Assembly: GCA_030699385.1 (NCBI GenBank)
Contig: JAUYMY010000083.1
Coordinates: 62,001 to 126,000 of the forward strand
Length of the DNA stretch: 64,000 nucleotides
From: Methylobacter sp.
GTDB lineage: Bacteria > Pseudomonadota > Gammaproteobacteria > Methylococcales > Methylomonadaceae
Reading direction: 5' to 3'
Both the position numbers and the translations under genes were made by a program. The notes beneath the pieces are model-generated. The model made no database searches. It was not told where the DNA came from and was given only the letters and a program-made list of their open reading frames with translations. Below, one piece after another: positions 1 through 64,000 of the stretch; within the stretch, counting starts at the first letter, position 1, and every line of letters starts with the position of its first letter.

Positions 1-215
1 TGTGCATAACACTGTTTTGCCGCAGGCAGCAAAGTGTCGACCTCGGTGGATTTTACCAAACGCAACCCGGTAATCGGGTTGACCAATCCTGCGGCAACTT
101 GCGAGGCATTTTCCAGGCCGTTATCGACAATGACGACCTTGCAGCCGCGCTGCATTAGTTCCCATGCCAGCAGGCTGCCTGCCAGTCCCTGGCCGATAAT
201 CAGGAAGTCTGTCAT
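1..215 (-). CDS. FAD-dependent oxidoreductase, N-terminal part only (cut by window edge)
   Basis: The 71 visible residues begin MTDFLIIGQGLAGSLLAWEL, a dinucleotide-binding beta-alpha-beta fold with the GxGxxG motif (GQGLAG) at residues 8-13. An acidic residue (VDN) follows at the end of the second strand, as expected for FAD binding. The stretch AAGLVNPITGLR resembles the D-amino-acid-oxidase (DAO) family. The gene runs off the left edge, so substrate and length are unknown. Its start lies 9 bases after the rlmJ stop on the same strand, so the two are probably co-transcribed. Confidence 0.7.
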   Translation of the reverse strand, partial: MTDFLIIGQGLAGSLLAWELMQRGCKVVIVDNGLENASQVAAGLVNPITGLRLVKSTEVDTLLPAAKQCYA

Positions 216-224
216 GGTGCGGCG

Positions 225-1067
225 CTATTCGCCTGCCAGCGTTTGTATCCGGTAAAAGCCTTCGCCCTTATTGCCCAGCACCTCGGCTAACCAGGGCAAA
301 ACCTGTTTCATTTCAGCGACTAAAGTCCACGGCGGATTGACCACGATCATGCCGCTGGCTGTCATGCCGTGTTCGCTGCTGTCGGCGCGGATACCCAGTT
401 CAAATAGCTGCACATTGTTGATGCCGGAGGCTCCAATGGCGCGTTCCAGCTTTTGGTTGCGGCGGCGTTCGATGACCGGATACCAGAGTGCGTAAGTGCC
501 GGTGGCAAAGCGTTTGTGCATCGCGGCCAGGGTTTCAACCACCTGCGGATAATCGTCTTTTATTTCATAAGAGGGATCAATCAGAACGAGGCCACGGCGT
601 TCAGGCGGCGGCAATAATTTTACAGCGCTACTTAGGCCGTCGGCATGAACGACCTGAATGCGCTTGTCCTTGTGGGCTTCGGCGGTCAATAATTTTATTT
701 CGGTGCTGTGCAGTTCAAACAAACACAGGCGGTCTTTATCACGCAGCAGTTGTTTGACCAGCAGCGGCGAGCCGGGGTAGCGGGTTAATTTGTCGGTGCT
801 GTTAAAGCGTTTGACCAGACTGACATAGCGGGCAACGCATTCGGGCAAGTCGCTACGTTGCCATAGTTTGGCGATGCCGTTGTCAAATTCCCGGTTTTTT
901 AATGCGTAATCACCGTCTAGCTCGTATTTTCCGGGGCCGGCATGAGTGTCGATACAGCACAACGGTTTGTCTTTTTGGGTTAAATAATCGAGGCTTTGTA
1001 TCAGGACGATATGTTTTAGCACATCGGCAAAATTGCCGGCGTGGAAGGAATGTCGGTAGCTGAGCAT
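225..1067 (-). CDS. rlmJ: 23S rRNA (adenine-2030-N6)-methyltransferase RlmJ
   Basis: The protein has 280 residues, the normal length for RlmJ (YhiR), which N6-methylates A2030 of 23S rRNA using S-adenosylmethionine. The family N-terminus MLSYRHSFHAGNFADVLKH is present, as is IDTHAGPGKYEL, the SAM-binding loop. The amino-methylase motif IV reads LVLIDPSYEIKDDY, where DPPY is the usual form. The substitution is noted but does not weaken the assignment. The oxidoreductase gene follows 9 bases downstream. Identification rests on strong overall family resemblance. Confidence 0.93.
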   Translation of the reverse strand: MLSYRHSFHAGNFADVLKHIVLIQSLDYLTQKDKPLCCIDTHAGPGKYELDGDYALKNREFDNGIAKLWQRSDLPECVARYVSLVKRFNSTDKLTRYPGSPLLVKQLLRDKDRLCLFELHSTEIKLLTAEAHKDKRIQVVHADGLSSAVKLLPPPERRGLVLIDPSYEIKDDYPQVVETLAAMHKRFATGTYALWYPVIERRRNQKLERAIGASGINNVQLFELGIRADSSEHGMTASGMIVVNPPWTLVAEMKQVLPWLAEVLGNKGEGFYRIQTLAGE

Positions 1068-1280
1068 GTTAAGTTAGATGATTGAAGGGTAAAGTGATTT
1101 TCTGAAAAGACGAAGGAAATCGTCACACGAAGGCACGAAGAGAATATATTTTCAAAACGTTGCGAGTTAGATCTATTTCTCGTCTAACATAAGCTTAAAA
1201 CGTATATGTTGAATCCTTTGTGCCTTTGTGTGAGAGTAAAGATAGGATTTGTTGGGCTAAGCGGTAGACCTGAGTTACCT

Positions 1281-1703
1281 TTATTTTTCGGCAATTTTTA
1301 CCAGCCAGCCGTTTTCGCCATTGCATCTTGATACTTTGGCAGTGACTTTGATGTTGATTCTTGCCGTAGTGTTAACTAATTCGGCGGGTAATTTTCCTTT
1401 GACCACAAAAAAAGTTTCTTTATCTTCTGTGCTGATTTCAACCGGAATGCCTTTTACACTGACTTTAATTTGCCCCGGTTTTTCCACATTAAACGCTAAA
1501 AAGGAGAACTCGGATTCCGGCGCAACCGTGGTCATATTGGCAGGCACGAATTTGGTTAATTGCGGTTTTAAGCAGCCGTTTTCACCGCCCCCGCCGCCGC
1601 CACTACTGCCGCCGTGTCCGCTATGATGCTCTGAAGCATTAACGGCGCTGACTTGAAAGCAGGAAAGCATCAATAAAATAGCGAGTAGTTTGGGTGTTTT
1701 CAT
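1281..1703 (-). CDS. Small secreted Gly/His-rich hypothetical protein
   Basis: The 140-residue protein has a clear Sec signal peptide (MKTPKLLAILLMLSCFQVSAVNA, cleavage near residue 23). The mature N-terminus is His/Ser/Gly-rich (EHHSGHGGSSGGGGGGENG) and could be a flexible or metal-binding linker. The remaining ~95 residues are predicted to be beta-rich, with two cysteines (one in ENGCLKPQ, one in SRCNGENG) that could form a disulfide. No family is recognised. The signal peptide predicts export to the periplasm or beyond. It stands alone between rlmJ and the DUF1704 gene. Confidence 0.75.
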   Translation of the reverse strand: MKTPKLLAILLMLSCFQVSAVNASEHHSGHGGSSGGGGGGENGCLKPQLTKFVPANMTTVAPESEFSFLAFNVEKPGQIKVSVKGIPVEISTEDKETFFVVKGKLPAELVNTTARINIKVTAKVSRCNGENGWLVKIAEK

Positions 1704-1793
1704 AGTGGAGCCTTGAATAGTTATTTTTGTTGTGAGGGTTTTTTGCGGCTAATTATAGGCGGAACTGAAGTTTGCCGGTGACAAAAAAACATC

Positions 1794-3086
1794 TTACAAC
1801 ACATTGGCATAGTCTTGTTCCAGCTGCCTGAAATTCATCGTCGACATGAAGCGGCTGAAACTTAGCCAAGACGAAAGCCCCATCAGATCCTTGAACTGCG
1901 GCGGCAGAAAGATTGGCGCAATCACTGTGCCTTCGTCAACTAGATCGGCCAATACTTTCATATCCTCTATCATGGTCTTGCCGCAAAACAACAAGGGGAT
2001 ACGATCCGGTTTGCCCTTGCTGACCGCCAGACGCATGAAATTATAAGTCAGCACAAAGCCCTTGATGTAGGTTAAATCTTTAGTAAATGGCATACCGTTC
2101 GAACTGCTGCCCCGAAATACCCGACTGCTCAGCGTGTAACTTTCATCCTGGTCCAGACCTTTATCCTGAAAGAAATAGAAGATGTCCATAAAGTCCGCGC
2201 CTTCTTCGGCCAAGGTGATAGCGCGCACTCGGTTTATCAGCCGCATCAGCCGGTTAGGGGTGGAGCTGAAGGTTAATATTTCCATCAATACCGCCAGACC
2301 TTCCTGGGTGATGGTGGCCGACGGCGGCCCTTTGCCGAGAAAGGTGCAATACGGTTGCGCTAGGCCGTTCAGCGTGGTGCCCAGATGCACCCATATTTCG
2401 TGGACTTCCAGCACCCGCAAATCACGCATGTTGAACATCGCATCGGCGCGCAGTTTGATGTAATCGGTGCCGGCGGCGGCATCGGCGAGGATGCCGTCGC
2501 TGAGCATGGCGCGCAGGCCTTCGCCGGGAAATACGGCCTGTATTTTTTCATTCAGGATGGCGACTGCATCTTGTGCGTTGATGGTTTTGGCTTCCTCGAC
2601 CAGAAAATCCAGTTTAAGTAATTGCGCCAAGGTTGCTTCCATCATGCTGCCCAAATCGGCAATATTCGGGTCGCCGACATGAAAAACGTCTTGTGACGAG
2701 CCGTATAATTCTTGGGAAATATTGGCGAAAGTAGGCTTGCCTCGGGCCTCTAACATGCGCACGACGTCCAAATATTCCTTGCAAATGCGGCGCATGATGA
2801 CGCTGAGAGGATTCAGTTGGCCGAGTTTGCGTTTTAAATCGCGCTCAATCTGGTAAAACTCGTGCTTTTTTTCGTTCGGATCGAAGCCTAAAGGGCGGTT
2901 TTGATAATAATCCGGCGTGACCAGCGGCGATTTTTTACAATGGCCGTCAAAAAAAGCCTGTTTTATTTGATCATCCCATTTGATCGCGTCGAGTATGCGG
3001 ATTGGTTGCTGGGCTTTGACGATACGGTCGGACAGCGCTTTGACCTCGGTCAGATAAGCGGACGGTTTAACGGCTTTTTTGCGCAT
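1794..3086 (-). CDS. QEGLA-motif (DUF1704, TIGR02421-type) putative metallopeptidase
   Basis: The 430-residue protein matches the family annotated as 'flavohemoglobin expression-modulating QEGLA motif protein'. The name-giving motif TQEGLAVLME is at residues 260-269. VHEIWVHLG supplies an HExxxH motif at 229-234. The same HExxxH plus downstream glutamate arrangement defines the eukaryotic MATCAP tubulin tyrosine carboxypeptidases that share the DUF1704 fold, so a zinc carboxypeptidase activity is plausible. The ATG at 3086 is preferred because GGAAGA lies just upstream. An ATG at 3098 and a TTG at 3116 are alternatives. It lies 283 bases downstream of the transglutaminase/Anbu locus on the same strand, with a MITE-like repeat between. 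Confidence 0.82.
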   Translation of the reverse strand: MRKKAVKPSAYLTEVKALSDRIVKAQQPIRILDAIKWDDQIKQAFFDGHCKKSPLVTPDYYQNRPLGFDPNEKKHEFYQIERDLKRKLGQLNPLSVIMRRICKEYLDVVRMLEARGKPTFANISQELYGSSQDVFHVGDPNIADLGSMMEATLAQLLKLDFLVEEAKTINAQDAVAILNEKIQAVFPGEGLRAMLSDGILADAAAGTDYIKLRADAMFNMRDLRVLEVHEIWVHLGTTLNGLAQPYCTFLGKGPPSATITQEGLAVLMEILTFSSTPNRLMRLINRVRAITLAEEGADFMDIFYFFQDKGLDQDESYTLSSRVFRGSSSNGMPFTKDLTYIKGFVLTYNFMRLAVSKGKPDRIPLLFCGKTMIEDMKVLADLVDEGTVIAPIFLPPQFKDLMGLSSWLSFSRFMSTMNFRQLEQDYANVL

Positions 3087-3131
3087 GTTGTCTTCCATTA
3101 ACGTTACGGTGATCAAATCACAGGGGTATTG

Positions 3132-3339
3132 GTAACTACTCAGGAATTGTTAAAAATGACTAAATAGAACTCGGCAATTGCTCCTGCATTGCTCTACCTC
3201 CTGCATCCATGCAGTCGACGGATGAAACGGGTTAAACGGATAGTCACTGATAAAAGCACAGCACATCCAAAAAAAGTCTGTGTAAATCTGTCCTATCCGT
3301 GCTATCCGTGTTCTATTTCTATTTTCGCTGAGTAGTTAC
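3132..3339. repeat. MITE-like interspersed repeat (family C), complete copy
   Basis: A ~208 bp element in the gap between the DUF1704 gene and a transglutaminase gene is bounded by perfect 12-bp inverted termini, GTAACTACTCAG (3132-3143) and CTGAGTAGTTAC (3328-3339). Inside them is a second inverted pair, AATAGAAC (3163-3170) and GTTCTATT (3310-3317). Related copies occur at 29763-29844, 30428-30556 and 63094-63252. No coding capacity is visible, which suits a non-autonomous element or a structured intergenic repeat. Confidence 0.7.
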
Positions 3340-3369
3340 GGGCATTGAACGTAAGTAATTAATCAGCAG

Positions 3370-4155
3370 TTACGAGAGCAAGTTGACACGAACATCCATG
3401 CTGTTCAACACACAACCGACGCCAAACTGATGGAATATCGACACATCGGCGGCGTCGCGCCCCACCGCGATAACCACTCGGCCATCTTGTAGACTGTTCT
3501 GTGTAGGGTCGAAAACATACCAGCGATCGCCGATATAGGCCTCAAACCAGGCGTGTAAATCCATCGGTTCAAGCTGGTACAAATATCCGGCTGCCAGCCG
3601 CGCCGGAATACTGATGCTTCGGCATAAGGTGATGGCCAGTTGGGCCAGGTCTTTGCAGACGCCATAGCCTTGGTGATTAACCTCAACAGCCGAAAGCGGG
3701 CTATCGGAGGAACCGGGAATGTATCGAATGGACTGGTGAACCCAGTCATTAATTTTTTTGACCTGATCGTAACCCGGTTGCGCATCGCCTACGACCTCTC
3801 TGGCAAGATCGCCAAACCGGTCTGATTCGCAATAGCGGCTCGGCAATAAATAAAGCAGAACCTGATCGGGAAGATTTTGTATTTCAACGAAATAAGCCGT
3901 CGCTGCGTTATCAATAACGCTTGCCGTGATGACCTCGAAGGCAGTATGAATAGAAAATTCTCCTTGCGGGGCAATCAGGCGTTGACAGCAATTTCCATAG
4001 CAGTCGTGGCTTTCAGTTATCTGTACAGCAGGTTCAACGACATAACTGGATTGGGCAATCCATTGCTGTGCGTTACTGACAGGACGCAACATCAAAATTA
4101 AGGCTGTCGGGTCGTCTATCTGAAAGTGAAGGTCGCAACTAACGCTTAATTTCAT
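3370..4155 (-). CDS. Transglutaminase-like cysteine protease family protein
   Basis: The 261-residue protein has the transglutaminase-core catalytic triad in order: Cys167 (YGVCKDLAQLA), His201 (MDLHAWFEAY) and Asp216 (YVFDPTQ). The N-terminal ~110 residues form the beta-rich domain typical of bacterial transglutaminase-like proteins. No signal peptide is visible, so it is probably cytoplasmic. Bacterial members more often act as peptidases or amidases than as cross-linkers. It lies 15 bases downstream of the Anbu peptidase on the same strand and is the last gene of the minus-strand ATP-grasp/alpha-E/transglutaminase set. Confidence 0.88.
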   Translation of the reverse strand: MKLSVSCDLHFQIDDPTALILMLRPVSNAQQWIAQSSYVVEPAVQITESHDCYGNCCQRLIAPQGEFSIHTAFEVITASVIDNAATAYFVEIQNLPDQVLLYLLPSRYCESDRFGDLAREVVGDAQPGYDQVKKINDWVHQSIRYIPGSSDSPLSAVEVNHQGYGVCKDLAQLAITLCRSISIPARLAAGYLYQLEPMDLHAWFEAYIGDRWYVFDPTQNSLQDGRVVIAVGRDAADVSIFHQFGVGCVLNSMDVRVNLLS

Positions 4156-4170
4156 TTCTGTTTCCTCAAT

Positions 4171-4926
4171 TTACAAATCGACCCGCATGACTTTAACGGC
4201 TTCTTTAGTGAGGCAGGGCAGTGCCTTTATCGCCTCCCGCAGCTTGGTTTCCCAGCTGCGCCGTAGTTGCAGCAAATAATCGTCATCGTTGTCAAAGCAA
4301 TAATATTCGTCGAAGCTGAAGCTGTCTTTGCGGTAGATCAGCATGTCTACCGGTGCGCCGACACTGGCATTACTGCGGATGGTCGAGTCCATCGAAACCA
4401 GACAGCAGCGCGCCGCTTCGTCAATGGAGGTATCCAGTTTAAGGAAGCGGTCGAGTATCGGCTTACCGTATTTGCTTTCGCCGATTTGCAAAAACGGCGT
4501 GTTGGCCGAACTGGTGATGCTGTTGCCTTCGGCATAAACCATATAAGCGCCATGCGGTTCGTCGCCGATTTGACCGGCCAGGATGAAACTGGCGGAAGGG
4601 TTGAAAGCCGATTGGCCTTCGGTTGACAGATGCTGTTTTTGTTTTTCGACGCTGACATGACCCAGATAGGCGGCAGCTTCGGACAGACATTCGACGTTAT
4701 TGATATTGACCCCGGCATTTTTAATTTTGTCGCGATGCAGTTGTTCCAAAACCGCCTGTGTGGTGGCAAGATTGCCTGCACACAATAAGACAATTTTGCG
4801 GTCATCGTTAGTTTTAAAGGCATGCATTTTGCCGTGGGTACTGACGTTATCAATGCCGGCATTGGTTCTTGAGTCGGAAACCAGAATAAGTCCTTCGTCT
4901 ATCGAGGCTGCAATACAATAGGTCAT
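4171..4926 (-). CDS. Anbu: proteasome-type Ntn-hydrolase peptidase
   Basis: The 251-residue protein belongs to the bacterial proteasome-related family (COG3484, 'ancestral beta subunit'). After removal of Met1 the N-terminal residue would be Thr1 (MTYCIAA), the Ntn nucleophile. Asp17 (LVSDSRTNAG) and a Lys at 32 (HGKMHAF) sit where the proteasome beta subunit has Asp17 and Lys33. Family members assemble into large open-ring oligomers without a known dedicated ATPase. Its neighbours (two transglutaminases, ATP-grasp, alpha-E) are the well-known genomic partners of Anbu and support the call. It is predicted to be cytoplasmic. Confidence 0.92.
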   Translation of the reverse strand: MTYCIAASIDEGLILVSDSRTNAGIDNVSTHGKMHAFKTNDDRKIVLLCAGNLATTQAVLEQLHRDKIKNAGVNINNVECLSEAAAYLGHVSVEKQKQHLSTEGQSAFNPSASFILAGQIGDEPHGAYMVYAEGNSITSSANTPFLQIGESKYGKPILDRFLKLDTSIDEAARCCLVSMDSTIRSNASVGAPVDMLIYRKDSFSFDEYYCFDNDDDYLLQLRRSWETKLREAIKALPCLTKEAVKVMRVDL

Positions 4927-5042
4927 AAAAATGTTCGTTTGTTGTAGTTAATGATGCTTTGCCACATTATCCTGCAAAGCCATGTCAACGTCTATGTTGC
5001 TCAAAACACACTTGAAACTTTCTGTTCACCACAACCCAGGTT

Positions 5043-5070
5043 GTGGGAGCGGCCACCCGGCCGCTCCCAC
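5043..5070. repeat. Palindromic repeat, family A (short form)
   Basis: This is a perfect 12-bp inverted repeat, GTGGGAGCGGCC / GGCCGCTCCCAC, separated by ACCC. It lies between the Anbu gene and the stop of the upstream transglutaminase gene. The arms equal the outer arms of the two longer copies at 8622-8688 and 16375-16437. It could fold in mRNA and separate expression of the two genes, but it lacks a T-tract. Confidence 0.8.
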
Positions 5071-5085
5071 AATAATGTCGCTATG

Positions 5086-6033
5086 TCATTCCAATCTCAA
5101 CACATCGACAGACACCGACAAAGTATGCGAGCCGCCGCCAAAGGCGATGCCTTTTAACGGCGTGACATCGGTATAATCGCGCCCCCAGGCCAGGGTGATA
5201 TGTTGGTCGAACGGCAGGGCGTTATTAGTGGGATCAAAATCCAGCCAGCCGGTGTCGGGCACGTATACTTCAAACCAGGCGTGGGACGCATCGGCACCGA
5301 CTAAACGCGGCTTGCCCGGTTCCGGTAGCGTTTCCACATAACCGCTGACATAGCGCGCGGCAATGCCCATAGAGCGTAAACAAGCAATCGCCAAATGGGC
5401 AAAATCCTGACACACGCCACGGCGAAAATGCAGTACGTCGGATAATGGCGTGGCAATGGTGGTAAAGCTGGGGTCGTAAGTGAAATCCACATGAATGCGC
5501 TGCATTAAATCGGTCACAACTTGCACCAACGGCCTGCCGGGGTTAAATGAAGGCAGAGCGTAGTGGGCGAGTTCTTCGCTGCTGTTCACCATCGGCGAAT
5601 CGAGCAGGTACAGCTTGGCGTCCTGTAAGTCGTCATCCGGGCACTCTTGCTGTTGTTGCTGGCTTTGCGATTGTGATTGCGACTGTGTTTGTCTTTGCAT
5701 TTGTGCAGGCCGACCTTGCAGGCGGTCGCGCACCTGCTCCCAGGTGATTAAATTGGTTGGATGGTCACGGCTTTGCCGGGGAAATACGGTCACTTCGCTG
5801 ATTGCCGTCACCATCAGGCGTTGATGTGCCTGTTGTATGGCGAAATAGGCGACGCGGTTGCCGAAAAAATCCAGGCGTTGCTGAAAATCAGCGGGTTCAG
5901 GCGTAATGTCAAAACGGCTGCTCTGGCATTGCTGACGCCAGAAATCGCGTGGCTGCAAGCGTGCTTCATTCTGGCACAGGCCGACCATTTGGCTGTATTG
6001 GTACAGAGTGCTGTGGGTGATGCGGTATTTCAC
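5086..6033 (-). CDS. Transglutaminase-like protein with Gln/Ser tract
   Basis: The 315-residue protein has the beta-rich N-terminal transglutaminase domain (MKYRITHSTLYQYS) and then the core, with Cys208 (RRGVCQDFAHLA), His251 (ASHAWFEVY) and Asp267 (WLDFDPTNN). A low-complexity tract of alternating Gln/Ser and poly-Gln spans residues 114-130 between the domains and probably forms a flexible linker. The start overlaps the stop of the upstream ATP-grasp/alpha-E gene by 4 bases (ATGA), indicating translational coupling. This is the transglutaminase subtype usually found beside alpha-E genes. Confidence 0.92.
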   Translation of the reverse strand: MKYRITHSTLYQYSQMVGLCQNEARLQPRDFWRQQCQSSRFDITPEPADFQQRLDFFGNRVAYFAIQQAHQRLMVTAISEVTVFPRQSRDHPTNLITWEQVRDRLQGRPAQMQRQTQSQSQSQSQQQQQECPDDDLQDAKLYLLDSPMVNSSEELAHYALPSFNPGRPLVQVVTDLMQRIHVDFTYDPSFTTIATPLSDVLHFRRGVCQDFAHLAIACLRSMGIAARYVSGYVETLPEPGKPRLVGADASHAWFEVYVPDTGWLDFDPTNNALPFDQHITLAWGRDYTDVTPLKGIAFGGGSHTLSVSVDVLRLE

Positions 6034-8591
6034 AGTTCATCCTCCGCTTGCGTTGGCGTCATCAGTTGCGGCATTTGGGAATGGCTGAAATAGGCTTGCG
6101 CCAGCACTTCATACAGTTGCCATAACAACGTTGTCAGCATTGACAAAATATTCTCCAGCTCTTTGTACACGCTATCTTCGTCGTCGGCCTGAATCAGTTC
6201 GGATACTTTGAGCAGGCGCAAATCGGTGTAAGCCCTGAGTATTAAACGCTCTTCTTCACTCAAGCGACCATTGCTGCGTTCTCTGGGCAAGGCGCCGATA
6301 TGGTTGGATAACTGCTGCAATTGATAAACCAGCGAACGCGGATGGGTTTCATCCTGCAGCAATAATTCCAGCACCATCGGCAACTGGATAAATGAACGGT
6401 AGCGGCGGCGGTAAATGCTCAGGCTATCGGTGGACACCAACACCGCTTCCAGCAGCTGGTTTTGCAAGGCCGGTTCGTGACGTTGCACCACCGTGGCGCG
6501 CAGCAACGCAACCAGGGCCAGTGAGCCCTCCAAACGGCGGCCGCTATCGAGCATCAACCAACCGGCTTCGCGGGTCATGCTTTCGGTGGTCAACCCAATA
6601 AAAGCGACAAAGCCGGTCATTAAATCATCCAGATGTTTTTGCAGTTGCTCCAGATCGCACTCGTTATTGACCACTCGCTGTTGCCAGCGACGCTGAATGT
6701 TGTCGACGCAGCGCCAGGTATCTTGGGACCATGCATCGCGGATACTGAAAGCGGTTTGGGCAAAGGCTTGGATATTGGCGGTCAAGGTACCGGCGCGTTG
6801 GGCATTTTTAGCCAAATCCAGCAGTTCATGCTGGGGCTGCTTTAATACGTCAGCATTGCTCTTGATAAATCCCGGATAAGTGCCGGTCACCTGGGTCAGC
6901 GCGCACAGCAACACGCTCAGGCTCTGGCTATTGAGCGGGTCATCAGATTCCAGTGTTGTGGTTAATTTGAGCACTATGGTGCGCAGCAAACGCGTGGACG
7001 TCTTGATGCGTTCCAAATGCCTGCCCACCCAAAACAGGTTATTGGCGGCGCGGCTGGTTAGCGGTTCGGTGACCGGCGATAACACTACATTGCGCCCGGC
7101 CTGCAGCCATAAGCTGACCTGCCTATCCGGTTCGTCTGCCAATACCCAGGTGTCCTTGCTGATGCCGCCGGCCTGATTCGACACAATAAAATCATTTTGC
7201 TGGCGCGCCACCCGGGTCAGGCCGCCGGGCATCACCTGATAGCCGTCGCCGGCGGCAACGACAAAATTGCGCAACACCGCAAAGCGCGGCTCAATATGAT
7301 GGTCGACCAATGCCGGCACAGTGGAAAAACTGACATGCTCCTGACCGACATAACAATGCGGTTTGGCGATAATGGCGGCGCGCAGGCGCTCTTTTTCCTT
7401 GCTGCTTAACGCGCCGCCAAACAGCACATGATGGCCCGCACTGCGGTTAATCGGCTTAATCACCAGCCGGTCGAGATTTTGCAGCACAAAATCGCGCTCA
7501 CGGCGCTGACCGCACCACCATGTTGCCACCGACGGCAACAGCAATTCCTGATTTAAAAAATAGCGCGAAAGCCGGGGCAAAAAGGCTAACAAGCCCGGAT
7601 TTTCCAGCACGCTACTGCCCAGGGGATTGGCAATCGCCACGTTGTTGCGGCGCACCGCTTCGAGCAGTCCGGCAACACCGAGCCGGGACGCGCTGCGCAA
7701 TTCCAGCGGGTCGCAAAAAGAATCGTCAACACGGCGCAAAATAACATCGACCGGCTGCAAACCATCCAGCGATTTAAGCCAGACGCGGCCATCGCGCACG
7801 GTCAGATCGTCGCCCTGAACCAGTGAAAAACCCAGATAAGACGACAAATAGGCATGTTCAAAATAGGTTTCATTCAGCGAACCCGGCGTCAGGATAACGA
7901 TGCGCGGGTCTTCCTTATTATGCGGCGCACTGTCGGCCAGCCCTTTACGCAAGGCCTTAAAAAATACCGATAGCCGATGCACTTGGGTTTCCCGGAAGAT
8001 GTCCGGCAACACCCGTGTCATCACGGTGCGGTTTTCCAAAGCATAGCCCGCGCCTGAAGGTGCCTGGCTTCTGTCATCCAATACCCACATGCGGCCGTTA
8101 TGGCCACGGGCAAGGTTGGCCGAATAGACAATCAGATGGCGCTGCTGGTGGGGCAGGGCGCCCACGCAAGGATGTAAAAAGCCGTCATGCGCCAGCACCA
8201 GTTCACTGGGTAATAGGCCTTTTTTTAACAGCTGCTGTTTGCCGTAGATGTCTTTTAACACCAAATCGAGCAGCTCGGCGCGTTGTTGCAAACCGGCCTC
8301 AATCAGCCGCCATTCGTCGCTGCTGATCAGTAGCGGCACAGGGTCAAGCCGCCACGGGCGGGTCAGTTTTTGGCTGTCGCCGTAAACATTGTAAGTTACG
8401 CCGTTTTCCCGTAACAAACGCTGGGCTTCACGGCGGCACGATTCCAGCTGTTCGCTGCCCATTGCGCCCATTGCATCCATAAAGCGCTCCCAATGCGGCA
8501 GCACCTTATGTTCTTTGGCGAGCATTTCATCGTAAACGCCCAATTGGGTGGCGTAAAACTGTACGCCAATATCGTTGGCTGATGCGTTCAC
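6030..8591 (-). CDS. Fused circularly permuted ATP-grasp and alpha-E domain protein
   Basis: The 853-residue protein is a fusion. Residues 1-485 match the circularly permuted type-2 ATP-grasp family (COG2308), with the conserved blocks LVIKPINRSAG near 376-386 and GGLTRVA near 456-462. Residues ~512-835 match the all-helical alpha-E domain (COG2307), starting LTSRAANNLFWVGRHLER. ATP-grasp amidoligases activate a carboxylate as an acyl phosphate and join it to an amine. The alpha-E role is unknown. A split version of the same two domains is encoded at 13964-16368. The gene overlaps the downstream transglutaminase by 4 bases and lies 115 bases after gltA. The substrate is not predictable. Confidence 0.93.
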   Translation of the reverse strand: MNASANDIGVQFYATQLGVYDEMLAKEHKVLPHWERFMDAMGAMGSEQLESCRREAQRLLRENGVTYNVYGDSQKLTRPWRLDPVPLLISSDEWRLIEAGLQQRAELLDLVLKDIYGKQQLLKKGLLPSELVLAHDGFLHPCVGALPHQQRHLIVYSANLARGHNGRMWVLDDRSQAPSGAGYALENRTVMTRVLPDIFRETQVHRLSVFFKALRKGLADSAPHNKEDPRIVILTPGSLNETYFEHAYLSSYLGFSLVQGDDLTVRDGRVWLKSLDGLQPVDVILRRVDDSFCDPLELRSASRLGVAGLLEAVRRNNVAIANPLGSSVLENPGLLAFLPRLSRYFLNQELLLPSVATWWCGQRRERDFVLQNLDRLVIKPINRSAGHHVLFGGALSSKEKERLRAAIIAKPHCYVGQEHVSFSTVPALVDHHIEPRFAVLRNFVVAAGDGYQVMPGGLTRVARQQNDFIVSNQAGGISKDTWVLADEPDRQVSLWLQAGRNVVLSPVTEPLTSRAANNLFWVGRHLERIKTSTRLLRTIVLKLTTTLESDDPLNSQSLSVLLCALTQVTGTYPGFIKSNADVLKQPQHELLDLAKNAQRAGTLTANIQAFAQTAFSIRDAWSQDTWRCVDNIQRRWQQRVVNNECDLEQLQKHLDDLMTGFVAFIGLTTESMTREAGWLMLDSGRRLEGSLALVALLRATVVQRHEPALQNQLLEAVLVSTDSLSIYRRRYRSFIQLPMVLELLLQDETHPRSLVYQLQQLSNHIGALPRERSNGRLSEEERLILRAYTDLRLLKVSELIQADDEDSVYKELENILSMLTTLLWQLYEVLAQAYFSHSQMPQLMTPTQAEDEL

Positions 8592-8621
8592 ATGAGGCCT
8601 TGTTAATTTACTTGAAGATAG

Positions 8622-8688
8622 TTGTGGGAGCGGTCACCCGGCCGCGAACAATTGCGGGCTGTTCGCGGCCGGGTGGCCGCTCCCACAA
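8622..8688. repeat. Palindromic repeat, family A (long form)
   Basis: A near-perfect 29-bp inverted repeat (arms 8622-8650 and 8660-8688, one G-T wobble, 9-base loop) begins TTGTGGGAGCGG and ends CCGCTCCCACAA. It lies between gltA and the ATP-grasp/alpha-E gene on the same strand. It is almost identical to the copy at 16375-16437. A hairpin this stable may attenuate transcription between the two genes. Confidence 0.85.
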
Positions 8689-8706
8689 TCACTATAGCCT
8701 CATCCA

Positions 8707-10011
8707 TCAAGACCGTTGTTCAATGTCCTGATAATGCCGTAACGGCTCGCCGACATAAATCTGGCGCGGGCGGGTAATAATCACATTCTCGCTGTGCAGC
8801 ATTTCCCGCCAGTGCGCCATCCAACCGGGCATCCGGCCAATGGCGAATAACACCGTGTACATATTGGTGGGGATACCGGCCGCACGGAGAATCAGACCGG
8901 AATAAAAGTCGACATTCGGGTACAGTTTGCGGGAAATGAAATAGTCGTCTTTTAAGGCGATTTCCTCCAAGCGTTGGGCTATATCAAATAACGGATCGTT
9001 AACCCCCGCCTTGTTCAATAACTTGTCGCATTGTTTTTTTAACACCATGGCGCGCGGGTCGAAATTTTTGTAAACGCGATGGCCAAAGCCCATTAACCGG
9101 CGTGTTGAATTTTTGTCTTTGGCCTGGTTGATAAATTCGGTGCCGTCGCCGCCTTCGGCATGTATTTGCTCAAGCATCTGTATCACTTCCTGATTGGCAC
9201 CGCCGTGACGCGGCCCCCACAGCGCCGAAATGCCGGCCGAAGCCACGGCGTAGACATTGGCCATGCTGGAGCCTGCGGTACGCACCGACGAAGTGCTGCA
9301 ATTTTGCTCATGGTCGGCATGTAAAATCAAAAACATATCGATAGCCCGAACGATGTCGTCATCTAATTGGTAATCACGCACCGGCGATGAAAACATCATG
9401 TTCAGAAAATTGCGCACATATTTAAGTTTATAAGACGGATAAATCAGCGGTTCGCCGATTGATTTCTTATAAGAAAACGCGGCGATAGTGCGCACCTGCG
9501 ATATTAAATTGATCACAATTTGCTGTTCTGTTGCAGGATCGAGCTGGTCGGTAATCGGGTAGAAGGTGGATAACGATGCCACCATCGTCGCCAAAATCCC
9601 CATAGGATGGGAGCCGCGCGGGAAGCCGTTAAAAAAATGATGCATGTCTTCATGGATAATCGAAGAGCCATTAAGGTCGGCTGAAAACTGCTCCAATTGC
9701 TGGGTATTAGGCAGTTCGCCATTCAGCAGCAGATAGGACACTTCAATAAAACGTGAATGTTCGGCCAATTCTTCAATCGGATAACCGCGATAACGCAGTA
9801 TGCCGGCATCGCCATCGATATAAGTGATGGCGCTTTTGCAGCTGGCGGTATTGCCATAGCCGTCATCCAGAGTCACGTATTGGCTTTGGTTGCGCAAATT
9901 GGAAATGTCGATGGCTTTTTCGCCTTCAACGCCGATCATTGTCGGCAATGAGTAGTCTTTATTGTCCAGCGTTAATGTAGCCGGAGCTAATGGCTTTAAT
10001 CTATCGGTCAT
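8707..10011 (-). CDS. gltA: Citrate synthase (type II, hexameric type)
   Basis: The 434-residue enzyme condenses acetyl-CoA and oxaloacetate to citrate. Visible signatures include ILHADHEQNCSTSSVR, SALWGPRHGGANQ (catalytic His) and MGFGHRVYKNFDPRA, followed by the C-terminal YVGEPLRHYQDIEQR. The start is placed at the internal ATG giving MTDRLKPLAPATLTLD, with GAGAGAG upstream. An earlier start at 10074 would add 21 unconserved residues. It sits inside the ATP-grasp/transglutaminase locus on the same strand, an unusual position for a TCA-cycle gene. Confidence 0.96.
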   Translation of the reverse strand: MTDRLKPLAPATLTLDNKDYSLPTMIGVEGEKAIDISNLRNQSQYVTLDDGYGNTASCKSAITYIDGDAGILRYRGYPIEELAEHSRFIEVSYLLLNGELPNTQQLEQFSADLNGSSIIHEDMHHFFNGFPRGSHPMGILATMVASLSTFYPITDQLDPATEQQIVINLISQVRTIAAFSYKKSIGEPLIYPSYKLKYVRNFLNMMFSSPVRDYQLDDDIVRAIDMFLILHADHEQNCSTSSVRTAGSSMANVYAVASAGISALWGPRHGGANQEVIQMLEQIHAEGGDGTEFINQAKDKNSTRRLMGFGHRVYKNFDPRAMVLKKQCDKLLNKAGVNDPLFDIAQRLEEIALKDDYFISRKLYPNVDFYSGLILRAAGIPTNMYTVLFAIGRMPGWMAHWREMLHSENVIITRPRQIYVGEPLRHYQDIEQRS

Positions 10012-10030
10012 TTGAATATCTCTCTCAAGG

Positions 10031-10052
10031 CTGATGGCTACGAGGCCATCAG
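10031..10052. repeat. Hairpin in the gltA 5' leader
   Basis: A perfect 8-bp inverted repeat, CTGATGGC / GCCATCAG, with a 6-base loop lies 20 bases upstream of the gltA start. In minus-strand RNA it would form just before the ribosome binding site. It may affect gltA translation or end transcription from the upstream 1125-residue gene. No T-tract follows. Confidence 0.5.
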
Positions 10053-10075
10053 TTAATATTATTCCAGTATTCAAT

Positions 10076-10098
10076 GGTACGCACAGCGCACCCTATGC
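10076..10098. repeat. Short interspersed repeat, family E (single arm)
   Basis: The sequence GGTACGCACAGCGCACCCTA recurs, with few changes, at 13762-13783 and in inverted orientation at 13714-13735. It lies between gltA and the end of the DUF2126 fusion gene. No function is evident. Confidence 0.55.
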
Positions 10099-10108
10099 CG
10101 CACAGGCA

Positions 10109-13100
10109 TTATCCAGCCCGGTGCCGCAAGTCCATTGTAAACGGATATTCCGAACTTGGCTCCTCAATAGGCGGCGACATCGGTCTGGGCATGGCGCCGT
10201 GGGTGCTAAATTGCGCGCTTGCCAGAAAGTCGGACGACAGACTAATAGGCTGGCGCTCAATGATACCGGGCGTATGGCCAAAATCCCAAAACCGGGTGAC
10301 ACGCCGCGCTTCGGCTTCATAGCTGTTCACCGGGAAGGCATCGTAACTGCGGCCGCCGGGGTGGGCAACATGATAAGTGCAACCGCCGACCGAATGGCCG
10401 TTCCAGGTATCAATCACATCAATCACCAAGGGCACATGCGGGCTGATGGTCGGATGCAGCGCGGAAGGCGGTTGCCAGGCGCGGTAACGCACACCGGCGA
10501 CATATTCGCCTTTGCGGCCGGTGTTGCGCAGCGGCAGGCGTCTGCCGTTACAAGTCAGCACATAGCGGCCCTCGGTAAAACCGCTGACTTTAATTTGCAC
10601 CCGCTCGACCGATGAATCCACATAGCGCGCAGTGCCGGTGCTGCTGACTTCTTCGCCGAGCACATGCCAAGGCTCAATGGCGAAACGCATTTCCAGCTCA
10701 ATGCCGTCGATCAGCGTGCTGCCGTAACGCGGAAAACGGAATTCAAAAAACGGTTCCAGCCAGTCCAATTCAAAGCCGTAGCCGGCACGTTGCAAGTCTT
10801 TAGTCACCTGCTTCATATCTTCGCGGACATAATGTGGCAACATGAAACGGTCATGCAGTTTGGTGCCCCAGCGAATCAAATCGTGTTTGTACGGTTCGCG
10901 CCAAAACCAGGCAATCAGCGAGCGCAACAGCACCATTTGCACCAGCGACATTTGTGCATGGGGCGGCATTTCAAAGGCGCGCAACTCCAGTATGCCCAAG
11001 CGCCCGGTCGAGCTGTCCGGTGAGTAGAGTTTGTCGATGCAGAACTCGGAACGGTGGGTGTTGCCGGTAATGTCGGTCAACAAATGCCGCAACAGCCGGT
11101 CGACCAGCCAAGGGGAGGGCACGTCGCCTTCGGGCATTTGCTGGAAAGCGATTTCCAGTTCATACAGCTTTTCATCGCGGCCTTCATCGACACGCGGCGC
11201 CTGGCTGGTTGGGCCGATGAACATGCCGGAAAACAAATACGACAAGCCCGGATGATGCTGCCAGTAAGTCAGTAAACTGCGCAACAAATCGGGGCGGCGC
11301 AGCAACGGGCTGTCGGTCGGCGTTTCCGCGCCCATGGTGATATGGTTGCCGCCGCCGGTGCCGGTGTGGCGACCGTCCAACATGAATTTTTCCGTGCCTA
11401 ACCTGACCTGACGCGCCTGCTCATACAGCAGGGTGGTTTTTTGCACCAATTCCGGCCAGGTTTTCGACGGATGGATATTGACCTCAATCACGCCGGGATC
11501 GGGCGTTACCATCAAGCGTTCGATGCGGTAATCGCGTGGCGGCTCATAGCCTTCGAGCACCACCGGCAGCGCCAGATTTTCAGCGGTCGCTTCGACCGCA
11601 GCAATCAACTCCAGATAATGTTCCAGCGAGGTCAGCGGCGGCAGGAAAATATGCAAACGGCCTTCGCGCGCTTCGACACACACCGCCGTATGCGGCACTT
11701 CCACTTCGATAGTTTGGGCATCGCCGATTTCCTGTTCGGGATAGTCCTTGAGCTTTTGTTCGATGCGGCTGTAACGGCGGGAAACTTCGCCGTAATAATC
11801 GCCCAGTTCCGGCAAGGCCTGGAACAAGCTTTGCTCTTCCTGGGTGTCGCGTTGGTCGGGTGCTACCCAAGGCAAACTGGCCAACGGCAAACGCAAGCCC
11901 ATTGGTGAATTGCCCGGCAGCAAAAACATCTGACCACGGCGAAAATCCCAAGGGCCGCTTTGCCAGCGTTGCTGCGCCCAGTCCCATTTAACCGGCAAGG
12001 TAAAGCCTGCGGGCGTCGCCAAATCTTCATCGAGCAGTTGCATCAGCGTTTTGCGCTCAATCGAATCTTTCAGATCGCAGCTTAACGGGTCGATATTGTC
12101 CGGCAATGTGCCTTCCTGCCACAGATAGTAAAAGCTGTCTTCAAACGCGGTCTTGATGTAGCGCGGTTGCAAGCCCAGACGCAAGGCAAACTGCTTGATA
12201 AAGGCTTCCGCCTGTTCGACGCCATGACCGTAATCTTTGCTAATGTCGGCCAGCAGTTCCGGTTTTCGCCAAAGTGCTACGCCGTCTTTGCGCCAGAAAA
12301 TGCCGTATTGCCAACGCGGCAACGCCTCGCCCGGATACCATTTGCCTTGCCCGTAATGCAGCATCGCGCCTGCGGTAAACTGATCGCGCAAACGCAAGGT
12401 CAACTGATTGGCCAGCTCGCGCTTGTGTGTGCCATCGGCATCGACATTCCATTCCGCGCCTTCCATATCGTCAGCCGAAACAAAAGTCGGCTCGCCGCCC
12501 ATGGTCAGTCGCACATCATCGGCCTGTAATTGCCGGTCAACCTGCAAACCCAGCGCGTCAATGCGGTACCATTGATCATCGCTGTACGGCTTAGTCACAC
12601 GCGGGTCTTCATGCAATCGCAGCACTGTGTTGCTAAATTCAAACGCGACTTCGCATTGATCGGTGCCGCCGGTGACCGGCGCGGCGCTGGCAGGATCGGG
12701 CGTACATGCCAGCGGAATATGGCCTTCGCCAGCCAGCAAACCGGACGTGGGGTCCAGTCCTATCCAACCGGCGCCCGGAATGTACACTTCAGCCCAGGCA
12801 TGTAAATCGGTGAAATCCTGTTCCGGCCCGGACGGCCCATCCAGCGATTTAATATCGGCAGTCAACTGCACCAAATAGCCGGACACAAAGCGCGCCGCAA
12901 GTCCCAAATGGCGCAGTATTTGCACCAGCAACCAAGCCGAATCGCGGCAGGAACCGCTGAGCGAGGTCAGGGTTTGTTCACAGCTTTGAATGCCGACTTC
13001 CATGCGGATGTTGTAGCTGATCGCCTGAAACACTTTGCGGTTCACATCAACCAAAAAATCATTGATGGTGCGTTTACTTAAATCAAAGTTCGCCAGCCAT

Positions 13101-13486
13101 TGTTTCAGCAAGGGCCCTTGCTCGGTAATTTCCAGATAAGGCTGTAATTCTTTCAATAAAAGCGCATCGTAGCTAAACGGATATTGTTCGGCATAGTCTT
13201 CGACAAAGAAGTCAAACGGGTTGATCACCGTCATGTCGGCGATGACTTCCACTTCAATGCTAAGTTGTGTGCATTTTTCCGGAAACACCACCCGCGCCTG
13301 CAGGTTGCCGAATGGGTCTTGCTGCCAGTTGATAAAATGATTTTCCGGCGTAATGCGCAGACTATAGCCTTTAATCGGCGTGCGGCTATGCACCGCCGGG
13401 CGCAGCCTGAAGACATGCGGCGACAGGGATACCGGCCTATCAAAGCTGTAAACAGTTTTGTGACGGACAGCTACTCGAATGGTCAT
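10109..13486 (-). CDS. Transglutaminase-DUF2126 fusion protein
   Basis: The 1125-residue protein starts with a transglutaminase module: beta-rich domain at 1-95, then Cys180 (SGSCRDSAWLL), His229 (TDLHAWAEVY) and Asp245 (IGLDPTSG). From about residue 300 onward it matches DUF2126, with LTMGGEPTFVSADDMEGAEW and long conserved blocks such as DGRHTGTGGGNHI. The transglutaminase-DUF2126 fusion is a known partner of circularly permuted ATP-grasp and alpha-E genes. The start is set at MTIRVAVRHKTVYSF because AGGAAA precedes that ATG. The upstream start at 13540 lacks support. It is divergent from the split ATP-grasp/alpha-E pair and is predicted to be cytoplasmic. Confidence 0.93.
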   Translation of the reverse strand: MTIRVAVRHKTVYSFDRPVSLSPHVFRLRPAVHSRTPIKGYSLRITPENHFINWQQDPFGNLQARVVFPEKCTQLSIEVEVIADMTVINPFDFFVEDYAEQYPFSYDALLLKELQPYLEITEQGPLLKQWLANFDLSKRTINDFLVDVNRKVFQAISYNIRMEVGIQSCEQTLTSLSGSCRDSAWLLVQILRHLGLAARFVSGYLVQLTADIKSLDGPSGPEQDFTDLHAWAEVYIPGAGWIGLDPTSGLLAGEGHIPLACTPDPASAAPVTGGTDQCEVAFEFSNTVLRLHEDPRVTKPYSDDQWYRIDALGLQVDRQLQADDVRLTMGGEPTFVSADDMEGAEWNVDADGTHKRELANQLTLRLRDQFTAGAMLHYGQGKWYPGEALPRWQYGIFWRKDGVALWRKPELLADISKDYGHGVEQAEAFIKQFALRLGLQPRYIKTAFEDSFYYLWQEGTLPDNIDPLSCDLKDSIERKTLMQLLDEDLATPAGFTLPVKWDWAQQRWQSGPWDFRRGQMFLLPGNSPMGLRLPLASLPWVAPDQRDTQEEQSLFQALPELGDYYGEVSRRYSRIEQKLKDYPEQEIGDAQTIEVEVPHTAVCVEAREGRLHIFLPPLTSLEHYLELIAAVEATAENLALPVVLEGYEPPRDYRIERLMVTPDPGVIEVNIHPSKTWPELVQKTTLLYEQARQVRLGTEKFMLDGRHTGTGGGNHITMGAETPTDSPLLRRPDLLRSLLTYWQHHPGLSYLFSGMFIGPTSQAPRVDEGRDEKLYELEIAFQQMPEGDVPSPWLVDRLLRHLLTDITGNTHRSEFCIDKLYSPDSSTGRLGILELRAFEMPPHAQMSLVQMVLLRSLIAWFWREPYKHDLIRWGTKLHDRFMLPHYVREDMKQVTKDLQRAGYGFELDWLEPFFEFRFPRYGSTLIDGIELEMRFAIEPWHVLGEEVSSTGTARYVDSSVERVQIKVSGFTEGRYVLTCNGRRLPLRNTGRKGEYVAGVRYRAWQPPSALHPTISPHVPLVIDVIDTWNGHSVGGCTYHVAHPGGRSYDAFPVNSYEAEARRVTRFWDFGHTPGIIERQPISLSSDFLASAQFSTHGAMPRPMSPPIEEPSSEYPFTMDLRHRAG

Positions 13487-13555
13487 GGTTTTTTTCCTAT
13501 TGCCAAGGGTGTTGGGCGTTGTAAATGCGCTGCTTCCCAATAAAATACAGGCGTG

Positions 13556-13587
13556 TTCCAGCCGCGACGCCTACGTCGCGGCTGGAA
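13556..13587. repeat. Perfect 14-bp palindrome
   Basis: TTCCAGCCGCGACG and its exact complement CGTCGCGGCTGGAA flank the loop CCTA. It lies in the divergent spacer, 69 bases upstream of the DUF2126 fusion start. A weaker relative (CCGTTCC...GGAACGG around GACGC) is at 58618-58644. Confidence 0.8.
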
Positions 13588-13713
13588 ACCGTTTTGTCTC
13601 CCATGAAGGCAAGCAAGCACCATACCAAACGGCTAAAACGCTTATCTGTTGTTCGCCATTTTTATCCGCCATCAGGGTGATTTTATTGGGTTCTCTGTAC
13701 TCGCCGCGCACAG

Positions 13714-13783
13714 TGTAGGGTACGCTGCGCATACCGTTAGTTTGTAACTTGGCGTCGGTAAGGTACACACAGCGCACCCTGTA
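13714..13783. repeat. Inverted pair of family E repeats
   Basis: GTAGGGTACGCTGCGCATACC (inverted) ends at 13735, and GGTACACACAGCGCACCCTG starts at 13762. Together they could form a large imperfect hairpin with a 26-base loop. A third, single copy is at 10076-10098. The arrangement recalls paired REP-type elements. Confidence 0.65.
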
Positions 13784-13963
13784 TTACGTTATTTTTGATT
13801 GTCGTTATTGCGCCAAATTGGTGCATCCATTCGCTAAAATAGGGCGCAACGCCCGCAAAAGGCGCGGTTTTAAACGATGGCAAGGCACAGCTATCAGCAG
13901 CTAACCAAACATGGCACTAATGATGCTAATTGTTTACTAAACCCACTAGCCATAGCATACGCC

Positions 13964-15415
13964 ATGAAATCAATCTGGAAAAACTACAACACCGACAGCG
14001 CTTACGATGAACTGATGAGCTCGGAATTCCAGCCCAGGCAAATCAGTCACCGCTTATGCCAATACCTGCACTCGCTCAATGCCGACGATATTGACAAGCG
14101 CAAAATGGCGGCTGAACTGGCCATTTTGGAAATGGGCATCAGTTTCACCGTCTACAGCGATGAAGGCAACATAGACCGCGCCTGGCCGTTCGACATCATT
14201 CCGCGCATCATTGCCTCTACCGAATGGCGCATCATCGAAAAAGGCTTAAAGCAGCGTCTGACCGCGCTGAACTGCTTTATCGCGGATATTTACAGCGAAC
14301 AGGCCTTTATTAAAGACGGTCTTATGCCTGCGGAAATTATTCTCAGCTCAAAAAATTTCCGCAAAGAATGTGTCGGCATGACACCACGCCACAACGTGTG
14401 GGCGAACATTTGCGGCACTGATTTGGTACGCGACAAAGACGGCATTATGTACGTATTGGAAGACAATTTACGGGTGCCTTCGGGGGTTTCCTACATGCTG
14501 GAAAACCGGGTCATCACCAAACGCGTATTCCCCGAACTGTTGCAGGACATCGACATCCTGCCTATCGACGACTATCCCAGCCGCTTGCAGGATATGCTGA
14601 CCTCGCTGGCGCCGGAACACATCAGCAAACCGCAGATTGTGGTGTTGACGCCGGGTATTTATAACTCGGCTTATTTTGAACACGCTTATCTGGCGCAGCA
14701 AATGGGCGCGCAACTGGTTGAGGGCGGCGATCTGGTGGTCAATGACGACGATTGCGTGTACATGCGCACCATCGAAGGACTGGAAAAAGTCGACGTGATT
14801 TACCGGCGCATTGACGACGATTTTCTTGACCCCGAAGTATTCCGCAAAGATTCCAGCTTGGGCGTACCGGGTTTAATGCGCGCCTGGAAAGCCGGCAATG
14901 TGTCGTTATCGAATGCGCCGGGTGCCGGTGTAGCCGATGACAAAGTGGTTTATGCCTATGTGCCTGAGATGATCCGTTATTACCTGAACGAGGAACCCAT
15001 CCTGCCCAATGTGCAAACTTATTTGTGCGGCAACCCCGAACATTTGGAGTATGTATTGGCGCACTTGCCCGAACTGGTGGTTAAGCCTGCCAACGAATCG
15101 GGCGGTTACGGGATGCTGGTCGGCCCCCATGCCAGCAGCCGGGAAATCGCCGCATTCCGGCAAATCATCCAGGAAAACCCGCGTAATTATATCGCCCAAC
15201 CGACCTTGGCGATTTCCACTGCACCGACCTTGTGCAAAGGCCAGCTCGAACCCCGGCATATCGACCTGAGGCCGTTTATTTTGCAGGGCGCAAATACCTT
15301 TGTCACCGCCGGTGGCTTAACCCGGGTCGCGCTAAAAAAAGGCTCGCTGGTGGTCAATTCCTCGCAAGGCGGCGGCAGCAAAGACACCTGGATTATCAAC
15401 ATGGAGCGCAGCTAA
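13964..15415 (+). CDS. Circularly permuted ATP-grasp protein (stand-alone)
   Basis: The 483-residue protein belongs to the COG2308 family. Visible conserved blocks are LRVPSGVSYMLENRVITKRVFP, VVLTPGIYNSAYFEHAYLA, DVIYRRIDDDFLDP, LVVKPANESGGYGMLVGP and the C-terminal GGLTRVALKKGSLVVNSSQG followed by GGSKDTW. Members are predicted amidoligases that form an amide bond at the expense of ATP. The start MKSIWKNYNTDSAYDEL fits the family. A frame open from 13877 could add 29 residues. The ribosome binding site is weak. The stop overlaps the alpha-E start (TAATG), so the two products are almost certainly made together. Confidence 0.92.
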   Translation: MKSIWKNYNTDSAYDELMSSEFQPRQISHRLCQYLHSLNADDIDKRKMAAELAILEMGISFTVYSDEGNIDRAWPFDIIPRIIASTEWRIIEKGLKQRLTALNCFIADIYSEQAFIKDGLMPAEIILSSKNFRKECVGMTPRHNVWANICGTDLVRDKDGIMYVLEDNLRVPSGVSYMLENRVITKRVFPELLQDIDILPIDDYPSRLQDMLTSLAPEHISKPQIVVLTPGIYNSAYFEHAYLAQQMGAQLVEGGDLVVNDDDCVYMRTIEGLEKVDVIYRRIDDDFLDPEVFRKDSSLGVPGLMRAWKAGNVSLSNAPGAGVADDKVVYAYVPEMIRYYLNEEPILPNVQTYLCGNPEHLEYVLAHLPELVVKPANESGGYGMLVGPHASSREIAAFRQIIQENPRNYIAQPTLAISTAPTLCKGQLEPRHIDLRPFILQGANTFVTAGGLTRVALKKGSLVVNSSQGGGSKDTWIINMERS

Positions 15416-16368
15416 TGTTATCCCGATCAGCAGAACGCCTGTATTGGCTAGCCCGTTATCTTGAACGCACTGAAAATATCGCCCGATTGGTCAGTGTACA
15501 CATGAATTTACTGATGGATTTGCCCAATAGCGTGGAAATGAGCTGGCTGCAATTAGTCCGCATCAACGGCGCCAAACAGGAGTTCCATGAAAAATACAAA
15601 GTGGCCAACGAGCATAACGTCACCCGGTTTTTGTTAGTCGACGAAAGCTATCCCGGCTCGTTGTTTTCGTCGTTAATCGCGGCGCGGGAAAATATCCGCA
15701 CCTCCCGCGATTTGCTGCCTGATGAAGCCTGGGAGCAGGTCAACGAAATCTACCTGTTTGTAAAAAACAACATCGATTCGGTGTACAACCGCAGCAACCG
15801 GGTGGCGTTTCTGAACGAAATCCTCAAAGGCTGCCAACGCTTTACCGGACTGTTATCGGGCTATATGAGCCACAATCATCCCTACCGGTTTATTCGTTTG
15901 GGCAAAAACATTGAGCGTGCCGATATGACCAGCCGGATTCTGGACTTGGCGTCCTTGCTGCTGGCCGAATCGCGTAGCGATGAAATGCGCCAATATGAGA
16001 GCATTTTATGGGTGAACATATTAAAATCGCTAAACGCCCAATTAATGTATCGCCAACAAGTCCGAAGCAGTGTCAATGGCGATGACGTGCTGACTTTTTT
16101 ATTGTTAAACACCAGCCTGCCGCGCTCAATTGGCTGTTGTATTGCTGAAATCGCCGGTTGTATCAATGCCTTGCCCAACAGCGACGGCTTGCCTGACGAT
16201 GTGGTTAAACTGGATGCTTATGTACAAGCTATTGACACCCATCAAACCACCGAAACGCAATTACGTGGAATCCTGGACAACCTGCAAAACAAGCTGGGGC
16301 AATTACACGCCAGAATAGCTAATAACTGGTTTTTACCCGCCGTAGTGGAAGCTCAGGCAAACCAATAG
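15415..16368 (+). CDS. Alpha-E domain protein (stand-alone)
   Basis: The 317-residue all-helical protein matches COG2307 (alpha-E), starting MLSRSAERLYWLARYLERTE, with the conserved ENIRTSRDLLPDEAWEQVNE and FIRLGKNIERADMTSRILD blocks. The start overlaps the ATP-grasp stop by one base. An upstream reading frame (from 15232) is only overlap with the ATP-grasp gene. The biochemical role is unknown. Constant pairing with ATP-grasp suggests that it binds the product or carries the growing chain. It pairs with the same module that is fused in the protein encoded at 6030-8591. Confidence 0.92.
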   Translation: MLSRSAERLYWLARYLERTENIARLVSVHMNLLMDLPNSVEMSWLQLVRINGAKQEFHEKYKVANEHNVTRFLLVDESYPGSLFSSLIAARENIRTSRDLLPDEAWEQVNEIYLFVKNNIDSVYNRSNRVAFLNEILKGCQRFTGLLSGYMSHNHPYRFIRLGKNIERADMTSRILDLASLLLAESRSDEMRQYESILWVNILKSLNAQLMYRQQVRSSVNGDDVLTFLLLNTSLPRSIGCCIAEIAGCINALPNSDGLPDDVVKLDAYVQAIDTHQTTETQLRGILDNLQNKLGQLHARIANNWFLPAVVEAQANQ

Positions 16369-16374
16369 AAAGTT

Positions 16375-16437
16375 GTGGGAGCGGCCACCCGGCCGCGAAC
16401 AATCGTGTGCTGTTCGCGGCCGGGTGGCCACTCCCAC
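16375..16437. repeat. Palindromic repeat, family A (long form)
   Basis: Arms of 27 bp (16375-16401 and 16411-16437) start GTGGGAGCGGCCACCCGG and end CTCCCAC, with a 9-base loop. One mismatch is present. It lies directly after the alpha-E stop and before the glycosyltransferase gene. It is the same element as 8622-8688. Confidence 0.85.
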
Positions 16438-16456
16438 CATGCTACGATAATTTAAA

Positions 16457-17143
16457 ATGAAATTTTCCATTATTATTCCTGCCCTAAACGAACAGGAAGG
16501 TATCAAAAATTGTCTGTCGGCATTACAACCTTATCGCGACCAAGCTGAAATCATTTTGGTGGATGGCGGCAGTTTGGATAACACGCTAGCTATTGCCTCG
16601 CCCTTAGTCGATAAAGTCCTAACCAGCGCCAAAGGCCGTGCTAGGCAAATGAATGTTGGCGCAAAAGCAGCTACAGGCGATTTATTGATTTTCTTGCATA
16701 GCGATACTTATTTACCCGATCACGCCTTGACCTTAATCAATGACAGCGCAGTGTGGGGACGCTTTAACATCCGCTTAACCGGTTCACATTGGCTGTTGCC
16801 GCTTATCAGTCAGCTGATGAACTGGCGTTCCCGTTTAACCGGGATTGCCACCGGTGATCAGGCGATTTTTGTCAAAAAAGCCATGTTTGATGCCGTTAAC
16901 GGCTACGCCGATATAGCCTTAATGGAAGACATTGATTTAAGCCGACGTTTAAAAAAAATAACTCCGCCGTTGTGTTTAAGCGCAAAAGTGCAAAGTTCCG
17001 CGCGGCGCTGGCAAACATTTGGCGTGTTTAAAATGATTGCCTTGATGTGGCGTTGCCGGCTGGGTTATTTTTTGGGCGAAAAACCGGAGGTCTTGGCGCA
17101 GCTTTATCAACAAGGGCGTTTTTGGCTGCCGTTTAAACTGTAA
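16457..17143 (+). CDS. GT-A glycosyltransferase, TIGR04283-like
   Basis: The 228-residue protein has the family 2 glycosyltransferase N-terminus (FSIIIPALNEQEGI), VDGGSLDNT in the nucleotide-sugar site, FLHSDTYLP as the DxD-like motif and EDIDLSRRLKK as the acceptor-side motif. Length and sequence agree with the TIGR04283 family ('rSAM/selenodomain-associated transferase 2', also linked to arsenosugar synthesis). Its usual partner, TIGR04282, is found 12 kb away at 28998. No membrane segment is obvious. The substrate is unknown. Confidence 0.83.
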   Translation: MKFSIIIPALNEQEGIKNCLSALQPYRDQAEIILVDGGSLDNTLAIASPLVDKVLTSAKGRARQMNVGAKAATGDLLIFLHSDTYLPDHALTLINDSAVWGRFNIRLTGSHWLLPLISQLMNWRSRLTGIATGDQAIFVKKAMFDAVNGYADIALMEDIDLSRRLKKITPPLCLSAKVQSSARRWQTFGVFKMIALMWRCRLGYFLGEKPEVLAQLYQQGRFWLPFKL

Positions 17144-17242
17144 AAAGCGATTGCCGTGTTTTTGCTAAGTAATGATTTGACCCTTGATTACGCTTGAGCG
17201 CACACTTGACACCCACCTTATGATGTCAAACGGAGTCGCACC

Positions 17243-17929
17243 ATGAATACACCAAAAATCGTATTATTGCTGGTGATTGCCAGTGCCATTGCTGCTTTTT
17301 TCTATGTTAACGGTCCGCAGTATTTAACGCTGGAGATGCTAAAAACGCAGTACGCGACCATTGCGGCTTTCCGTGATAATCACGGACTGCTGGCGATTGC
17401 GCTTTATGGGCTGATTTATATTGCGGTAACCGGTTTGTCATTGCCGGGGGCGACGATTTTAACGCTGGCGGGCGGGGCGGTGTTCGGCTTGTTCTGGGGC
17501 ACGGTGATTGTGTCTTTCGCTTCGACCATCGGCGCGACACTGGCGTTTTTAGCGGCGCGTTTTTTGTTTAAGGACAGCATACAAGCAAAATTCGGCGAGC
17601 GTTTACAGGACATCAATGACGGCATTGAGCGGGAAGGGGCTTTTTATCTGTTCACCTTACGTCTGGTGCCGCTGTTTCCTTTTTTTATCATTAACTTATT
17701 AATGGGCTTGACCACGATAAAAACATTCACTTTTTACTGGGTCAGCCAAGTGGGCATGTTGGCGGGAACGCTGGTGTATGTGAATGCCGGCACACAATTG
17801 GGCCAGCTAAAATCCTTATCCGGCATTTTATCGCCGCCATTGGTCGCGTCTTTTGTGTTGTTGGGACTGTTTCCGCTGCTGGCTAAAAAAGCCATTGATG
17901 TTATGCAACAAGGTAAGTCTGATGTCTGA
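17243..17929 (+). CDS. TVP38/TMEM64 (DedA-superfamily) membrane protein
   Basis: The 228-residue integral membrane protein has about five hydrophobic segments. It carries the SNARE-associated/VTT-domain signature around LPGATILTLAGGAVFGLFWG and LRLVPLFPFFIINLLMGLT. Family members are inner-membrane proteins implicated in lipid scrambling or transport. The last 8 bases overlap the start of the flavoprotein gene, a pairing common in bacteria that suggests linked function. Confidence 0.87.
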   Translation: MNTPKIVLLLVIASAIAAFFYVNGPQYLTLEMLKTQYATIAAFRDNHGLLAIALYGLIYIAVTGLSLPGATILTLAGGAVFGLFWGTVIVSFASTIGATLAFLAARFLFKDSIQAKFGERLQDINDGIEREGAFYLFTLRLVPLFPFFIINLLMGLTTIKTFTFYWVSQVGMLAGTLVYVNAGTQLGQLKSLSGILSPPLVASFVLLGLFPLLAKKAIDVMQQGKSDV

Positions 17930-19409
17930 ATCAGTTACTAAAAAATGGATTAAACCGAAACACTTCGATAACAATTTAATCGTTATCGGCGCGGGTTCCG
18001 GCGGTTTGGTCACGGCTTATATCGCTGCGGCGGTTAAGGCAAAAGTCACGCTGATTGAACAACATAAAATGGGCGGCGATTGTTTGAATACCGGCTGTGT
18101 GCCGTCTAAAGCCTTAATCCGTTCCGCCAAATTTTTATCGCACATCAGCCGCTCGGCAGAATTCGGCATTAAAAAAGCTACCGTTGAATTTGATTTTGCC
18201 GAAGTGATGGAGCGGGTTCAAACCGTTATTAAAAAAGTTGAACCGCATGATTCTATTGAACGCTACCGCGAATTAGGCGTGAATGTGATCATCGGCACGG
18301 CTAAAATCATCTCGCCTTGGCATGTAGAAGTTGCCACCGAAACCGGTGTGCAAACGCTTAGCACACGCGCTATTGTGATTGCCGCAGGCGCCAGCCCTTT
18401 TGTACCGCCCATTCCAGGCTTAGCTGATGTCGCTTACCTGACGTCCGATACAGTTTGGAATTTGCGCCAAAAACCTAAACGCTTAGTGGTGTTAGGCGGT
18501 GGGCCGATTGGTTGTGAATTGGCGCAAGCGTTTTCACGTTTAGGGATTGAAGTCACACAAGTTGAAATGCTGCCACGGATTATGCTGCGTGAAGACAGCG
18601 AAGTATCGGCGTTGGTGATGGCTAAATTTCAGCAGGAAGGCATTCGCGTTTTAGTCGAACATAAAGCCAAACAATTTATCGTTGAAAAGGGCGAAAAAAT
18701 CTTAATCGCCGAACACGACGGCAAAGAAATCCGCATTGCTTTTGATGAAGTTTTATTAGCGATTGGACGGGTTGCGAACATTTCAGGCTATGGCGTTGAG
18801 GAAATGGGTATCGCTTTATCGCCGCGCAACACCCTTGCGGTTAATGCCTTTCAGGAAACCAATTATCCGAATATCTATGCTTGCGGCGATGTCGCAGGCC
18901 CGTACCAATTTACCCATACCGCCGCGCATCAAGCGTGGTATGCCGCCGTCAATGCCTTGTTCGGTTGCTTCAAGAAATTTAAAACCGATTATTCGGTGAT
19001 TCCGTGGGCAACCTTTACCGACCCAGAAGTTGCCAGAGTCGGCTTGAATGAACAGGAAGCCAAAGAACAAGGCATTGCTTACGAAGTCAGTGTTTACGCC
19101 ATTGACGAACTGGATAGGGCGATTGCCGACAGCGAAGCGCAGGGCTTTGTGAAAGTATTGACCGTGCCGAATAAAGATAAAATTCTTGGGGTCACGATTG
19201 TCGGCAACCATGCCGGCGATTTGATTGCCGAATTTGTGTTGGCGATGAAACACGGTTTAGGGCTGAATAAGGTGTTGGGAACTATCCACATTTATCCGAC
19301 CATGGCGGAGGCGAATAAATACGTTGCCGGCGTTTGGAAACGCAATCATGCGCCGCAAAAATTATTGGCGTGGGTCGAGCGTTATCATGCTTGGCGTAGA
19401 GGTCAGTGA
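17922..19409 (+). CDS. Mercuric-reductase-like pyridine nucleotide-disulfide oxidoreductase
   Basis: The 495-residue flavoprotein has the FAD motif IGAGSGG, the redox-active disulfide GGDCLNTGCVPSKA, the NAD(P)H motif VLGGGPIGCELAQAF and the dimerisation region with HIYPTMAEANKY. It resembles dihydrolipoyl dehydrogenase and MerA but lacks the MerA N-terminal metal-binding domain and the C-terminal Cys pair, so mercury reduction is unlikely. The start MSESVTKKW lies inside the end of the TVP38 gene, with AAGG upstream. The electron acceptor is not known. Confidence 0.86.
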   Translation: MSESVTKKWIKPKHFDNNLIVIGAGSGGLVTAYIAAAVKAKVTLIEQHKMGGDCLNTGCVPSKALIRSAKFLSHISRSAEFGIKKATVEFDFAEVMERVQTVIKKVEPHDSIERYRELGVNVIIGTAKIISPWHVEVATETGVQTLSTRAIVIAAGASPFVPPIPGLADVAYLTSDTVWNLRQKPKRLVVLGGGPIGCELAQAFSRLGIEVTQVEMLPRIMLREDSEVSALVMAKFQQEGIRVLVEHKAKQFIVEKGEKILIAEHDGKEIRIAFDEVLLAIGRVANISGYGVEEMGIALSPRNTLAVNAFQETNYPNIYACGDVAGPYQFTHTAAHQAWYAAVNALFGCFKKFKTDYSVIPWATFTDPEVARVGLNEQEAKEQGIAYEVSVYAIDELDRAIADSEAQGFVKVLTVPNKDKILGVTIVGNHAGDLIAEFVLAMKHGLGLNKVLGTIHIYPTMAEANKYVAGVWKRNHAPQKLLAWVERYHAWRRGQ

Positions 19410-19413
19410 CTTC

Positions 19414-20718
19414 TTAATGGTCTTTATCCAGAGCCTTCAAATGCTTTAATTTTTCTTTAATCTTGATTTCCAAGCCTCTCTCTACCGGCTGGTAATATTG
19501 CCTGCCTTTCAATTCATCGGGAAAATAATTTTCCCCGGCGGCGTATGCTTCCGGTTCATTATGGGCGTAGCGGTATTCTTTGCCGTAATCCAATGATTTC
19601 ATCAGCTTGGTCGGCGCATTTCTTAAATGCACCGGCACACCTAAGCTGCCGCTTTGTTGGGCATCGGCCATGGCCGCTTTATACGCCATATAAACGGCAT
19701 TGCTTTTTGGCGCGCAGGCCAAATAAACCACGGCTTGCGCCAAGGCTAATTCGCCTTCCGGGCTGCCTAAACGCTCTTGCGCTTCCCAGGCGTTGATGCA
19801 AATCTGTAAGGCTCTCGGATCGGCATTGCCTATGTCTTCGGAGGCAATCCTGACGATACGTCGCGCCAGATAGGATAAATCGCAGCCGCCATCCATCATC
19901 CGGCACAGCCAGTACAGCGCCGCATCGGGCGAACTGCCGCGTACTGATTTATGCAGCGCCGAAATCTGGTTATAGAATTCTTCGCCCTGATTATCGAACC
20001 GGCGCACACCGCCCGACAGCACTTCTTTGGCAATGGCTTCATTAATCGTCTGACTACCTTTGGCGGCAGCAAGTTCCACGGCGATTTCCAGTAAATTGAG
20101 CAGTTTTCGCGCATCGCCGTCAGCGCTTTGGGCAAACAGCTGTTTGATGTCAGCGCTGATGTCGATAGCCTGAGCGCCCAAACCGCGCACCTTGTCGGTC
20201 AGGGCTTTGTCGATCACCGCTAACAAATCGTCCGCCGTCAAGGCGTTCAGCACATAGACCCTAGCCCTGGACAATAACGCGTTATTCAGCGCAAAAGACG
20301 GGTTTTCGGTGGTCGCGCCGACAAAATAAACCGTGCCGTCTTCGACATGCGGCAAAAAAGCATCTTGCTGCGACTTGTTGAAACGATGCACTTCATCGAC
20401 AAATAAAATGGTGCGCCGGTGCTGTTCCAGCTGGATTTTTTTGGCTTCGCTAACCGCCGCCCTGATTTCTTTAACGCCGGATAAAACCGCCGAAATGGGC
20501 ATGAACTCGGCATCGGAATGTTGGGCAATGAGCCGCGCCAAGGTAGTTTTTCCGGTGCCGGGCGGCCCCCAGAAAATCATTGAATGCAATCGTCCGGAGC
20601 TAATCGCTTCATACAGCGGTTTGCCGGGTTGCAGGATGTGTTGTTGGCCGACATAATCGGCTAGCTGGTTTGGCCGCATCCGGTCGGCCAACGGCTTGGT
20701 CAAATCATCGAACAGCAT
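19414..20718 (-). CDS. rarA: Replication-associated recombination protein A (AAA+ ATPase)
   Basis: The 434-residue protein (MgsA/RarA) acts at stalled replication forks. It shows Walker A GPPGTGKTTLARLIAQ, Walker B ILFVDEVHRFNKSQQD, sensor VGATTENPSFALNNALLSRARV and the C-terminal tetramerisation domain with the conserved HLRNAPTKLMKSLDYGKEY. It lies 23 bases downstream of lolA on the same strand, as in many gammaproteobacteria. Confidence 0.96.
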   Translation of the reverse strand: MLFDDLTKPLADRMRPNQLADYVGQQHILQPGKPLYEAISSGRLHSMIFWGPPGTGKTTLARLIAQHSDAEFMPISAVLSGVKEIRAAVSEAKKIQLEQHRRTILFVDEVHRFNKSQQDAFLPHVEDGTVYFVGATTENPSFALNNALLSRARVYVLNALTADDLLAVIDKALTDKVRGLGAQAIDISADIKQLFAQSADGDARKLLNLLEIAVELAAAKGSQTINEAIAKEVLSGGVRRFDNQGEEFYNQISALHKSVRGSSPDAALYWLCRMMDGGCDLSYLARRIVRIASEDIGNADPRALQICINAWEAQERLGSPEGELALAQAVVYLACAPKSNAVYMAYKAAMADAQQSGSLGVPVHLRNAPTKLMKSLDYGKEYRYAHNEPEAYAAGENYFPDELKGRQYYQPVERGLEIKIKEKLKHLKALDKDH

Positions 20719-20741
20719 AAGAGCGGTTGTGCCGTCTTTCT

Positions 20742-21368
20742 TTAATCAGAGAAAACATCGACGCCCTCAGGCGCTTTAAACTCAAACAAGGTCTGTTTTA
20801 ACGGCGGGTTCAGCACCACATTAGAAAAATAAATGCGCGTCAGTTGGCCGAAATTGTCACTCAATTCCATGCCGCCCAAGGAGTCGTTGTTCAACCCCAT
20901 CAAGACATATTTAAAGGTGCTTTCCGGATTTTTCGGCACTAATTTGACCCACATCAAATCGCCGTCGACGCCTTGCTGTTCCATGGTGAAATTATCTTCC
21001 AGCGATATTTCACCGCTCAACAGTAATGCGGGTGTCGAACCGACCGATTCATCGAGTTTTTTAATGGTGACCTGTTCTAAATCAGTATCGTAAAACCAGA
21101 CTTTGCCCGCAGTGGAAATAATCTGTTGTTGAAAAGGCCTTAGGTAATCCCAGCGGAATTTACCTGGCCGTTGCAGGTAAAAAAGTCCGTGGCTGGTTTG
21201 CACCGGATTACCCTGTTCATTAATCAATACCTGTTTAAAATCAGCGGTCAGCGATTTGGTATTTTTTAAAAACGCTTTTAATTGCCTGATCGGTTTATCT
21301 TCTGCATGAGCTGACGCATGAACCAGTAGCATTGCCAGCAAGCCGGCAAAAATTATCATTTTTTTCAT
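20742..21368 (-). CDS. lolA: Outer-membrane lipoprotein carrier protein LolA
   Basis: The 208-residue periplasmic chaperone carries lipoproteins from LolCDE to LolB. The signal peptide is MKKMIIFAGLLAMLLVHASAHA. The mature part begins DKPIRQLKAFLKNTKSLTADFKQ and contains the characteristic PGKFRWDYLRPFQQQIIS and SLGGMELSDNFGQLTRI. The internal start is chosen because it gives a proper signal peptide with AAGG upstream. The longer frame from 21422 would bury the signal. It forms an operon with rarA. Confidence 0.93.
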   Translation of the reverse strand: MKKMIIFAGLLAMLLVHASAHAEDKPIRQLKAFLKNTKSLTADFKQVLINEQGNPVQTSHGLFYLQRPGKFRWDYLRPFQQQIISTAGKVWFYDTDLEQVTIKKLDESVGSTPALLLSGEISLEDNFTMEQQGVDGDLMWVKLVPKNPESTFKYVLMGLNNDSLGGMELSDNFGQLTRIYFSNVVLNPPLKQTLFEFKAPEGVDVFSD

Positions 21369-21480
21369 AAATAGCCTTAAAATAATGGATCGGATACGTT
21401 GGTAGGCAAGGATAGTGTTCACGAAAATTATTAACCACGAAGAAAATAAAGATTTTTGAGTGACTACTTAATTCATAATT

Positions 21481-21546
21481 GTCCACGAAAGGCACGAAAG
21501 GCACGAAAAACACGAAATTTTCGTGCTTTTCGTGATTTTCGTGGAC
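21481..21546. repeat. CACGAAA-type inverted repeat (family B)
   Basis: A tandem of CACGAAA units starting GTCCACGAAAGGCACGAAAG is followed by its inverted complement ending TTTTCGTGGAC, making a long imperfect hairpin. It lies between lolA and prfC. A second copy is at 23516-23573, and shorter fragments lie near 1123-1240, 21588-21612 and 23429-23455. Confidence 0.75.
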
Positions 21547-21618
21547 TTTATTACATTCGTCAGGAGACATTCTTGCATTCACGATGTCTCATTCTTCGTG
21601 ATTTCCGTGGTGATAATC

Positions 21619-23199
<1,581 letters not shown>

Positions 23200-23302
23200 G
23201 CTTTTGGTTTACTTAAGAGACTTAAAAAGCCGCCGATTATAACGTATTATGCAAAACGCTTGGCTATAGAAATATCGCGTTGCCCGAGCAACGTTGCAAG
23301 TT

Positions 23303-23383
23303 AGACCTTCCAGGTTTTACGACTGCCATGGATGGCGGAAGTACTGGAGCCGCCGGGATGGCTCCAGTAAAAACCTGTAAGGT
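23303..23383. repeat. Nested palindrome, family D
   Basis: Outer arms AGACCTTCCAGGTTTT and AAAACCTGTAAGGTC enclose the inner perfect pair TACTGGAGCC / GGCTCCAGTA. The outer arms resemble the hairpin at 50046-50079 (AGACCTGCAAG...). It is noncoding and of unknown function. Confidence 0.65.
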
Positions 23384-23515
23384 CGGCATGTCGCTCTATT
23401 TATAGCGTTTCGGGGGCTGTTTTTTTGAAACTTCGTGCTTCCCGTGCCCTTCGTGGGAATAAGGCCATTTCCGAGAAATAACATCCCTTGATGATCATGA
23501 TCTGTAAAAAATAAA

Positions 23516-23573
23516 GTCCACGAAAAGCACGAAAAACACGAAAAATTTCGTGGCTTTCGTGCTTTTCGTGGAC
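23516..23573. repeat. CACGAAA-type inverted repeat (family B), second copy
   Basis: The left arm starts GTCCACGAAAAGCACGAAAA and the right arm ends GTGCTTTTCGTGGAC, matching the copy at 21481-21546. Confidence 0.75.
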
Positions 23574-23602
23574 AATTTTTGGTATGTCTTTTTCAGGAAA
23601 TC

Positions 23603-23641
23603 GCCTAAATCTTTTAGCCTGTGATTAACGAGGATTTAGGC
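23603..23641. repeat. Inverted repeat after the orphan a-subunit gene
   Basis: Perfect 9-bp arms GCCTAAATC / GATTTAGGC are separated by 21 bases, 10 bases past the stop of the a-subunit gene. It may be a weak terminator on the minus strand, although no T-tract follows. Confidence 0.45.
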
Positions 23642-23650
23642 TTGACAAGT

Positions 23651-24316
23651 TCACTCCCTGGGCGTTGCCGAGGCGATATAAACCATTGCCAATATCGAGA
23701 AGATATAAGCCTGGATGGCGCCGGTCAGCAGACCTAAGAGCTGCATCACCACCGGAAAAAACAACGGTGTGAAACTGAGAAAAATGCCGCCAATGACGGT
23801 GCCGCTCATGATGTTGCCGTATAACCTGACTGCCAAAGCCAGGGTGCGGGAAAATTCACCGACAATGTTGAATGGCAGCATGAACACGCTAGGCTGGCAA
23901 TATTGTTTAAGGTAACGCCATAAACCGACACGATAAATGCCGTAAACCGGCACCGCAACGAAAACAGTCAGCGCCAGCGCTGTCGTGGTCGATAATGAAC
24001 CTGTTGGCGGCATAAAGCCCGGAACCACAGCCAGCACATTGGACAGGAAGATAAACAAAAACAGCGTGCCGATCAGCGGCAGATAGGGGGCCGGTTGCTG
24101 TTGGCTGAGTTCATGGACTTGTTGATTCACGCTGAGCACAATCACTTCCAGCAGGTTTTGTACTCTTGAAATAGGCGCATCCACCGATAATCGGCGGGTA
24201 ACCAAAAAACTGCCGCCAACCAGAAAAACCATGACCAACCAAGTAAAAGCCAAGGTCGCATTGATTTTAATGAGGCCGTATTGCCACAAAATAATCTGGT
24301 CAGGATTATTAAGCAT
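23651..24316 (-). CDS. Orphan F-type ATP synthase a subunit (AtpB-like)
   Basis: The 221-residue membrane protein has about five helices. The essential proton-channel arginine is kept in LALAVRLYGNIMSG, and the last helix has GAIQAYIFSILAMVYIASA with the conserved Gln. The short length and sequence resemble the a subunit of the alternative N-type F1Fo ATPase rather than the ~270-residue canonical one. No other ATPase gene flanks it. The start is 7 bases after the corA stop, so it is probably translated from the corA transcript. It may be a relic of a lost operon or have a separate ion-transport role. Confidence 0.85.
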   Translation of the reverse strand: MLNNPDQIILWQYGLIKINATLAFTWLVMVFLVGGSFLVTRRLSVDAPISRVQNLLEVIVLSVNQQVHELSQQQPAPYLPLIGTLFLFIFLSNVLAVVPGFMPPTGSLSTTTALALTVFVAVPVYGIYRVGLWRYLKQYCQPSVFMLPFNIVGEFSRTLALAVRLYGNIMSGTVIGGIFLSFTPLFFPVVMQLLGLLTGAIQAYIFSILAMVYIASATPRE

Positions 24317-24323
24317 GTCAGTG

Positions 24324-25280
24324 CTACAGCCAGCCTTTGCGTTTAAAAAACCAATACGGCGAAACGCCGGCTAATAACATTAAAAACAAGGCGCCGGGAT
24401 AACCCAGCTGTAAGCTGAGTTCTGGCATGTAACGGAAATTCATGCCATAAATGCTGGCGACCAGTGTTGGCGGCAAAAACACTACGGCGGCAATGGAAAA
24501 AATCTTAATGATCTTGTTTTGCGCGATGTTAATAAAGCCTTGGGTCGAGTCCATCAAGAAGTTGATTTTGTCGAACAAAAAAGTGGTGTGTGACATCAAC
24601 GTGTCGACGTCGCGCATGATTTGCCGCGCGGTTTCCTGCAATTCGGGGTGGGTGCGCAAATGCCGTTGCAGAAAGGATATGGAACGTTGCGTATCCATCA
24701 GGCACAGCCGAATCTTACCGTTGCTGTCTTCCAGTTTAGCCAGTTGGTCAATGGCGTTTTCCAGGTCGGAATCGATTTCTTCCAGCACCATATAACTGAC
24801 GTCTTCCAGTTTGCGATGAATATCCTCGAGCGCATCGGCGAGGTTCTCCACTTTTTGCTCAAACATCAATATCAGTAATTCTTGTGGCGAATGCGCCTCG
24901 ACTTGCCCGCGCCGGGCGCGCATACGTAACAGGCGAAAATCGGCCAAAGCGCCGTCGCGCAGGGTAATCAGCCGGTCATTTTGCAAAATGAAGGCGACTG
25001 TCGCGGTACTGTGCCGGCCCTCACTTTGGGCGAGAAACAATGAACGCACATGGACGCCGGTGTTATCGGTAAAGTAACGCGCCGAAGATTCGATTTCCTC
25101 GACATCGTCCGATTCCGGCAATGCCGTGCGCAAAAACGCCTGCAGTTGCGCGCGCTCGCTGTCGCTGGCGTCATGCGCATCTATCCAGGCGGCTTTGGCG
25201 ACGGCCTGTTTGAGTTGATCTTCAGTCGGCGTTTGTTCTTTAAGGCGACCGACTTTGTCGATATTAAACAGTCTTAACAT
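24324..25280 (-). CDS. corA: CorA-family magnesium/cobalt transporter
   Basis: The 318-residue protein has the large cytoplasmic N-terminal domain rich in helices, then two C-terminal membrane helices. The signature YGMNF closes the first (FLPPTLVASIYGMNFRYMPE). The final PYWFFKRKGWL matches the CorA tail. The protein is predicted to pentamerise in the inner membrane and import Mg2+ (or Co2+/Ni2+). It is followed by the orphan a-subunit gene. Confidence 0.92.
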   Translation of the reverse strand: MLRLFNIDKVGRLKEQTPTEDQLKQAVAKAAWIDAHDASDSERAQLQAFLRTALPESDDVEEIESSARYFTDNTGVHVRSLFLAQSEGRHSTATVAFILQNDRLITLRDGALADFRLLRMRARRGQVEAHSPQELLILMFEQKVENLADALEDIHRKLEDVSYMVLEEIDSDLENAIDQLAKLEDSNGKIRLCLMDTQRSISFLQRHLRTHPELQETARQIMRDVDTLMSHTTFLFDKINFLMDSTQGFINIAQNKIIKIFSIAAVVFLPPTLVASIYGMNFRYMPELSLQLGYPGALFLMLLAGVSPYWFFKRKGWL

Positions 25281-25297
25281 GCATGTTTTCTCATTTT

Positions 25298-25810
25298 TTA
25301 GTGTTCAGGCAAGTTATCCGGGCGAATCAAGGTGACCAGTTTAGCGCTGCCTTCAGCCAGTTCTATCCACTCGCCCGAGAAAACAAGGTGGGCTAACGCG
25401 GCAGTAGGCAGGCATTTTCCGTTAGCCGCTAACGGAATCGAGTTGGGCGTTAATTTTAACAACAAGTCTTCCAAGCCAGGATTATGCCCGACCAGCAACA
25501 CCCTCCGTTCTTCGCCGCGTAATTTTAGCAGTGCAAGCAGGGTCTCGGCATTGGCTTCATAAATGCTTGGATCGCTGATGATGGCTGACTCGGCTATGCC
25601 AAGCTGTTTGCAAACCCGTTGCGCGGTTGCCAGTGCCCGTATTGCCGGCGAACTGAGGATAGCGTCGGGTGTTAATTTTTGCTCGGCAAGCCAGCGCCCG
25701 ATTTGCTTGGCCGCACGTCGGCCACGCTTTTTTAAGGGACGGGAAAAATCATCCATTTCAATAGACCAATCCGATTTGGCATGACGTAATAATAAAAGTT
25801 CGTGAGGCAT
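25298..25810 (-). CDS. SixA-like histidine phosphatase
   Basis: The 170-residue protein of the histidine phosphatase superfamily has the phospho-acceptor motif LLLLRHAKSDW (RH) at residues 5-15 and the second-half histidine in LLVGHNPGLEDL. The size fits SixA, which dephosphorylates phosphohistidine on signalling or PTS proteins. It lies 17 bases upstream of corA on the same strand and may be co-transcribed. Confidence 0.87.
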   Translation of the reverse strand: MPHELLLLRHAKSDWSIEMDDFSRPLKKRGRRAAKQIGRWLAEQKLTPDAILSSPAIRALATAQRVCKQLGIAESAIISDPSIYEANAETLLALLKLRGEERRVLLVGHNPGLEDLLLKLTPNSIPLAANGKCLPTAALAHLVFSGEWIELAEGSAKLVTLIRPDNLPEH

Positions 25811-26026
25811 AAATAGGTTGTCAATGGAGGCTGAGGGTGCAACTGCCTTACTATACCAGTTAATGTTTACAATTTTATTAAATCACCGGTAAAAAAAACA
25901 CCTGAAATGACCGTTTGCATAACACATTTTAGCGAACCTGTCGGTGCTATTACGTATTGTTTGAGATGGTTGATTTCTTTATGCTTATAAATGAAATATA
26001 ACCCGCAATCAAAGATGAGGTGTGTC

Positions 26027-26293
26027 ATGGCAATAAAAGAAGATTTTGAAAATTTACTGGACAAGTTGCAAGTAGAACGCGACGAAATTAATTTAAAACT
26101 GCATTTGGCTTCTATGGAAGCTAAACAGGAATTTGAGGGGGCTGAACAGCAATGGCAACGGTTAAAAATAAAAGCCGCTGAAATAGCCGATGATTCGGTA
26201 GAAACATCTGAAGAGTTTATCGCTAAGGCTAAAGTCATTGGCGAAGAACTTAAAGAGGCTTATCAACGTGTTGCCAAGCGCTTAGCCGATTAA
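26027..26293 (+). CDS. Small coiled-coil hypothetical protein
   Basis: The 88-residue protein is almost entirely charged alpha-helix (MAIKEDFENLLDKLQVERDE...), with heptad-like spacing of Leu/Ile and many Glu/Lys. It has no Cys, Trp occurs once, and there is no signal or membrane segment. GAGG sits 9 bases upstream of the chosen ATG. The open frame starts earlier, at 25991, but without support. No family is recognised. It is a single gene. Confidence 0.7.
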   Translation: MAIKEDFENLLDKLQVERDEINLKLHLASMEAKQEFEGAEQQWQRLKIKAAEIADDSVETSEEFIAKAKVIGEELKEAYQRVAKRLAD

Positions 26294-26731
26294 TCTGTAA
26301 CTTATTCATCAATAATGATTATCACGGACACGAATTTTTAGCCTTTGTGTCTGTGATGAACAATCAGCACTGAGTTGATTTGAGGGCTCTAATCAAATCG
26401 CCGGCAACCACTTTAAGCCATCCACTATCGCTAGTCCGATGAGAGGACTGGCATCAATCACAACAATCCGCGCCATGCGCAACGCTTCGCCGGGATTATT
26501 CTTTAAACTGCTGACATTCACTGTTTTCATGGGCGGGTCTCATAGGAAGAAGGTACGCGTAAATTAAGGCTGGCACTAGACCCTGCGAAGTTTACTACGT
26601 ATACTTTGATAGGCTTAATTTTCACGATTACATTCGCATAGAATCCATGATAATAAGCAGCGGCATTGGTTTTTAACGCCGGAGTAAGGAAAGAATTTTA
26701 GATAAGGTAATCGTAATAGTTAAGGCTAGTA
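26294..26731. other. Gap holding a toxin-antitoxin relic
   Basis: Apart from the 138-bp relic on the minus strand (26393-26530), nothing recognisable is seen in these 438 bases. AAGG lies just before the downstream DUF4912 start. Confidence 0.5.
26393..26530 (-). pseudogene. Toxin-antitoxin relic: antitoxin start fused to DUF3368 toxin start
   Basis: A 45-codon frame begins MKTVNVSSLKNNPGEALRMA, the typical N-terminus of a Phd-like or related antitoxin. It switches at once to RIVVIDASPLIGLAIVDGLK, the PIN-like N-terminus of DUF3368 toxins, and stops at WLPAI. The most direct explanation is a deletion that joined the 5' end of an antitoxin gene to the 5' end of its toxin gene, leaving a short chimera. 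A full UPF0175/DUF3368 pair exists at 54021-54756. Confidence 0.65.
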
Positions 26732-27355
26732 ATGACGTTTTTGCATTCAGGATACACTTCCAACATTAATTTATCGGCAACAGAAATGCTTGAAATAAGT
26801 CAGGAAATTAGCCGGGATTTTACCCCCTGTTTTTCAAGCAGGATGCCAAAACGTGTTGAAAAAATAAAGTTTTCAACTAAAGAATTATTCGACATTAGCG
26901 AAGAAATCGGCCGTGACTTTGCGCCGAAAATATCCAGCACTATCCCCGAACTGATGCTGTTGCCGGTCGATCCCGGCCATATTCATGCGTATTGGCATCT
27001 TGAGCAAAACCATGATGTTGCAACGCCTGATAACCCCGCGCCGCATCCGCTGACCTTAAGGATTTATGCGCAGCCTGAGGAAAAAATGCCCACTAGCCAA
27101 GCGCCTTCATGGTTTGATTTAACGCTTGATCAGTTCGAAACTCAACAGCATATATCTTTGCCAAACCCGGTTAATGCAACGGCTTATTCTGCCGCGATTG
27201 GTCAAGCCGGCCCGGATCAAAATTTTATCGTGTTTGCCCGATCAAATACCGTTCATGCCCCCAGTGCCGGCGTGATCTGGTATCCAACTACCGAAAATCC
27301 GATTTATTGTCTAAGTAAAAATGCATCAGGCCAAAGCGCCTACAGTGCGGCGTGA
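26732..27355 (+). CDS. DUF4912 protein
   Basis: The 207-residue protein has a central block LMLLPVDPGHIHAYWHLEQ, characteristic of DUF4912 proteins found next to glycogen-branching enzymes. The first 65 residues contain two similar segments, TEMLEISQEISRDFTP and KELFDISEEIGRDFAP, an internal duplication of a short helical motif. The function is unknown. The stop overlaps the GH57 start (TGATG), so the two are translationally coupled and probably act together in alpha-glucan metabolism. Confidence 0.85.
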   Translation: MTFLHSGYTSNINLSATEMLEISQEISRDFTPCFSSRMPKRVEKIKFSTKELFDISEEIGRDFAPKISSTIPELMLLPVDPGHIHAYWHLEQNHDVATPDNPAPHPLTLRIYAQPEEKMPTSQAPSWFDLTLDQFETQQHISLPNPVNATAYSAAIGQAGPDQNFIVFARSNTVHAPSAGVIWYPTTENPIYCLSKNASGQSAYSAA

Positions 27356-28965
27356 TGAGCAAATCTGCCCAAGGTTTTTTAGCTATTGTTCTTCACGCTC
27401 ATCTTCCTTATGTGCGGCACCCCGAACATGACAGTTTTTTTGAGGAAAGCTGGCTGTTTGAAGCCATCACCGAATGCTATCTGCCGCTGCTTGGCGTACT
27501 CGACCGACTGGAACATGACAAAATAAATTACCGGCTGACGCTGTCATTGTCGCCGACTCTGATTTCCATGCTGCGCGACGAGTTGCTGCAAGCGCGTTAT
27601 TTGACTTATTTGCAGAGTCGTCTGGAATTGGCGGAAAAGGAAATTGTCAGAACCCGCAAGCAGCCGGAATACCAGAAGTTGGCGCGCTTATATCGCCGTT
27701 TTTTTCTGCACACGCTAAATACCTATCAACAGCGTTATCGTGGCGATTTACTCGCCGCGTTTAAACAACATCAGGCCACCGGCAAGCTGGAATTGATAAC
27801 TACCGCTGCAACCCACGGCTTTTTGCCGCTGCTCAATGTCAGCGAAACCGCCGTGCGCAACCAGATTAATACCGGTGTTGCCACCTTTAAAGCCAATTTT
27901 GGTGTTGCGCCGACCGGCTTTTGGCTGCCGGAATGCGCCTATTATCCGGGGTTGGAAAGCGCATTGGCCGATGCCGGCATAAGCTATTTTTTTGTCGATA
28001 GCCACGGTATTTTGGATGCCAGTTCATCGCCCAGCGATGGCGTTTATGCGCCGCTGGCTTGCGTTAACGGGGTTGCCGCGTTTGCCCGTGACCCCGAATC
28101 GTCGCGGCAGGTTTGGAGTTCAAAAGACGGCTATCCGGGTGATTTCGATTACCGCGAATATTACTGCGATATTGGGTTTGAGCTGGATTTGGCTTATCTT
28201 GCGCCCTATATTCTCGATGGTGAAACCCGCATCAATACCGGTATCAAATATCATCGCGTCACCGGCGGCGACCAGCCCAAAGCTATTTATAATCCCAAGC
28301 GCGCCAAGGCTAAAGCCTACCAACATGCCCAGGATTTTATCAACAAACGCCAACAGCAAATACACCAGCTGGCGGCGACGATGGACAGGCCGCCAATTAT
28401 TGTCGCACCTTATGATGCCGAGCTGTTCGGCCATTGGTGGTTTGAAGGCGCTTACTGGCTGGAGTCGGTGCTGAGATTGGCCAGCGAAAATAGCAATGGC
28501 TTACAGCTAATCAGTTGCAGCGATTATTTAACGAGCCAGCCAGCGCCGCAAATCGCCACGCCGGCCGCTTCAACCTGGGGCGATCAGGGATATTCAAGTT
28601 ACTGGATTAATGACAGCAATGACTGGATTTATCCTTTGCTGCACAAGGCCGAAACTGACATGGAAAAACTGGCGCGTGATGTTCAGGGCTTGGCGTTGAC
28701 GCCATTACAGACCCGAACGTTAAATCAGGCGGCGCGGTCGATTTTACTGGCACAGGCGTCCGATTGGCCGTTCATCATGAAATCGGGCACCACCATTGAT
28801 TATGCCAACAAGCGCATTACCGATCATCTGGCGCGGTTTAATTATCTGCATGACAGCATCCGCAAGAACAAAATTAACGAGCGTTATTTAACCGCGCTGG
28901 AGATTATGGACGATATTTTCCCGGACATTGATTTTCGCAATTACAACCCCGCCAAGGTGTCTTGA
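27355..28965 (+). CDS. GH57 1,4-alpha-glucan branching enzyme
   Basis: The 536-residue protein is a family 57 glycoside hydrolase. It has LVIVLHAH-type start (FLAIVLHAHLPYVRHPE), the nucleophile block GFWLPECAYYPG (Glu) and the acid block APYDAELFGHWWFEG (Asp). The length fits bacterial GH57 branching enzymes, which introduce alpha-1,6 branches into glycogen. The ATG at 27355 is preferred to the adjacent GTG at 27352 because it makes a classic stop/start overlap with the DUF4912 gene. With glgX at 47909 it indicates glycogen storage. Confidence 0.9.
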   Translation: MSKSAQGFLAIVLHAHLPYVRHPEHDSFFEESWLFEAITECYLPLLGVLDRLEHDKINYRLTLSLSPTLISMLRDELLQARYLTYLQSRLELAEKEIVRTRKQPEYQKLARLYRRFFLHTLNTYQQRYRGDLLAAFKQHQATGKLELITTAATHGFLPLLNVSETAVRNQINTGVATFKANFGVAPTGFWLPECAYYPGLESALADAGISYFFVDSHGILDASSSPSDGVYAPLACVNGVAAFARDPESSRQVWSSKDGYPGDFDYREYYCDIGFELDLAYLAPYILDGETRINTGIKYHRVTGGDQPKAIYNPKRAKAKAYQHAQDFINKRQQQIHQLAATMDRPPIIVAPYDAELFGHWWFEGAYWLESVLRLASENSNGLQLISCSDYLTSQPAPQIATPAASTWGDQGYSSYWINDSNDWIYPLLHKAETDMEKLARDVQGLALTPLQTRTLNQAARSILLAQASDWPFIMKSGTTIDYANKRITDHLARFNYLHDSIRKNKINERYLTALEIMDDIFPDIDFRNYNPAKVS

Positions 28966-28997
28966 CTTCTCCAGGTCAAGAATAGAAACCACCAATG

Positions 28998-29630
28998 TTA
29001 AAAAAACAAACCCCGATACCTGGATAAATCCTCGGGGGTGTCTATGTCCCATTGCAGTCTGATTTCATGCCCTTTAAGCTGTTGCTGCTTAATCCGCTCG
29101 CGGGTAATGGCTAGCACCTGTGCCGTCCCCCACGGCATATCATTATCACGCAACAGCGCTGTTTGCGGCTTATTAACACCGATTAAGCTATAACCCCCGT
29201 CTTCAGTAGGCGCTAACACCACGTCGGCGCCGTGTTTAAGTGCGTTTATCGCCTGCTTAAAATCATCCGTTATTAACGACGGGCAATCACAGCCGATTAA
29301 CAGCACCCGTTTGAATACTTGCAAGCCTGCATTCATCGCATCCGACATACGCCCGCCTAAACCGCAAGCGCTTTGCCGATGCAAGGTTAATGAATAGCTT
29401 GCCGCCCATTGTCGAAAGAAATCATCCTCAAGCGTTGGACTGCACCAAAGCTGCACTGGACACAGCGCGGCTTCATGCAACAATGTTAATACGCGCTCAG
29501 TCAGCTCAACATGTACCTGCATGGCTTGCTCTGCCGTTATTAACTCAGTGATTAAACGGGTTTTAACCTGCCCTGCAATCGGGGCTTTGCAAAAGACTTG
29601 AATCACCGTGTCGGGATATTGATAGCGCAT
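28998..29630 (-). CDS. TIGR04282-like GT-A transferase
   Basis: The 210-residue protein begins QYPDTVIQVFCKAPIAGQVKTRL, the nucleotide-binding signature of TIGR04282 ('rSAM/selenodomain-associated transferase 1'). It contains LLIGCDCPSL, VVLAPTEDGGYSLIGV and the C-terminal WDIDTPEDLSRY. The family resembles MobA/CofC nucleotidyltransferases and is linked with TIGR04283 in arsenosugar and related pathways. The TIGR04283 partner lies at 16457 here. The ATG at 29630 is chosen over a preceding TTG. Confidence 0.87.
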   Translation of the reverse strand: MRYQYPDTVIQVFCKAPIAGQVKTRLITELITAEQAMQVHVELTERVLTLLHEAALCPVQLWCSPTLEDDFFRQWAASYSLTLHRQSACGLGGRMSDAMNAGLQVFKRVLLIGCDCPSLITDDFKQAINALKHGADVVLAPTEDGGYSLIGVNKPQTALLRDNDMPWGTAQVLAITRERIKQQQLKGHEIRLQWDIDTPEDLSRYRGLFF

Positions 29631-29939
29631 CAATGTTTCTACTTAAATGAATATGAAATAGTCAGGTAATTGGATCGACACCTGTTTAGCGCCCCGTATT
29701 TTCATGGTTCTTCGGGGTTGGGCGCTGGTCTATAATTTTACGCCATCAAACCTCATCACGATAATAGAACTCGGCAATTGCTCTTTCATTCATGCCACTG
29801 AATTTTATCAATTCCATCTTAATCTGTGTGATTCGTGTTCTATTGCCACTCCAGCGGACAGAGGCTGAGTTGTTTTGCCCCTTTTTGGATTCAGGCGTTA
29901 CAATATGCGCCATTACGGTTACAGGGGGCTTGCTTCACT
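29631..29939. other. Intergenic gap with a family C repeat
   Basis: This is a divergent spacer between the TIGR04282 gene and the phosphatase gene. The only recognisable item is the repeat at 29763-29844. AGGGGG before 29940 serves as ribosome binding site for the phosphatase. Confidence 0.5.
29763..29844. repeat. MITE-like repeat, family C (short copy)
   Basis: It starts AATAGAACTCGGCAATTGCT as in the copies at 3163 and 63116, and ends GTTCTATT, the exact inverse of its first eight bases. The outer GTAACTACTCAG termini are missing. Confidence 0.65.
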
Positions 29940-30425
29940 ATGAAAAAAATTAAGGTTCTGTTTGTCTGCATGGGCAATATTTGCCGCTCGCCGACTGCTG
30001 AAGGTGTGTTTGCCAAGCTGGTTAAAGAGCAGAATTTGGATGCGCATTTTACTATCGATTCGGCAGGTACCCACGCTTATCATGTCGGCAATCAGCCGGA
30101 TTTGCGCTCGCAAGCGGCGGCGCTTGAGCGGGGCGTGGATTTATCCGGTTTGCGGGCTAGGCAAGTTGTTTATGGCGATTTTGAGGATTTCGATTTTGTG
30201 CTGGCAATGGATGATGAAAACCATTCGATTCTGATGTCTGCCTGTCCCGAACACTATCAAAGAAAAATCAAATATTTTCTCGACTATGCGCCGCAACTGA
30301 ATGAACGTCAGGTGCCGGACCCTTATTACGGCGGGCAATACGGTTTTGAGCGGGTGCTGGATATGATTGAGGCGGCTTCTGCCGGGTTTTTAACGGCCTT
30401 GCGCGCAGCGGGCAGCATCAAATAA
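29940..30425 (+). CDS. Low-molecular-weight protein-tyrosine phosphatase
   Basis: The 161-residue cytosolic enzyme carries the CX5R(S/T) active site in VLFVCMGNICRSPTAEG (Cys near residue 9) and the general-acid motif VPDPYYGG. The length is normal for the family. Upstream codons in the same frame (from 29835) lack conservation. AGGGGG lies about 12 bases before the chosen ATG. The physiological substrate is not clear, as there is no neighbouring tyrosine kinase or capsule cluster. Confidence 0.93.
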   Translation: MKKIKVLFVCMGNICRSPTAEGVFAKLVKEQNLDAHFTIDSAGTHAYHVGNQPDLRSQAAALERGVDLSGLRARQVVYGDFEDFDFVLAMDDENHSILMSACPEHYQRKIKYFLDYAPQLNERQVPDPYYGGQYGFERVLDMIEAASAGFLTALRAAGSIK

Positions 30426-30427
30426 TG

Positions 30428-30556
30428 GTAACTACTCAGTAAAAAAACAGAACACGGACGACACAGATAAGACGGATTTGCACGGGTATATTTAAAATAT
30501 ACCCGTGCTTTTAATCAGTGATGCCCCGTTTCATCAGTGTTATCCGTGTTCTGTTT
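30428..30556. repeat. MITE-like repeat, family C (variant with central palindrome)
   Basis: It begins with GTAACTACTCAG, the family C terminus. Inside are perfect 14-bp arms AAACAGAACACGGA (30445-30458) and TCCGTGTTCTGTTT (30543-30556). A second perfect palindrome, GCACGGGTATATTT-A-AAATATACCCGTGC (30480-30508), is nested between. The right outer terminus is absent. Confidence 0.7.
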
Positions 30557-30602
30557 AATTGTGTTTAGCATAGAGCAATTACAAATAACGAAGGGGAATG
30601 TC

Positions 30603-31322
30603 ATGGCGATAATATCGAATACGGTTATTTATCTGGACGGCGATGTGGTGCTGGAAGCGTTTTTTGCTTTCGATGATACGCTGACAGGGCAGAGGCCTGC
30701 GGTGTTAATTAATCATGCCTGGGGCGGCCGCGATGATTTTGTCGCCGAGAAAGCAAAAAAATTGGCTGAATTAGGTTATCTCGGTTTTGCGGTCGATATG
30801 TACGGCAAGGGCGTTTTAGGAACAAACCCTGAAGAAAACATGGCCTTGATGCAGCCTTTTATGGCAGATCGGGCTATGTTGCAGCGGCGTATCAAAGCGG
30901 CGTTGGCGGCGGTGAAATTAATGCCCTGGGTTGATGACAGCAAAATCGCTGCGATGGGCTTTTGTTTCGGCGGTTTGTGTGTGCTTGATTTGGCTAGAAC
31001 CGGTGTCGATATAAAAGGCGTAGTCAGTTTTCACGGATTACTGCTGCCGCCCGGCAATACGCGGGGCAATACGATTAAGGCCAAGGTGCTGGCTTTGCAT
31101 GGCAATGACGATCCTATGGTGCCGCCCGAACAAGTGCTGGCGTTTGAGCAGGAAATGACGGAGGCAGGCGCCGATTGGCAGTTGCATAGTTATGGCAATA
31201 CGATGCATGCTTTTACCAATCCGGCGGCTAATGATCCGGGATTCGGCACGGTTTACCAGCCAGACGCGGATCGGCGTTCGTGGCTGGCAATGCAGAATTT
31301 TTTTGCAGAAATATTCAGCTGA
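30603..31322 (+). CDS. Dienelactone hydrolase family protein
   Basis: The 239-residue alpha/beta hydrolase has the nucleophile elbow MGFCFGGLCVLD (Cys), the acid in LALHGNDDPMVPPEQ and the histidine in YGNTMHAFTNP, giving the Cys-Asp-His triad of dienelactone hydrolases. GAAGGGG precedes the ATG. With no chloroaromatic degradation genes nearby it is probably a general cytosolic esterase. Confidence 0.88.
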   Translation: MAIISNTVIYLDGDVVLEAFFAFDDTLTGQRPAVLINHAWGGRDDFVAEKAKKLAELGYLGFAVDMYGKGVLGTNPEENMALMQPFMADRAMLQRRIKAALAAVKLMPWVDDSKIAAMGFCFGGLCVLDLARTGVDIKGVVSFHGLLLPPGNTRGNTIKAKVLALHGNDDPMVPPEQVLAFEQEMTEAGADWQLHSYGNTMHAFTNPAANDPGFGTVYQPDADRRSWLAMQNFFAEIFS

Positions 31323-31368
31323 TATGCATAAATGTGCCGTTTTTACCTTTGATAAAACGCTATCGCTT

Positions 31369-31397
31369 TCGACACTATAGAGACAATTTGTTATAAT
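31369..31397 (+). promoter_or_regulatory. Candidate sigma-70 promoter of gyrA
   Basis: TCGACA (-35, 5 of 6 consensus) is separated by 17 bases from TATAAT (-10, perfect), which also has the TGn extension (TGTTATAAT). It lies 124 bases upstream of the gyrA start, after the preceding gene ends, and would drive gyrA and possibly the downstream aromatic operon. Confidence 0.7.
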
Positions 31398-31520
31398 TTC
31401 GCACTTAATTTTGTGACTGTGGCGCACTTAAAAACATAAACAATCAGGAAAAGTGTGTTGCGCTTTAAGTCATGGAACCATGCCGGTCTATTAACGGCAC
31501 ACTGTGCAATATAGGGATCA

Positions 31521-34163
31521 ATGTCAAACTTCGCTAAAGAAATAATACCTGTCAATCTCGAAGACGAGATGAAACAGTCCTATCTCGATTACGCCATGAG
31601 CGTCATCGTCGGTCGAGCCCTTCCAGATGTCAGAGACGGCCTAAAGCCGGTGCATCGTCGTGTGTTGTATGCGATGAGCGAACTGGGTAACGACTGGAAT
31701 AAACCGTATAAAAAATCGGCGCGTGTGGTCGGGGATGTTATCGGTAAATACCATCCGCATGGCGATACGGCGGTTTATGACACCATGGTGCGGATGGCGC
31801 AGAATTTTTCGATGCGTTATATGCTGATCGACGGTCAGGGCAATTTCGGTTCGGTGGACGGCGATTCGCCTGCGGCGATGCGTTATACCGAAGTGCGCAT
31901 GTCGAAAATCGCCCATGAATTGCTGGCCGATTTGGACAAGGAAACCGTCGATTTCGCGCCGAACTATGACGAATCCGAATCCGAGCCGAAAGTATTGCCG
32001 ACACGGGTGCCGACCTTACTGATTAACGGTTCATCCGGTATTGCAGTGGGCATGGCGACCAATATTCCGCCGCATAATCTGACTGAAGTGGTCAGCGCCT
32101 GTCTGGCAATGATCGATCAGCCGGATTTGACTGTGCATGATTTGATGGCGCATATCCCCGGCCCTGATTTTCCTACGGCGGCGATTATCAACGGCGCTTC
32201 CGGCATTTACAATGCTTACACGACCGGACGCGGCAAGATTTATTTACGCGCACGTTGCCATTTCGAAGACATTGGCGACAGCAGCCGTCAGGCGATTATT
32301 ACTACCGAATTGCCTTATCAGGTCAACAAAGCGCGATTGCTGGAAAAAATTGCCGAGCTGGTCAAGGAAGGCAAACTTGAAGGTATTTCCGGTCTGCGCG
32401 ACGAGTCGGACAAAGACGGTATGCGCATGGTGATTGAGCTGCGTCGCGGCGAAATGCCCGAAGTGGTGCTGAATAATCTGTATAAACAGACGCAATTCCA
32501 GACCGTGTTTGGCATCAATATGGTGGCGCTACTGGATGGCCGCCCGCATTGCATGAATTTGCGCGAGATTATCCATGCCTTTATTAATCACCGGCGTGAA
32601 ATCGTTACCCGCCGGACCATCTATAACCTGCGCAAAGCCAGGGAAAGGGCGCATATCTTGGAAGGGCTTGCAGTTGCGTTAGCCAATATCGACGAAATGA
32701 TTGCGCTGATTAAGTCGGCCGCCAATCCTGCCGAGGCTAAAGTCGGCTTGTTGGAAAAAAGCTGGGATGCCGGATTGGTTGCGGTGTTGCTGGATCGCGC
32801 CGATGCCGATCGTTCGCGGCCGGATGATTTACCGGTTGAGTTCGGCATTCATGCCGGGATTTATCGTTTGTCTGAAACTCAGGCACAGGCTATTCTCGAA
32901 CTGCGTCTGCATCGATTGACAGGTCTGGAGCAGGACAAGATAGTCAACGAATACAAGCAGCTGCTCGAACAAATTGACGAATATTTGTTTATTCTGGGCA
33001 GCGATACCCGGTTGATGGAAATCATTCGGGAAGAATTGGTCGCGATTAAAGAACAATATTCCGATGAACGGCGCACCGAAATCATCCAAAACCATTCGGA
33101 TTTGTCCGATGAAGATTTGATTACCGAAGAAGATATGGTCGTCACCATGTCGCACGAAGGCTATGTCAAATCGCAACCGCTCAGCGATTATAAGGCGCAA
33201 CGGCGCGGCGGGCGCGGCAAATCGGCGACGCAAACCAAAGAGCTGGATTATGTCGACAAGCTGATTGTCGCCAATACTCACGATATTATTCTGTGCTTCT
33301 CGTCGCGGGGCAAGGTGTACTGGCTTAAAGTGTATCAATTGCCGGTTGCCAGTCGTGCCGCCAGAGGCAAGCCTTTCGTTAATTTGCTGCCGTTGGAAGA
33401 AGGCGAAAAAATCAACGCAATGTTGCCGATACGCGAATTTACCGATACTAAATTCATTTTCATGGCGACTTCGGCGGGGACGGTTAAAAAGACCCCGTTA
33501 AAAGAATTCGAGCGTCAACGCACGAACGGCAAAATCGCCATCGATTTACGCGAAGACGATACCTTGGTTGGCGTTGCGGTGACCGACGGTCAGCAAAACG
33601 TGCTGTTGTTCAGCAGCACCGGCAAGGCGGTTTGTTTCAATGAAGAAGATGTGCGCTCGATGGGTCGGACAGCGTCCGGTGTGCGCGGCATTCGCTTGCA
33701 GGAAGGGCAAAAAGTCATTTCGCTGATTATCGCGACCGAAGGCACGGTGTTGAATATTACCGAAAACGGTTTCGGCAAGCGCACTAGGTTGGAAGAATTT
33801 ACCTGCCACAAACGCGGCGGCCAGGGTCTGATTGCGATACAAACCTCGGCGCGAAATGGCGCGGTAGTGGGTGCGGTGCTGGTCAATGATAATGATGAAA
33901 TCATGCTGATTACCGATGGCGGCACCCTGGTGCGCACACCGGTTGAAGGCATTTCTGTGGTTGGGCGGAATACGCAGGGCGTGACTATTATCAAGCCGGA
34001 CAAAAATGAAAAAGTGATAGGCGTTGATCGTATCGAAGGCTTGGCTGGGGTTGATGATGCCGAGGATGATGAGCCTTTAGATGATGCCATCGTATCGGAA
34101 GATGACTTGCCATTGAGCGATAACCCAGATTTAGACGACAATGTAGAATCGGGCGATGAATGA
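31521..34163 (+). CDS. gyrA: DNA gyrase subunit A
   Basis: The 880-residue type II topoisomerase subunit introduces negative supercoils with GyrB. The catalytic Tyr122 is in [10 protein letters not shown]. The GyrA-box is QRRGGRGK, followed by the beta-propeller DNA-wrapping domain and an acidic tail. In the quinolone-determining region, [10 protein letters not shown] gives Thr83 (Ser in E. coli) and Asp87. Thr83 is a natural residue in some species, so no resistance is inferred. It heads the conserved gyrA-serC-pheA-hisC-tyrA-aroA-cmk-rpsA-ihfB block. Confidence 0.98.
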
Positions 34164-34253
34164 GATCTTAACGATTTAAGAGCAGCCAAAGAACAATCAG
34201 CAGGCGAAAAACCAGTTTCTTTAGCCGCCGCAATCATTGAATTAGGATTGTAA
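34164..34253 (+). pseudogene. In-frame coding-like remnant after the gyrA stop
   Basis: Directly after the gyrA TGA, the same frame reads DLNDLRAAKEQSAGEKPVSL and then AAAIIELGL before a TAA. The 29 residues have good coding character, and the ending resembles the C-terminal tails of small antitoxins or DNA-binding proteins (…ELGL). No start codon is available. It may be the debris of a gene joined here by a deletion, or chance. It would appear only through stop-codon readthrough. Confidence 0.35.
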
Positions 34254-34311
34254 TGCAGCGCTAATTACCAGATTTTTCAACTTATTTAATAACTTGTCCA
34301 AGAGAATCATA

Positions 34312-35391
34312 ATGTCCAGAGTTTATAATTTTAGCGCAGGCCCGTCTGCATTCCCGGAATCGGTATTGCAACAGGCGCAACAAGAAATATTGGAATGGCG
34401 CGACAGCGGCATGTCGGTTATGGAAATGAGCCATCGCGGCAAACATTTCTCCATCATTGCCGAAGAGCTGGAAAGCGATTTGAGGGCGCTGTTGGCTATC
34501 CCGGAAAACTATAAGGTGTTGTTTTTGCAAGGCGGTGCGTCGGCGCAGTTCTCGCTGATACCGCAAAATATTTTGAACGGTAAAACCAAAGCCTGTTATT
34601 TGAATACCGGTGCCTGGTCGGAAAAAGCCATTAAGGATGCCGGGGCGTATTGCGATGTCATTGTTAGCGCCAGCTCGGAAGCGACCAAATTTACTACGAT
34701 TCCAGCGGCCGCCAGCTGGGCTATCGATAATGAAGCCGCTTATTTGCATTACACATCGAATGAAACTATACACGGCGTGGAATTCCAATCTACCCCTGAT
34801 AGCCACGGTTTGCCGTTGGTATCGGATATGTCATCGAACATCTTGTCGCGCAAAATCGATGTCAGCCAATACGGCATAATTTATGCCGGAACCCAGAAAA
34901 ATATGGGTCCAGCCGGTGTGACCGTGGTCATCGTCAGAGATGATTTGGTCGGTCATGCGCCTAAATGCGTGCCGCCGGTTTTCAATTATGCCGAGCAGGC
35001 AAAAAACCAATCGATGCTGAATACGCCGGCAACCTATAGCTGGTATTTGACCGGTTTGGTGTTGAAATGGTTAACAGCGCAAGGCGGAGTTGAGGCGATT
35101 GAGCAACGTAATATTGCCAAGTCGGTAAAATTGTACCAAGCGATTGACCAGTCGGCGCTGTATTCTAATCCGGTTGAAATTGCCTCGCGTTCGCGGATGA
35201 ATGTGCCGTTTATTCTGAGCGACGAAAGTCTGGATAAGCCGTTTTTAGCGGCTGCAGAAGCGAATGGTTTGTTTGAATTAAAAGGCCATCGTTCAGTCGG
35301 CGGTATGCGCGCAAGCATTTATAATGCGATGCCGGAAGCCGGTGTACAGGCTCTGATTGATTTTATGGCCGAGTTTGAGCGCACCCATTAA
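34312..35391 (+). CDS. serC: Phosphoserine aminotransferase
   Basis: The 359-residue PLP enzyme converts 3-phosphohydroxypyruvate to phosphoserine and also serves pyridoxine synthesis. It begins MSRVYNFSAGPSAFPE, has LQGGASAQFSLIPQN and the PLP lysine in YAGTQKNMGPAG, and ends with the conserved GGMRASIYNAMPEAGVQAL. The start at 34312 is chosen on homology and AAGAGA upstream. The earlier ATG at 34294 lacks support. Confidence 0.97.
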   Translation: MSRVYNFSAGPSAFPESVLQQAQQEILEWRDSGMSVMEMSHRGKHFSIIAEELESDLRALLAIPENYKVLFLQGGASAQFSLIPQNILNGKTKACYLNTGAWSEKAIKDAGAYCDVIVSASSEATKFTTIPAAASWAIDNEAAYLHYTSNETIHGVEFQSTPDSHGLPLVSDMSSNILSRKIDVSQYGIIYAGTQKNMGPAGVTVVIVRDDLVGHAPKCVPPVFNYAEQAKNQSMLNTPATYSWYLTGLVLKWLTAQGGVEAIEQRNIAKSVKLYQAIDQSALYSNPVEIASRSRMNVPFILSDESLDKPFLAAAEANGLFELKGHRSVGGMRASIYNAMPEAGVQALIDFMAEFERTH

Positions 35392-35421
35392 TCGAAATTT
35401 TAATCATTAAATCAGACCGCC

Positions 35422-36507
35422 ATGTCATCTGTTACCCCGCTTGCAGAATTAAGAGACAAAATTGATGCTATCGATCAGCAGATTCTGCAATTGATGAATC
35501 AGCGCGCATCTTGCGCCATGGAAGTTGCCAAAACCAAGATTGCGCAGGGCGAGCAAGGCACGTTTTATCGCCCGGATCGTGAGGCCTTGGTGTTGCGGCG
35601 TATTAAAGACCTGAATCAAGGGCCTTTGTCCGATGATACGGCGGCGCATTTTTTTAGGGAATTGATGTCGGCGTGTTTGGCGTTGGAAAAACCGCTGGAC
35701 GTCGCGTATTTGGGGCCTGAAGGTACGTTTACCCAGCAAGCGGCGATTAAGCATTTCGGTTCGGCGGTCAAAACTGTCCCGGTGACGACGATTAACGATA
35801 TTTTTAATGCGGTGGAAAACGGCAACTGCCAGTTTGGTGTGGTGCCGGTTGAAAACTCCACCGAGGGTATCATTAGCCACACGCTTGATCGATTTTTGAA
35901 TTCGCCGCTGAAAATATGCGGCGAAGTTGAAATCAGGGTGCATCAAAACCTTTTGGGTTTGGTCGATAGTCTGGATGACGTGACCGAGGTGTTTTCGCAT
36001 CAGCAATCGTTGGCACAGTGTCGGCAATGGCTGGATAATCATTTGCCGAATGCCAAACGCACGGCGGTCAACAGCAACACCGAGGCGGCAAGATTGGCGT
36101 CAACCCATAAACAGACGGTTGCGATAGCGGGCATTGTTGCCGCTGAAATTTATCAGCTGAATGTCATCGAAAAAAATATCGAGGACGAAGCCAACAATAC
36201 CACCCGTTTTATCATTATCGGCCAGCAAATATCGACACCTACCGGCAACGATAAAACGTCGCTGGTGGTGTCTACCGGCAATCAGCCCGGTGCGCTGTAC
36301 CGGATATTAGAACCTTTTGCGCGATTTAACATCGGCATGGTGCATATTGAATCCAGACCGTCGCGGCAGGGCTTGTGGGATTATGTGTTTTTTATCGATA
36401 TTGAAGGCCATAGCGAAGATGAAAATGTCGCCAAGGCTTTAGTCATATTGAATGACAACGTGAATATGCTCAAGCTGCTGGGTTCTTATCCCAAGGCCGT
36501 ACTCTAA
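35422..36507 (+). CDS. pheA: Bifunctional chorismate mutase/prephenate dehydratase
   Basis: The 361-residue enzyme leads chorismate to phenylpyruvate. Chorismate mutase is at residues 1-90 (LAELRDKIDAIDQQILQLMN), prephenate dehydratase begins at AYLGPEGTFTQQAA and includes VPVENSTEGIISHTLD, and a C-terminal ACT domain carries the phenylalanine-binding ESRP motif (VHIESRPSRQGLWDYVF), so feedback inhibition by phenylalanine is expected. It is in operon with serC and hisC. Confidence 0.97.
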   Translation: MSSVTPLAELRDKIDAIDQQILQLMNQRASCAMEVAKTKIAQGEQGTFYRPDREALVLRRIKDLNQGPLSDDTAAHFFRELMSACLALEKPLDVAYLGPEGTFTQQAAIKHFGSAVKTVPVTTINDIFNAVENGNCQFGVVPVENSTEGIISHTLDRFLNSPLKICGEVEIRVHQNLLGLVDSLDDVTEVFSHQQSLAQCRQWLDNHLPNAKRTAVNSNTEAARLASTHKQTVAIAGIVAAEIYQLNVIEKNIEDEANNTTRFIIIGQQISTPTGNDKTSLVVSTGNQPGALYRILEPFARFNIGMVHIESRPSRQGLWDYVFFIDIEGHSEDENVAKALVILNDNVNMLKLLGSYPKAVL

Positions 36508-36558
36508 TCATTCTTTCTCATCTTTCCGGTGAGATTTAAACGCTCCCAAACAGATCCC

Positions 36559-37668
36559 ATGAACAACGCTGATAAAATTTACAACCTCGCCGTGTCTGGC
36601 GTACAAAAACTGGTTCCCTATATACCCGGCAAGCCGATTGAAGAGCTTGAGCGCGAACTGGGGCTTAGCCACATTATAAAACTCGCTTCTAATGAGAATC
36701 CTTTAGGGCCGGGTAAAAAAGCTTTAGCGGCGATACAGGCGACATTGCAGGATTTGGCCTTGTACCCGGATGGCAATGGTTTTAATTTAAAGTCTGCGCT
36801 CGCTGAAAAGTACGCGGTCGAGATGAGCCAGATTACCTTGGGCAATGGTTCTAACGAGATATTGGAACTGGTGGCGAGGGCGTTTTTGACGCCTGATCTT
36901 GAAGTGGTTTTTTCGCAACATGCTTTTGCGGTTTATCCGCTGGTGACACAGGCGGTAGGTGCTACGGCGGTGGTTGCGCCCGCGTTAAATTACGGTCATG
37001 ATTTGGCTGCGATGCTGCAACGGGTGACCGAGAAAACGCGCTTGGTATTTATCGCCAATCCCAATAATCCGACCGGCACTTTGCTGGGTCATGCCGAGTT
37101 AGAAGCCTTTATTGGCGCATTGCCGGATACGTGCATCTGCGTATTGGATGAAGCCTATTGTGAGTTTGTCGGCGATAGTAGCGCAGACGATTCAATCGCC
37201 TGGCTGAACTTATACTCCAATCTGCTGATTACCCGCACTTTTTCCAAGGCTTATGGTTTGGCCGGATTGCGTATCGGTTATGGCTTATCCAGTCCGCAAT
37301 TAGCCGATATTTTAAATCGGGTGCGCCAGCCGTTTAACAATAATATGCTGGCTTTGGCCGCTGCCGAAGCCGCGCTGAGCGATACCGAACATTTGCAAAA
37401 TACCCTTGCCGTTAATGCCCAAGGTATGCAGTTGATCACTGAAGGTTTTAAAAAATTGGGTCTGGAATGGATTCCCTCAGCGGGGAATTTTGTGCTGGTT
37501 GATTTGAAACAGCCCGCGCTACCGATTTACGAAGCCTTGCTACATAAAGGCGTTATCGTCAGGCCGGTGGGCGTTTATGAGTTGCCCAATCATTTGCGTA
37601 TTACTATCGGTACACAGGCGGAAAACCAGTTGTTTTTAAACGCATTAGCTGATGTTTTAAGTAACTGA
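36559..37668 (+). CDS. hisC: Histidinol-phosphate/aromatic aminotransferase
   Basis: The 369-residue class I/II PLP aminotransferase has LASNENPLGPGKKA, NPNNPTGTLL, VLDEAYCEF and the PLP lysine in TRTFSKAYGLAGLRIGYG. Its place between pheA and tyrA suggests that it also transaminates phenylpyruvate and hydroxyphenylpyruvate or prephenate, as proposed for HisC2 of Pseudomonas. Start MNNADKIYNLA is preferred. Ten extra upstream codons are not conserved. The stop overlaps the tyrA ATG by one base. Confidence 0.93.
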   Translation: MNNADKIYNLAVSGVQKLVPYIPGKPIEELERELGLSHIIKLASNENPLGPGKKALAAIQATLQDLALYPDGNGFNLKSALAEKYAVEMSQITLGNGSNEILELVARAFLTPDLEVVFSQHAFAVYPLVTQAVGATAVVAPALNYGHDLAAMLQRVTEKTRLVFIANPNNPTGTLLGHAELEAFIGALPDTCICVLDEAYCEFVGDSSADDSIAWLNLYSNLLITRTFSKAYGLAGLRIGYGLSSPQLADILNRVRQPFNNNMLALAAAEAALSDTEHLQNTLAVNAQGMQLITEGFKKLGLEWIPSAGNFVLVDLKQPALPIYEALLHKGVIVRPVGVYELPNHLRITIGTQAENQLFLNALADVLSN

Positions 37669-38546
37669 TGTTTAAGCGGATTTGTATCATCGGTGTCGGC
37701 CTGATCGGCGGCTCTATCGCGCGCTCGGCACGGCAGCACGGTTTATGCGATTGCATCATCGGTTATGGCCGTCCGCAAGATGAGCAAAATCTGCAAACGG
37801 CAAAACAGTTGGGTGTTATCGATGACTATACGCTGAAGCTGGGCAAAGCCGTCCAAGACGCCGATTGTGTAGTGATTGCGACGCCGGTTGCGAGTATCGA
37901 AAGCATTTTTACCCTGCTTAAACCGTTGTGGTCGGATAGTGCGATTTATACCGATGTCGGCAGCACCAAAGGCAGTGTTGTTGCCGCTGCAGAACGGGTT
38001 TTTGGCGCGGTGCCGGCTAATCTGGTGCCCGCGCATCCGATTGCCGGGGCGGAACAAAGCGGGGTGACAGCATCGGTCGACGACTTGTTTGTCAATAAAC
38101 GCCTGATTATCACGCCAGCCGACAATACCCGGCCTGAAGCGGTGCAAAAAATCCATGATTTCTGGCAGCGGCTAGGCTCGTTGGTATCGGTGATGGATGT
38201 CCAGCATCATGACAGCGTGTTGGCTGCAACCAGCCACTTGCCGCATATTCTGGCTTTTGCCTTGGTCGATATGCTCGGACATAAAGACGAACAGAGCGAG
38301 ATATTCCAATACGCAGCCGGCGGTTTTAAGGATTTCACCCGGATTGCGTCAAGCGATCCGACCATGTGGAAAGATATTTGTAGCGCCAATAAAGACGAAA
38401 TCATCCCTTTAATCGAGCAGTTAAAGGATGAATTGGATAAAATACAGTGCTTGCTGGAAAATGATGATACCCAGCAACTTTTTGCAACCTTTACGTATGC
38501 CAGAAATGCACGGCAACGCTTTCTTGACCAGTTCAATAATAATTAA
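37668..38546 (+). CDS. tyrA: Prephenate/arogenate dehydrogenase
   Basis: The 292-residue NAD(P)-dependent enzyme of tyrosine synthesis has the Rossmann motif ICIIGVGLIGGSIARSAR, DVGSTKGSV and HPIAGAEQSGV, and then the helical dimerisation domain with VLAATSHLPHILAFALVD. There is no chorismate mutase domain and no fusion to aroA, unlike the tyrA-aroA fusion in Pseudomonas. It is coupled to hisC (1-base overlap) and lies 1 base from aroA. Confidence 0.95.
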   Translation: MFKRICIIGVGLIGGSIARSARQHGLCDCIIGYGRPQDEQNLQTAKQLGVIDDYTLKLGKAVQDADCVVIATPVASIESIFTLLKPLWSDSAIYTDVGSTKGSVVAAAERVFGAVPANLVPAHPIAGAEQSGVTASVDDLFVNKRLIITPADNTRPEAVQKIHDFWQRLGSLVSVMDVQHHDSVLAATSHLPHILAFALVDMLGHKDEQSEIFQYAAGGFKDFTRIASSDPTMWKDICSANKDEIIPLIEQLKDELDKIQCLLENDDTQQLFATFTYARNARQRFLDQFNNN

Positions 38547-38547
38547 T

Positions 38548-39918
38548 ATGTCAAAATCAATTACATTCTACGTTCAACCCGGCGGTAAATTACAAGGCGA
38601 GGCGCGTGTGCCCGGCGATAAATCGATGTCGCACCGCTCCATTATGCTGGGTTCGCTGGCGACCGGCGTGACCCACGTTAAAGGCTTTCTCGAAGCGGAA
38701 GATGCGCTGGCGACTTTGCAGGCGTTTCGCGATATGGGCGTTGAAATTGAAGGCCCGGTCAATGGCGAATTGACGATACACGGCGTCGGCAAGCATGGGC
38801 TAAAAGCGCCCAAAAACGATTTGTATCTGGGAAATTCCGGCACATCGATGCGTTTGCTGAGCGGTTTATTGGCGGGTCAAGCATTTAATTCAGTTTTGAC
38901 CGGCGACAAGTCTTTGTCCGGCAGACCGATGAAGCGGGTTACCGATCCGTTGGCAATGATGGGCGCCGATATAAAAACTACGGAAAAAGGCACGGCGCCA
39001 TTGCATATTACCGGCAAAGCAGGGCAGTTGACCGCTATTGATTATGCGATGCCGATTGCCAGCGCCCAGGTTAAATCCTGTTTGTTGTTGGCCGGTATGT
39101 ACGCGCAAGGCGTCACCACGGTGACTGAGCCTGCGCCGACCCGTGACCATACCGAGCGTATGTTGACCGGGTTTAGTTATCCGGTGAAGCAAGAAGGCAG
39201 TATCGCCAAGGATGGTGTGTATGCCGCAGGCCTGCCGGGAGCAGGCGCGGCGAAAGTCAGCATTAGCGCTGAAGGCAGTTTGACGGCCACCGATATTGAC
39301 GTGCCCAGCGACATTTCATCGGCGGCATTTTTTCTGGTTGGCGCATCGATTGCGCCGGGTTCGGATTTGTTGCTGAAGCATGTCGGCGTTAATCCAACGC
39401 GTACAGGGATCATCGATATCCTCAGATTGATGGGCGCGAACATTGAAGTGTTGAACGAGCGCACCGTCGGCGGCGAGCCGGTCGCTGATTTGCATGTGGT
39501 TTATAGCCCGCTGAAAGGCATTGATATTCCTGAGCATTTAGTGCCATTGGCGATTGACGAATTTCCGGTGCTGTTTGTCGCCGCAGCCTGTGCAGAAGGC
39601 CAAACCCGCTTGACCGGCGCCGAAGAGTTGCGGGTGAAAGAATCAGACCGCATTCAAGTGATGGCGGATGGTTTGCAAATTTTGGGTGTGGATGCCCAAT
39701 CGACCGAGGATGGCATGATCATTCAAGGCGGCGCCATTGGCGGCGGTGAAGTGATTTCACATGGCGACCACCGGATTGCCATGTCGTTTTCCATTGCCGG
39801 TTTGCGCGCAACTGCACCGATTACTATCCACGATTGCGAAAACGTCAATACCTCATTTCCTGAATTTAGAGACTTGGCCAAACGCTTAGGCCTTGATTTG
39901 GTGTGCAGGGAAGATTAA
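38548..39918 (+). CDS. aroA: 3-phosphoshikimate 1-carboxyvinyltransferase (EPSP synthase)
   Basis: The 456-residue shikimate-pathway enzyme shows PGDKSMSHRSIMLGSLA, LGNSGTSMRLLSGLLAGQ, LSGRPMKRVTDPL and VKESDRIQVMADGL. The GTSMRLL segment, with Leu where class I enzymes have Pro (AMRPL), places it nearer class II EPSP synthases. Start MSKSITFYVQPGG is one base after tyrA. The stop overlaps the cmk start (TAATG). Confidence 0.96.
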   Translation: MSKSITFYVQPGGKLQGEARVPGDKSMSHRSIMLGSLATGVTHVKGFLEAEDALATLQAFRDMGVEIEGPVNGELTIHGVGKHGLKAPKNDLYLGNSGTSMRLLSGLLAGQAFNSVLTGDKSLSGRPMKRVTDPLAMMGADIKTTEKGTAPLHITGKAGQLTAIDYAMPIASAQVKSCLLLAGMYAQGVTTVTEPAPTRDHTERMLTGFSYPVKQEGSIAKDGVYAAGLPGAGAAKVSISAEGSLTATDIDVPSDISSAAFFLVGASIAPGSDLLLKHVGVNPTRTGIIDILRLMGANIEVLNERTVGGEPVADLHVVYSPLKGIDIPEHLVPLAIDEFPVLFVAAACAEGQTRLTGAEELRVKESDRIQVMADGLQILGVDAQSTEDGMIIQGGAIGGGEVISHGDHRIAMSFSIAGLRATAPITIHDCENVNTSFPEFRDLAKRLGLDLVCRED

Positions 39919-40574
39919 TGGCTATTCCGGTATTAACGATTGATGGCCCAAGCGGTGCCGGAAAAGGCACGGTGAGTCGGGCGGTCGCAAAAAAACTGGG
40001 TTGGAACTATCTCGATAGCGGTTCTATTTACCGCTCATTGGCTATCGCCGTGTTGAAACAAGGCGTTGATCTTGCTGATGAATCGGCTATTGTCAGCGTG
40101 GCGCAGACGATGGCGCTGGAATTCGATTGCCATGATGAATTGGTCGTCAGATTGGATGGTGTGGACATAACTGCCAAGTTAGGACTCGAAAGTACGGGTA
40201 GTACTGCTTCCATTATTGCCGCATTACCCGAAGTCAGGCGGGTTTTATTGCAAAAACAACAGGATTTCAAACAATTACCCGGTTTGGTTGCGGATGGGCG
40301 TGATATGGGTACGGTGGTTTTTCCGGATGCAAAAAATAAGGTGTTCTTAACCGCCAGTGCTGCTGAAAGAGCCAAAAGACGATATAAACAGTTGATAGAA
40401 AAAGGGAATGATGCTAACCTACCACGGATAACAACTGAGATAGAAGAGCGTGATCGTCGCGATAGTGAGCGTAAGAATGCTCCGTTAGCGGTGGCCGGTG
40501 GCGCGCTTTATATCGATTCTTCTGAGATGACGCTTGATGCGGTTATTGAAGAAGTGCTGAATTTAATCCGTTAA
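39918..40574 (+). CDS. cmk: Cytidylate kinase
   Basis: The 218-residue enzyme phosphorylates CMP/dCMP. The P-loop is IDGPSGAGKGTVSRAVAKK. YLDSGSIYRSLA and GLVADGRDMGTVVFPDA are the CMP-binding blocks. RRYKQLIEKG and ERDRRDSER form the lid. The start overlaps the aroA stop by one base. A strong terminator follows. Confidence 0.97.
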   Translation: MAIPVLTIDGPSGAGKGTVSRAVAKKLGWNYLDSGSIYRSLAIAVLKQGVDLADESAIVSVAQTMALEFDCHDELVVRLDGVDITAKLGLESTGSTASIIAALPEVRRVLLQKQQDFKQLPGLVADGRDMGTVVFPDAKNKVFLTASAAERAKRRYKQLIEKGNDANLPRITTEIEERDRRDSERKNAPLAVAGGALYIDSSEMTLDAVIEEVLNLIR

Positions 40575-40585
40575 GGATTTTTTAC

Positions 40586-40621
40586 GTGGTCACCCCAATG
40601 CTTGGGCGTGATCTTTTTTTT
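40586..40621 (+). terminator. Rho-independent terminator after cmk
   Basis: An 11-bp stem (GGTCAC-CCCAA / TTGGG-C-GTGATC, one bulge and one wobble) around loop TGC is followed by eight Ts. It separates the aromatic operon from rpsA, which therefore needs its own promoter or readthrough. Confidence 0.75.
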
Positions 40622-40639
40622 AACTTTGATAAAGAAAAG

Positions 40640-40661
40640 GCTTGTTCGTGTTTCGACAAGC
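40640..40661 (+). promoter_or_regulatory. Hairpin in the rpsA leader overlapping the translation start region
   Basis: GCTTGTTCG and CGACAAGC pair with a single bulged T and end 13 bases before the rpsA ATG, beside the GGGAATGG ribosome binding site. In enterobacteria S1 represses its own translation through leader hairpins, so this may be an autoregulatory element. That role is inference. Confidence 0.45.
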
Positions 40662-40674
40662 TTGGGAATGGAAT

Positions 40675-42345
40675 ATGAGCGAAAGCTTTGCTGAATTATT
40701 TGAAGAAAGTCTAATCAAGACGGAAATGCGTCCTGGTGCCATGTTAATGGGTACGGTTGTTGATATCGAAAACGATATGATCATCGTCAGCACCCATTCT
40801 AAATCGGAAGGTGTCATTCCAAAATGGCAGTTTCTAAATAACGATGGCGAATTAGAAGTTGCCATTGGCGACGAAGTCGAGGTTGCCCTTGATTTATTTG
40901 AAGACGGTCTAGGTGCTACGCTTCTTTCTCGTGATAAAGCGAAGAAAAACAAAGCTTGGTCTGAACTTGAACACGCGTTTGAAAAAGAAGCAACTATCGT
41001 CGGCCGTATTACCGGCAAAGTACGTGGTGGTTTTACCGTGTCTGTTGGCGCATTGCGTGCGTTCTTGCCGGGATCATTGGTTGATGTTCGCCCAATCAGA
41101 GACACGACTTTCTTGGAAAATCGTGACCTCGAATTTAAAGTTATCAAAATCGACCAAAAACGTAACAACGTTGTCCTGTCACGTCGTGCAGTAGTCGAAA
41201 AGGAATATAGTGCAGAACGCGAAGAATTGCTGAAAACGCTGGAAGAAGGCGCAGTGGTTACCGGTATCGTTAAAAACCTGACCGATTACGGCGCGTTTAT
41301 CGACCTTGGCGGCATTGACTGTCTGTTACACATCACCGATATGGCATGGAGACGCGTGCGTCATCCGTCCGAATGCGTAGAAATCGGTCAAGAAATTAAA
41401 GTTAAGGTCCTGAAATACGATAAAGACAAAAACCGTGTTTCATTAGGCATGAAGCAAATGGGTGAAGATCCATGGCAAAACATTGCTCGTCGCTACCCTG
41501 CCGGCACACGCGTATTCGGTAAAGTCAACAACTTGACCGATTACGGTTGCTTTGTTGAGATCGAAGAAGGCGTGGAAGGTTTGGTTCACGTTTCTGAAAT
41601 GGATTGGACTAACAAAAACGTTAATCCTTCTAAATTGGTTCAATTAGGCGATGAAGTCGAAGTTATGGTGCTGGAAATTGACGAAGAACGTCGTCGTATT
41701 TCTTTAGGCATGAAACAGTGCAAAACCAATCCTTGGGATGAGTTTGCTGCAACGCACAACAAAGGCGACAAGATTTCAGGAAAAATCAAATCAATCACTG
41801 ATTTTGGTATTTTCATCGGTCTGGATGGCGGTATCGATGGTTTGGTTCACATGTCTGATATTTCCTGGGCAGAAGAAGGCGAAGCCTCAGTCCGCGACTT
41901 TAAGAAAGGCGATGAACTGGAAACTGTTATTTTGGCCGTTGATTCTGAGCGTGAGCGTATCTCTTTAGGTATCAAACAACTGGAACAAGACCCTTTCCAA
42001 AACTTCCTGGCCACTTATGAAAAAGGTAGCCTGGTAAAAGGAACGGTTAAGGAAGTTGATGCTAAAGGTGCGGTTATCACGTTAGCTGATCATGTTGAAG
42101 GTTACTTACGCGCTTCCGAAATTCAACGCGACCGCGTTGAAGATGCCAGAACCTTGTTGAAAGAAGGTGATGAAGTTGAAGCCAAGTTCATTGGCGTAGA
42201 CAAGAAGAGCAAGTCAATTTCTTTATCTATTAAAGCGAAAGACAGCGACGAAGAAACCCATACTATTAAAGATCATTCTCAACAAACGGCTAGCCCGGTA
42301 TCTACATCTACTTTTGCTGATCTCTTTAAGGATCTGAAAAAATAA
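40675..42345 (+). CDS. rpsA: 30S ribosomal protein S1
   Basis: The 556-residue protein has six S1 RNA-binding (OB-fold) repeats, seen as recurring [25 protein letters not shown] and [16 protein letters not shown] blocks. The N-terminal [12 protein letters not shown] contacts S2. It brings mRNA to the small subunit. Start MSESFAEL is the family start. Codons in this gene are biased toward highly expressed usage (e.g. CGT for Arg), unlike the flanking genes. Confidence 0.98.
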
Positions 42346-42358
42346 AAAATCATGAAGG

Positions 42359-42390
42359 GGGCAGGTGCAAATGCCTGCTCTTTTTATTTT
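42359..42390 (+). terminator. Terminator after rpsA
   Basis: GCAGG / CCTGC with flanking wobble pairs and an 8-base loop is followed by TCTTTTTATTTT. It lies 14 bases past the rpsA stop and 27 bases before ihfB. Confidence 0.6.
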
Positions 42391-42416
42391 ATTTGTTTGT
42401 TTTCGCGGGATAGAAT

Positions 42417-42722
42417 GTGACAAAATCAGAGCTAATTGAAGCACTTGCTAAACATCAGCCGCATCTGGCGCAGAAAGATGTAGAGATAGCGGTCAAATGT
42501 ATTATTGAACAAATGAATCAAGCGTTATCTTCCGGCGAAAGAATCGAAATTAGAGGTTTTGGTAGTTTTTCACTGCATTTACGTCCTCCTCGTATGGGAC
42601 GTAATCCTAAAACCGGTGAATCGGTTGCATTATCAAAAAAGTATGTGCCGCATTTTAAACCGGGTAAGGAACTTCGTGATCGCGTAGATGCTTCGCGGGA
42701 AAAATGTAAGATAGTCGATTAA
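42417..42722 (+). CDS. ihfB: Integration host factor subunit beta
   Basis: The 101-residue DNA-bending protein pairs with IhfA. It begins [13 protein letters not shown] and contains [28 protein letters not shown] and [16 protein letters not shown], nearly identical to E. coli IHF-beta. The start codon is GTG, directly in the conserved position. Location after rpsA is typical. Confidence 0.97.
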
Positions 42723-42728
42723 ATTGAT

Positions 42729-42755
42729 AAAGCCCTGCAACACAGGGCTTTATTG
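42729..42755 (+). terminator. Terminator after ihfB
   Basis: A perfect 9-bp stem, AAAGCCCTG / CAGGGCTTT, with loop CAACA is followed by ATTGTTT. It lies seven bases after the ihfB stop, before a convergent gene. Confidence 0.85.
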
Positions 42756-42770
42756 TTTATACCCAATTGT

Positions 42771-43367
42771 TTATACCCATTGAAGTTTAAGTTTTTGCCG
42801 ATTCAATGCCAGCCATTGAATGGCTATTATCGGTATCGCCGATTCTATTTCGCCTTTTTCCAGCATTCTGTACGCCTGATCAAAATCAACCGCGCTCACC
42901 AAAATATCTTCATCCTCATGGTCCAAGCCATGAATGCCGCCCACTTCGGAACTGTCCACTTTGCCGCAAAACAGACTAATCCGCTCTGATGAGCCACCCG
43001 GCGTGGTGTAGAATTCGCTGATCAGCAACAATTGCTGTATTTCACAGCCTGCTTCTTCCAGCGATTCGCGGTAAGCAACCTCCTCGGCCGATTCGCCTTC
43101 TTCGATTGCCCCCGCCACAATTTCCACCAGCCAGGCCTTGTCGGGATTTAACAGCGCGCCTGCCCTGAATTGCTCGATTAATACCACCTTATCGGCATCG
43201 GGATCATAGAGCAAAACCGCAACGCAGCTGCCGCGCATGAACAATTCGCGGGTGATTTCCGTGCTCCAGCCGCCGCCGAACAAGGTGTGTTTGAGGCGAT
43301 ATTTTTCGACACGGAAAAAGCCCTGATAAACGCTTTCCTTGTTTAATACCTTGAATTGTTTATCCAT
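42771..43367 (-). CDS. nudF: ADP-ribose pyrophosphatase (Nudix hydrolase)
   Basis: The 198-residue protein has the Nudix box GAIEEGESAEEVAYRESLEE followed by AG, with the ADP-ribose-type upstream RAGALL and downstream FYTTPGGSSERI. The family hydrolyses ADP-ribose to AMP and ribose 5-phosphate. Start MDKQFKVLNKES is chosen because it overlaps the upstream sugar-dehydrogenase stop by 8 bases (translational coupling). The longer frame from 43403 is not conserved. Confidence 0.92.
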   Translation of the reverse strand: MDKQFKVLNKESVYQGFFRVEKYRLKHTLFGGGWSTEITRELFMRGSCVAVLLYDPDADKVVLIEQFRAGALLNPDKAWLVEIVAGAIEEGESAEEVAYRESLEEAGCEIQQLLLISEFYTTPGGSSERISLFCGKVDSSEVGGIHGLDHEDEDILVSAVDFDQAYRMLEKGEIESAIPIIAIQWLALNRQKLKLQWV

Positions 43368-44466
43368 GGTATTCAACTTTATAAATGACGCCGCGCTTGT
43401 CATCGCTAATCAGCAGGCTGCCGTCCGGCAGTTCCAGAATATCGACCGGGCGACCCAGCACATCACCCTTTTTAGTCAGCCAGCCGTCAATGAAAACCTG
43501 TTCCGCAACCGGCTTATTTTGTTTGAACTTCACCAACACCACGCGATAGCCGTGCGCTTCAGAACGATTCCATGAGCCGTGTTGCGCAACAAATAACTGC
43601 TGTTTAAATTCCGCCGGAAATTGCTTGCCGCGATAAAAACGCATCCCCAACGGCGCTAAATGGGCGTTGAATGTCCATGCCGGTGCGGTAAATTCATCGC
43701 ATTGTTTGCCGGCGGCAAATTCAGGGTCGGGGGTGTCGCCGCCGTGACAATAAGGGAAACCAAAATGTTCGCCGCGCCTTGTCCATTGATTAAGTTTATC
43801 GTGCGGCTGGTCATCGCCTAAATAATCGCGGCCATTCTCGGTGAAAAATAGGGCGTCGGTTTGCGGCTGCCAATCAAAACCCACTGAGCTTCTGATGCCT
43901 CGGGCCAGTATTTCAAAGTCGCTGCCATCGGCATTTAATCTGACCAGCGAGCTATAAATAGGTTTTTCGGGTTCGCATACATTGCAAGGCGCGCCGACCG
44001 TGGTGTACAGTTTATTGTCAGGGCCAAAACGCAGGTATTTCCAGCCGTGATGTTTGTCTGTCGGAAATTGGTCGTAAACCACAGCCGGTTTAGGCGGCTT
44101 AGCTAACTGTTCAGAGATGCGGTCAAAACGGATAATGCGGCTGATTTCTGCGACATAGAGTGTGCCATTTTTGTAGGTCACGCCATTAGGCATGGTTAAA
44201 TCTTTGGCTATAACATAGCGCTGATCCGCCTTGCCATCATTGTTGCTATCTTGCACTGCATAAATCTTGCCTTCAGCGCCGGTGCCGACAAACACCACGC
44301 CGTTATCGCCCAATGCCAAACTGCGCGCATTGGGCACATTGTCGGCAAAAATAGACAGTTTGAATCCAGCGGGTAGGTGCAGTTTTTTTAAAATGTCCTC
44401 CTGATTGCCGGATTGTGCAAAGGCTAAACAGGGCATTAATAACAAGATTACTTTTATAATAAACAT
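43360..44466 (-). CDS. PQQ-dependent sugar/sorbosone dehydrogenase-like protein
   Basis: The 368-residue exported protein has signal peptide MFIIKVILLLMPCLAFA and then the six-bladed propeller of the soluble glucose/sorbosone dehydrogenase family. Visible blocks are LPAGFKLSIFADNVPNARSL, KDLTMPNGVTYKNGTLYVAE, TENGRDYLGDDQPHDKLN and AQHGSWNRSEAHGYRV. PQQ binding is inferred from the family and fits a methanotroph, which would make PQQ for methanol dehydrogenase. The substrate is unknown. Confidence 0.86.
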   Translation of the reverse strand: MFIIKVILLLMPCLAFAQSGNQEDILKKLHLPAGFKLSIFADNVPNARSLALGDNGVVFVGTGAEGKIYAVQDSNNDGKADQRYVIAKDLTMPNGVTYKNGTLYVAEISRIIRFDRISEQLAKPPKPAVVYDQFPTDKHHGWKYLRFGPDNKLYTTVGAPCNVCEPEKPIYSSLVRLNADGSDFEILARGIRSSVGFDWQPQTDALFFTENGRDYLGDDQPHDKLNQWTRRGEHFGFPYCHGGDTPDPEFAAGKQCDEFTAPAWTFNAHLAPLGMRFYRGKQFPAEFKQQLFVAQHGSWNRSEAHGYRVVLVKFKQNKPVAEQVFIDGWLTKKGDVLGRPVDILELPDGSLLISDDKRGVIYKVEYHG

Positions 44467-44578
44467 TGAGGCATCTCCATCAGTCGAATTTCGGCTATAT
44501 TAGCATTGTTCAAGGGCTTGGAATGTGTTATTCAAGCCCCATATAAAGCAAACCTTAACTTATCAAAAGGCTAAAATT

Positions 44579-45454
44579 ATGATGCGTATTTTACTTTTTC
44601 TTGCGACCAATGCGGCGATATTGGTCGTCGTCAGCATTGTTTTTAATATTTTAGGCTTGAGCGGCACTTTGGATGCCCAAGGTATCGGTCTTGACCTGAA
44701 TGCACTGTTAATCATGTCAGCGGTGATTGGCATGACCGGTTCCGTTATTTCGTTGGTGATGTCCAAATGGTCGGCGAAAAGAGCAATGGGCGTCTATGTT
44801 ATTGAGCAGCCGCAAAACCAAAATGAGCAGTGGCTGCTTGATATTGTCAGCAAACAAGCTCGGCAGGCCGGTATCGGTATGCCGGAAGTGGGTATTTTTC
44901 AAACGCCGGAATCGAACGCTTTTGCTACCGGCATGAGCAAAAACAGCGCCTTGGTGGCTGTCAGCAGCGGTCTGCTGCAAAATATGGATGCTGATGAAGT
45001 GGAAGCGGTGATTGGCCATGAAATCAGCCATGTGGCTAATGGCGATATGGTGACAATGGCATTGATGCAGGGCGTGGTCAACACCTTTGTCTACTTTTTT
45101 GCCACTGTCATCGGTCACGTCGTTGATCGCGTGGTGTTTAAAACCGAACGAGGTTACGGCCCCGCTTATTACATCACCCAGATCGCAGCACAAGTCGTGC
45201 TGGGGATTTTGGCATCTATGCTGGTGATGTGGTTTTCCCGTTACCGCGAGTTCAAGGCCGATGCGGGTGGTGCAAATCTGGCTGGCCGGGAAAAAATGAT
45301 TGCCGCGCTTCGCGCCTTGCAGCGAGGACATGAAGCGGAAGACCTGCCGGGACAATTGGCGGCTTTTGGTATTAACGGCGGCGGTGTGCGAAAATTATTT
45401 ATGACTCATCCTCCGTTGGAAGAGCGTATTGCCGCATTACAAAACAGCCGTTAA
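44579..45454 (+). CDS. htpX: Protease HtpX (membrane zinc metalloprotease)
   Basis: The 291-residue inner-membrane M48 peptidase takes part in membrane-protein quality control. It has hydrophobic segments at the N-terminus (MMRILLFLATNAAILVVVSI) and at two later points, zinc motif VIGHEISHVANGD, and the third ligand region YREFKADAGGA. The start MMRILLF matches E. coli. A strong terminator follows. Confidence 0.96.
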   Translation: MMRILLFLATNAAILVVVSIVFNILGLSGTLDAQGIGLDLNALLIMSAVIGMTGSVISLVMSKWSAKRAMGVYVIEQPQNQNEQWLLDIVSKQARQAGIGMPEVGIFQTPESNAFATGMSKNSALVAVSSGLLQNMDADEVEAVIGHEISHVANGDMVTMALMQGVVNTFVYFFATVIGHVVDRVVFKTERGYGPAYYITQIAAQVVLGILASMLVMWFSRYREFKADAGGANLAGREKMIAALRALQRGHEAEDLPGQLAAFGINGGGVRKLFMTHPPLEERIAALQNSR

Positions 45455-45476
45455 ATAGACACACTCGCAACTATCA

Positions 45477-45529
45477 GCCCCTCATTTTTGCGTGGCAAGT
45501 GCCGCGTGGGAATGAGGGGCATTTTTTTT
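45477..45529 (+). terminator. Terminator after htpX
   Basis: A perfect 10-bp stem, GCCCCTCATT / AATGAGGGGC, encloses a smaller GC-rich fold and is followed by eight Ts (45522-45529). Confidence 0.9.
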
Positions 45530-45567
45530 GTAAATAGGTAGCGGCTAAGAATCTGTTTTCAGCGTAA

Positions 45568-45595
45568 GTTTTAACGGTGAATTCTGCGATATAAT
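45568..45595 (+). promoter_or_regulatory. Candidate promoter of efpL
   Basis: A perfect TATAAT (45590-45595) is preceded at 16 bases by a poor -35 (GTTTTA). It lies 84 bases upstream of the GTG start. The weak -35 makes the call tentative. Confidence 0.4.
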
Positions 45596-45678
45596 GAGCG
45601 CCGATATGGCTTGATTCAGGTCATCCAACAAAACCCTTGTAGCGCTCTGCCTGCAAGTTTAACCGAGAGGACATTTGC

Positions 45679-46245
45679 GTGGCGAAGGCTAGTGATTTAA
45701 AAAGAGGCATGGTGGTTGAGATAAATGGTGTACCCCATGCAGTTAAACAGGTCGACGCTAAAAGTCCATCATCCCGTGGCGCATCAACCTTGTATAAAAT
45801 CCGTTTCACCAATCTTAAAACCGGACAAAAACTGGATGAGTCGTTGAAAGGCGACGATTTCTTTAAGGATGCCGATTTGGTGCGCGCCAAGGTGCAGTTT
45901 TCTTATATCGATGGCGAAAACTATATCTTCATGAATATGGAAGATTACACCCAATACAGCTTGGGTCGTGAAGACTTGGAAGGCCAAGTCGAGTATTTGA
46001 CCGAAGGTCTGGAAGGCATCGTGGCGTTGTTGGTTGACGATGCAGTGTTGGGCATTGAATTGCCCAGTTCCGTGGTGTTGCCGATTGTGGAAACGGCGCC
46101 GGCTATTAAGGGCGCGACCGCATCGGGGCGCACCAAAACCGCCCGCGTGACCACAGGTCTGGAAGTGCAAGTGCCCGAATATCTGGAGACCGAGGAGTTG
46201 ATTAAGATCAATACCGAAACCGGAAAATTCATGTCGCGCGCTTGA
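45679..46245 (+). CDS. yeiP: Elongation factor P-like protein (EfpL/YeiP)
   Basis: The 188-residue three-OB-fold protein is an EF-P paralogue that relieves ribosome stalling. It has ARGxxSTLYK-type tip (SPSSRGASTLYKIRFTNLKT) with Arg in place of the modified Lys of EF-P, which marks the EfpL group. The GTG start is preceded by GAGAGG. The rlmG gene begins 3 bases after its stop, forming a translation-related pair. Confidence 0.94.
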   Translation: MAKASDLKRGMVVEINGVPHAVKQVDAKSPSSRGASTLYKIRFTNLKTGQKLDESLKGDDFFKDADLVRAKVQFSYIDGENYIFMNMEDYTQYSLGREDLEGQVEYLTEGLEGIVALLVDDAVLGIELPSSVVLPIVETAPAIKGATASGRTKTARVTTGLEVQVPEYLETEELIKINTETGKFMSRA

Positions 46246-46248
46246 GCC

Positions 46249-47382
46249 ATGTCTGAGCGTTTAACGGTTAGCCAAGGCGAATTTGAACTAGAGAGACTGC
46301 CGAAACGGCCACGCGAAGTTTTGCGTGCCTGGGATGCGGCAGATGAATATCTGCTTGATGCTTCGGCTACGCTCGGCGCGAATGCAGCGCGGGTGTTGAT
46401 TTTGAATGACAGTTTTGGCGCGCTGGCGGTGGCGCTAAACGCTTATAAACCCTATGCTGTGTCGGATTCCTATGTGTCGCAACAGGCGACACGGCTTAAT
46501 CTGACCGCAAACAATCTGCCTGAACACAGTGCCACCTTGCTGAACAGCCTTGAGCCATTAACGGGATTGTTTGATTGTGTGCTGATTAAAGTGCCAAAAA
46601 CCTTGGCGCTACTCGAACACCAGTTAATCTGCTTGCGTCCGCATCTGACGCCGACCACGCAGATTATTGTTGCCGGCATGATTAAAAACCTGCCGCCTTC
46701 GGTCTGGAAACTACTGGAAAGTTTAATCGGGCCGACTACCACTTCACTGGCCAAAAAAAAGGCGCGGCTTATTTTTGCTACGCTTGATGCCGACTTGATG
46801 ATTCCGTCGAACCCTTATCCGGTCAGTTATCAACTGGAAAATACCGAATATCTGATCAGCAATCACGCCAATGTGTTTTCGCGCGATAGCCTCGACATCG
46901 GTACGCGCTTTTTTCTCCAACATCTGCCCGCTCGGCAGGATGCCTGCGATATTGTCGATTTGGGTTGTGGCAACGGCCTAGTCGGTTTAATTGCTGCCGA
47001 ACGCAGTCCAGCGGCGACCATGCATTTTATCGATGAATCTTTTATGGCGGTAGCGTCGGCCAAGGATAATTTTCAGCGCGCTTTTAGCGGGCAGCGCGAG
47101 GCGACTTTTGCTGTCGGTGATGGCTTGATGGCTGTTGAGTCGGCATCAGCCGAGCTGATTTTGTGCAATCCGCCGTTCCATCAGCAACATACGGTCGGCG
47201 ATCAGATTGCCGTCAGTTTATTTAAGCAGTCGCGCCGGGTGTTGCGTAAAGGCGGCGAATTGTGGGTGATCGGCAATCGCCATTTGGCTTACGCTAATGA
47301 TCTTAATCGCCTTTTCGGCGCACATTCGGTGATCGCCGCTAACTCGAAATTTATTATTGTGAAAGCCGTGTTAGCAGGTTAG
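46249..47382 (+). CDS. rlmG: 23S rRNA (guanine-1835-N2)-methyltransferase RlmG
   Basis: The 377-residue protein has two methyltransferase-like halves. The catalytic C-terminal half shows DIVDLGCGNGLVGLIAAE (SAM loop) and LILCNPPFHQQHTVGD (NPPF motif of N2-guanine methylases), followed by GGELWVIGNRHLAY. The length equals that of E. coli RlmG (378). RsmC is the nearest alternative, but the C-terminal block favours RlmG. Confidence 0.92.
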   Translation: MSERLTVSQGEFELERLPKRPREVLRAWDAADEYLLDASATLGANAARVLILNDSFGALAVALNAYKPYAVSDSYVSQQATRLNLTANNLPEHSATLLNSLEPLTGLFDCVLIKVPKTLALLEHQLICLRPHLTPTTQIIVAGMIKNLPPSVWKLLESLIGPTTTSLAKKKARLIFATLDADLMIPSNPYPVSYQLENTEYLISNHANVFSRDSLDIGTRFFLQHLPARQDACDIVDLGCGNGLVGLIAAERSPAATMHFIDESFMAVASAKDNFQRAFSGQREATFAVGDGLMAVESASAELILCNPPFHQQHTVGDQIAVSLFKQSRRVLRKGGELWVIGNRHLAYANDLNRLFGAHSVIAANSKFIIVKAVLAG

Positions 47383-47397
47383 ACGCAAAATTCAGGC

Positions 47398-47429
47398 AAA
47401 AAAAATCCCGGAGCTATAAGCGGCCGGGA
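47398..47429 (-). terminator. Terminator for the small minus-strand gene
   Basis: Read on the minus strand, TCCCGG and CCGGGA pair around a 12-base loop and are followed by a T8 run (47398-47405). A further hairpin, CAAACAG / CTGTTTG (47439-47460), precedes it. It would also stop rlmG transcription less efficiently. Confidence 0.7.
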
Positions 47430-47482
47430 GAGGGGGTTCAAACAGGAGAGACGCTGTTTGAGGGTGGGACAATCGATGTGAT

Positions 47483-47635
47483 TTAGCTTTGCAAGCTGCG
47501 GTTAACGGCAATATTAGTGAAAATGGTGGCCGCTGCAAACATGACCGTTGAAACCACGAATTCGCCGGCTATAAAACCTAAAATTCCGATGAAAAACATC
47601 AGTCCTATTGCAATATCTCTTTTAAAATCATTCAT
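47483..47635 (-). CDS. 50-residue membrane protein
   Basis: The small protein begins MNDFKRDIAIGLMFFIGILG and continues through two hydrophobic stretches, FFIGILGFIAGEFVV and MFAAATIFTNIAV, with a Glu in the middle, to end NRSLQS. A ribosome binding site (AGGAC) lies upstream, and a good terminator follows the stop. Both support a real gene. No homologue is recognised. It is likely an inner-membrane micro-protein. Confidence 0.62.
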   Translation of the reverse strand: MNDFKRDIAIGLMFFIGILGFIAGEFVVSTVMFAAATIFTNIAVNRSLQS

Positions 47636-47908
47636 GTTAAAGTCCTTGACATATTTTTTGAAAAGAATGGCTCAATGTTGGCTACACTATACGTTACGTG
47701 TTTATTGGTTGACAATGCCAACAATTATTGATTAATAATTTCCTATTTCGATACAATTGAATGCTTAGGTTTTCCCGTTAAATTCAATAAGAATAATGTT
47801 AATATCCTTCGGTTTTACCAAATAACGAGGGTGATATAGCTTCTGTTTCCACTTAAAAAATAACTGTGTTAATTAAATTTTGTAATGACAAAATAACGAG
47901 ACAAGGAC

Positions 47909-49996
47909 ATGCAGAAAATAAGATATCAAATAAAGCCGGGAAATCCTTATCCTTCAGGCTCTAGAGCTAAAACAAAGGGCGTTAATTTTTCCATTTTCAG
48001 TCGTTATGCGACGCAAGTGGAACTGTTGTTGTTTGATAGCTCGGACTGTGACGAACCCTTTCAAATCATTAAGTTACAGGAAGAGGTTAACCGCACTTTT
48101 TTCTCCTGGCATGTTTATGTCGCAGAATTGCCGGTTGGTACTTGGTATGCGTGGCGCATGGATGGGCCGAATTTAGTACAGGCGGGCTTGCATTTTGATA
48201 AAGACAAACAGCTTATTGATCCTTGGGTGCGTGCTGTCAGCCATAAGCGCTGGAGCCGTAAAGACGCTTGTATGCCCGGTAATAATGAACTGAGCGCAAT
48301 GCGCTGCGTTGTTGTTGACGATAATTATGATTGGGAAGGCGATGAGCCGCTACGTATTCGTAGCGAAAGGGCTATTGTGTATGAATTGCATGTTGGCGGT
48401 TTTACCCGGCATCCGTCTTCAAAAGTGGAGTATCCGGGGACTTTTTCCGGATTGATTGAGAAGATTCCTTACCTGAAAGAACTCGGCATTACTCATGTTG
48501 AATTGTTGCCGGTGATGGCTTTCGATGAGCAGGATGTGCCTAAATATACCGCCGATATGGGGCTGAAAAACTACTGGGGTTACAGCACCCACAGTTTTTT
48601 CAGTCCGCATCCTGGGTATTGCGTCACTCCTGAACAGGGCACTCATGTCCAGGAATTTCGCGATTTGGTTAAAGCGCTGCATCAGGCGGGCATGGGCGTC
48701 ATTATGGATGTCGTGTTTAACCATACCGCCGAGGCTGGCGCCGATGGCCCCATTATTAACTTCAGGGGCATTGGCGATGATATTTTTTATCATCATGATA
48801 AAACCGACAAAAGCATTCTTCACGATTATACCGGTTGCGGCAATACGGTAAATGCCAATCATCCGTTGGTGGCCAACTTCATTGTTAGCTGTCTGGAATA
48901 TTGGGTCAGGGAAATGCATGTTGATGGTTTCCGTTTTGATTTAGCCAGTGCACTGGCGCGTGGGGAAAATGGTGAAGTGCTGCAAGACCCGCCTTTATTG
49001 TGGGCGATAGAGTTGTCAGAACAATTGGCTAAAACCAAGCTGATTGCCGAGGCCTGGGATGCGGCGGGATTGTATCAAGTCGGTAGCTTTCCCGGTTATC
49101 GCTGGGCTGAATGGAACGGCCGATACCGGGACGTTGTCCGGCGTTTTGTACGCGGCGACCAAGGCTTGATTAACGAGCTGGCCACCCGTATTTGCGGCAG
49201 TAATGATCTGTATGAGCATAGCGGTCGCTTGCCTATTAACAGCGTCAATTTTGTCACCTGCCATGATGGTTTTACTTTGTACGATTTGTTCAGTTACAAC
49301 GAAAAACATAATTACGCGAACGGTGAAAACAATCAGGACGGCTGCAATAACAACTTGAGCTACAACTGCGGCATTGAAGGCGACACCGATAACACCGATA
49401 TTTTGACGGTGCGCAGAAGACAGGCGAAAAATGTTTTCGCTATTTTATTGCTGAGTCATGGCGTGCCGATGCTGTTGGCCGGTGACGAACTGTTAAACAG
49501 CCAGCATGGCAACAATAATGGTTATTGTCAGGATAATGAATTGTCCTGGATAGATTGGAACATGGCCGAGCAAAATGCCGACATGTTGCGTTTTGTGCAA
49601 TTGATGATCGCATTGCGCAAAAGACATATCTCTATTATGCGGCGGCGTTTTTTGAGTGGAAAGTCAGTTAATGAAAGAGGACTGCCGGAAATACAATGGC
49701 ATGGCACACAGCTAAATCAACCGTTATGGGCTGATGCTAAATCGCAGATTTTGGCTTTTACGCTGGTCGGCATTGACAGTGACGAGGTTGATTTACATGT
49801 GGTCATGAACATGTCCGATCAACAAGTCAGCATAGACTTGCCGGTTATTCCCAATCGCGCCTGGTGTCTGTCTTTAGATACCTCACTGGCATCGCCACAG
49901 GATATTGTGCCGTTAAAAGACCAGCAGCAATTGATAGACAATTTTTATCAGGTCAATGGTCGCACGGTAGTGGTTTTTGAAAATAAGTCGTATTGA
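47909..49996 (+). CDS. glgX: Glycogen debranching enzyme GlgX
   Basis: The 695-residue GH13/isoamylase-type enzyme has an N-terminal CBM48 domain (~13-110, GSRAKTKGVNFSIFSRYA). The catalytic barrel carries MDVVFNHTAE, the nucleophile in VDGFRFDLASALAR, the acid in LIAEAWDAAGLYQVG and NFVTCHDGFTLYDLFSY. It removes alpha-1,6 branches from glycogen after phosphorylase trimming. AAGGA precedes the ATG. It complements the GH57 branching enzyme at 27355. Confidence 0.95.
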   Translation: MQKIRYQIKPGNPYPSGSRAKTKGVNFSIFSRYATQVELLLFDSSDCDEPFQIIKLQEEVNRTFFSWHVYVAELPVGTWYAWRMDGPNLVQAGLHFDKDKQLIDPWVRAVSHKRWSRKDACMPGNNELSAMRCVVVDDNYDWEGDEPLRIRSERAIVYELHVGGFTRHPSSKVEYPGTFSGLIEKIPYLKELGITHVELLPVMAFDEQDVPKYTADMGLKNYWGYSTHSFFSPHPGYCVTPEQGTHVQEFRDLVKALHQAGMGVIMDVVFNHTAEAGADGPIINFRGIGDDIFYHHDKTDKSILHDYTGCGNTVNANHPLVANFIVSCLEYWVREMHVDGFRFDLASALARGENGEVLQDPPLLWAIELSEQLAKTKLIAEAWDAAGLYQVGSFPGYRWAEWNGRYRDVVRRFVRGDQGLINELATRICGSNDLYEHSGRLPINSVNFVTCHDGFTLYDLFSYNEKHNYANGENNQDGCNNNLSYNCGIEGDTDNTDILTVRRRQAKNVFAILLLSHGVPMLLAGDELLNSQHGNNNGYCQDNELSWIDWNMAEQNADMLRFVQLMIALRKRHISIMRRRFLSGKSVNERGLPEIQWHGTQLNQPLWADAKSQILAFTLVGIDSDEVDLHVVMNMSDQQVSIDLPVIPNRAWCLSLDTSLASPQDIVPLKDQQQLIDNFYQVNGRTVVVFENKSY

Positions 49997-50045
49997 TGTG
50001 GCTATGGCTGAGCTTATCGTTATATAGTGCCTGAACGACAATGTT

Positions 50046-50079
50046 AGACCTGCAAGGTTTTGAAAAAACTTGCAGGTCT
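50046..50079. repeat. Hairpin repeat between convergent genes (family D-like)
   Basis: Perfect 11-bp arms AGACCTGCAAG / CTTGCAGGTCT enclose GTTTTGAAAAAA. It lies between the convergent glgX and synthetase/GNAT genes and may act as a bidirectional terminator. The arms resemble the palindrome at 23303-23383. Confidence 0.65.
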
Positions 50080-50105
50080 GTTCCGCGTTAGGTGATTAAC
50101 CGATT

Positions 50106-52787
50106 TTAATGCCGTAAATCCTTAACTACGCGCACCACTTCATGATCGCCGGCGATGGTTTCGATGCTGAAGCCGAGCTTGGTCACTAATGACAGCATCG
50201 GCTTGTTAACCGCCAGCACTTCGCCTTCAAAGAACGACATGCCTTTGGCTTTGGCCGTTTGCAATAAGGTTTTCATCAGTCGGGTGCCGATGCCCAGATG
50301 CTGACAGTCGTCGGCAACAACCAGTGCAAATTCTACCGAATGACCGTCCGGGTTAACCATGTAACGGCCTACGCCCAATTCATTCGGCATGTTTTTGTCA
50401 TCGGTAACTGCGACAAAAGCCATTTCACGGTCATAATCGATTTGAGTAAAACGCACCACCATTTCCGGCGTCAATTCCTGCAATGACTGCATAAAACGGA
50501 AATATTTAGTCCGTTCGGATAAGCGATGGACAAAATCTTTTTCCATGCTGGCATCTTCCGGGCGAATCGGCCTGATGGTGACGCTGCTGCCGTTAGCTAA
50601 TTGATAATGTTGGGTTAATTCATGCGGGTAAGGATGAATCGCCATGTGCGAATAAGGCGACAGCTGATGGGACGTTTCCGCTTTAATGCGTGCATCAACC
50701 GCCATCACGCCGTGTTCATCGACAATCAGCGGGTTAATATCCAGTTCCAAAATTTCCGGCAGTTCGCTGACCATAGTCGAGATATTCAGCAGCACATTGA
50801 CCAGCGCTTTTTTGTCGGCGGGCGGCAATTGGCGGAAGGCATCCAAATATCTGGCTGCCTTGGTTTTGGCAATCATTTGTTCAACCATATAGGCATTTAG
50901 CGGCGGCAGGGCTACCGCGCTGTCTTGCAAAATTTCCACCATGGTGCCGCCAAGACCGACGCTGATGGCTGGGCCGAATACCGGATCTCTGACCACGCCA
51001 ACCATCAGTTCGCGCCCGCTGGCGGACTTGAACATGGCTTCAACCGTCATGCCGACTTCGGTGATTTCGGGGTGTTTTTGTTTGATCGCAGCTTCCATTT
51101 CCATGAAATTGCGCGAAATTTCCTGCACGCTGTTGATGTTAAGACGCACGCCGCCAATATCCGATTTATGGCTGAATTCAGCCATGTTGACTTTTAACAC
51201 CACCGGAAAACGCAAGGTTTCGGCGGCAATCATAGCGTCTTTGGCGTTAGAAACTTTAATGGTCTGGTTGACCGGAATATGGAACGCGGCCAGGATGGCT
51301 TTGGATTCCTGTGCGGTTAAAACCTGGCGGCCTTCCGATAATACCCGCTCAATAATCAAACGCGCACCGGCAACATCCGGAGCCGCCAATTCATCGGTAG
51401 GCGAGGGGATTTGTTTCAACAGGATTTGGTTTTGATTGTAGCTGGCTAGAAATGCAAACGCATCAACCGCGATTTCTGGGGTACTAAAATGCGCTACTTT
51501 GCTGTTGTCGAACAGATCGCGGCCTTCCTGAACCCGCGCGCCGCCCGTCCATGACGCCAATACCGGTTTTTTGCTGGTTTTAGCCGCTTCAATGACACAT
51601 TCGGCCACCTGGGTTGGATTGGTCATCGCCTGCGGTGTCAAAATCACCAATATGCCGTCGATGTTTTTATCTTTAAGGCAGACCTCCAGCGCTTTTTGGT
51701 AACGTTCAGCGCTTGCATCACCGAGAATATCGACAGGATTGGCATGAGACCAATGCACCGGCAATACTTCGTCCAGCGCACTGATGCTGGCCGGGCTCAG
51801 TTCCGCCATCTGTATGCCAACATCTTCGGCGCGGTCGGTACTCATTACGCCAGGGCCGCCTGCATTGGTGATGATGGCCAGTCGGTCTTTTTTGACTACA
51901 TAATTGTTGGCCAGGACGCGCGCGGCAGAGAACAATTCGTTGATGCTGTAAGCCCTGACCACACCAGCCCTTGCAATCGCCGCATCGAACACATTATCGC
52001 CGCCGACCATGGCGCCGGTGTGCGACATTGCTGCTTTGCAACCGGCTTCATGGCGGCCGGATTTGATCAGAATGACCGGCTTTAAGCGCGCCGCCGCTTT
52101 GAGTCCACTCAAAAAACGGCGAGCATCGCGTATGCCTTCGACATACATCAAAATACCGGTGGTTTTGCTGTCGGTTGCCAGATAATCCAGCACTTCGCCA
52201 AAATCAATATCGGCCGCGCCGCCCATCGAAACTACAGTCGAAAAGCCGATGTCCTGGGATTTGGCCCAGTCCAGAATCGCCGTACACACCGCGCCGGATT
52301 GCGACAGTAAGGCTAGATTGCCGTCTTTAATGGTGCCGTCGCCAAAGGTGGCATTCAAATACCCGCTAGGACGCGCAACGCCTAGGCAATTTGGGCCGAT
52401 GATACGGATATTGTAGCGGTGGGCGATGTCCAGAATTTCTTGTTGCAGACGTTTGCCTTCCGCGCCCAGTTCGCCGAAACCGGCGCTGATAATAATGACC
52501 GAGGTCACGCCTTTTTCGCCGCATTGGCGCACCACGCCGGGCACGCTCGGTGCCGGCGTCGCAATGACCACCAGATCAAGGTCTTCAGGAACAGCATTGA
52601 TGTCGGGATAGGCTTTTAAGCCTAATAAAGTGTCGCGTTTGTTGTTAACCGGATACAGACCGCCTTCAAAACCGGCTTCCTGCATGTTTAGCAGGAGTCG
52701 GTAACCCACGCTTTCTTCGCGTTCGGAGGCTCCGACGATAGCGACAGATTTGGGGGTGAAAAAGCGGTTTAGATAATGAGGGCCCAT
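50106..52787 (-). CDS. ADP-forming acyl-CoA synthetase fused to GNAT acetyltransferase
   Basis: The 893-residue protein starts with a CoA-binding Rossmann domain (FFTPKSVAIVGASEREESVG) and a ligase domain with the phospho-histidine loop AAMSHTGAMVGGD (near 262). An ATP-grasp half follows (from ~480, PVVLKVNMAEFSHKSDIGGV), and the protein ends with a GNAT domain (from ~730, VTIRPIRPEDAS, with CQHLGIGTRLMKTLL). It resembles the protein acetyltransferase Pat/YfiQ, but the ligase histidine is retained here, so it may both make acyl-CoA and acylate lysines. Start MGPHYLNRFF has GGAG upstream. Confidence 0.9.
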   Translation of the reverse strand: MGPHYLNRFFTPKSVAIVGASEREESVGYRLLLNMQEAGFEGGLYPVNNKRDTLLGLKAYPDINAVPEDLDLVVIATPAPSVPGVVRQCGEKGVTSVIIISAGFGELGAEGKRLQQEILDIAHRYNIRIIGPNCLGVARPSGYLNATFGDGTIKDGNLALLSQSGAVCTAILDWAKSQDIGFSTVVSMGGAADIDFGEVLDYLATDSKTTGILMYVEGIRDARRFLSGLKAAARLKPVILIKSGRHEAGCKAAMSHTGAMVGGDNVFDAAIARAGVVRAYSINELFSAARVLANNYVVKKDRLAIITNAGGPGVMSTDRAEDVGIQMAELSPASISALDEVLPVHWSHANPVDILGDASAERYQKALEVCLKDKNIDGILVILTPQAMTNPTQVAECVIEAAKTSKKPVLASWTGGARVQEGRDLFDNSKVAHFSTPEIAVDAFAFLASYNQNQILLKQIPSPTDELAAPDVAGARLIIERVLSEGRQVLTAQESKAILAAFHIPVNQTIKVSNAKDAMIAAETLRFPVVLKVNMAEFSHKSDIGGVRLNINSVQEISRNFMEMEAAIKQKHPEITEVGMTVEAMFKSASGRELMVGVVRDPVFGPAISVGLGGTMVEILQDSAVALPPLNAYMVEQMIAKTKAARYLDAFRQLPPADKKALVNVLLNISTMVSELPEILELDINPLIVDEHGVMAVDARIKAETSHQLSPYSHMAIHPYPHELTQHYQLANGSSVTIRPIRPEDASMEKDFVHRLSERTKYFRFMQSLQELTPEMVVRFTQIDYDREMAFVAVTDDKNMPNELGVGRYMVNPDGHSVEFALVVADDCQHLGIGTRLMKTLLQTAKAKGMSFFEGEVLAVNKPMLSLVTKLGFSIETIAGDHEVVRVVKDLRH

Positions 52788-52900
52788 TGATGCTCCAGAG
52801 ATAGTAAGGGAAAGGAAACGCGCTTGATAATACAAAATTCTAGCATTGTTAGCGTGGTTATCGGGTTAAATTTTAGTGACAGGTGTGAATGGCTAAGGTT

Positions 52901-53881
52901 TTAAAATTTCATACAGCTGTAAGGCGGCTCACCTTGGCAAATGCCCCAGAAACGACCGAAATCGCCTTCGTCGCTTGGTTTCCAGTTTTCTGAAAAAGCC
53001 TCGAATACGGTGCCGCTCCAGCCTTTTGCCGCCAATTTTTTGAAGGTTGATTTGACCACCAGCGCCTGATTTTTCTTGCTGGCAACGCTGCACGGTTGTC
53101 GAGTAAATTTATTGCTTTCAATGCTGCCTTCGGGGCCGTTGGGCCAGCCAAATTCAGTCAACATGACGTCTTTACCGGGATACGTTTTGCGCACTTGTTC
53201 GACGCGGGCAAGATGAAAATCGGCGGCTTTGTTGGCCGGCGTGCAAGGCAGCGTGTCGGAATATTTGTTTTCCCACCACGGGAAAACATTAATGCCTATC
53301 CAATCGACTTGCGCGCCAAAATTGGTTATGTGGCAGGGCGTCTGCCGGTTGCACCATTCCCACCAGGTATCAATAGTGGTGACAGGTTGCGCTACGCCAG
53401 CTTCGCGAAGGGCCGTTATGCAACGGCTGATTTCGCCATCGAAGGCATAGTCGTGACGGGTTCTGACTTCGGAACCGCAGCTTAATTTAATGATGGTTTT
53501 GGGGTAGGCTTTCGCGACTTCAATGCCGGAGCTGATAGAGCGTGAATTGACCGCGATGTCATCATCGAGCCAGATAATCGCAATGACTTTAAGGTGCCTT
53601 GCTTCAGCGGCAGCGAAGGTATGTTCCAGGCCATTCATCACGCCGTAAGTCATGATGCAGCGAAAAGGTGTGTCTTTGACTAATTTATCCAGCAGTTGGT
53701 CGATTAATTCTTTCGACGGATGCGCACCGTAATCGGGACTGAGTTTGCCGACATAAGGGCTAAAGGCGGCGCATTGCAGGGCGTCTGATTTAGCTGTTTT
53801 TTTGGTTTGCTCGCGTGCCGAAACGTTTTGGCAAATAAGCAGTGCGATGGACAGGGTAAGGAATAAAAGTCGTTGTTTCAT
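52901..53881 (-). CDS. GH17-like secreted glycosidase
   Basis: The 326-residue protein has signal peptide MKQRLLFLTLSIALLICQNVSA. The barrel resembles family 17 beta-1,3-glucanases: CAAFSPYVGKLSPDYG at the start, KLSCGSEVRTRHDYA with a candidate acid Glu, WIGINVFPWWEN and the nucleophile in VMLTEFGWPNGPEG. Eight or more cysteines suggest disulfides in the periplasm or outside. The exact polysaccharide is not predictable. Confidence 0.75.
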   Translation of the reverse strand: MKQRLLFLTLSIALLICQNVSAREQTKKTAKSDALQCAAFSPYVGKLSPDYGAHPSKELIDQLLDKLVKDTPFRCIMTYGVMNGLEHTFAAAEARHLKVIAIIWLDDDIAVNSRSISSGIEVAKAYPKTIIKLSCGSEVRTRHDYAFDGEISRCITALREAGVAQPVTTIDTWWEWCNRQTPCHITNFGAQVDWIGINVFPWWENKYSDTLPCTPANKAADFHLARVEQVRKTYPGKDVMLTEFGWPNGPEGSIESNKFTRQPCSVASKKNQALVVKSTFKKLAAKGWSGTVFEAFSENWKPSDEGDFGRFWGICQGEPPYSCMKF

Positions 53882-53943
53882 GAACCTTTTTTAATTAAAT
53901 GGCATTTAAAAATGCGGGGTGAGCGTGCGGTAAATACAAAAGA

Positions 53944-54015
53944 TCAGATAAGTTTTTTACCTTTTTCATTATAGTCTTGGCGCTTCCAAACATCATCTCG
54001 CAATACTGTATTCAT
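53944..54015 (-). CDS. Possible 23-residue peptide downstream of the toxin gene
   Basis: A short frame, MNTVLRDDVWKRQDYNEKGK and three more residues, starts five bases after the toxin stop. AGGAGA about 10 bases upstream lies within the end of the toxin gene. It may be a real micro-ORF or the truncated start of a lost third gene. There is little evidence beyond the ribosome binding site. Confidence 0.3.
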   Translation of the reverse strand: MNTVLRDDVWKRQDYNEKGKKLI

Positions 54016-54020
54016 AATGA

Positions 54021-54515
54021 CTATTCTCCTGCTTCACGCAAAGCAAATTCAACCACGGTGTCGCCAAGCCATATACCACGCTGCCGCATCCGTCCAATAG
54101 CTTCAGCCATAGACAAAGGATAGCCCAGTTGTTTAGCGCGCAATAAAATGCCGATTGATCCGGTAATGGTCAGACCCGACAAACGCGCAAAGCGGCGTCC
54201 AACTGTCTCATCAATGGCGACCAAAGTAATGCCTTGTTGCAAAGCCAATTGGATGACCGCCGCTTCTCCGGCATCGAGCGAGTTTTTTAACAGCAAAGGA
54301 ATCGGGGTTGGCTGGCTTTGCTTATCAAGCCACGTCATGCGTTCAAACTCAGTGATTGCAAAACCGTCTGCGCCACCGGCCTCAATTTCTCGGCAAACTT
54401 CAACAGGCACCAAAACGCGGCGGTATAACAGCGGCAACATTTCCAGCGAACCGGTTGCCGCAATCAAGGAAATGATCGGCGTGGTATTGATAACCAATAC
54501 TTTTTTTTCAGGCAT
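54021..54515 (-). CDS. DUF3368 (PIN-like) toxin
   Basis: The 164-residue protein begins MPEKKVLVINTTPIISLIAA, the first acidic/Asn-Thr motif of DUF3368 PIN-like proteins. It contains LDAGEAAVIQLA and LVAIDETVGRRFA with further conserved acidic residues. The fold is that of RNases, so an RNase toxin is predicted. The first motif has Asn where many PIN domains have Asp (VIDT). The ATG overlaps the antitoxin stop by 8 bases (ATGCCTGA), the usual antitoxin-first arrangement. Confidence 0.83.
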   Translation of the reverse strand: MPEKKVLVINTTPIISLIAATGSLEMLPLLYRRVLVPVEVCREIEAGGADGFAITEFERMTWLDKQSQPTPIPLLLKNSLDAGEAAVIQLALQQGITLVAIDETVGRRFARLSGLTITGSIGILLRAKQLGYPLSMAEAIGRMRQRGIWLGDTVVEFALREAGE

Positions 54516-54756
54516 TAGCAACATCCGCTTGCAGCTCTTCCGCATTCAAATCAATCACCGCGACACCGTAACGGTGCAAACTGGTTAAAAAGGTGACCCG
54601 CTCCATGCCGACCAGCGCCGCTGCGGTACCACTGGAAATGCGCTTGAGTTCATACAACTTAACCGCCATTGCCATTTTTGCTTCCTGTTCAAATTGCGCT
54701 GGCGATTGCTGTAACGCATCGGGTAATTTTTCCGGATAGTTCACGATCATTTGCAT
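54508..54756 (-). CDS. UPF0175 antitoxin
   Basis: The 82-residue protein has the UPF0175 pattern EQEAKMAMAVKLYELKRISS followed by GTAAALVGMERVTFLTSLHRYGV, a small helix-turn-helix DNA-binding domain. It is predicted to neutralise the overlapping DUF3368 toxin and repress its own operon. GGAG lies 9 bases before the ATG. Confidence 0.87.
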   Translation of the reverse strand: MQMIVNYPEKLPDALQQSPAQFEQEAKMAMAVKLYELKRISSGTAAALVGMERVTFLTSLHRYGVAVIDLNAEELQADVANA

Positions 54757-54794
54757 TCACTTATCTCCTGTTGTAGAAGGAAACGGACGTATTT

Positions 54795-55451
54795 CTACAC
54801 TTTATGTCGAATAACAAAAAATGGAATGACACAGCCTATCAGGGCACAGACAAACAGCACTCCCCACGCGGTTTGGTTCCAGTCGACCGGGTAGCTGTCA
54901 GCTTTGACCGGTTTGCTGATACCGGGAATGCTCGGTAAATCGCCATCGCCGCCATCGACTTTCAATTGTGCTTTCATGCCTTTTTCCATGTGTTGCGCCA
55001 GTTCGCAATGCACCAGATAGGTTTTTTTCTGGCTCGGCACAATCAACGAGGCTTTCAATTCGCCTTGTCCGTACAGTTCCAGATGGAACATGCCTTGCGG
55101 GTAAAGATAGCCGGGCAAGCCGTGTATCATTAATTGGTGGCGGATTTGGTCGTCATTGATGAAGGTGATATTGATGCGGGAGCAGGGTTTTACGTCCCAT
55201 TGCTGATTATCGAAGGCAAACATTTTGCCGGGAAATTTCAGTGCATGTTTCTGCCCGGCGCGGATGGTGATGTTGACATCGCCTGACACTTTCGGGCAGT
55301 CCTTGGGCAGGTTGTCGCTGTTGGCGTTCATGATCATGCCTTTTTCGTCCATCATCATGCTGCCGTGGTGCATCATGGTCATGGGTTCGTCGGCCATTGC
55401 CGAGTGACTGTAGAGAGCCAGCATAATTAACAGGGTGATTAAACTTTTCAT
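54795..55451 (-). CDS. Membrane-anchored cupredoxin-like protein
   Basis: The 218-residue protein has signal peptide MKSLITLLIMLALYSHSAMA and a Met/His-rich segment (MTMMHHGSMMMDEKGMIM). The cupredoxin domain has ligands His in DDQIRHQLMIH and Cys/His/Met in YLVHCELAQHMEKGM. A single C-terminal membrane helix (WGVLFVCALIGCVIPFFVI) tethers it to the inner membrane, facing the periplasm. The start overlaps the multicopper oxidase stop (ATGA), so it probably delivers electrons or copper to that oxidase. Confidence 0.82.
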   Translation of the reverse strand: MKSLITLLIMLALYSHSAMADEPMTMMHHGSMMMDEKGMIMNANSDNLPKDCPKVSGDVNITIRAGQKHALKFPGKMFAFDNQQWDVKPCSRINITFINDDQIRHQLMIHGLPGYLYPQGMFHLELYGQGELKASLIVPSQKKTYLVHCELAQHMEKGMKAQLKVDGGDGDLPSIPGISKPVKADSYPVDWNQTAWGVLFVCALIGCVIPFFVIRHKV

Positions 55452-57109
55452 TGTTTTTGTTTCCGTTTGTAAACCAGCGCCACAAAAACAACTAAGCCTA
55501 TGGCCAAGCCCGCCGCTAGGCCGAAGATGATGATGCGCACATAATCGGGTGCAATCAGTCCGGCTTCGCCAAGTAAGGGCGCAAAATCGCCTTGTCCCCA
55601 GACCGCTTGTTTTTTGGCGTAGTAATCTTTGTTAAAAATTTGGTCAAGAAAGGCGTCATGCATAAGCGGCATACCTTGTTCGTCGATTAACGGCTTGTAG
55701 GCCAGAATCGCCATGTTGCCGCCGGGTTCCATGCCATCGGTGGTGGTGCCGGTGGGGACGTGATCATGGAACATCCATAAGCCGGGGCCGTAGCTGTTTA
55801 AGCCGTTATTTTCGGTGCGCAGGCGTAAATCAAGCCGTTGTGCCGGGGCAATGTCGAACACGTCACGGGTTATTTGTGATGCCGCCGACAAGTCAACGCC
55901 GTCGAAAGCGGTGATGGTGGCTTTGTGCCCGTGGATATGCAGCGCGACCGGGGAGCGCTGGGCGTTGGCGATATGCAGTTTGATGTCTTCGTTATCATTG
56001 GCGACGATGACGCCATCGCGCAGCGTGTACGGGAAGGAATGGCCGTTCAGCATAAAATAGTTTTCAAACGATTCGTTCATGTTATAGCCCCGGTTCATGC
56101 GCTGCGCGATCAGGCGAGGGTCATTGGCATTCTGGATGATCTGCGCCAGCTTTTTATCGACCGACTGATAATGCAAATCGTATTCCTGGTTGTAGGATTC
56201 TTTCACCGCAACGGCAGGATGGCGGACGTGCCCTGCACCGATGTTGAAGGTTTGTACCCAGTTATTGGGCCGGTTTTCTTCGACGATAATCATGCCGCTC
56301 AAGCCCATCATGGTGTGCTGGGCGGTTTGTATGTGGCAATGGTAAAGCATGGTGCCGGCATGGCGGGGCTGGATTTCATAAGTGTGGCTTTTGCCGGGGA
56401 ACACCGGGTGTTCCTCCATGCCGTCATTATCGTCACCTGCGGCGGTTTCCCAGGGATGGTCGACGCCATGCAGATGGATGGTGTGCGGCAGGTAATGGGT
56501 GTTTTCCAGTGTGACATAAACCTTGTCGCCCTGTTCCACGCGAATAACAGGGGAGGGCGCACGCAGCAGCGGATTCGCGACCAGCGAATTGAAGTTTTTA
56601 ACCGCCATACCGCTGGCCTTGGGGGTAAATACCCACAGTCCCGGTTGAATGCCGGGCGCAATATCAAAGGTGTTAATCAGAAAATCGCCATCGGGACTAG
56701 CGCCGTTAAGTTCTGCAATTTCCAATTTGATGCGGATGATGTCGGGATCGCCGTCGCCGTCGAGATCGTCGGTCATCGTCAATGCGTCTTGAGCCAGATG
56801 CGAATTCATCAAGGTCTGCATCGAGACATTGTTAGCGCCTTTGACGGCAATGGCGATGTCGTAAGGATTATCGGGTTCGCAGGCGAGAGATTCATCAATC
56901 GTTACGCCGTCAATGATTTGTGCCTGCCGCCATTCCGGGTGCTCGTTAGAACACGGTTTTTCTACGGCGCTGGTCTCTTCCGAACGGTAAAAAACAGTTT
57001 CAGGCGGGGTAATATCCGCTGTTTGTGTTGAGCTAGGCAGAAAATAAACAGCAACGGCGATTAATGCAAGAATCAGCAGCATTAATACAATAAGGATTTT
57101 TTTGGACAT
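55448..57109 (-). CDS. Membrane-tethered multicopper oxidase with unusual site layout
   Basis: The 553-residue protein has an N-terminal membrane segment (7-24) and a C-terminal one (about 525-547). Copper motifs are HTIHLHG (208-213), HCHIQTAQHTMM (256-267), HIHGH (390-394) and HDH (447-449). The type 1 cysteine (Cys257) lies in the first cupredoxin domain, while the C-terminal position where laccases have HCH is HDH, so only the first domain can hold a type 1 site. An acidic calcium-loop-like insert, DLDGDGDPD, occurs near 115-122. It is coupled to the cupredoxin gene by a 4-base overlap. A periplasmic metal or phenol oxidase is a possible role. Confidence 0.87.
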   Translation of the reverse strand: MSKKILIVLMLLILALIAVAVYFLPSSTQTADITPPETVFYRSEETSAVEKPCSNEHPEWRQAQIIDGVTIDESLACEPDNPYDIAIAVKGANNVSMQTLMNSHLAQDALTMTDDLDGDGDPDIIRIKLEIAELNGASPDGDFLINTFDIAPGIQPGLWVFTPKASGMAVKNFNSLVANPLLRAPSPVIRVEQGDKVYVTLENTHYLPHTIHLHGVDHPWETAAGDDNDGMEEHPVFPGKSHTYEIQPRHAGTMLYHCHIQTAQHTMMGLSGMIIVEENRPNNWVQTFNIGAGHVRHPAVAVKESYNQEYDLHYQSVDKKLAQIIQNANDPRLIAQRMNRGYNMNESFENYFMLNGHSFPYTLRDGVIVANDNEDIKLHIANAQRSPVALHIHGHKATITAFDGVDLSAASQITRDVFDIAPAQRLDLRLRTENNGLNSYGPGLWMFHDHVPTGTTTDGMEPGGNMAILAYKPLIDEQGMPLMHDAFLDQIFNKDYYAKKQAVWGQGDFAPLLGEAGLIAPDYVRIIIFGLAAGLAIGLVVFVALVYKRKQKQ

Positions 57110-57258
57110 ATAACGACAGAAAATTGCTACAAAGTGACGCTATTGTAAAGGCCGGACCCGTTAAAACATAGGTGCATTTTTAGCGCAGGTCTTGCCACCG
57201 TTAATTAGTTATGCCGATGATAGGCTGTGTTTTAAATAGCACCGGTGGGCATTATACT

Positions 57259-57267
57259 TGCTATAAT
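57259..57267 (+). promoter_or_regulatory. Extended -10 promoter candidate for the 57370 operon
   Basis: TGCTATAAT is a perfect extended -10 and lies about 100 bases upstream of the hypothetical gene. No good -35 is present, which is tolerated with TGn. It lies in the divergent spacer from the multicopper oxidase. Confidence 0.45.
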
Positions 57268-57369
57268 TCCGCCGAAATTTAATGTTGTTAGATTGGGCTT
57301 TTCTTTAAAGCTAGGCAAGCCCAGCCTTTCCCGCCTTCATTTATCTACATCTTTACTTGGTATTAAAGC

Positions 57370-57909
57370 ATGGTTAATTCGAACTCATACAATCCCGACC
57401 TTGATTGGACCCAAGTCAGGGAAACGTCAAAAATGCTGATTTTGTCGGCTATTCAAGTAGAAGATATGCTGAATGAATCCGATTTGTCGGTTAACACGCT
57501 GACCGAATCATTCACTTCAATTGTTGAGCACATGCAGGCGATTAATAATCATCTGTTGGCCCTCGACTCCTGTGAAATCAGAAATGAAGCAATAGCCTGT
57601 TGCGCAGAAACAACGGATAAAATCCAGGCATCGATTATTGCTTTCCAGTTTTATGACCGGATGCAGCAATGTCTGCAACATGTCACTTTAAATTTAAAAG
57701 GCTTGTCGGAGCTGGTGGAAAGCCCTGACCGCCTTTATAACCCAAATGAATGGCGTCAGTTTCAACATCAAATTCGCTCCCGCTATACCATGGAATCTGA
57801 AAAGCTGATGTTTGACGCTATCGTGCAGGGTAAGTCTGTCGATGAGGCCTTAGCCTTAAAAACTGCGCATCAAGAAGAAGATCAGTCAGACAATATAGAG
57901 CTTTTTTAA
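57370..57909 (+). CDS. Helical hypothetical protein
   Basis: The 179-residue protein is predicted to be mostly alpha-helical, with four cysteines (for example CEIRNEAIACCAE) and an acidic tail. The central segment IIAFQFYDRMQQCLQHVT recalls helices of chemotaxis-type coiled proteins, but no family can be assigned. There is no signal or membrane segment. It is followed within 6 bases by the TPR lipoprotein, so it probably shares an operon with it. Confidence 0.7.
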   Translation: MVNSNSYNPDLDWTQVRETSKMLILSAIQVEDMLNESDLSVNTLTESFTSIVEHMQAINNHLLALDSCEIRNEAIACCAETTDKIQASIIAFQFYDRMQQCLQHVTLNLKGLSELVESPDRLYNPNEWRQFQHQIRSRYTMESEKLMFDAIVQGKSVDEALALKTAHQEEDQSDNIELF

Positions 57910-57915
57910 TCCACA

Positions 57916-58599
57916 ATGTCATTTAAACGCTTAATTATTATTGGCGCATTGCCGTCTTTGCTCGCCGGTTGCTCCAGTATGTTCGGCACACAGCCACCGG
58001 CGCCGGTGTTCGGCGGACAGTCCGCACCTGAACAAACGTCTCCCCGCGTACCGGAAGTCATCAGGCCAGATCAACCGGTTGTTAAAACCAAACCGCTGAA
58101 AGACTTTTCGGCGATAAAGATAGAACCGTTATTGCCTTCAGAGCCGGCACCGGTCGAGCCGTTACCGCAATTTCCAGAATCACAGGCTTCGGAGTCCATC
58201 AGCTTAGAACCGATGGAGCAGTCACCGCCACCCCAGCCTGAATTAACGCCGTTTCAGCCGATAGAAACTACCGTAGCGTTGTCGCCGGTCGTAACTGCTT
58301 TAGTGTCTGCCGCCAACCAAAACACCAAAGCGGGCGATATTGAGTCAGCCGCCGCGTCGATTGAGCGCGCGATCAGAATCGAGCCCAGAAATGCGACTTT
58401 GTTTTATAAATTAGCCTTATTAAGATTAAAGCAGTCAAAGCCGCGTCTGGCTGAGGATTTGGCCAAAAAGTCCGCGTTACTGGCCGTTAACGATAATACG
58501 TTGAAAAAACATTGCTGGTTATTGATTGCTCACGCCAGAGAATTGCAACAAAACTTCCCCGGCGCCAAAGAAGCCAAGATGAAGGCCGATAGTTTTTAA
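57916..58599 (+). CDS. TPR-containing lipoprotein
   Basis: The 227-residue protein has a lipoprotein signal MSFKRLIIIGALPSLLAGC with lipobox LAGC. A Pro-rich linker spans ~30-125, and about three tetratricopeptide-like helix pairs (AGDIESAAASIERAIRIEPR) form the C-terminal third. No Asp at +2 is present, so outer-membrane sorting is expected. It may have a peptidoglycan or envelope assembly role. It is in tandem with the preceding hypothetical gene. Confidence 0.78.
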   Translation: MSFKRLIIIGALPSLLAGCSSMFGTQPPAPVFGGQSAPEQTSPRVPEVIRPDQPVVKTKPLKDFSAIKIEPLLPSEPAPVEPLPQFPESQASESISLEPMEQSPPPQPELTPFQPIETTVALSPVVTALVSAANQNTKAGDIESAAASIERAIRIEPRNATLFYKLALLRLKQSKPRLAEDLAKKSALLAVNDNTLKKHCWLLIAHARELQQNFPGAKEAKMKADSF

Positions 58600-58617
58600 A
58601 CGGCTATTCTTTTACTT

Positions 58618-58644
58618 CCGTTCCGACGCAACGCGTAGGAACGG
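58618..58644. repeat. Short inverted repeat before bamE
   Basis: CCGTTCC and GGAACGG enclose GACGCAACGCGTA. It resembles, loosely, the GACG palindrome at 13556-13587. It lies between the TPR lipoprotein and bamE. Confidence 0.45.
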
Positions 58645-58737
58645 GAGCACGATGAATATGACGCGTTTGCCTGATTGGTAGGATAATCGCTTAACATCCT
58701 GTATGATTTGGCATTTTCAACATACCCGCAAGTTCAA

Positions 58738-59283
58738 ATGAGAAAGTCGTTTTTTGCGCTCAACTTAGATAGACAGCGCTCCATTTCCTACATCCTTGTC
58801 GTCTCGGCAAGTCTGTCACTCGCCTCCTGCAGCACCGTTTTAAACAACCTGCCGGGAGTCTATAGCATTGATGTTCAGCAGGGTAATATCGTCGATCAAG
58901 CAATGATTGACCAGCTCAGACCCAGTATGAATAAACGTCAGGTACTTTACATCATGGGCTCACCCATGCTGGTCAATTTCTTCCATCAAAAACGCTGGGA
59001 TTATCTTTATACGGAGCGATCCGGCGATGAAGCGAAGGAACAAAAAAGAATTTCACTGTTCTTTAATAACGACCAGTTGGCCGCCGTGCAAGGTGATTTA
59101 AAGCCCAGTGCGGTTCCTGTTATCAAAACATCAAATGAAACAACGGTGGACGTTCCCAAGCGCGATCTTGAAAAAACCATGTGGGAAAAAATCACCGGCC
59201 TGTTCGGCTATGACGGCATTGATAGTCCCGCTAAAACCAATCCAGCTGACGCAGCCGTATCAACGGATAAATTGCCGTTTTAG
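58738..59283 (+). CDS. bamE: Outer-membrane assembly lipoprotein BamE (SmpA/OmlA)
   Basis: The 181-residue lipoprotein has a lipobox LASC within SLSLASCSTVLNNLPGVY. The BamE domain includes YSIDVQQGNIVDQAMIDQL, MNKRQVLYIMGSP and WDYLYTERSGD. It assists BamA in outer-membrane protein insertion. It is longer than E. coli BamE (113) by a C-terminal tail. The start MRKSFFALN is preferred over the ATG at 58708. Confidence 0.92.
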   Translation: MRKSFFALNLDRQRSISYILVVSASLSLASCSTVLNNLPGVYSIDVQQGNIVDQAMIDQLRPSMNKRQVLYIMGSPMLVNFFHQKRWDYLYTERSGDEAKEQKRISLFFNNDQLAAVQGDLKPSAVPVIKTSNETTVDVPKRDLEKTMWEKITGLFGYDGIDSPAKTNPADAAVSTDKLPF

Positions 59284-59295
59284 GCCAGTGCGACT

Positions 59296-60099
59296 TTAAT
59301 ACCCATGCGTAGGATCTTGCAATCCGATTAACGGCTCGGCTAAACGAATAACCTCGGATTCAATCCTGCCATCTGCGTACAAGTCGATGAGACGGTAACC
59401 GGGCGCGGTGTCGGTTACCAGAAAATCGCTACAGTAAGGGGCAAATTGAAAGCAGGTCGATGGCGCGCCCAATACCCGAACATTTGCGTTTTGAATATCC
59501 ATGATCTGATGAATATGGCCGGTGGTGATGGCTTTTACTTGCGAATAGTGCCCCACCATCGCCCATAATTCACCGCTGTTTTCTATGATCATAGTGTCCA
59601 TCCAGGAGCTTTTCGTTTCTAGGCAGTGATGATGAATAGCGATAAGCGCATGGCGATCCTGATGCCCTTTTAAGGCGCTCTCAAGAAAATCCAATTCCTC
59701 GACGGACAAACGGCCTCTAGGCTCACCGGGTATCTGGCTGTTCAGGCTGATCAACTGCCAATTATCCAATAACAGCTGTTTGCGGCAGTTAATGCGCTCG
59801 GTGCCGAACACCTGCTGCATCAGCTGATAATCATCATGATTGCCAGGCAGACAGATGCACGGCGTTTGATAGACTTCAAGGCTGGCTAAAATGCGCCGGT
59901 AACTTGCCAGACAAGGTTCCTGAGCCAAGTCGCCGGTCAGTATTATCAAATCGAAATACTGTTTTTTAGCAAATGCCTGTTTTAGGCAGGCATGAAAATA
60001 ATGTTCGGTGTTAATACCCAGCATCGTGTCTTCCGGTGCTGCCAAAATATGTAGATCGGATAATTGCAGGATGGACAGGCAGTTGGTTTTATCAGGCAT
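59296..60099 (-). CDS. cpdA: 3',5'-cyclic-AMP phosphodiesterase CpdA
   Basis: The 267-residue calcineurin-type metallophosphoesterase has the metal motifs LSDLHI, LTGDLAQE, LPGNHDDY, AIHHHCLE and TGHIHQ in order. The length and context fit CpdA, which degrades cAMP. It begins 8 bases after the argA stop on the same strand. Confidence 0.9.
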   Translation of the reverse strand: MPDKTNCLSILQLSDLHILAAPEDTMLGINTEHYFHACLKQAFAKKQYFDLIILTGDLAQEPCLASYRRILASLEVYQTPCICLPGNHDDYQLMQQVFGTERINCRKQLLLDNWQLISLNSQIPGEPRGRLSVEELDFLESALKGHQDRHALIAIHHHCLETKSSWMDTMIIENSGELWAMVGHYSQVKAITTGHIHQIMDIQNANVRVLGAPSTCFQFAPYCSDFLVTDTAPGYRLIDLYADGRIESEVIRLAEPLIGLQDPTHGY

Positions 60100-60107
60100 C
60101 GGAAGTT

Positions 60108-61424
60108 TTATCCTATTTTTTTACACAGCACTTTAGAATTTCTTTGCGGGTTATATAACGCCCGGAGCCGCTCGGGCAGATCGCTCAGTACCGCCGATAA
60201 AAAACCCCGTTCAATAAACCAGTGCATGGTTTGCGTGGATAACACGAATAAGGTGTTAAGTTTAAGTGCCGCTGCCCGACGATAAACATATTCCAGCATC
60301 CTATTGCCCCGGTGTGCGCCCAAATATTCGGGGTGTACGGCAAGGCAGGCAATGGCGCCGAAGTGGCCTTCGACATCGGGGTGCAACGCGGTGCAGCCGA
60401 TAATCAAGCCATCGCGCTCAATCACAATATAGTCGGCAATTTCCATTTCGATTTTTTCACGGGAACGTTTTGCCAGCTTGCCTTGTTGTTCCAGCGGCTT
60501 GATTAATTCCAAAATGCCGCCGATGTCGTTCAGCGTCGCTGGGCGCAATTCTTCATACGCAGTTGAGCTGATCAGCGTACCGATACCGTCGCGGCTGAAT
60601 AATTCGAGCAACAGCGCGCCATCGGTGCGGCGGTTAAGCAGATGCACCCGGTCGATACCGGCCTGGCAACTTTGTATCGCGGCTTTAAGCGGCAAGCTGA
60701 TGTCGGTGGACAATTCCGGATGTTGCTGCAAGAAAGCCTCGGCCTCGGCGGTGGTCATTTGCTGGAGTTGTTCGCCATTATCAGGATTGCAGCAGTTTTG
60801 TTCGGTCAATAACACCAATTTTTCCGCTTTCAATGCAATCGAAACGGCGGTAGCGACTTGTTCTGCCGACAGATTAAACACTTCGCCGCTGGGTGAATAA
60901 CCGATAGGCGAAATCAACACCACATTATTCTGGTCGAGTTGTTGATGAATGGCTACGCTGTCGATGCGGCGCACGGCGCCGGTATGATCATAATCAATAC
61001 CATCAATCACGCCAATCGGTTTGGCGGTGACAAAATTGCCCGAAGCTACCTTAATTTTTGCGCCTGCCATCGGCGAATTAGCCAGCCCCATCGACAGTAG
61101 CGCCTCAATTTCCACACGCACCAAGCCCGCCGCTTCTTTGACGCATTGCAAGGCGAGCTCATCGGTGATGCGCAAGTTGTTATGAAAACGCGCCGGTGCA
61201 TCCAGTTTGGCAAGCCGCTGGTCAATTTGCGGCCGTATGCCGTGAACCAAGACCAAACGTATGCCCAAACTGTGCAGCAAGGCGAAATCGTGGACATGAT
61301 GAGCAAAGTCATCGGCCAGCACCGCTTCGCCGCCAAAAGAGATGACAAAGGTCAGGTTGCGATGCGCGTGTATGTAAGGCGAGGAATCCCTGAACCAGCT
61401 GACGAAAGCATTTTGTGTGTTCAT
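60108..61424 (-). CDS. argA: N-acetylglutamate synthase (amino-acid N-acetyltransferase)
   Basis: The 438-residue enzyme catalyses the first arginine-pathway step. An amino-acid-kinase-like domain (TFVISFGGEAVLADD, LVLVHGIRPQIDQRL) is followed by a GNAT domain starting near 290 (LEHPVQ-type region, here IGGILELIKPLEQQGKLAKR, with YLGAHRGNRMLEYVYRRA). Length agrees with E. coli ArgA (443). Feedback inhibition by arginine is known in this family. Confidence 0.95.
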   Translation of the reverse strand: MNTQNAFVSWFRDSSPYIHAHRNLTFVISFGGEAVLADDFAHHVHDFALLHSLGIRLVLVHGIRPQIDQRLAKLDAPARFHNNLRITDELALQCVKEAAGLVRVEIEALLSMGLANSPMAGAKIKVASGNFVTAKPIGVIDGIDYDHTGAVRRIDSVAIHQQLDQNNVVLISPIGYSPSGEVFNLSAEQVATAVSIALKAEKLVLLTEQNCCNPDNGEQLQQMTTAEAEAFLQQHPELSTDISLPLKAAIQSCQAGIDRVHLLNRRTDGALLLELFSRDGIGTLISSTAYEELRPATLNDIGGILELIKPLEQQGKLAKRSREKIEMEIADYIVIERDGLIIGCTALHPDVEGHFGAIACLAVHPEYLGAHRGNRMLEYVYRRAAALKLNTLFVLSTQTMHWFIERGFLSAVLSDLPERLRALYNPQRNSKVLCKKIG

Positions 61425-61445
61425 AGTCAGTTTTGAGCAAGGGTT

Positions 61446-63038
61446 TTAGTAATACACTCTGAAGGAGTGCTGTATTTGTTCAAACTCGTACAAATAAGGC
61501 AGTGCCACTTCGTGATTGGCCGCGATGACCAATAAATCATGGGAAAAAACCGAGGTGTTGTACCAGTTAAAACTGCCCTCGATGACAATATAATCGTCAA
61601 TAATGCAGTATTTGGAATGTATCGGCGAATAAGGCACCGGATGGTCATCTTGCCCGTAAACCAGGCCTATCGGGATACCGGCATGTTTTAAGCGTTCGAC
61701 CGTCGGCAGCAGCGGGCGATTGAGTTCATCGTGCATGGAACGCTCTACGCCGACACGCCCTTGCCGGGCCAAATGCCCGTTCAGCAGGATATGCACATAA
61801 ACGCCCCTGTTTTTGGCGTTGATCAGCGCGTTGACGACGCTGTCGTGATGGTCGCCGAGCAAATCGCCGATCAGGAATATCGACAGCTTAATCGAATGCC
61901 GGGCGCGGTTAATCTCGGCCAAAATGGCGTGATGCGGTCGGTACGGCTGGCCGTTCAGCATGACGTGGCGGCCAAAGGTGTAGAGCAGGTTGAAATGGCT
62001 TAACGGGTCGATACCGTATTTTTGGATAACGCCGCCGCGCTGGCTTTGAAAAATGTTGTCCAGCAGACGGCAGACGCCTTTGGAATGGAAGGTCATCCCC
62101 GATTCCCAGTTGGCCCACCAGCGGTCGAAGGTGATGTTAAATGAGCCTAATATGCTGTCTTCGTCATTAAAAATGATGAATTTGGTGTGCATATCCGGCT
62201 CTACTTCAATCAAGTGATGCTTGGGGCTGCAAAACACGCCGATCAATTCAACCCGCGAACGTTTTAGGCGGGCATAGTTTTGGCTGTTGGTCAGGGTCAT
62301 TTTTCGCCAGTCAACGATACATTGCACCAAAACCCCCTGATCGCTGGCAGCCAGCAAATGAGTGGTAAAATCATAGTCGTCAATGCAATCGACGCTGACT
62401 TTTATTGTGCATAAACGGCCGGGATTTTCGTGTTTGCTGCGGATAACTTTGTCGATCAGGTCATGTATATAACGCTTGGGATGAAAGGGATGGAACTGCT
62501 GGCCTTTGGTGAACTTGGGCACCAGCTGCAAGGCACCAAAATGGTGGTTGTACCAATCCACATCGCTCTGCAATTCGCCGGCATTTAACTCGTGGGCGCG
62601 ATAATGATTAGCCGTGGCCCAGTCGCCGGTAATGCGCCGGTACTGCGGCTGGTCGCCTTGCAGTTGCTGCCAGTCCATAAAGATATATTCGCTTTGCGAG
62701 GCAATCGAGCGTTCATCCAGATGCACGATAAAGGCAAATTTAATGCAGTTAATGTGGCCGAAATTATTGGAAAATGGGTGGATATAAAAATCCCGGGTGC
62801 AGCGTTTGTGTCTATCCCACTGAATATCGTAGGCATCGGTGTCGACAATGTAGGTTTCACAGATTTCGTCGCGGTAAACTTTAACTATCACTTTGATATT
62901 GGCCAGAACGCCGTAAAACACATCAAAGTCTATTTTTCCCCAGCGAATATAAAAGGTGTCGTTAAAATCATTCACGCGCTGGAAAGAGCCACCCAGATTG
63001 GCATGGGTGGGCGCGGCGTAATGTTCTGCTATCTGCAT
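61446..63038 (-). CDS. Phospholipase D-like protein with two HKD motifs
   Basis: The 530-residue protein carries two HKD motifs, HTKFIIFNDEDSILGSFN and HSKYCIIDDYIVIEGSFN, the hallmark of the PLD superfamily (two half-sites forming one catalytic centre). No signal peptide or transmembrane segment is visible, so a cytoplasmic or peripheral role is likely. Start MQIAEHYAAPTHANLG is chosen since GGAG precedes it. It is followed on the same strand by argA, and preceded by an endonuclease/exonuclease/phosphatase gene. Confidence 0.84.
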   Translation of the reverse strand: MQIAEHYAAPTHANLGGSFQRVNDFNDTFYIRWGKIDFDVFYGVLANIKVIVKVYRDEICETYIVDTDAYDIQWDRHKRCTRDFYIHPFSNNFGHINCIKFAFIVHLDERSIASQSEYIFMDWQQLQGDQPQYRRITGDWATANHYRAHELNAGELQSDVDWYNHHFGALQLVPKFTKGQQFHPFHPKRYIHDLIDKVIRSKHENPGRLCTIKVSVDCIDDYDFTTHLLAASDQGVLVQCIVDWRKMTLTNSQNYARLKRSRVELIGVFCSPKHHLIEVEPDMHTKFIIFNDEDSILGSFNITFDRWWANWESGMTFHSKGVCRLLDNIFQSQRGGVIQKYGIDPLSHFNLLYTFGRHVMLNGQPYRPHHAILAEINRARHSIKLSIFLIGDLLGDHHDSVVNALINAKNRGVYVHILLNGHLARQGRVGVERSMHDELNRPLLPTVERLKHAGIPIGLVYGQDDHPVPYSPIHSKYCIIDDYIVIEGSFNWYNTSVFSHDLLVIAANHEVALPYLYEFEQIQHSFRVYY

Positions 63039-63093
63039 ATTTTTATCTCCATGATGAAAGGGCAAAGCCTTACCAGACTGTGAAAGTATGTTT

Positions 63094-63252
63094 GTAACTG
63101 CTCAGCGACAAAGTAAATAGAACTCGGCAATTGCTCCTGCATTGCTCTACCTCCTGCGTCCATGCAGTCGGCGGATGGCGCTGATGAAATGGATAATCAC
63201 TTTTTAAAAAATCCGTGTAAATCCGTCTTATCTGTGTAATCCGTGTTCCATT
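63094..63252. repeat. MITE-like repeat, family C (copy near right edge)
   Basis: GTAACTGCTCAG (63094-63105, one change from the family terminus) is followed by the AATAGAACTCGGCAATTGCT block at 63116 and ends GTTCCATT (63245-63252). The right outer terminus is missing. Confidence 0.65.
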
Positions 63253-63259
63253 AATAATT

Positions 63260-64000
63260 TTATTTAGGCTCAAAAGCCATAAAATAACCGCAATGGTCGG
63301 AAACGCTACCGTAATCCTGTTCGGTGAATAAAACCCGCGCCGAGATGACTTGCAGCTCGCTGGTTTTATCCAGAAAAATATAATCGATACGGTAATCGTC
63401 GCTCAAATAATTTTGCCAATGCGGATCGTTAACCCGGAAAATCTTGTCAAACACGCCTTGTTCATTAGCGGCTAAATATTGGTCGTCATATTGGTGCGCA
63501 TCGACTACCAGATGATAACCGGTTGACCCAGCGGCAATATTGAAATCGCCGCATAATAAGGTCGCAGTCACCGACGCCGATTTTTTAGCGTCGGCCCACT
63601 CGCACAGGCGTTGGAATTGCCCGGCAAAACCGTCTTCCCACCAACTTAAATGCGCCGAAAACACATTAATCAGGCCGATATGGGGCACTTTGATTTGCGC
63701 CATGACCACTTTGCGTGAATGTATGCTGTAAACGTCATGGCTGTCCGACACATACTTGGCGTCGTGTTTATGCAACGGGTATTTGCTTAAAATGGCCACG
63801 CCTTCGCGGTATTTGTCAAAACCCAAATGCGACCAATCTGTGTGTATATGATAAGGCACCGGCAACCGGTCATTAATGATACGGGCGGAATTGGACGCCC
63901 AGTCTCCGTCTCCGTCATTCCAAAGTTCGGCCACTTCTTGCAGACAGACCACGTCAACATCCAGCTCCTTAATTGCTTTGGCTATTTGCGAGAATTTATC
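63260..64000 (-). CDS. Endonuclease/exonuclease/phosphatase-family protein (5' part off window)
   Basis: At least 246 residues are visible. The frame runs through the right window edge, so the true start is not seen. Motifs of the EEP fold are VVCLQEVAEL (catalytic Glu), LLCGDFNIA (Asp/Asn) and VSDHCGYF (Asp-His). DNases, phosphodiesterases and sphingomyelinases share this fold, so the substrate is unknown. Same-strand adjacency to the PLD-like gene suggests a joint phosphodiester-cleaving role. Confidence 0.8.
   Translation of the reverse strand, partial: DKFSQIAKAIKELDVDVVCLQEVAELWNDGDGDWASNSARIINDRLPVPYHIHTDWSHLGFDKYREGVAILSKYPLHKHDAKYVSDSHDVYSIHSRKVVMAQIKVPHIGLINVFSAHLSWWEDGFAGQFQRLCEWADAKKSASVTATLLCGDFNIAAGSTGYHLVVDAHQYDDQYLAANEQGVFDKIFRVNDPHWQNYLSDDYRIDYIFLDKTSELQVISARVLFTEQDYGSVSDHCGYFMAFEPK

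Follow-up and report, generated by a model that had tools for sequence, protein, structure and literature searches.

Genes and Predicted Features of the Locus

The stretch of 64,000 nt analyzed here, referred to as the window, probably derives from a methane-oxidizing bacterium. Judged from sequence, its genes between positions 3370 and 16368 form one of the known systems that combine Anbu, alpha-E, circularly permuted ATP-grasp, transglutaminase-like and DUF2126 proteins. The family identification made in the original prediction is supported, and all the domains it named are present, Anbu by its matches to solved Anbu sequences and the others by Pfam searches. The genes and regulatory features are as follows:

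3370..4155, minus strand: TG1, transglutaminase-like protein, triad intact (Pfam core)
4171..4926, minus strand: Anbu Ntn-hydrolase with Thr1, Asp17 and Lys32 (sequence match to solved Anbu)
5086..6033, minus strand: TG2, transglutaminase-like protein, triad intact, 4-base overlap with the fused gene (Pfam core)
6030..8591, minus strand: fused circularly permuted ATP-grasp and alpha-E protein (Pfam CP_ATPgrasp_2 and Alpha-E)
8707..10074, minus strand: citrate synthase, second paralogue, flanked by TG-DUF2126 and the fused gene (Pfam)
10109..13486, minus strand: TG-DUF2126, transglutaminase-like domain fused to the putative amidoligase DUF2126 (PF09899, PF08379, PF01841)
13613..13627, minus strand: candidate sigma54 promoter TGGTATGGTGCTTGC of TG-DUF2126, weaker than that of the split pair
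13809..13825, plus strand: NtrC-like site TGCGCCAAATTGGTGCA, one mismatch in 17 positions with the NtrC consensus TGCACCAWWWTGGTGCA
13912..13926, plus strand: predicted sigma54 promoter TGGCACTAATGATGC of the split pair, 37 nt upstream of ATG 13964
13964..15415, plus strand: split circularly permuted ATP-grasp protein with E195-x-N197 and SGGYG loop (Pfam CP_ATPgrasp_2; ORF from 13877)
15415..16368, plus strand: split alpha-E protein (Pfam Alpha-E)

The split ATP-grasp gene probably starts at ATG 13964 within the ORF opening at 13877, because conservation is absent ahead of Met30, the position at which the three nearest relatives read Met-Lys-Ser-Ile-Trp. For alpha-E, the start is ATG 15415 and not 15232; one base of this ATG also belongs to the ATP-grasp stop codon. 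Both alpha-E copies of the window match PF04168, including the conserved ER motif, and among the alignment rows the motif W-x(1,2)-R[YH]-x-ER is present in 63 of the 70 split and in 26 of the 28 fused ones.

The TG-DUF2126 ORF (10109–13540, 1143 aa) has its transglutaminase core at the N-terminus; inspection of the upstream sequence by eye suggests that ATG 13486 is the probable start. It matches PF09899 over the full length of the family (1351 bits, positions 1–826 of 826), and its matches in a search of PDB sequences are confined to the transglutaminase part. DUF2126 was reportedly described by Iyer in 2009 as a glutamine-synthetase-like putative amidoligase.

As originally predicted, the Cys-His-Asp triad is present in all three transglutaminase-like proteins of the window (TG1, TG2 and TG-DUF2126). 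When scored in alignment columns, the full triad was found in 98 of 106 rows, which include the window and count a few overlapping stretches twice: 47 of 51 TG-DUF2126 proteins, 34 of 36 TGs following a fused gene and 17 of 19 other TGs. The misses are gaps or truncations, except for two cases of Pro or Ala at the Cys position and two of Ala at the His position. The Anbu residues Thr1, Asp17 and Lys32 are likewise present as counted earlier. The Anbu protein scores just below the threshold of the Pfam Proteasome family (21.3 bits, cut-off 22.4, E 2.4e-4) and matches the sequences of five solved Anbu proteins with E-values of 5.5e-66 to 2e-47.

The window's citrate synthase is 51% identical to the other citrate synthase of the genome, and copies 85–90% identical to it are present in four genomes (G015, G054, G051 and G048). 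The paralogue was found in five of the 11 genomes of the family tested, a lineage-specific distribution that led us to reject it as a conserved component. The original prediction mentioned neither this gene nor nitrogen control.

The Fused ATP-Grasp Protein Is Predicted to Be Non-Catalytic

Inspection of alignment columns, numbered according to the split protein (P0006), revealed that the split ATP-grasp protein contains both the metal-binding E-x-N motif and the glycine-rich loop, whereas the fused copy has kept neither: E195 is replaced by D, N197 by R and E407 by R, and the loop SGGYG has become SAGHH. These losses characterize the whole fused group. Counted without the reference row, E195 and N197 are each present in 92 of 92 distinct split proteins and in none of 39 fused proteins, which also all lack E407; G409 is found in 92 split versus three fused proteins, and G412 in 92 versus one. 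Lys403 and Asp182 are retained in 29 and 26 of the 39 fused proteins, respectively, so residual nucleotide binding by the fused protein is possible. In the tree, all fused rows, several of them on long branches, fall on one side of a branch with 100/100 support, and long branches with full support separate the two ATP-grasp copies of the window.

A Foldseek search with the model of the fused protein (E ≤ 0.001) gave 39 matches, which comprise 3n6x, glutathione and homoglutathione synthetases and their effector kin, Cp1B, Gss, YgiC and trypanothione synthetase. By eye, the motif lost from the fused copy matches in spacing the E-x-N found in YgiC and Gss of E. coli. When the split ATP-grasp alignment was compared by hhalign with these two proteins, each as a single sequence, no significant match was obtained, and the equivalence of the motifs is therefore read by eye and from the likeness of the folds. 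For Cp1B, the portion of the source consulted reports that alanine mutants of E163 and N165, residues that correspond in kind to the motif missing from the fused copy, have lost their activity or have it strongly lowered (PMC12568646).

The original prediction had described a duplicated ATP-grasp/alpha-E ligase module. That reading is not supported, because the copies have long, fully supported branches between them and one is without the catalytic motif. We predict instead that the fused copy is a non-catalytic partner and not a second equivalent ligase.

Linkage and Co-Occurrence

The linkage anticipated beyond this strain is borne out among 71 genomes of the order, in which alpha-E accompanies Anbu in 35 of 35 genomes and DUF2126 in 26 of 26. 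In a sample of 150 genomes of the phylum, alpha-E was found in 84, including 53 of the 54 with Anbu (the exception being G164) and all 46 with DUF2126; 31 of these 84 lack Anbu and 38 lack DUF2126. Open frames of 780 aa or more with an alpha-E match served as proxy for the fused gene; of the 44 genomes carrying one, 41 also have DUF2126 (150 genomes; Fisher p 1.3e-27). A same-strand TG gene follows within 200 nt in 36 of 42 fused genes.

At least 10 of 80 named loci have AG, AE, TG-DUF2126, FUSED and TG in this order on one strand (L079, L084, L089, L094, L099, L100, L138, L144, L145 and L149), among them loci of Pedosphaera, Rhodopirellula and Desulfuromonas MAGs. Presence counts taken from the locus table are lower bounds, because the ORF overlap filter removed some ATP-grasp genes (e.g., in L080 and L107). 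A strict division, with the split pair accompanying only Anbu and the fused copy only DUF2126, was not upheld: Anbu lies near a fused gene in G060 and G048, where the window-type split copy is missing, and TG-DUF2126 also adjoins other split ATP-grasp types (L050, L053, L055, L057, L060, L061, L062, L065 and L071).

We also screened for further partners. To look for a conserved small protein substrate, we took 121 stretches (L032–L151 and 22 kb of the window) and clustered their 1997 ORFs of 60 aa or more; among the 45 largest clusters listed, no family with a median below 150 aa occurs in more than three stretches. A zinc-ribbon/Peptidase_Mx protein is a recurrent further partner (18 of 121 stretches). 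The gene at 1794–3116 encodes a MATCAP-like metallopeptidase (431 bits with the MATCAP family) and lies on the same strand, 253 nt past TG1, which would fit a ligase/carboxypeptidase cycle like that of tubulin tyrosination. However, MATCAP was found in 11 of the 71 genomes and adjoins the system in the window alone, a comparison limited by fragmented assemblies; the distance is about 29 kb in G051 and, measured to the split pair, about 23 kb in G008, and in the other genomes MATCAP is far away or on other contigs. As its adjacency is not conserved, it was rejected as a conserved partner, and we consider it very improbable that it belongs to the system.

Predicted Sigma54 and NtrC-Like Sites

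The window as a whole contains 35 matches to the sigma54 pattern with one mismatch or less, with 34 expected. Window-wide counts are therefore uninformative, and it is the position of sites at operons and the comparison of loci that carry weight. Among related loci, a sigma54 match at the same threshold was found upstream of 39 of 70 ATP-grasp heads versus 25 of 409 other heads (p 1.3e-21), leaving 31 of the 70 without one, and an NtrC-like match upstream of 24 of 70 versus 24 of 409 (p 4.8e-10). No sigma54 enrichment was observed at the FUSED, Anbu, stand-alone TG or alpha-E heads of these loci. The predicted site is located 37–38 nt ahead of the conserved split ATP-grasp start in the window, G015, G054 and G051. 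At the TG-DUF2126 head, no sigma54 site was detected in G054, in G051 or in the 162 nt available for G015. The genome of the window encodes rpoN and an ntrC-family protein scoring above the curated cut-off.

The predicted sigma54 promoter and NtrC-like site of the split ligase fit what is reported for related operons. According to the available parts of the publications, P. putida PP_2685–2688 is upregulated on nitrogen limitation or when nitrate replaces ammonium (PMC7801951, PMC8050072, PMC3325844), with PP_2685 (Anbu) rising only 1.12-fold in one strain column and its partners 11- to 15-fold (PMC7801951), and expression of Burkholderia cenocepacia I35_5080-83 is described as NtrC-dependent (PMC5491218).

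Discussion

The locus is predicted to encode enzymes that form and cleave amide bonds and is probably controlled by nitrogen starvation. We give about an even chance to a system switched by NtrC and sigma54 in which only one of the ATP-grasp copies is a working ligase. Shortage of nitrogen would lead NtrC and sigma54 to turn the locus on, and the split ATP-grasp protein and its alpha-E partner would convert a carboxylate into an acyl phosphate and join it to an amine. DUF2126 would be a second amidoligase, for whose step the fused protein would most likely serve as a degenerate, non-catalytic scaffold or substrate-presenting partner. The transglutaminase-like proteins and Anbu would then cut or transfer the resulting amide or isopeptide bonds, so that the conjugate is recycled, with nitrogen recycling as the presumed purpose. 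The product may be a ligase-built peptide or protein conjugate, as originally proposed.

The ligases might instead produce a soluble compound, either a pseudopeptide or a polyamine amide, in the manner of glutathionylspermidine synthetase and YgiC, with the TGs and Anbu acting as amidases that turn it over and proteins left unmodified. This is a serious possibility, though we hold it to be somewhat improbable: the 39 matches obtained with Foldseek for the fused protein are the structures named above, among them glutathione synthetases, Gss, YgiC and Cp1B, and E. coli YgiC is annotated as a peptide-spermidine ligase, but Gss and YgiC are very distant in sequence and Anbu is a proteasome-subunit homologue. 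The fused protein could also be catalytically active, as the original prediction assumed, using a re-invented site and acting in series with the split ligase. A new motif is indeed conserved in place of the old one (D196 in 39, R197 in 34 and Q199 in 36 of the 39 fused proteins); the complete loss of E195, N197 and E407, the scrambled glycine loop and the long branches of several fused rows nevertheless make this unlikely.

It is similarly doubtful that the Anbu and DUF2126 sets are two unrelated systems lying side by side. In G015, G028, G032 and G008 the fused gene and the split pair are on different contigs or over 70 kb apart, and DUF2126 is missing from 10 of the 35 Anbu genomes of the order, yet the one-strand loci described above unite the split and fused ATP-grasp genes with TG-DUF2126. 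A further reading, to which we attach little probability, is protein tagging and recycling under nitrogen starvation: the split ligase and DUF2126 would add a small amine or peptide tag, the dead twin would present the substrate, and the TGs and Anbu would remove or degrade it, making the system a counterpart of the Pup-proteasome system outside Actinomycetota. That system has a role in nitrogen recycling and likewise combines an amidoligase with a proteasome homologue; searches for Pup or PafA-family Pfam domains gave no hits in the 20 locus and neighboring ORFs between 225 and 25810.

The locus can be compared with known systems. The ATP-grasp, alpha-E, transglutaminase-like and Anbu proteins of the Anbu operon of Pseudomonas, Yersinia and Burkholderia-like bacteria are all present in the window, with the Anbu triad intact and with predicted NtrC/sigma54-type sequence signals in keeping with the nitrogen control reported for P. 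putida and B. cenocepacia. Unlike an operon of four contiguous genes in one conserved order, those of the window are distributed over two strands, with TG-DUF2126, citrate synthase, the fused gene and TG2 in between; the window adds the fused ATP-grasp/alpha-E protein, a second TG, TG-DUF2126 and citrate synthase. The grouping of ATP-grasp, alpha-E and transglutaminase-like genes is shared with the amidoligase systems that Iyer et al. are said to have described in 2009 and to have taken as peptide synthesis or modification. The circularly permuted ATP-grasp ligases Gss, YgiC, homoglutathione synthetase and Cp1B have the fold in common with the window's ATP-grasp proteins and share E-x-N with the split copy only; the Gss and YgiC sequences read have no alpha-E domain. 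The rim and rlo operons, which combine RimK/RloC ATP-grasp proteins, an aspartic peptidase and an inactive 7TM transglutaminase, share the ligase-plus-peptidase logic, the inactive member being in rlo; their ATP-grasp proteins differ from those of the window, and the excerpt of the source at hand names no alpha-E, DUF2126 or Anbu for them (PMC12239564).

The accessible portion of the Yersinia study states that the Y. bercovieri ATP-grasp protein frees orthophosphate from ATP, that no peptidase activity was found for Anbu, and that no specific interaction was found between the operon proteins (PMC6376114); part of the in vitro assay put forward with the original prediction has thereby been published. 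The function of Anbu was still termed unknown in 2021 (PMC8665760).

The kind of system present at this locus is already known, and the re-reading of the twin ligase is a predicted, testable addition to it. The two ATP-grasp copies should not be handled as redundant ligases, as one is predicted to be dead and tied to DUF2126, and nitrogen-starved cultures are the ones in which to study the locus. As far as the published biochemistry was available in excerpt, it deals with Anbu alone or with the four-gene set (including PMC6376114), and the fused twin and DUF2126 may be the parts missing from it.

Gene Organization and Domain Assignment

The split ATP-grasp and alpha-E genes are divergent from six genes on the minus strand (window coordinates):

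13486-10109, minus strand: TG-DUF2126 (transglutaminase-like domain fused to the putative amidoligase DUF2126), first in transcription order
10074-8707, minus strand: citrate synthase, second
8591-6030, minus strand: fused circularly permuted ATP-grasp/alpha-E protein, third
6033-5086, minus strand: TG2 (stand-alone transglutaminase-like protein), fourth
4926-4171, minus strand: Anbu, fifth
4155-3370, minus strand: TG1 (stand-alone transglutaminase-like protein), sixth
1794-3116, minus strand (that of TG1): MATCAP/QEGLA-type metallopeptidase, directly downstream of the locus
13964-15415, plus strand: split ATP-grasp
15415-16368, plus strand: split alpha-E, after the split ATP-grasp

Because the gaps between the six minus-strand genes are 34, 115, -4, 159 and 15 nt (from the listed ORF ends), their expression as a single transcript is plausible. 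The domain families named in the original prediction were all recognized by Pfam except for Anbu, which scores just below the Pfam Proteasome cut-off and was recognized by its matches to five solved Anbu sequences (5.5e-66 to 2e-47). The start of alpha-E had been placed too far upstream; the ATG at 15415 overlaps the ATP-grasp stop codon by one base. The alpha-E structure model is confident and all-helical; a Foldseek search of the PDB gave no match at E 0.001 or better, and further comparison gave scores only at the helical-bundle level. Among the best 80 of 594 loci found with the split ATP-grasp in a scan of named genomes, its closest named kin are Methylovulum and other Methylococcaceae MAGs.

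In TG2, a Gln/Ser repeat (QSQSQSQSQQQQQ) separates the two domains. Directly 3' of alpha-E, on the same strand, lies a TIGR04283 arsenosugar-biosynthesis-type glycosyltransferase gene (16457-17143, 262 bits).

The Fused Protein Lacks Predicted Catalytic Residues in Its ATP-Grasp Half

The ATP-grasp/alpha-E module was originally described as duplicated, but residue counts and a deep branch separating the copies suggest that the fused twin is not a second ligase. Among all aligned ATP-grasp domains (92 distinct split and 39 fused proteins; numbering of the window's split protein P0006), Glu195 and Asn197 are each present in 92/92 split and 0/39 fused proteins. Glu407 is found in 83/92 versus 0/39, and Gly409, Gly412, Asp182 and Lys403, present in all 92 split proteins, are found in 3, 1, 26 and 29 of the 39 fused ones, respectively. 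The window's fused protein has D195, R197, R407 and the loop SAGHH. Judged by eye, residues in the split motif D-L-x2-D-x2-G-x4-L-E-x-N are spaced as in E. coli YgiC and nearly as in Gss. Glu and Asn residues of this kind bind Mg in human glutathione synthetase.

At E 0.001 or better, Foldseek matched the model of the fused protein (pLDDT 85.5, pTM 0.83) to 39 entries; every one is an ATP-grasp protein, and 3n6x ranks first (E 3.6e-34). For the fused model's structural neighbour Cp1B, a fungal ATP-grasp, excerpts of the published work report that changing R139, D141, E163 or N165 to Ala abolished or strongly lowered activity (PMC12568646). The alpha-E motif W-RY-ER is kept in 26/28 fused and 63/70 split rows, and the triads of the three transglutaminase-like groups (TG-DUF2126, those following a fused gene, and others) are kept in 47/51, 34/36 and 17/19 alignment rows; the residue loss is therefore confined to the ATP-grasp half.

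In trees of the order, long, fully supported branches part the split from the fused ATP-grasp domains. In a midpoint-rooted tree built from 39 fused rows and a random draw of 35 split ones, several fused branches are long, and a 100/100 branch has every fused row on the same side; the fused rows listed include Pseudomonadota, Verrucomicrobiota, Planctomycetota and Actinomycetota. This argues for an ancient pair rather than a local duplication.

Elsewhere, beside the other Anbu set (type I), transglutaminase-like proteins carry Ala where the catalytic His would align (DFAGWFEAY; L039 7831-8724 and L045 8067-8969). Two loci (L068 6501-13244 and L069 7001-13833) encode two tandem TG-DUF2126 proteins, the second being more divergent from that of the window and failing a triad sequence pattern known to give false negatives; they are possibly another active/degenerate pair.

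Conservation of the Locus

The linkage extends beyond this strain. In 71 genomes of the order, genome lists compared by eye placed all 35 Anbu and all 26 DUF2126 genomes within the 36 alpha-E genomes; the extra one, G044, has fragments of the system on a contig of 8.4 kb. Lists from 150 genomes of the phylum, 84 of which have alpha-E, were likewise compared by eye: alpha-E accompanies DUF2126 in 46/46 and Anbu in 53/54 genomes, the sole exception being G164 (G164:C88:6041-6775).

Fused gene and DUF2126 go together: of the 44 genomes with the former, 41 have the latter, and of the 46 with the latter, 41 have the former (n = 150; Fisher p 1.3e-27), the fused gene being counted by a proxy, an alpha-E match inside an open frame 780 aa or more in length, which can fail (G011, of the order, has a long frame with no in-frame fusion). 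Among the best 80 of the 594 loci, 29 carry the fused gene beside the matched split ATP-grasp, of which 22 also have DUF2126 within the examined stretch. At least ten have ATP-grasp, alpha-E, TG-DUF2126, fused gene and transglutaminase in this order on one strand, and range from Marinomonas to Pedosphaera, Rhodopirellula and Desulfuromonas MAGs. The window holds a rearranged version of this set, plus Anbu, TG1 and citrate synthase.

The locus citrate synthase, a second paralogue, shares 51% identity with the other citrate synthase of the genome. Of 11 genomes tested, G000, G015, G054, G051 and G048 have it between TG-DUF2126 and the fused gene, with 85-90% identity to the window's in the last four. 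The MATCAP-like gene adjoins the system only in the window; it is not adjacent in the other 10 MATCAP genomes of the order, lying ~23 kb (G008) and ~29 kb (G051) from a part of it.

A zinc-ribbon plus Peptidase_Mx metallopeptidase stands beside ATP-grasp/alpha-E genes in 18/121 stretches (e.g., L105 1830-2921, L095 10405-11478) and was not found in the window's first 22 kb. ATP-grasp matches occur in 117 plasmid records, 67 of them from Sinorhizobium; a 90-kb Enterobacter roggenkampii plasmid (NZ_CP116251.1, 22777-24225) encodes one 70% identical to the split copy.

Predicted Sigma54/NtrC Control

Two putative signals precede the split ATP-grasp gene:

13809-13825, plus strand: NtrC-like site TGCGCCAAATTGGTGCA, 1 mismatch to the enterobacterial NtrC consensus
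13912-13926, plus strand: predicted sigma54 promoter TGGCACTAATGATGC, 86 nt after the NtrC-like site and 37 nt upstream of the ATG at 13964, the conserved start

In the 64-kb window, TGCGCCAAATTGGTGCA is the sole site with at most 2 mismatches to the enterobacterial consensus. TGGCAY-N5-ATGC precedes the same conserved start by 38, 38 and 37 nt in the relatives G015, G054 and G051. The genome encodes one protein above the ntrC cut-off, and rpoN is also present.

Gene heads in L032-L151 and in the first 22 kb of the window were screened between -300 and +60 (only those with 80 nt or more of upstream gap and 300 nt of sequence were kept; sigma54 with at most 1 and NtrC-like with at most 4 mismatches). 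Sigma54 matches were found at 39/70 ATP-grasp versus 25/409 other heads (p 1.3e-21) and NtrC-like sites at 24/70 versus 24/409 (p 4.8e-10), with a moderate sigma54 enrichment at TG-DUF2126 heads (7/26, p 0.0015), these p-values overstating independence because the loci are kin and a few stretches overlap. Heads of the fused gene (3/27), Anbu (1/22), transglutaminase (1/13), alpha-E (0/5) and Peptidase_Mx (1/9) showed no sigma54 enrichment. A simpler count over the best 80 of the 594 named loci gave 33/80 versus 35/726 for sigma54 and 15/80 versus 29/726 for NtrC.

The divergent region also contains a perfect inverted repeat of 14 nt around a 4-nt loop (13556-13587, TTCCAGCCGCGACG-CCTA-CGTCGCGGCTGGAA), beside the candidate TG-DUF2126 promoter.

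Discussion

Among the papers listed by searches of open-access literature, none contains the term DUF2126. The accessible portions of that literature, a scope that did not include Iyer 2009, the likeliest earlier source, contained no mention that the fused copy has lost residues needed for catalysis. As far as the consulted portions of the sources go, the families, the Anbu operon (PMC5666114) and nitrogen control were known before, and in Yersinia the ATP-grasp releases phosphate and Anbu is without peptidase activity (PMC6376114).

The predicted control agrees with published data, as given in excerpts: P. putida PP_2685-2688 respond to nitrogen limitation (PMC7801951, PMC8050072, PMC3325844), with Anbu itself almost unchanged in one strain column (PMC7801951); B. 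cenocepacia I35_5080-83 are under NtrC (PMC5491218); an RpoN site is listed before a CP_ATPgrasp gene in Bradyrhizobium DOA9 (PMC13207237); COG3484 is counted among sigma54-regulated groups (PMC12316311); and in marine metagenomes the domains of this system are associated with those of urea metabolism (PMC3597751). The regulation is therefore already known elsewhere, and what is added here is the presence of predicted signals at this locus and their breadth across loci.

A small-molecule product and a protein conjugate are judged nearly equally likely. The best-supported reading of the locus as a whole is a nitrogen-responsive system making and breaking amide bonds, in which a single ATP-grasp ligase would be active beside one DUF2126 amidoligase and several hydrolases, its ATP-grasp twin being predicted to be dead.
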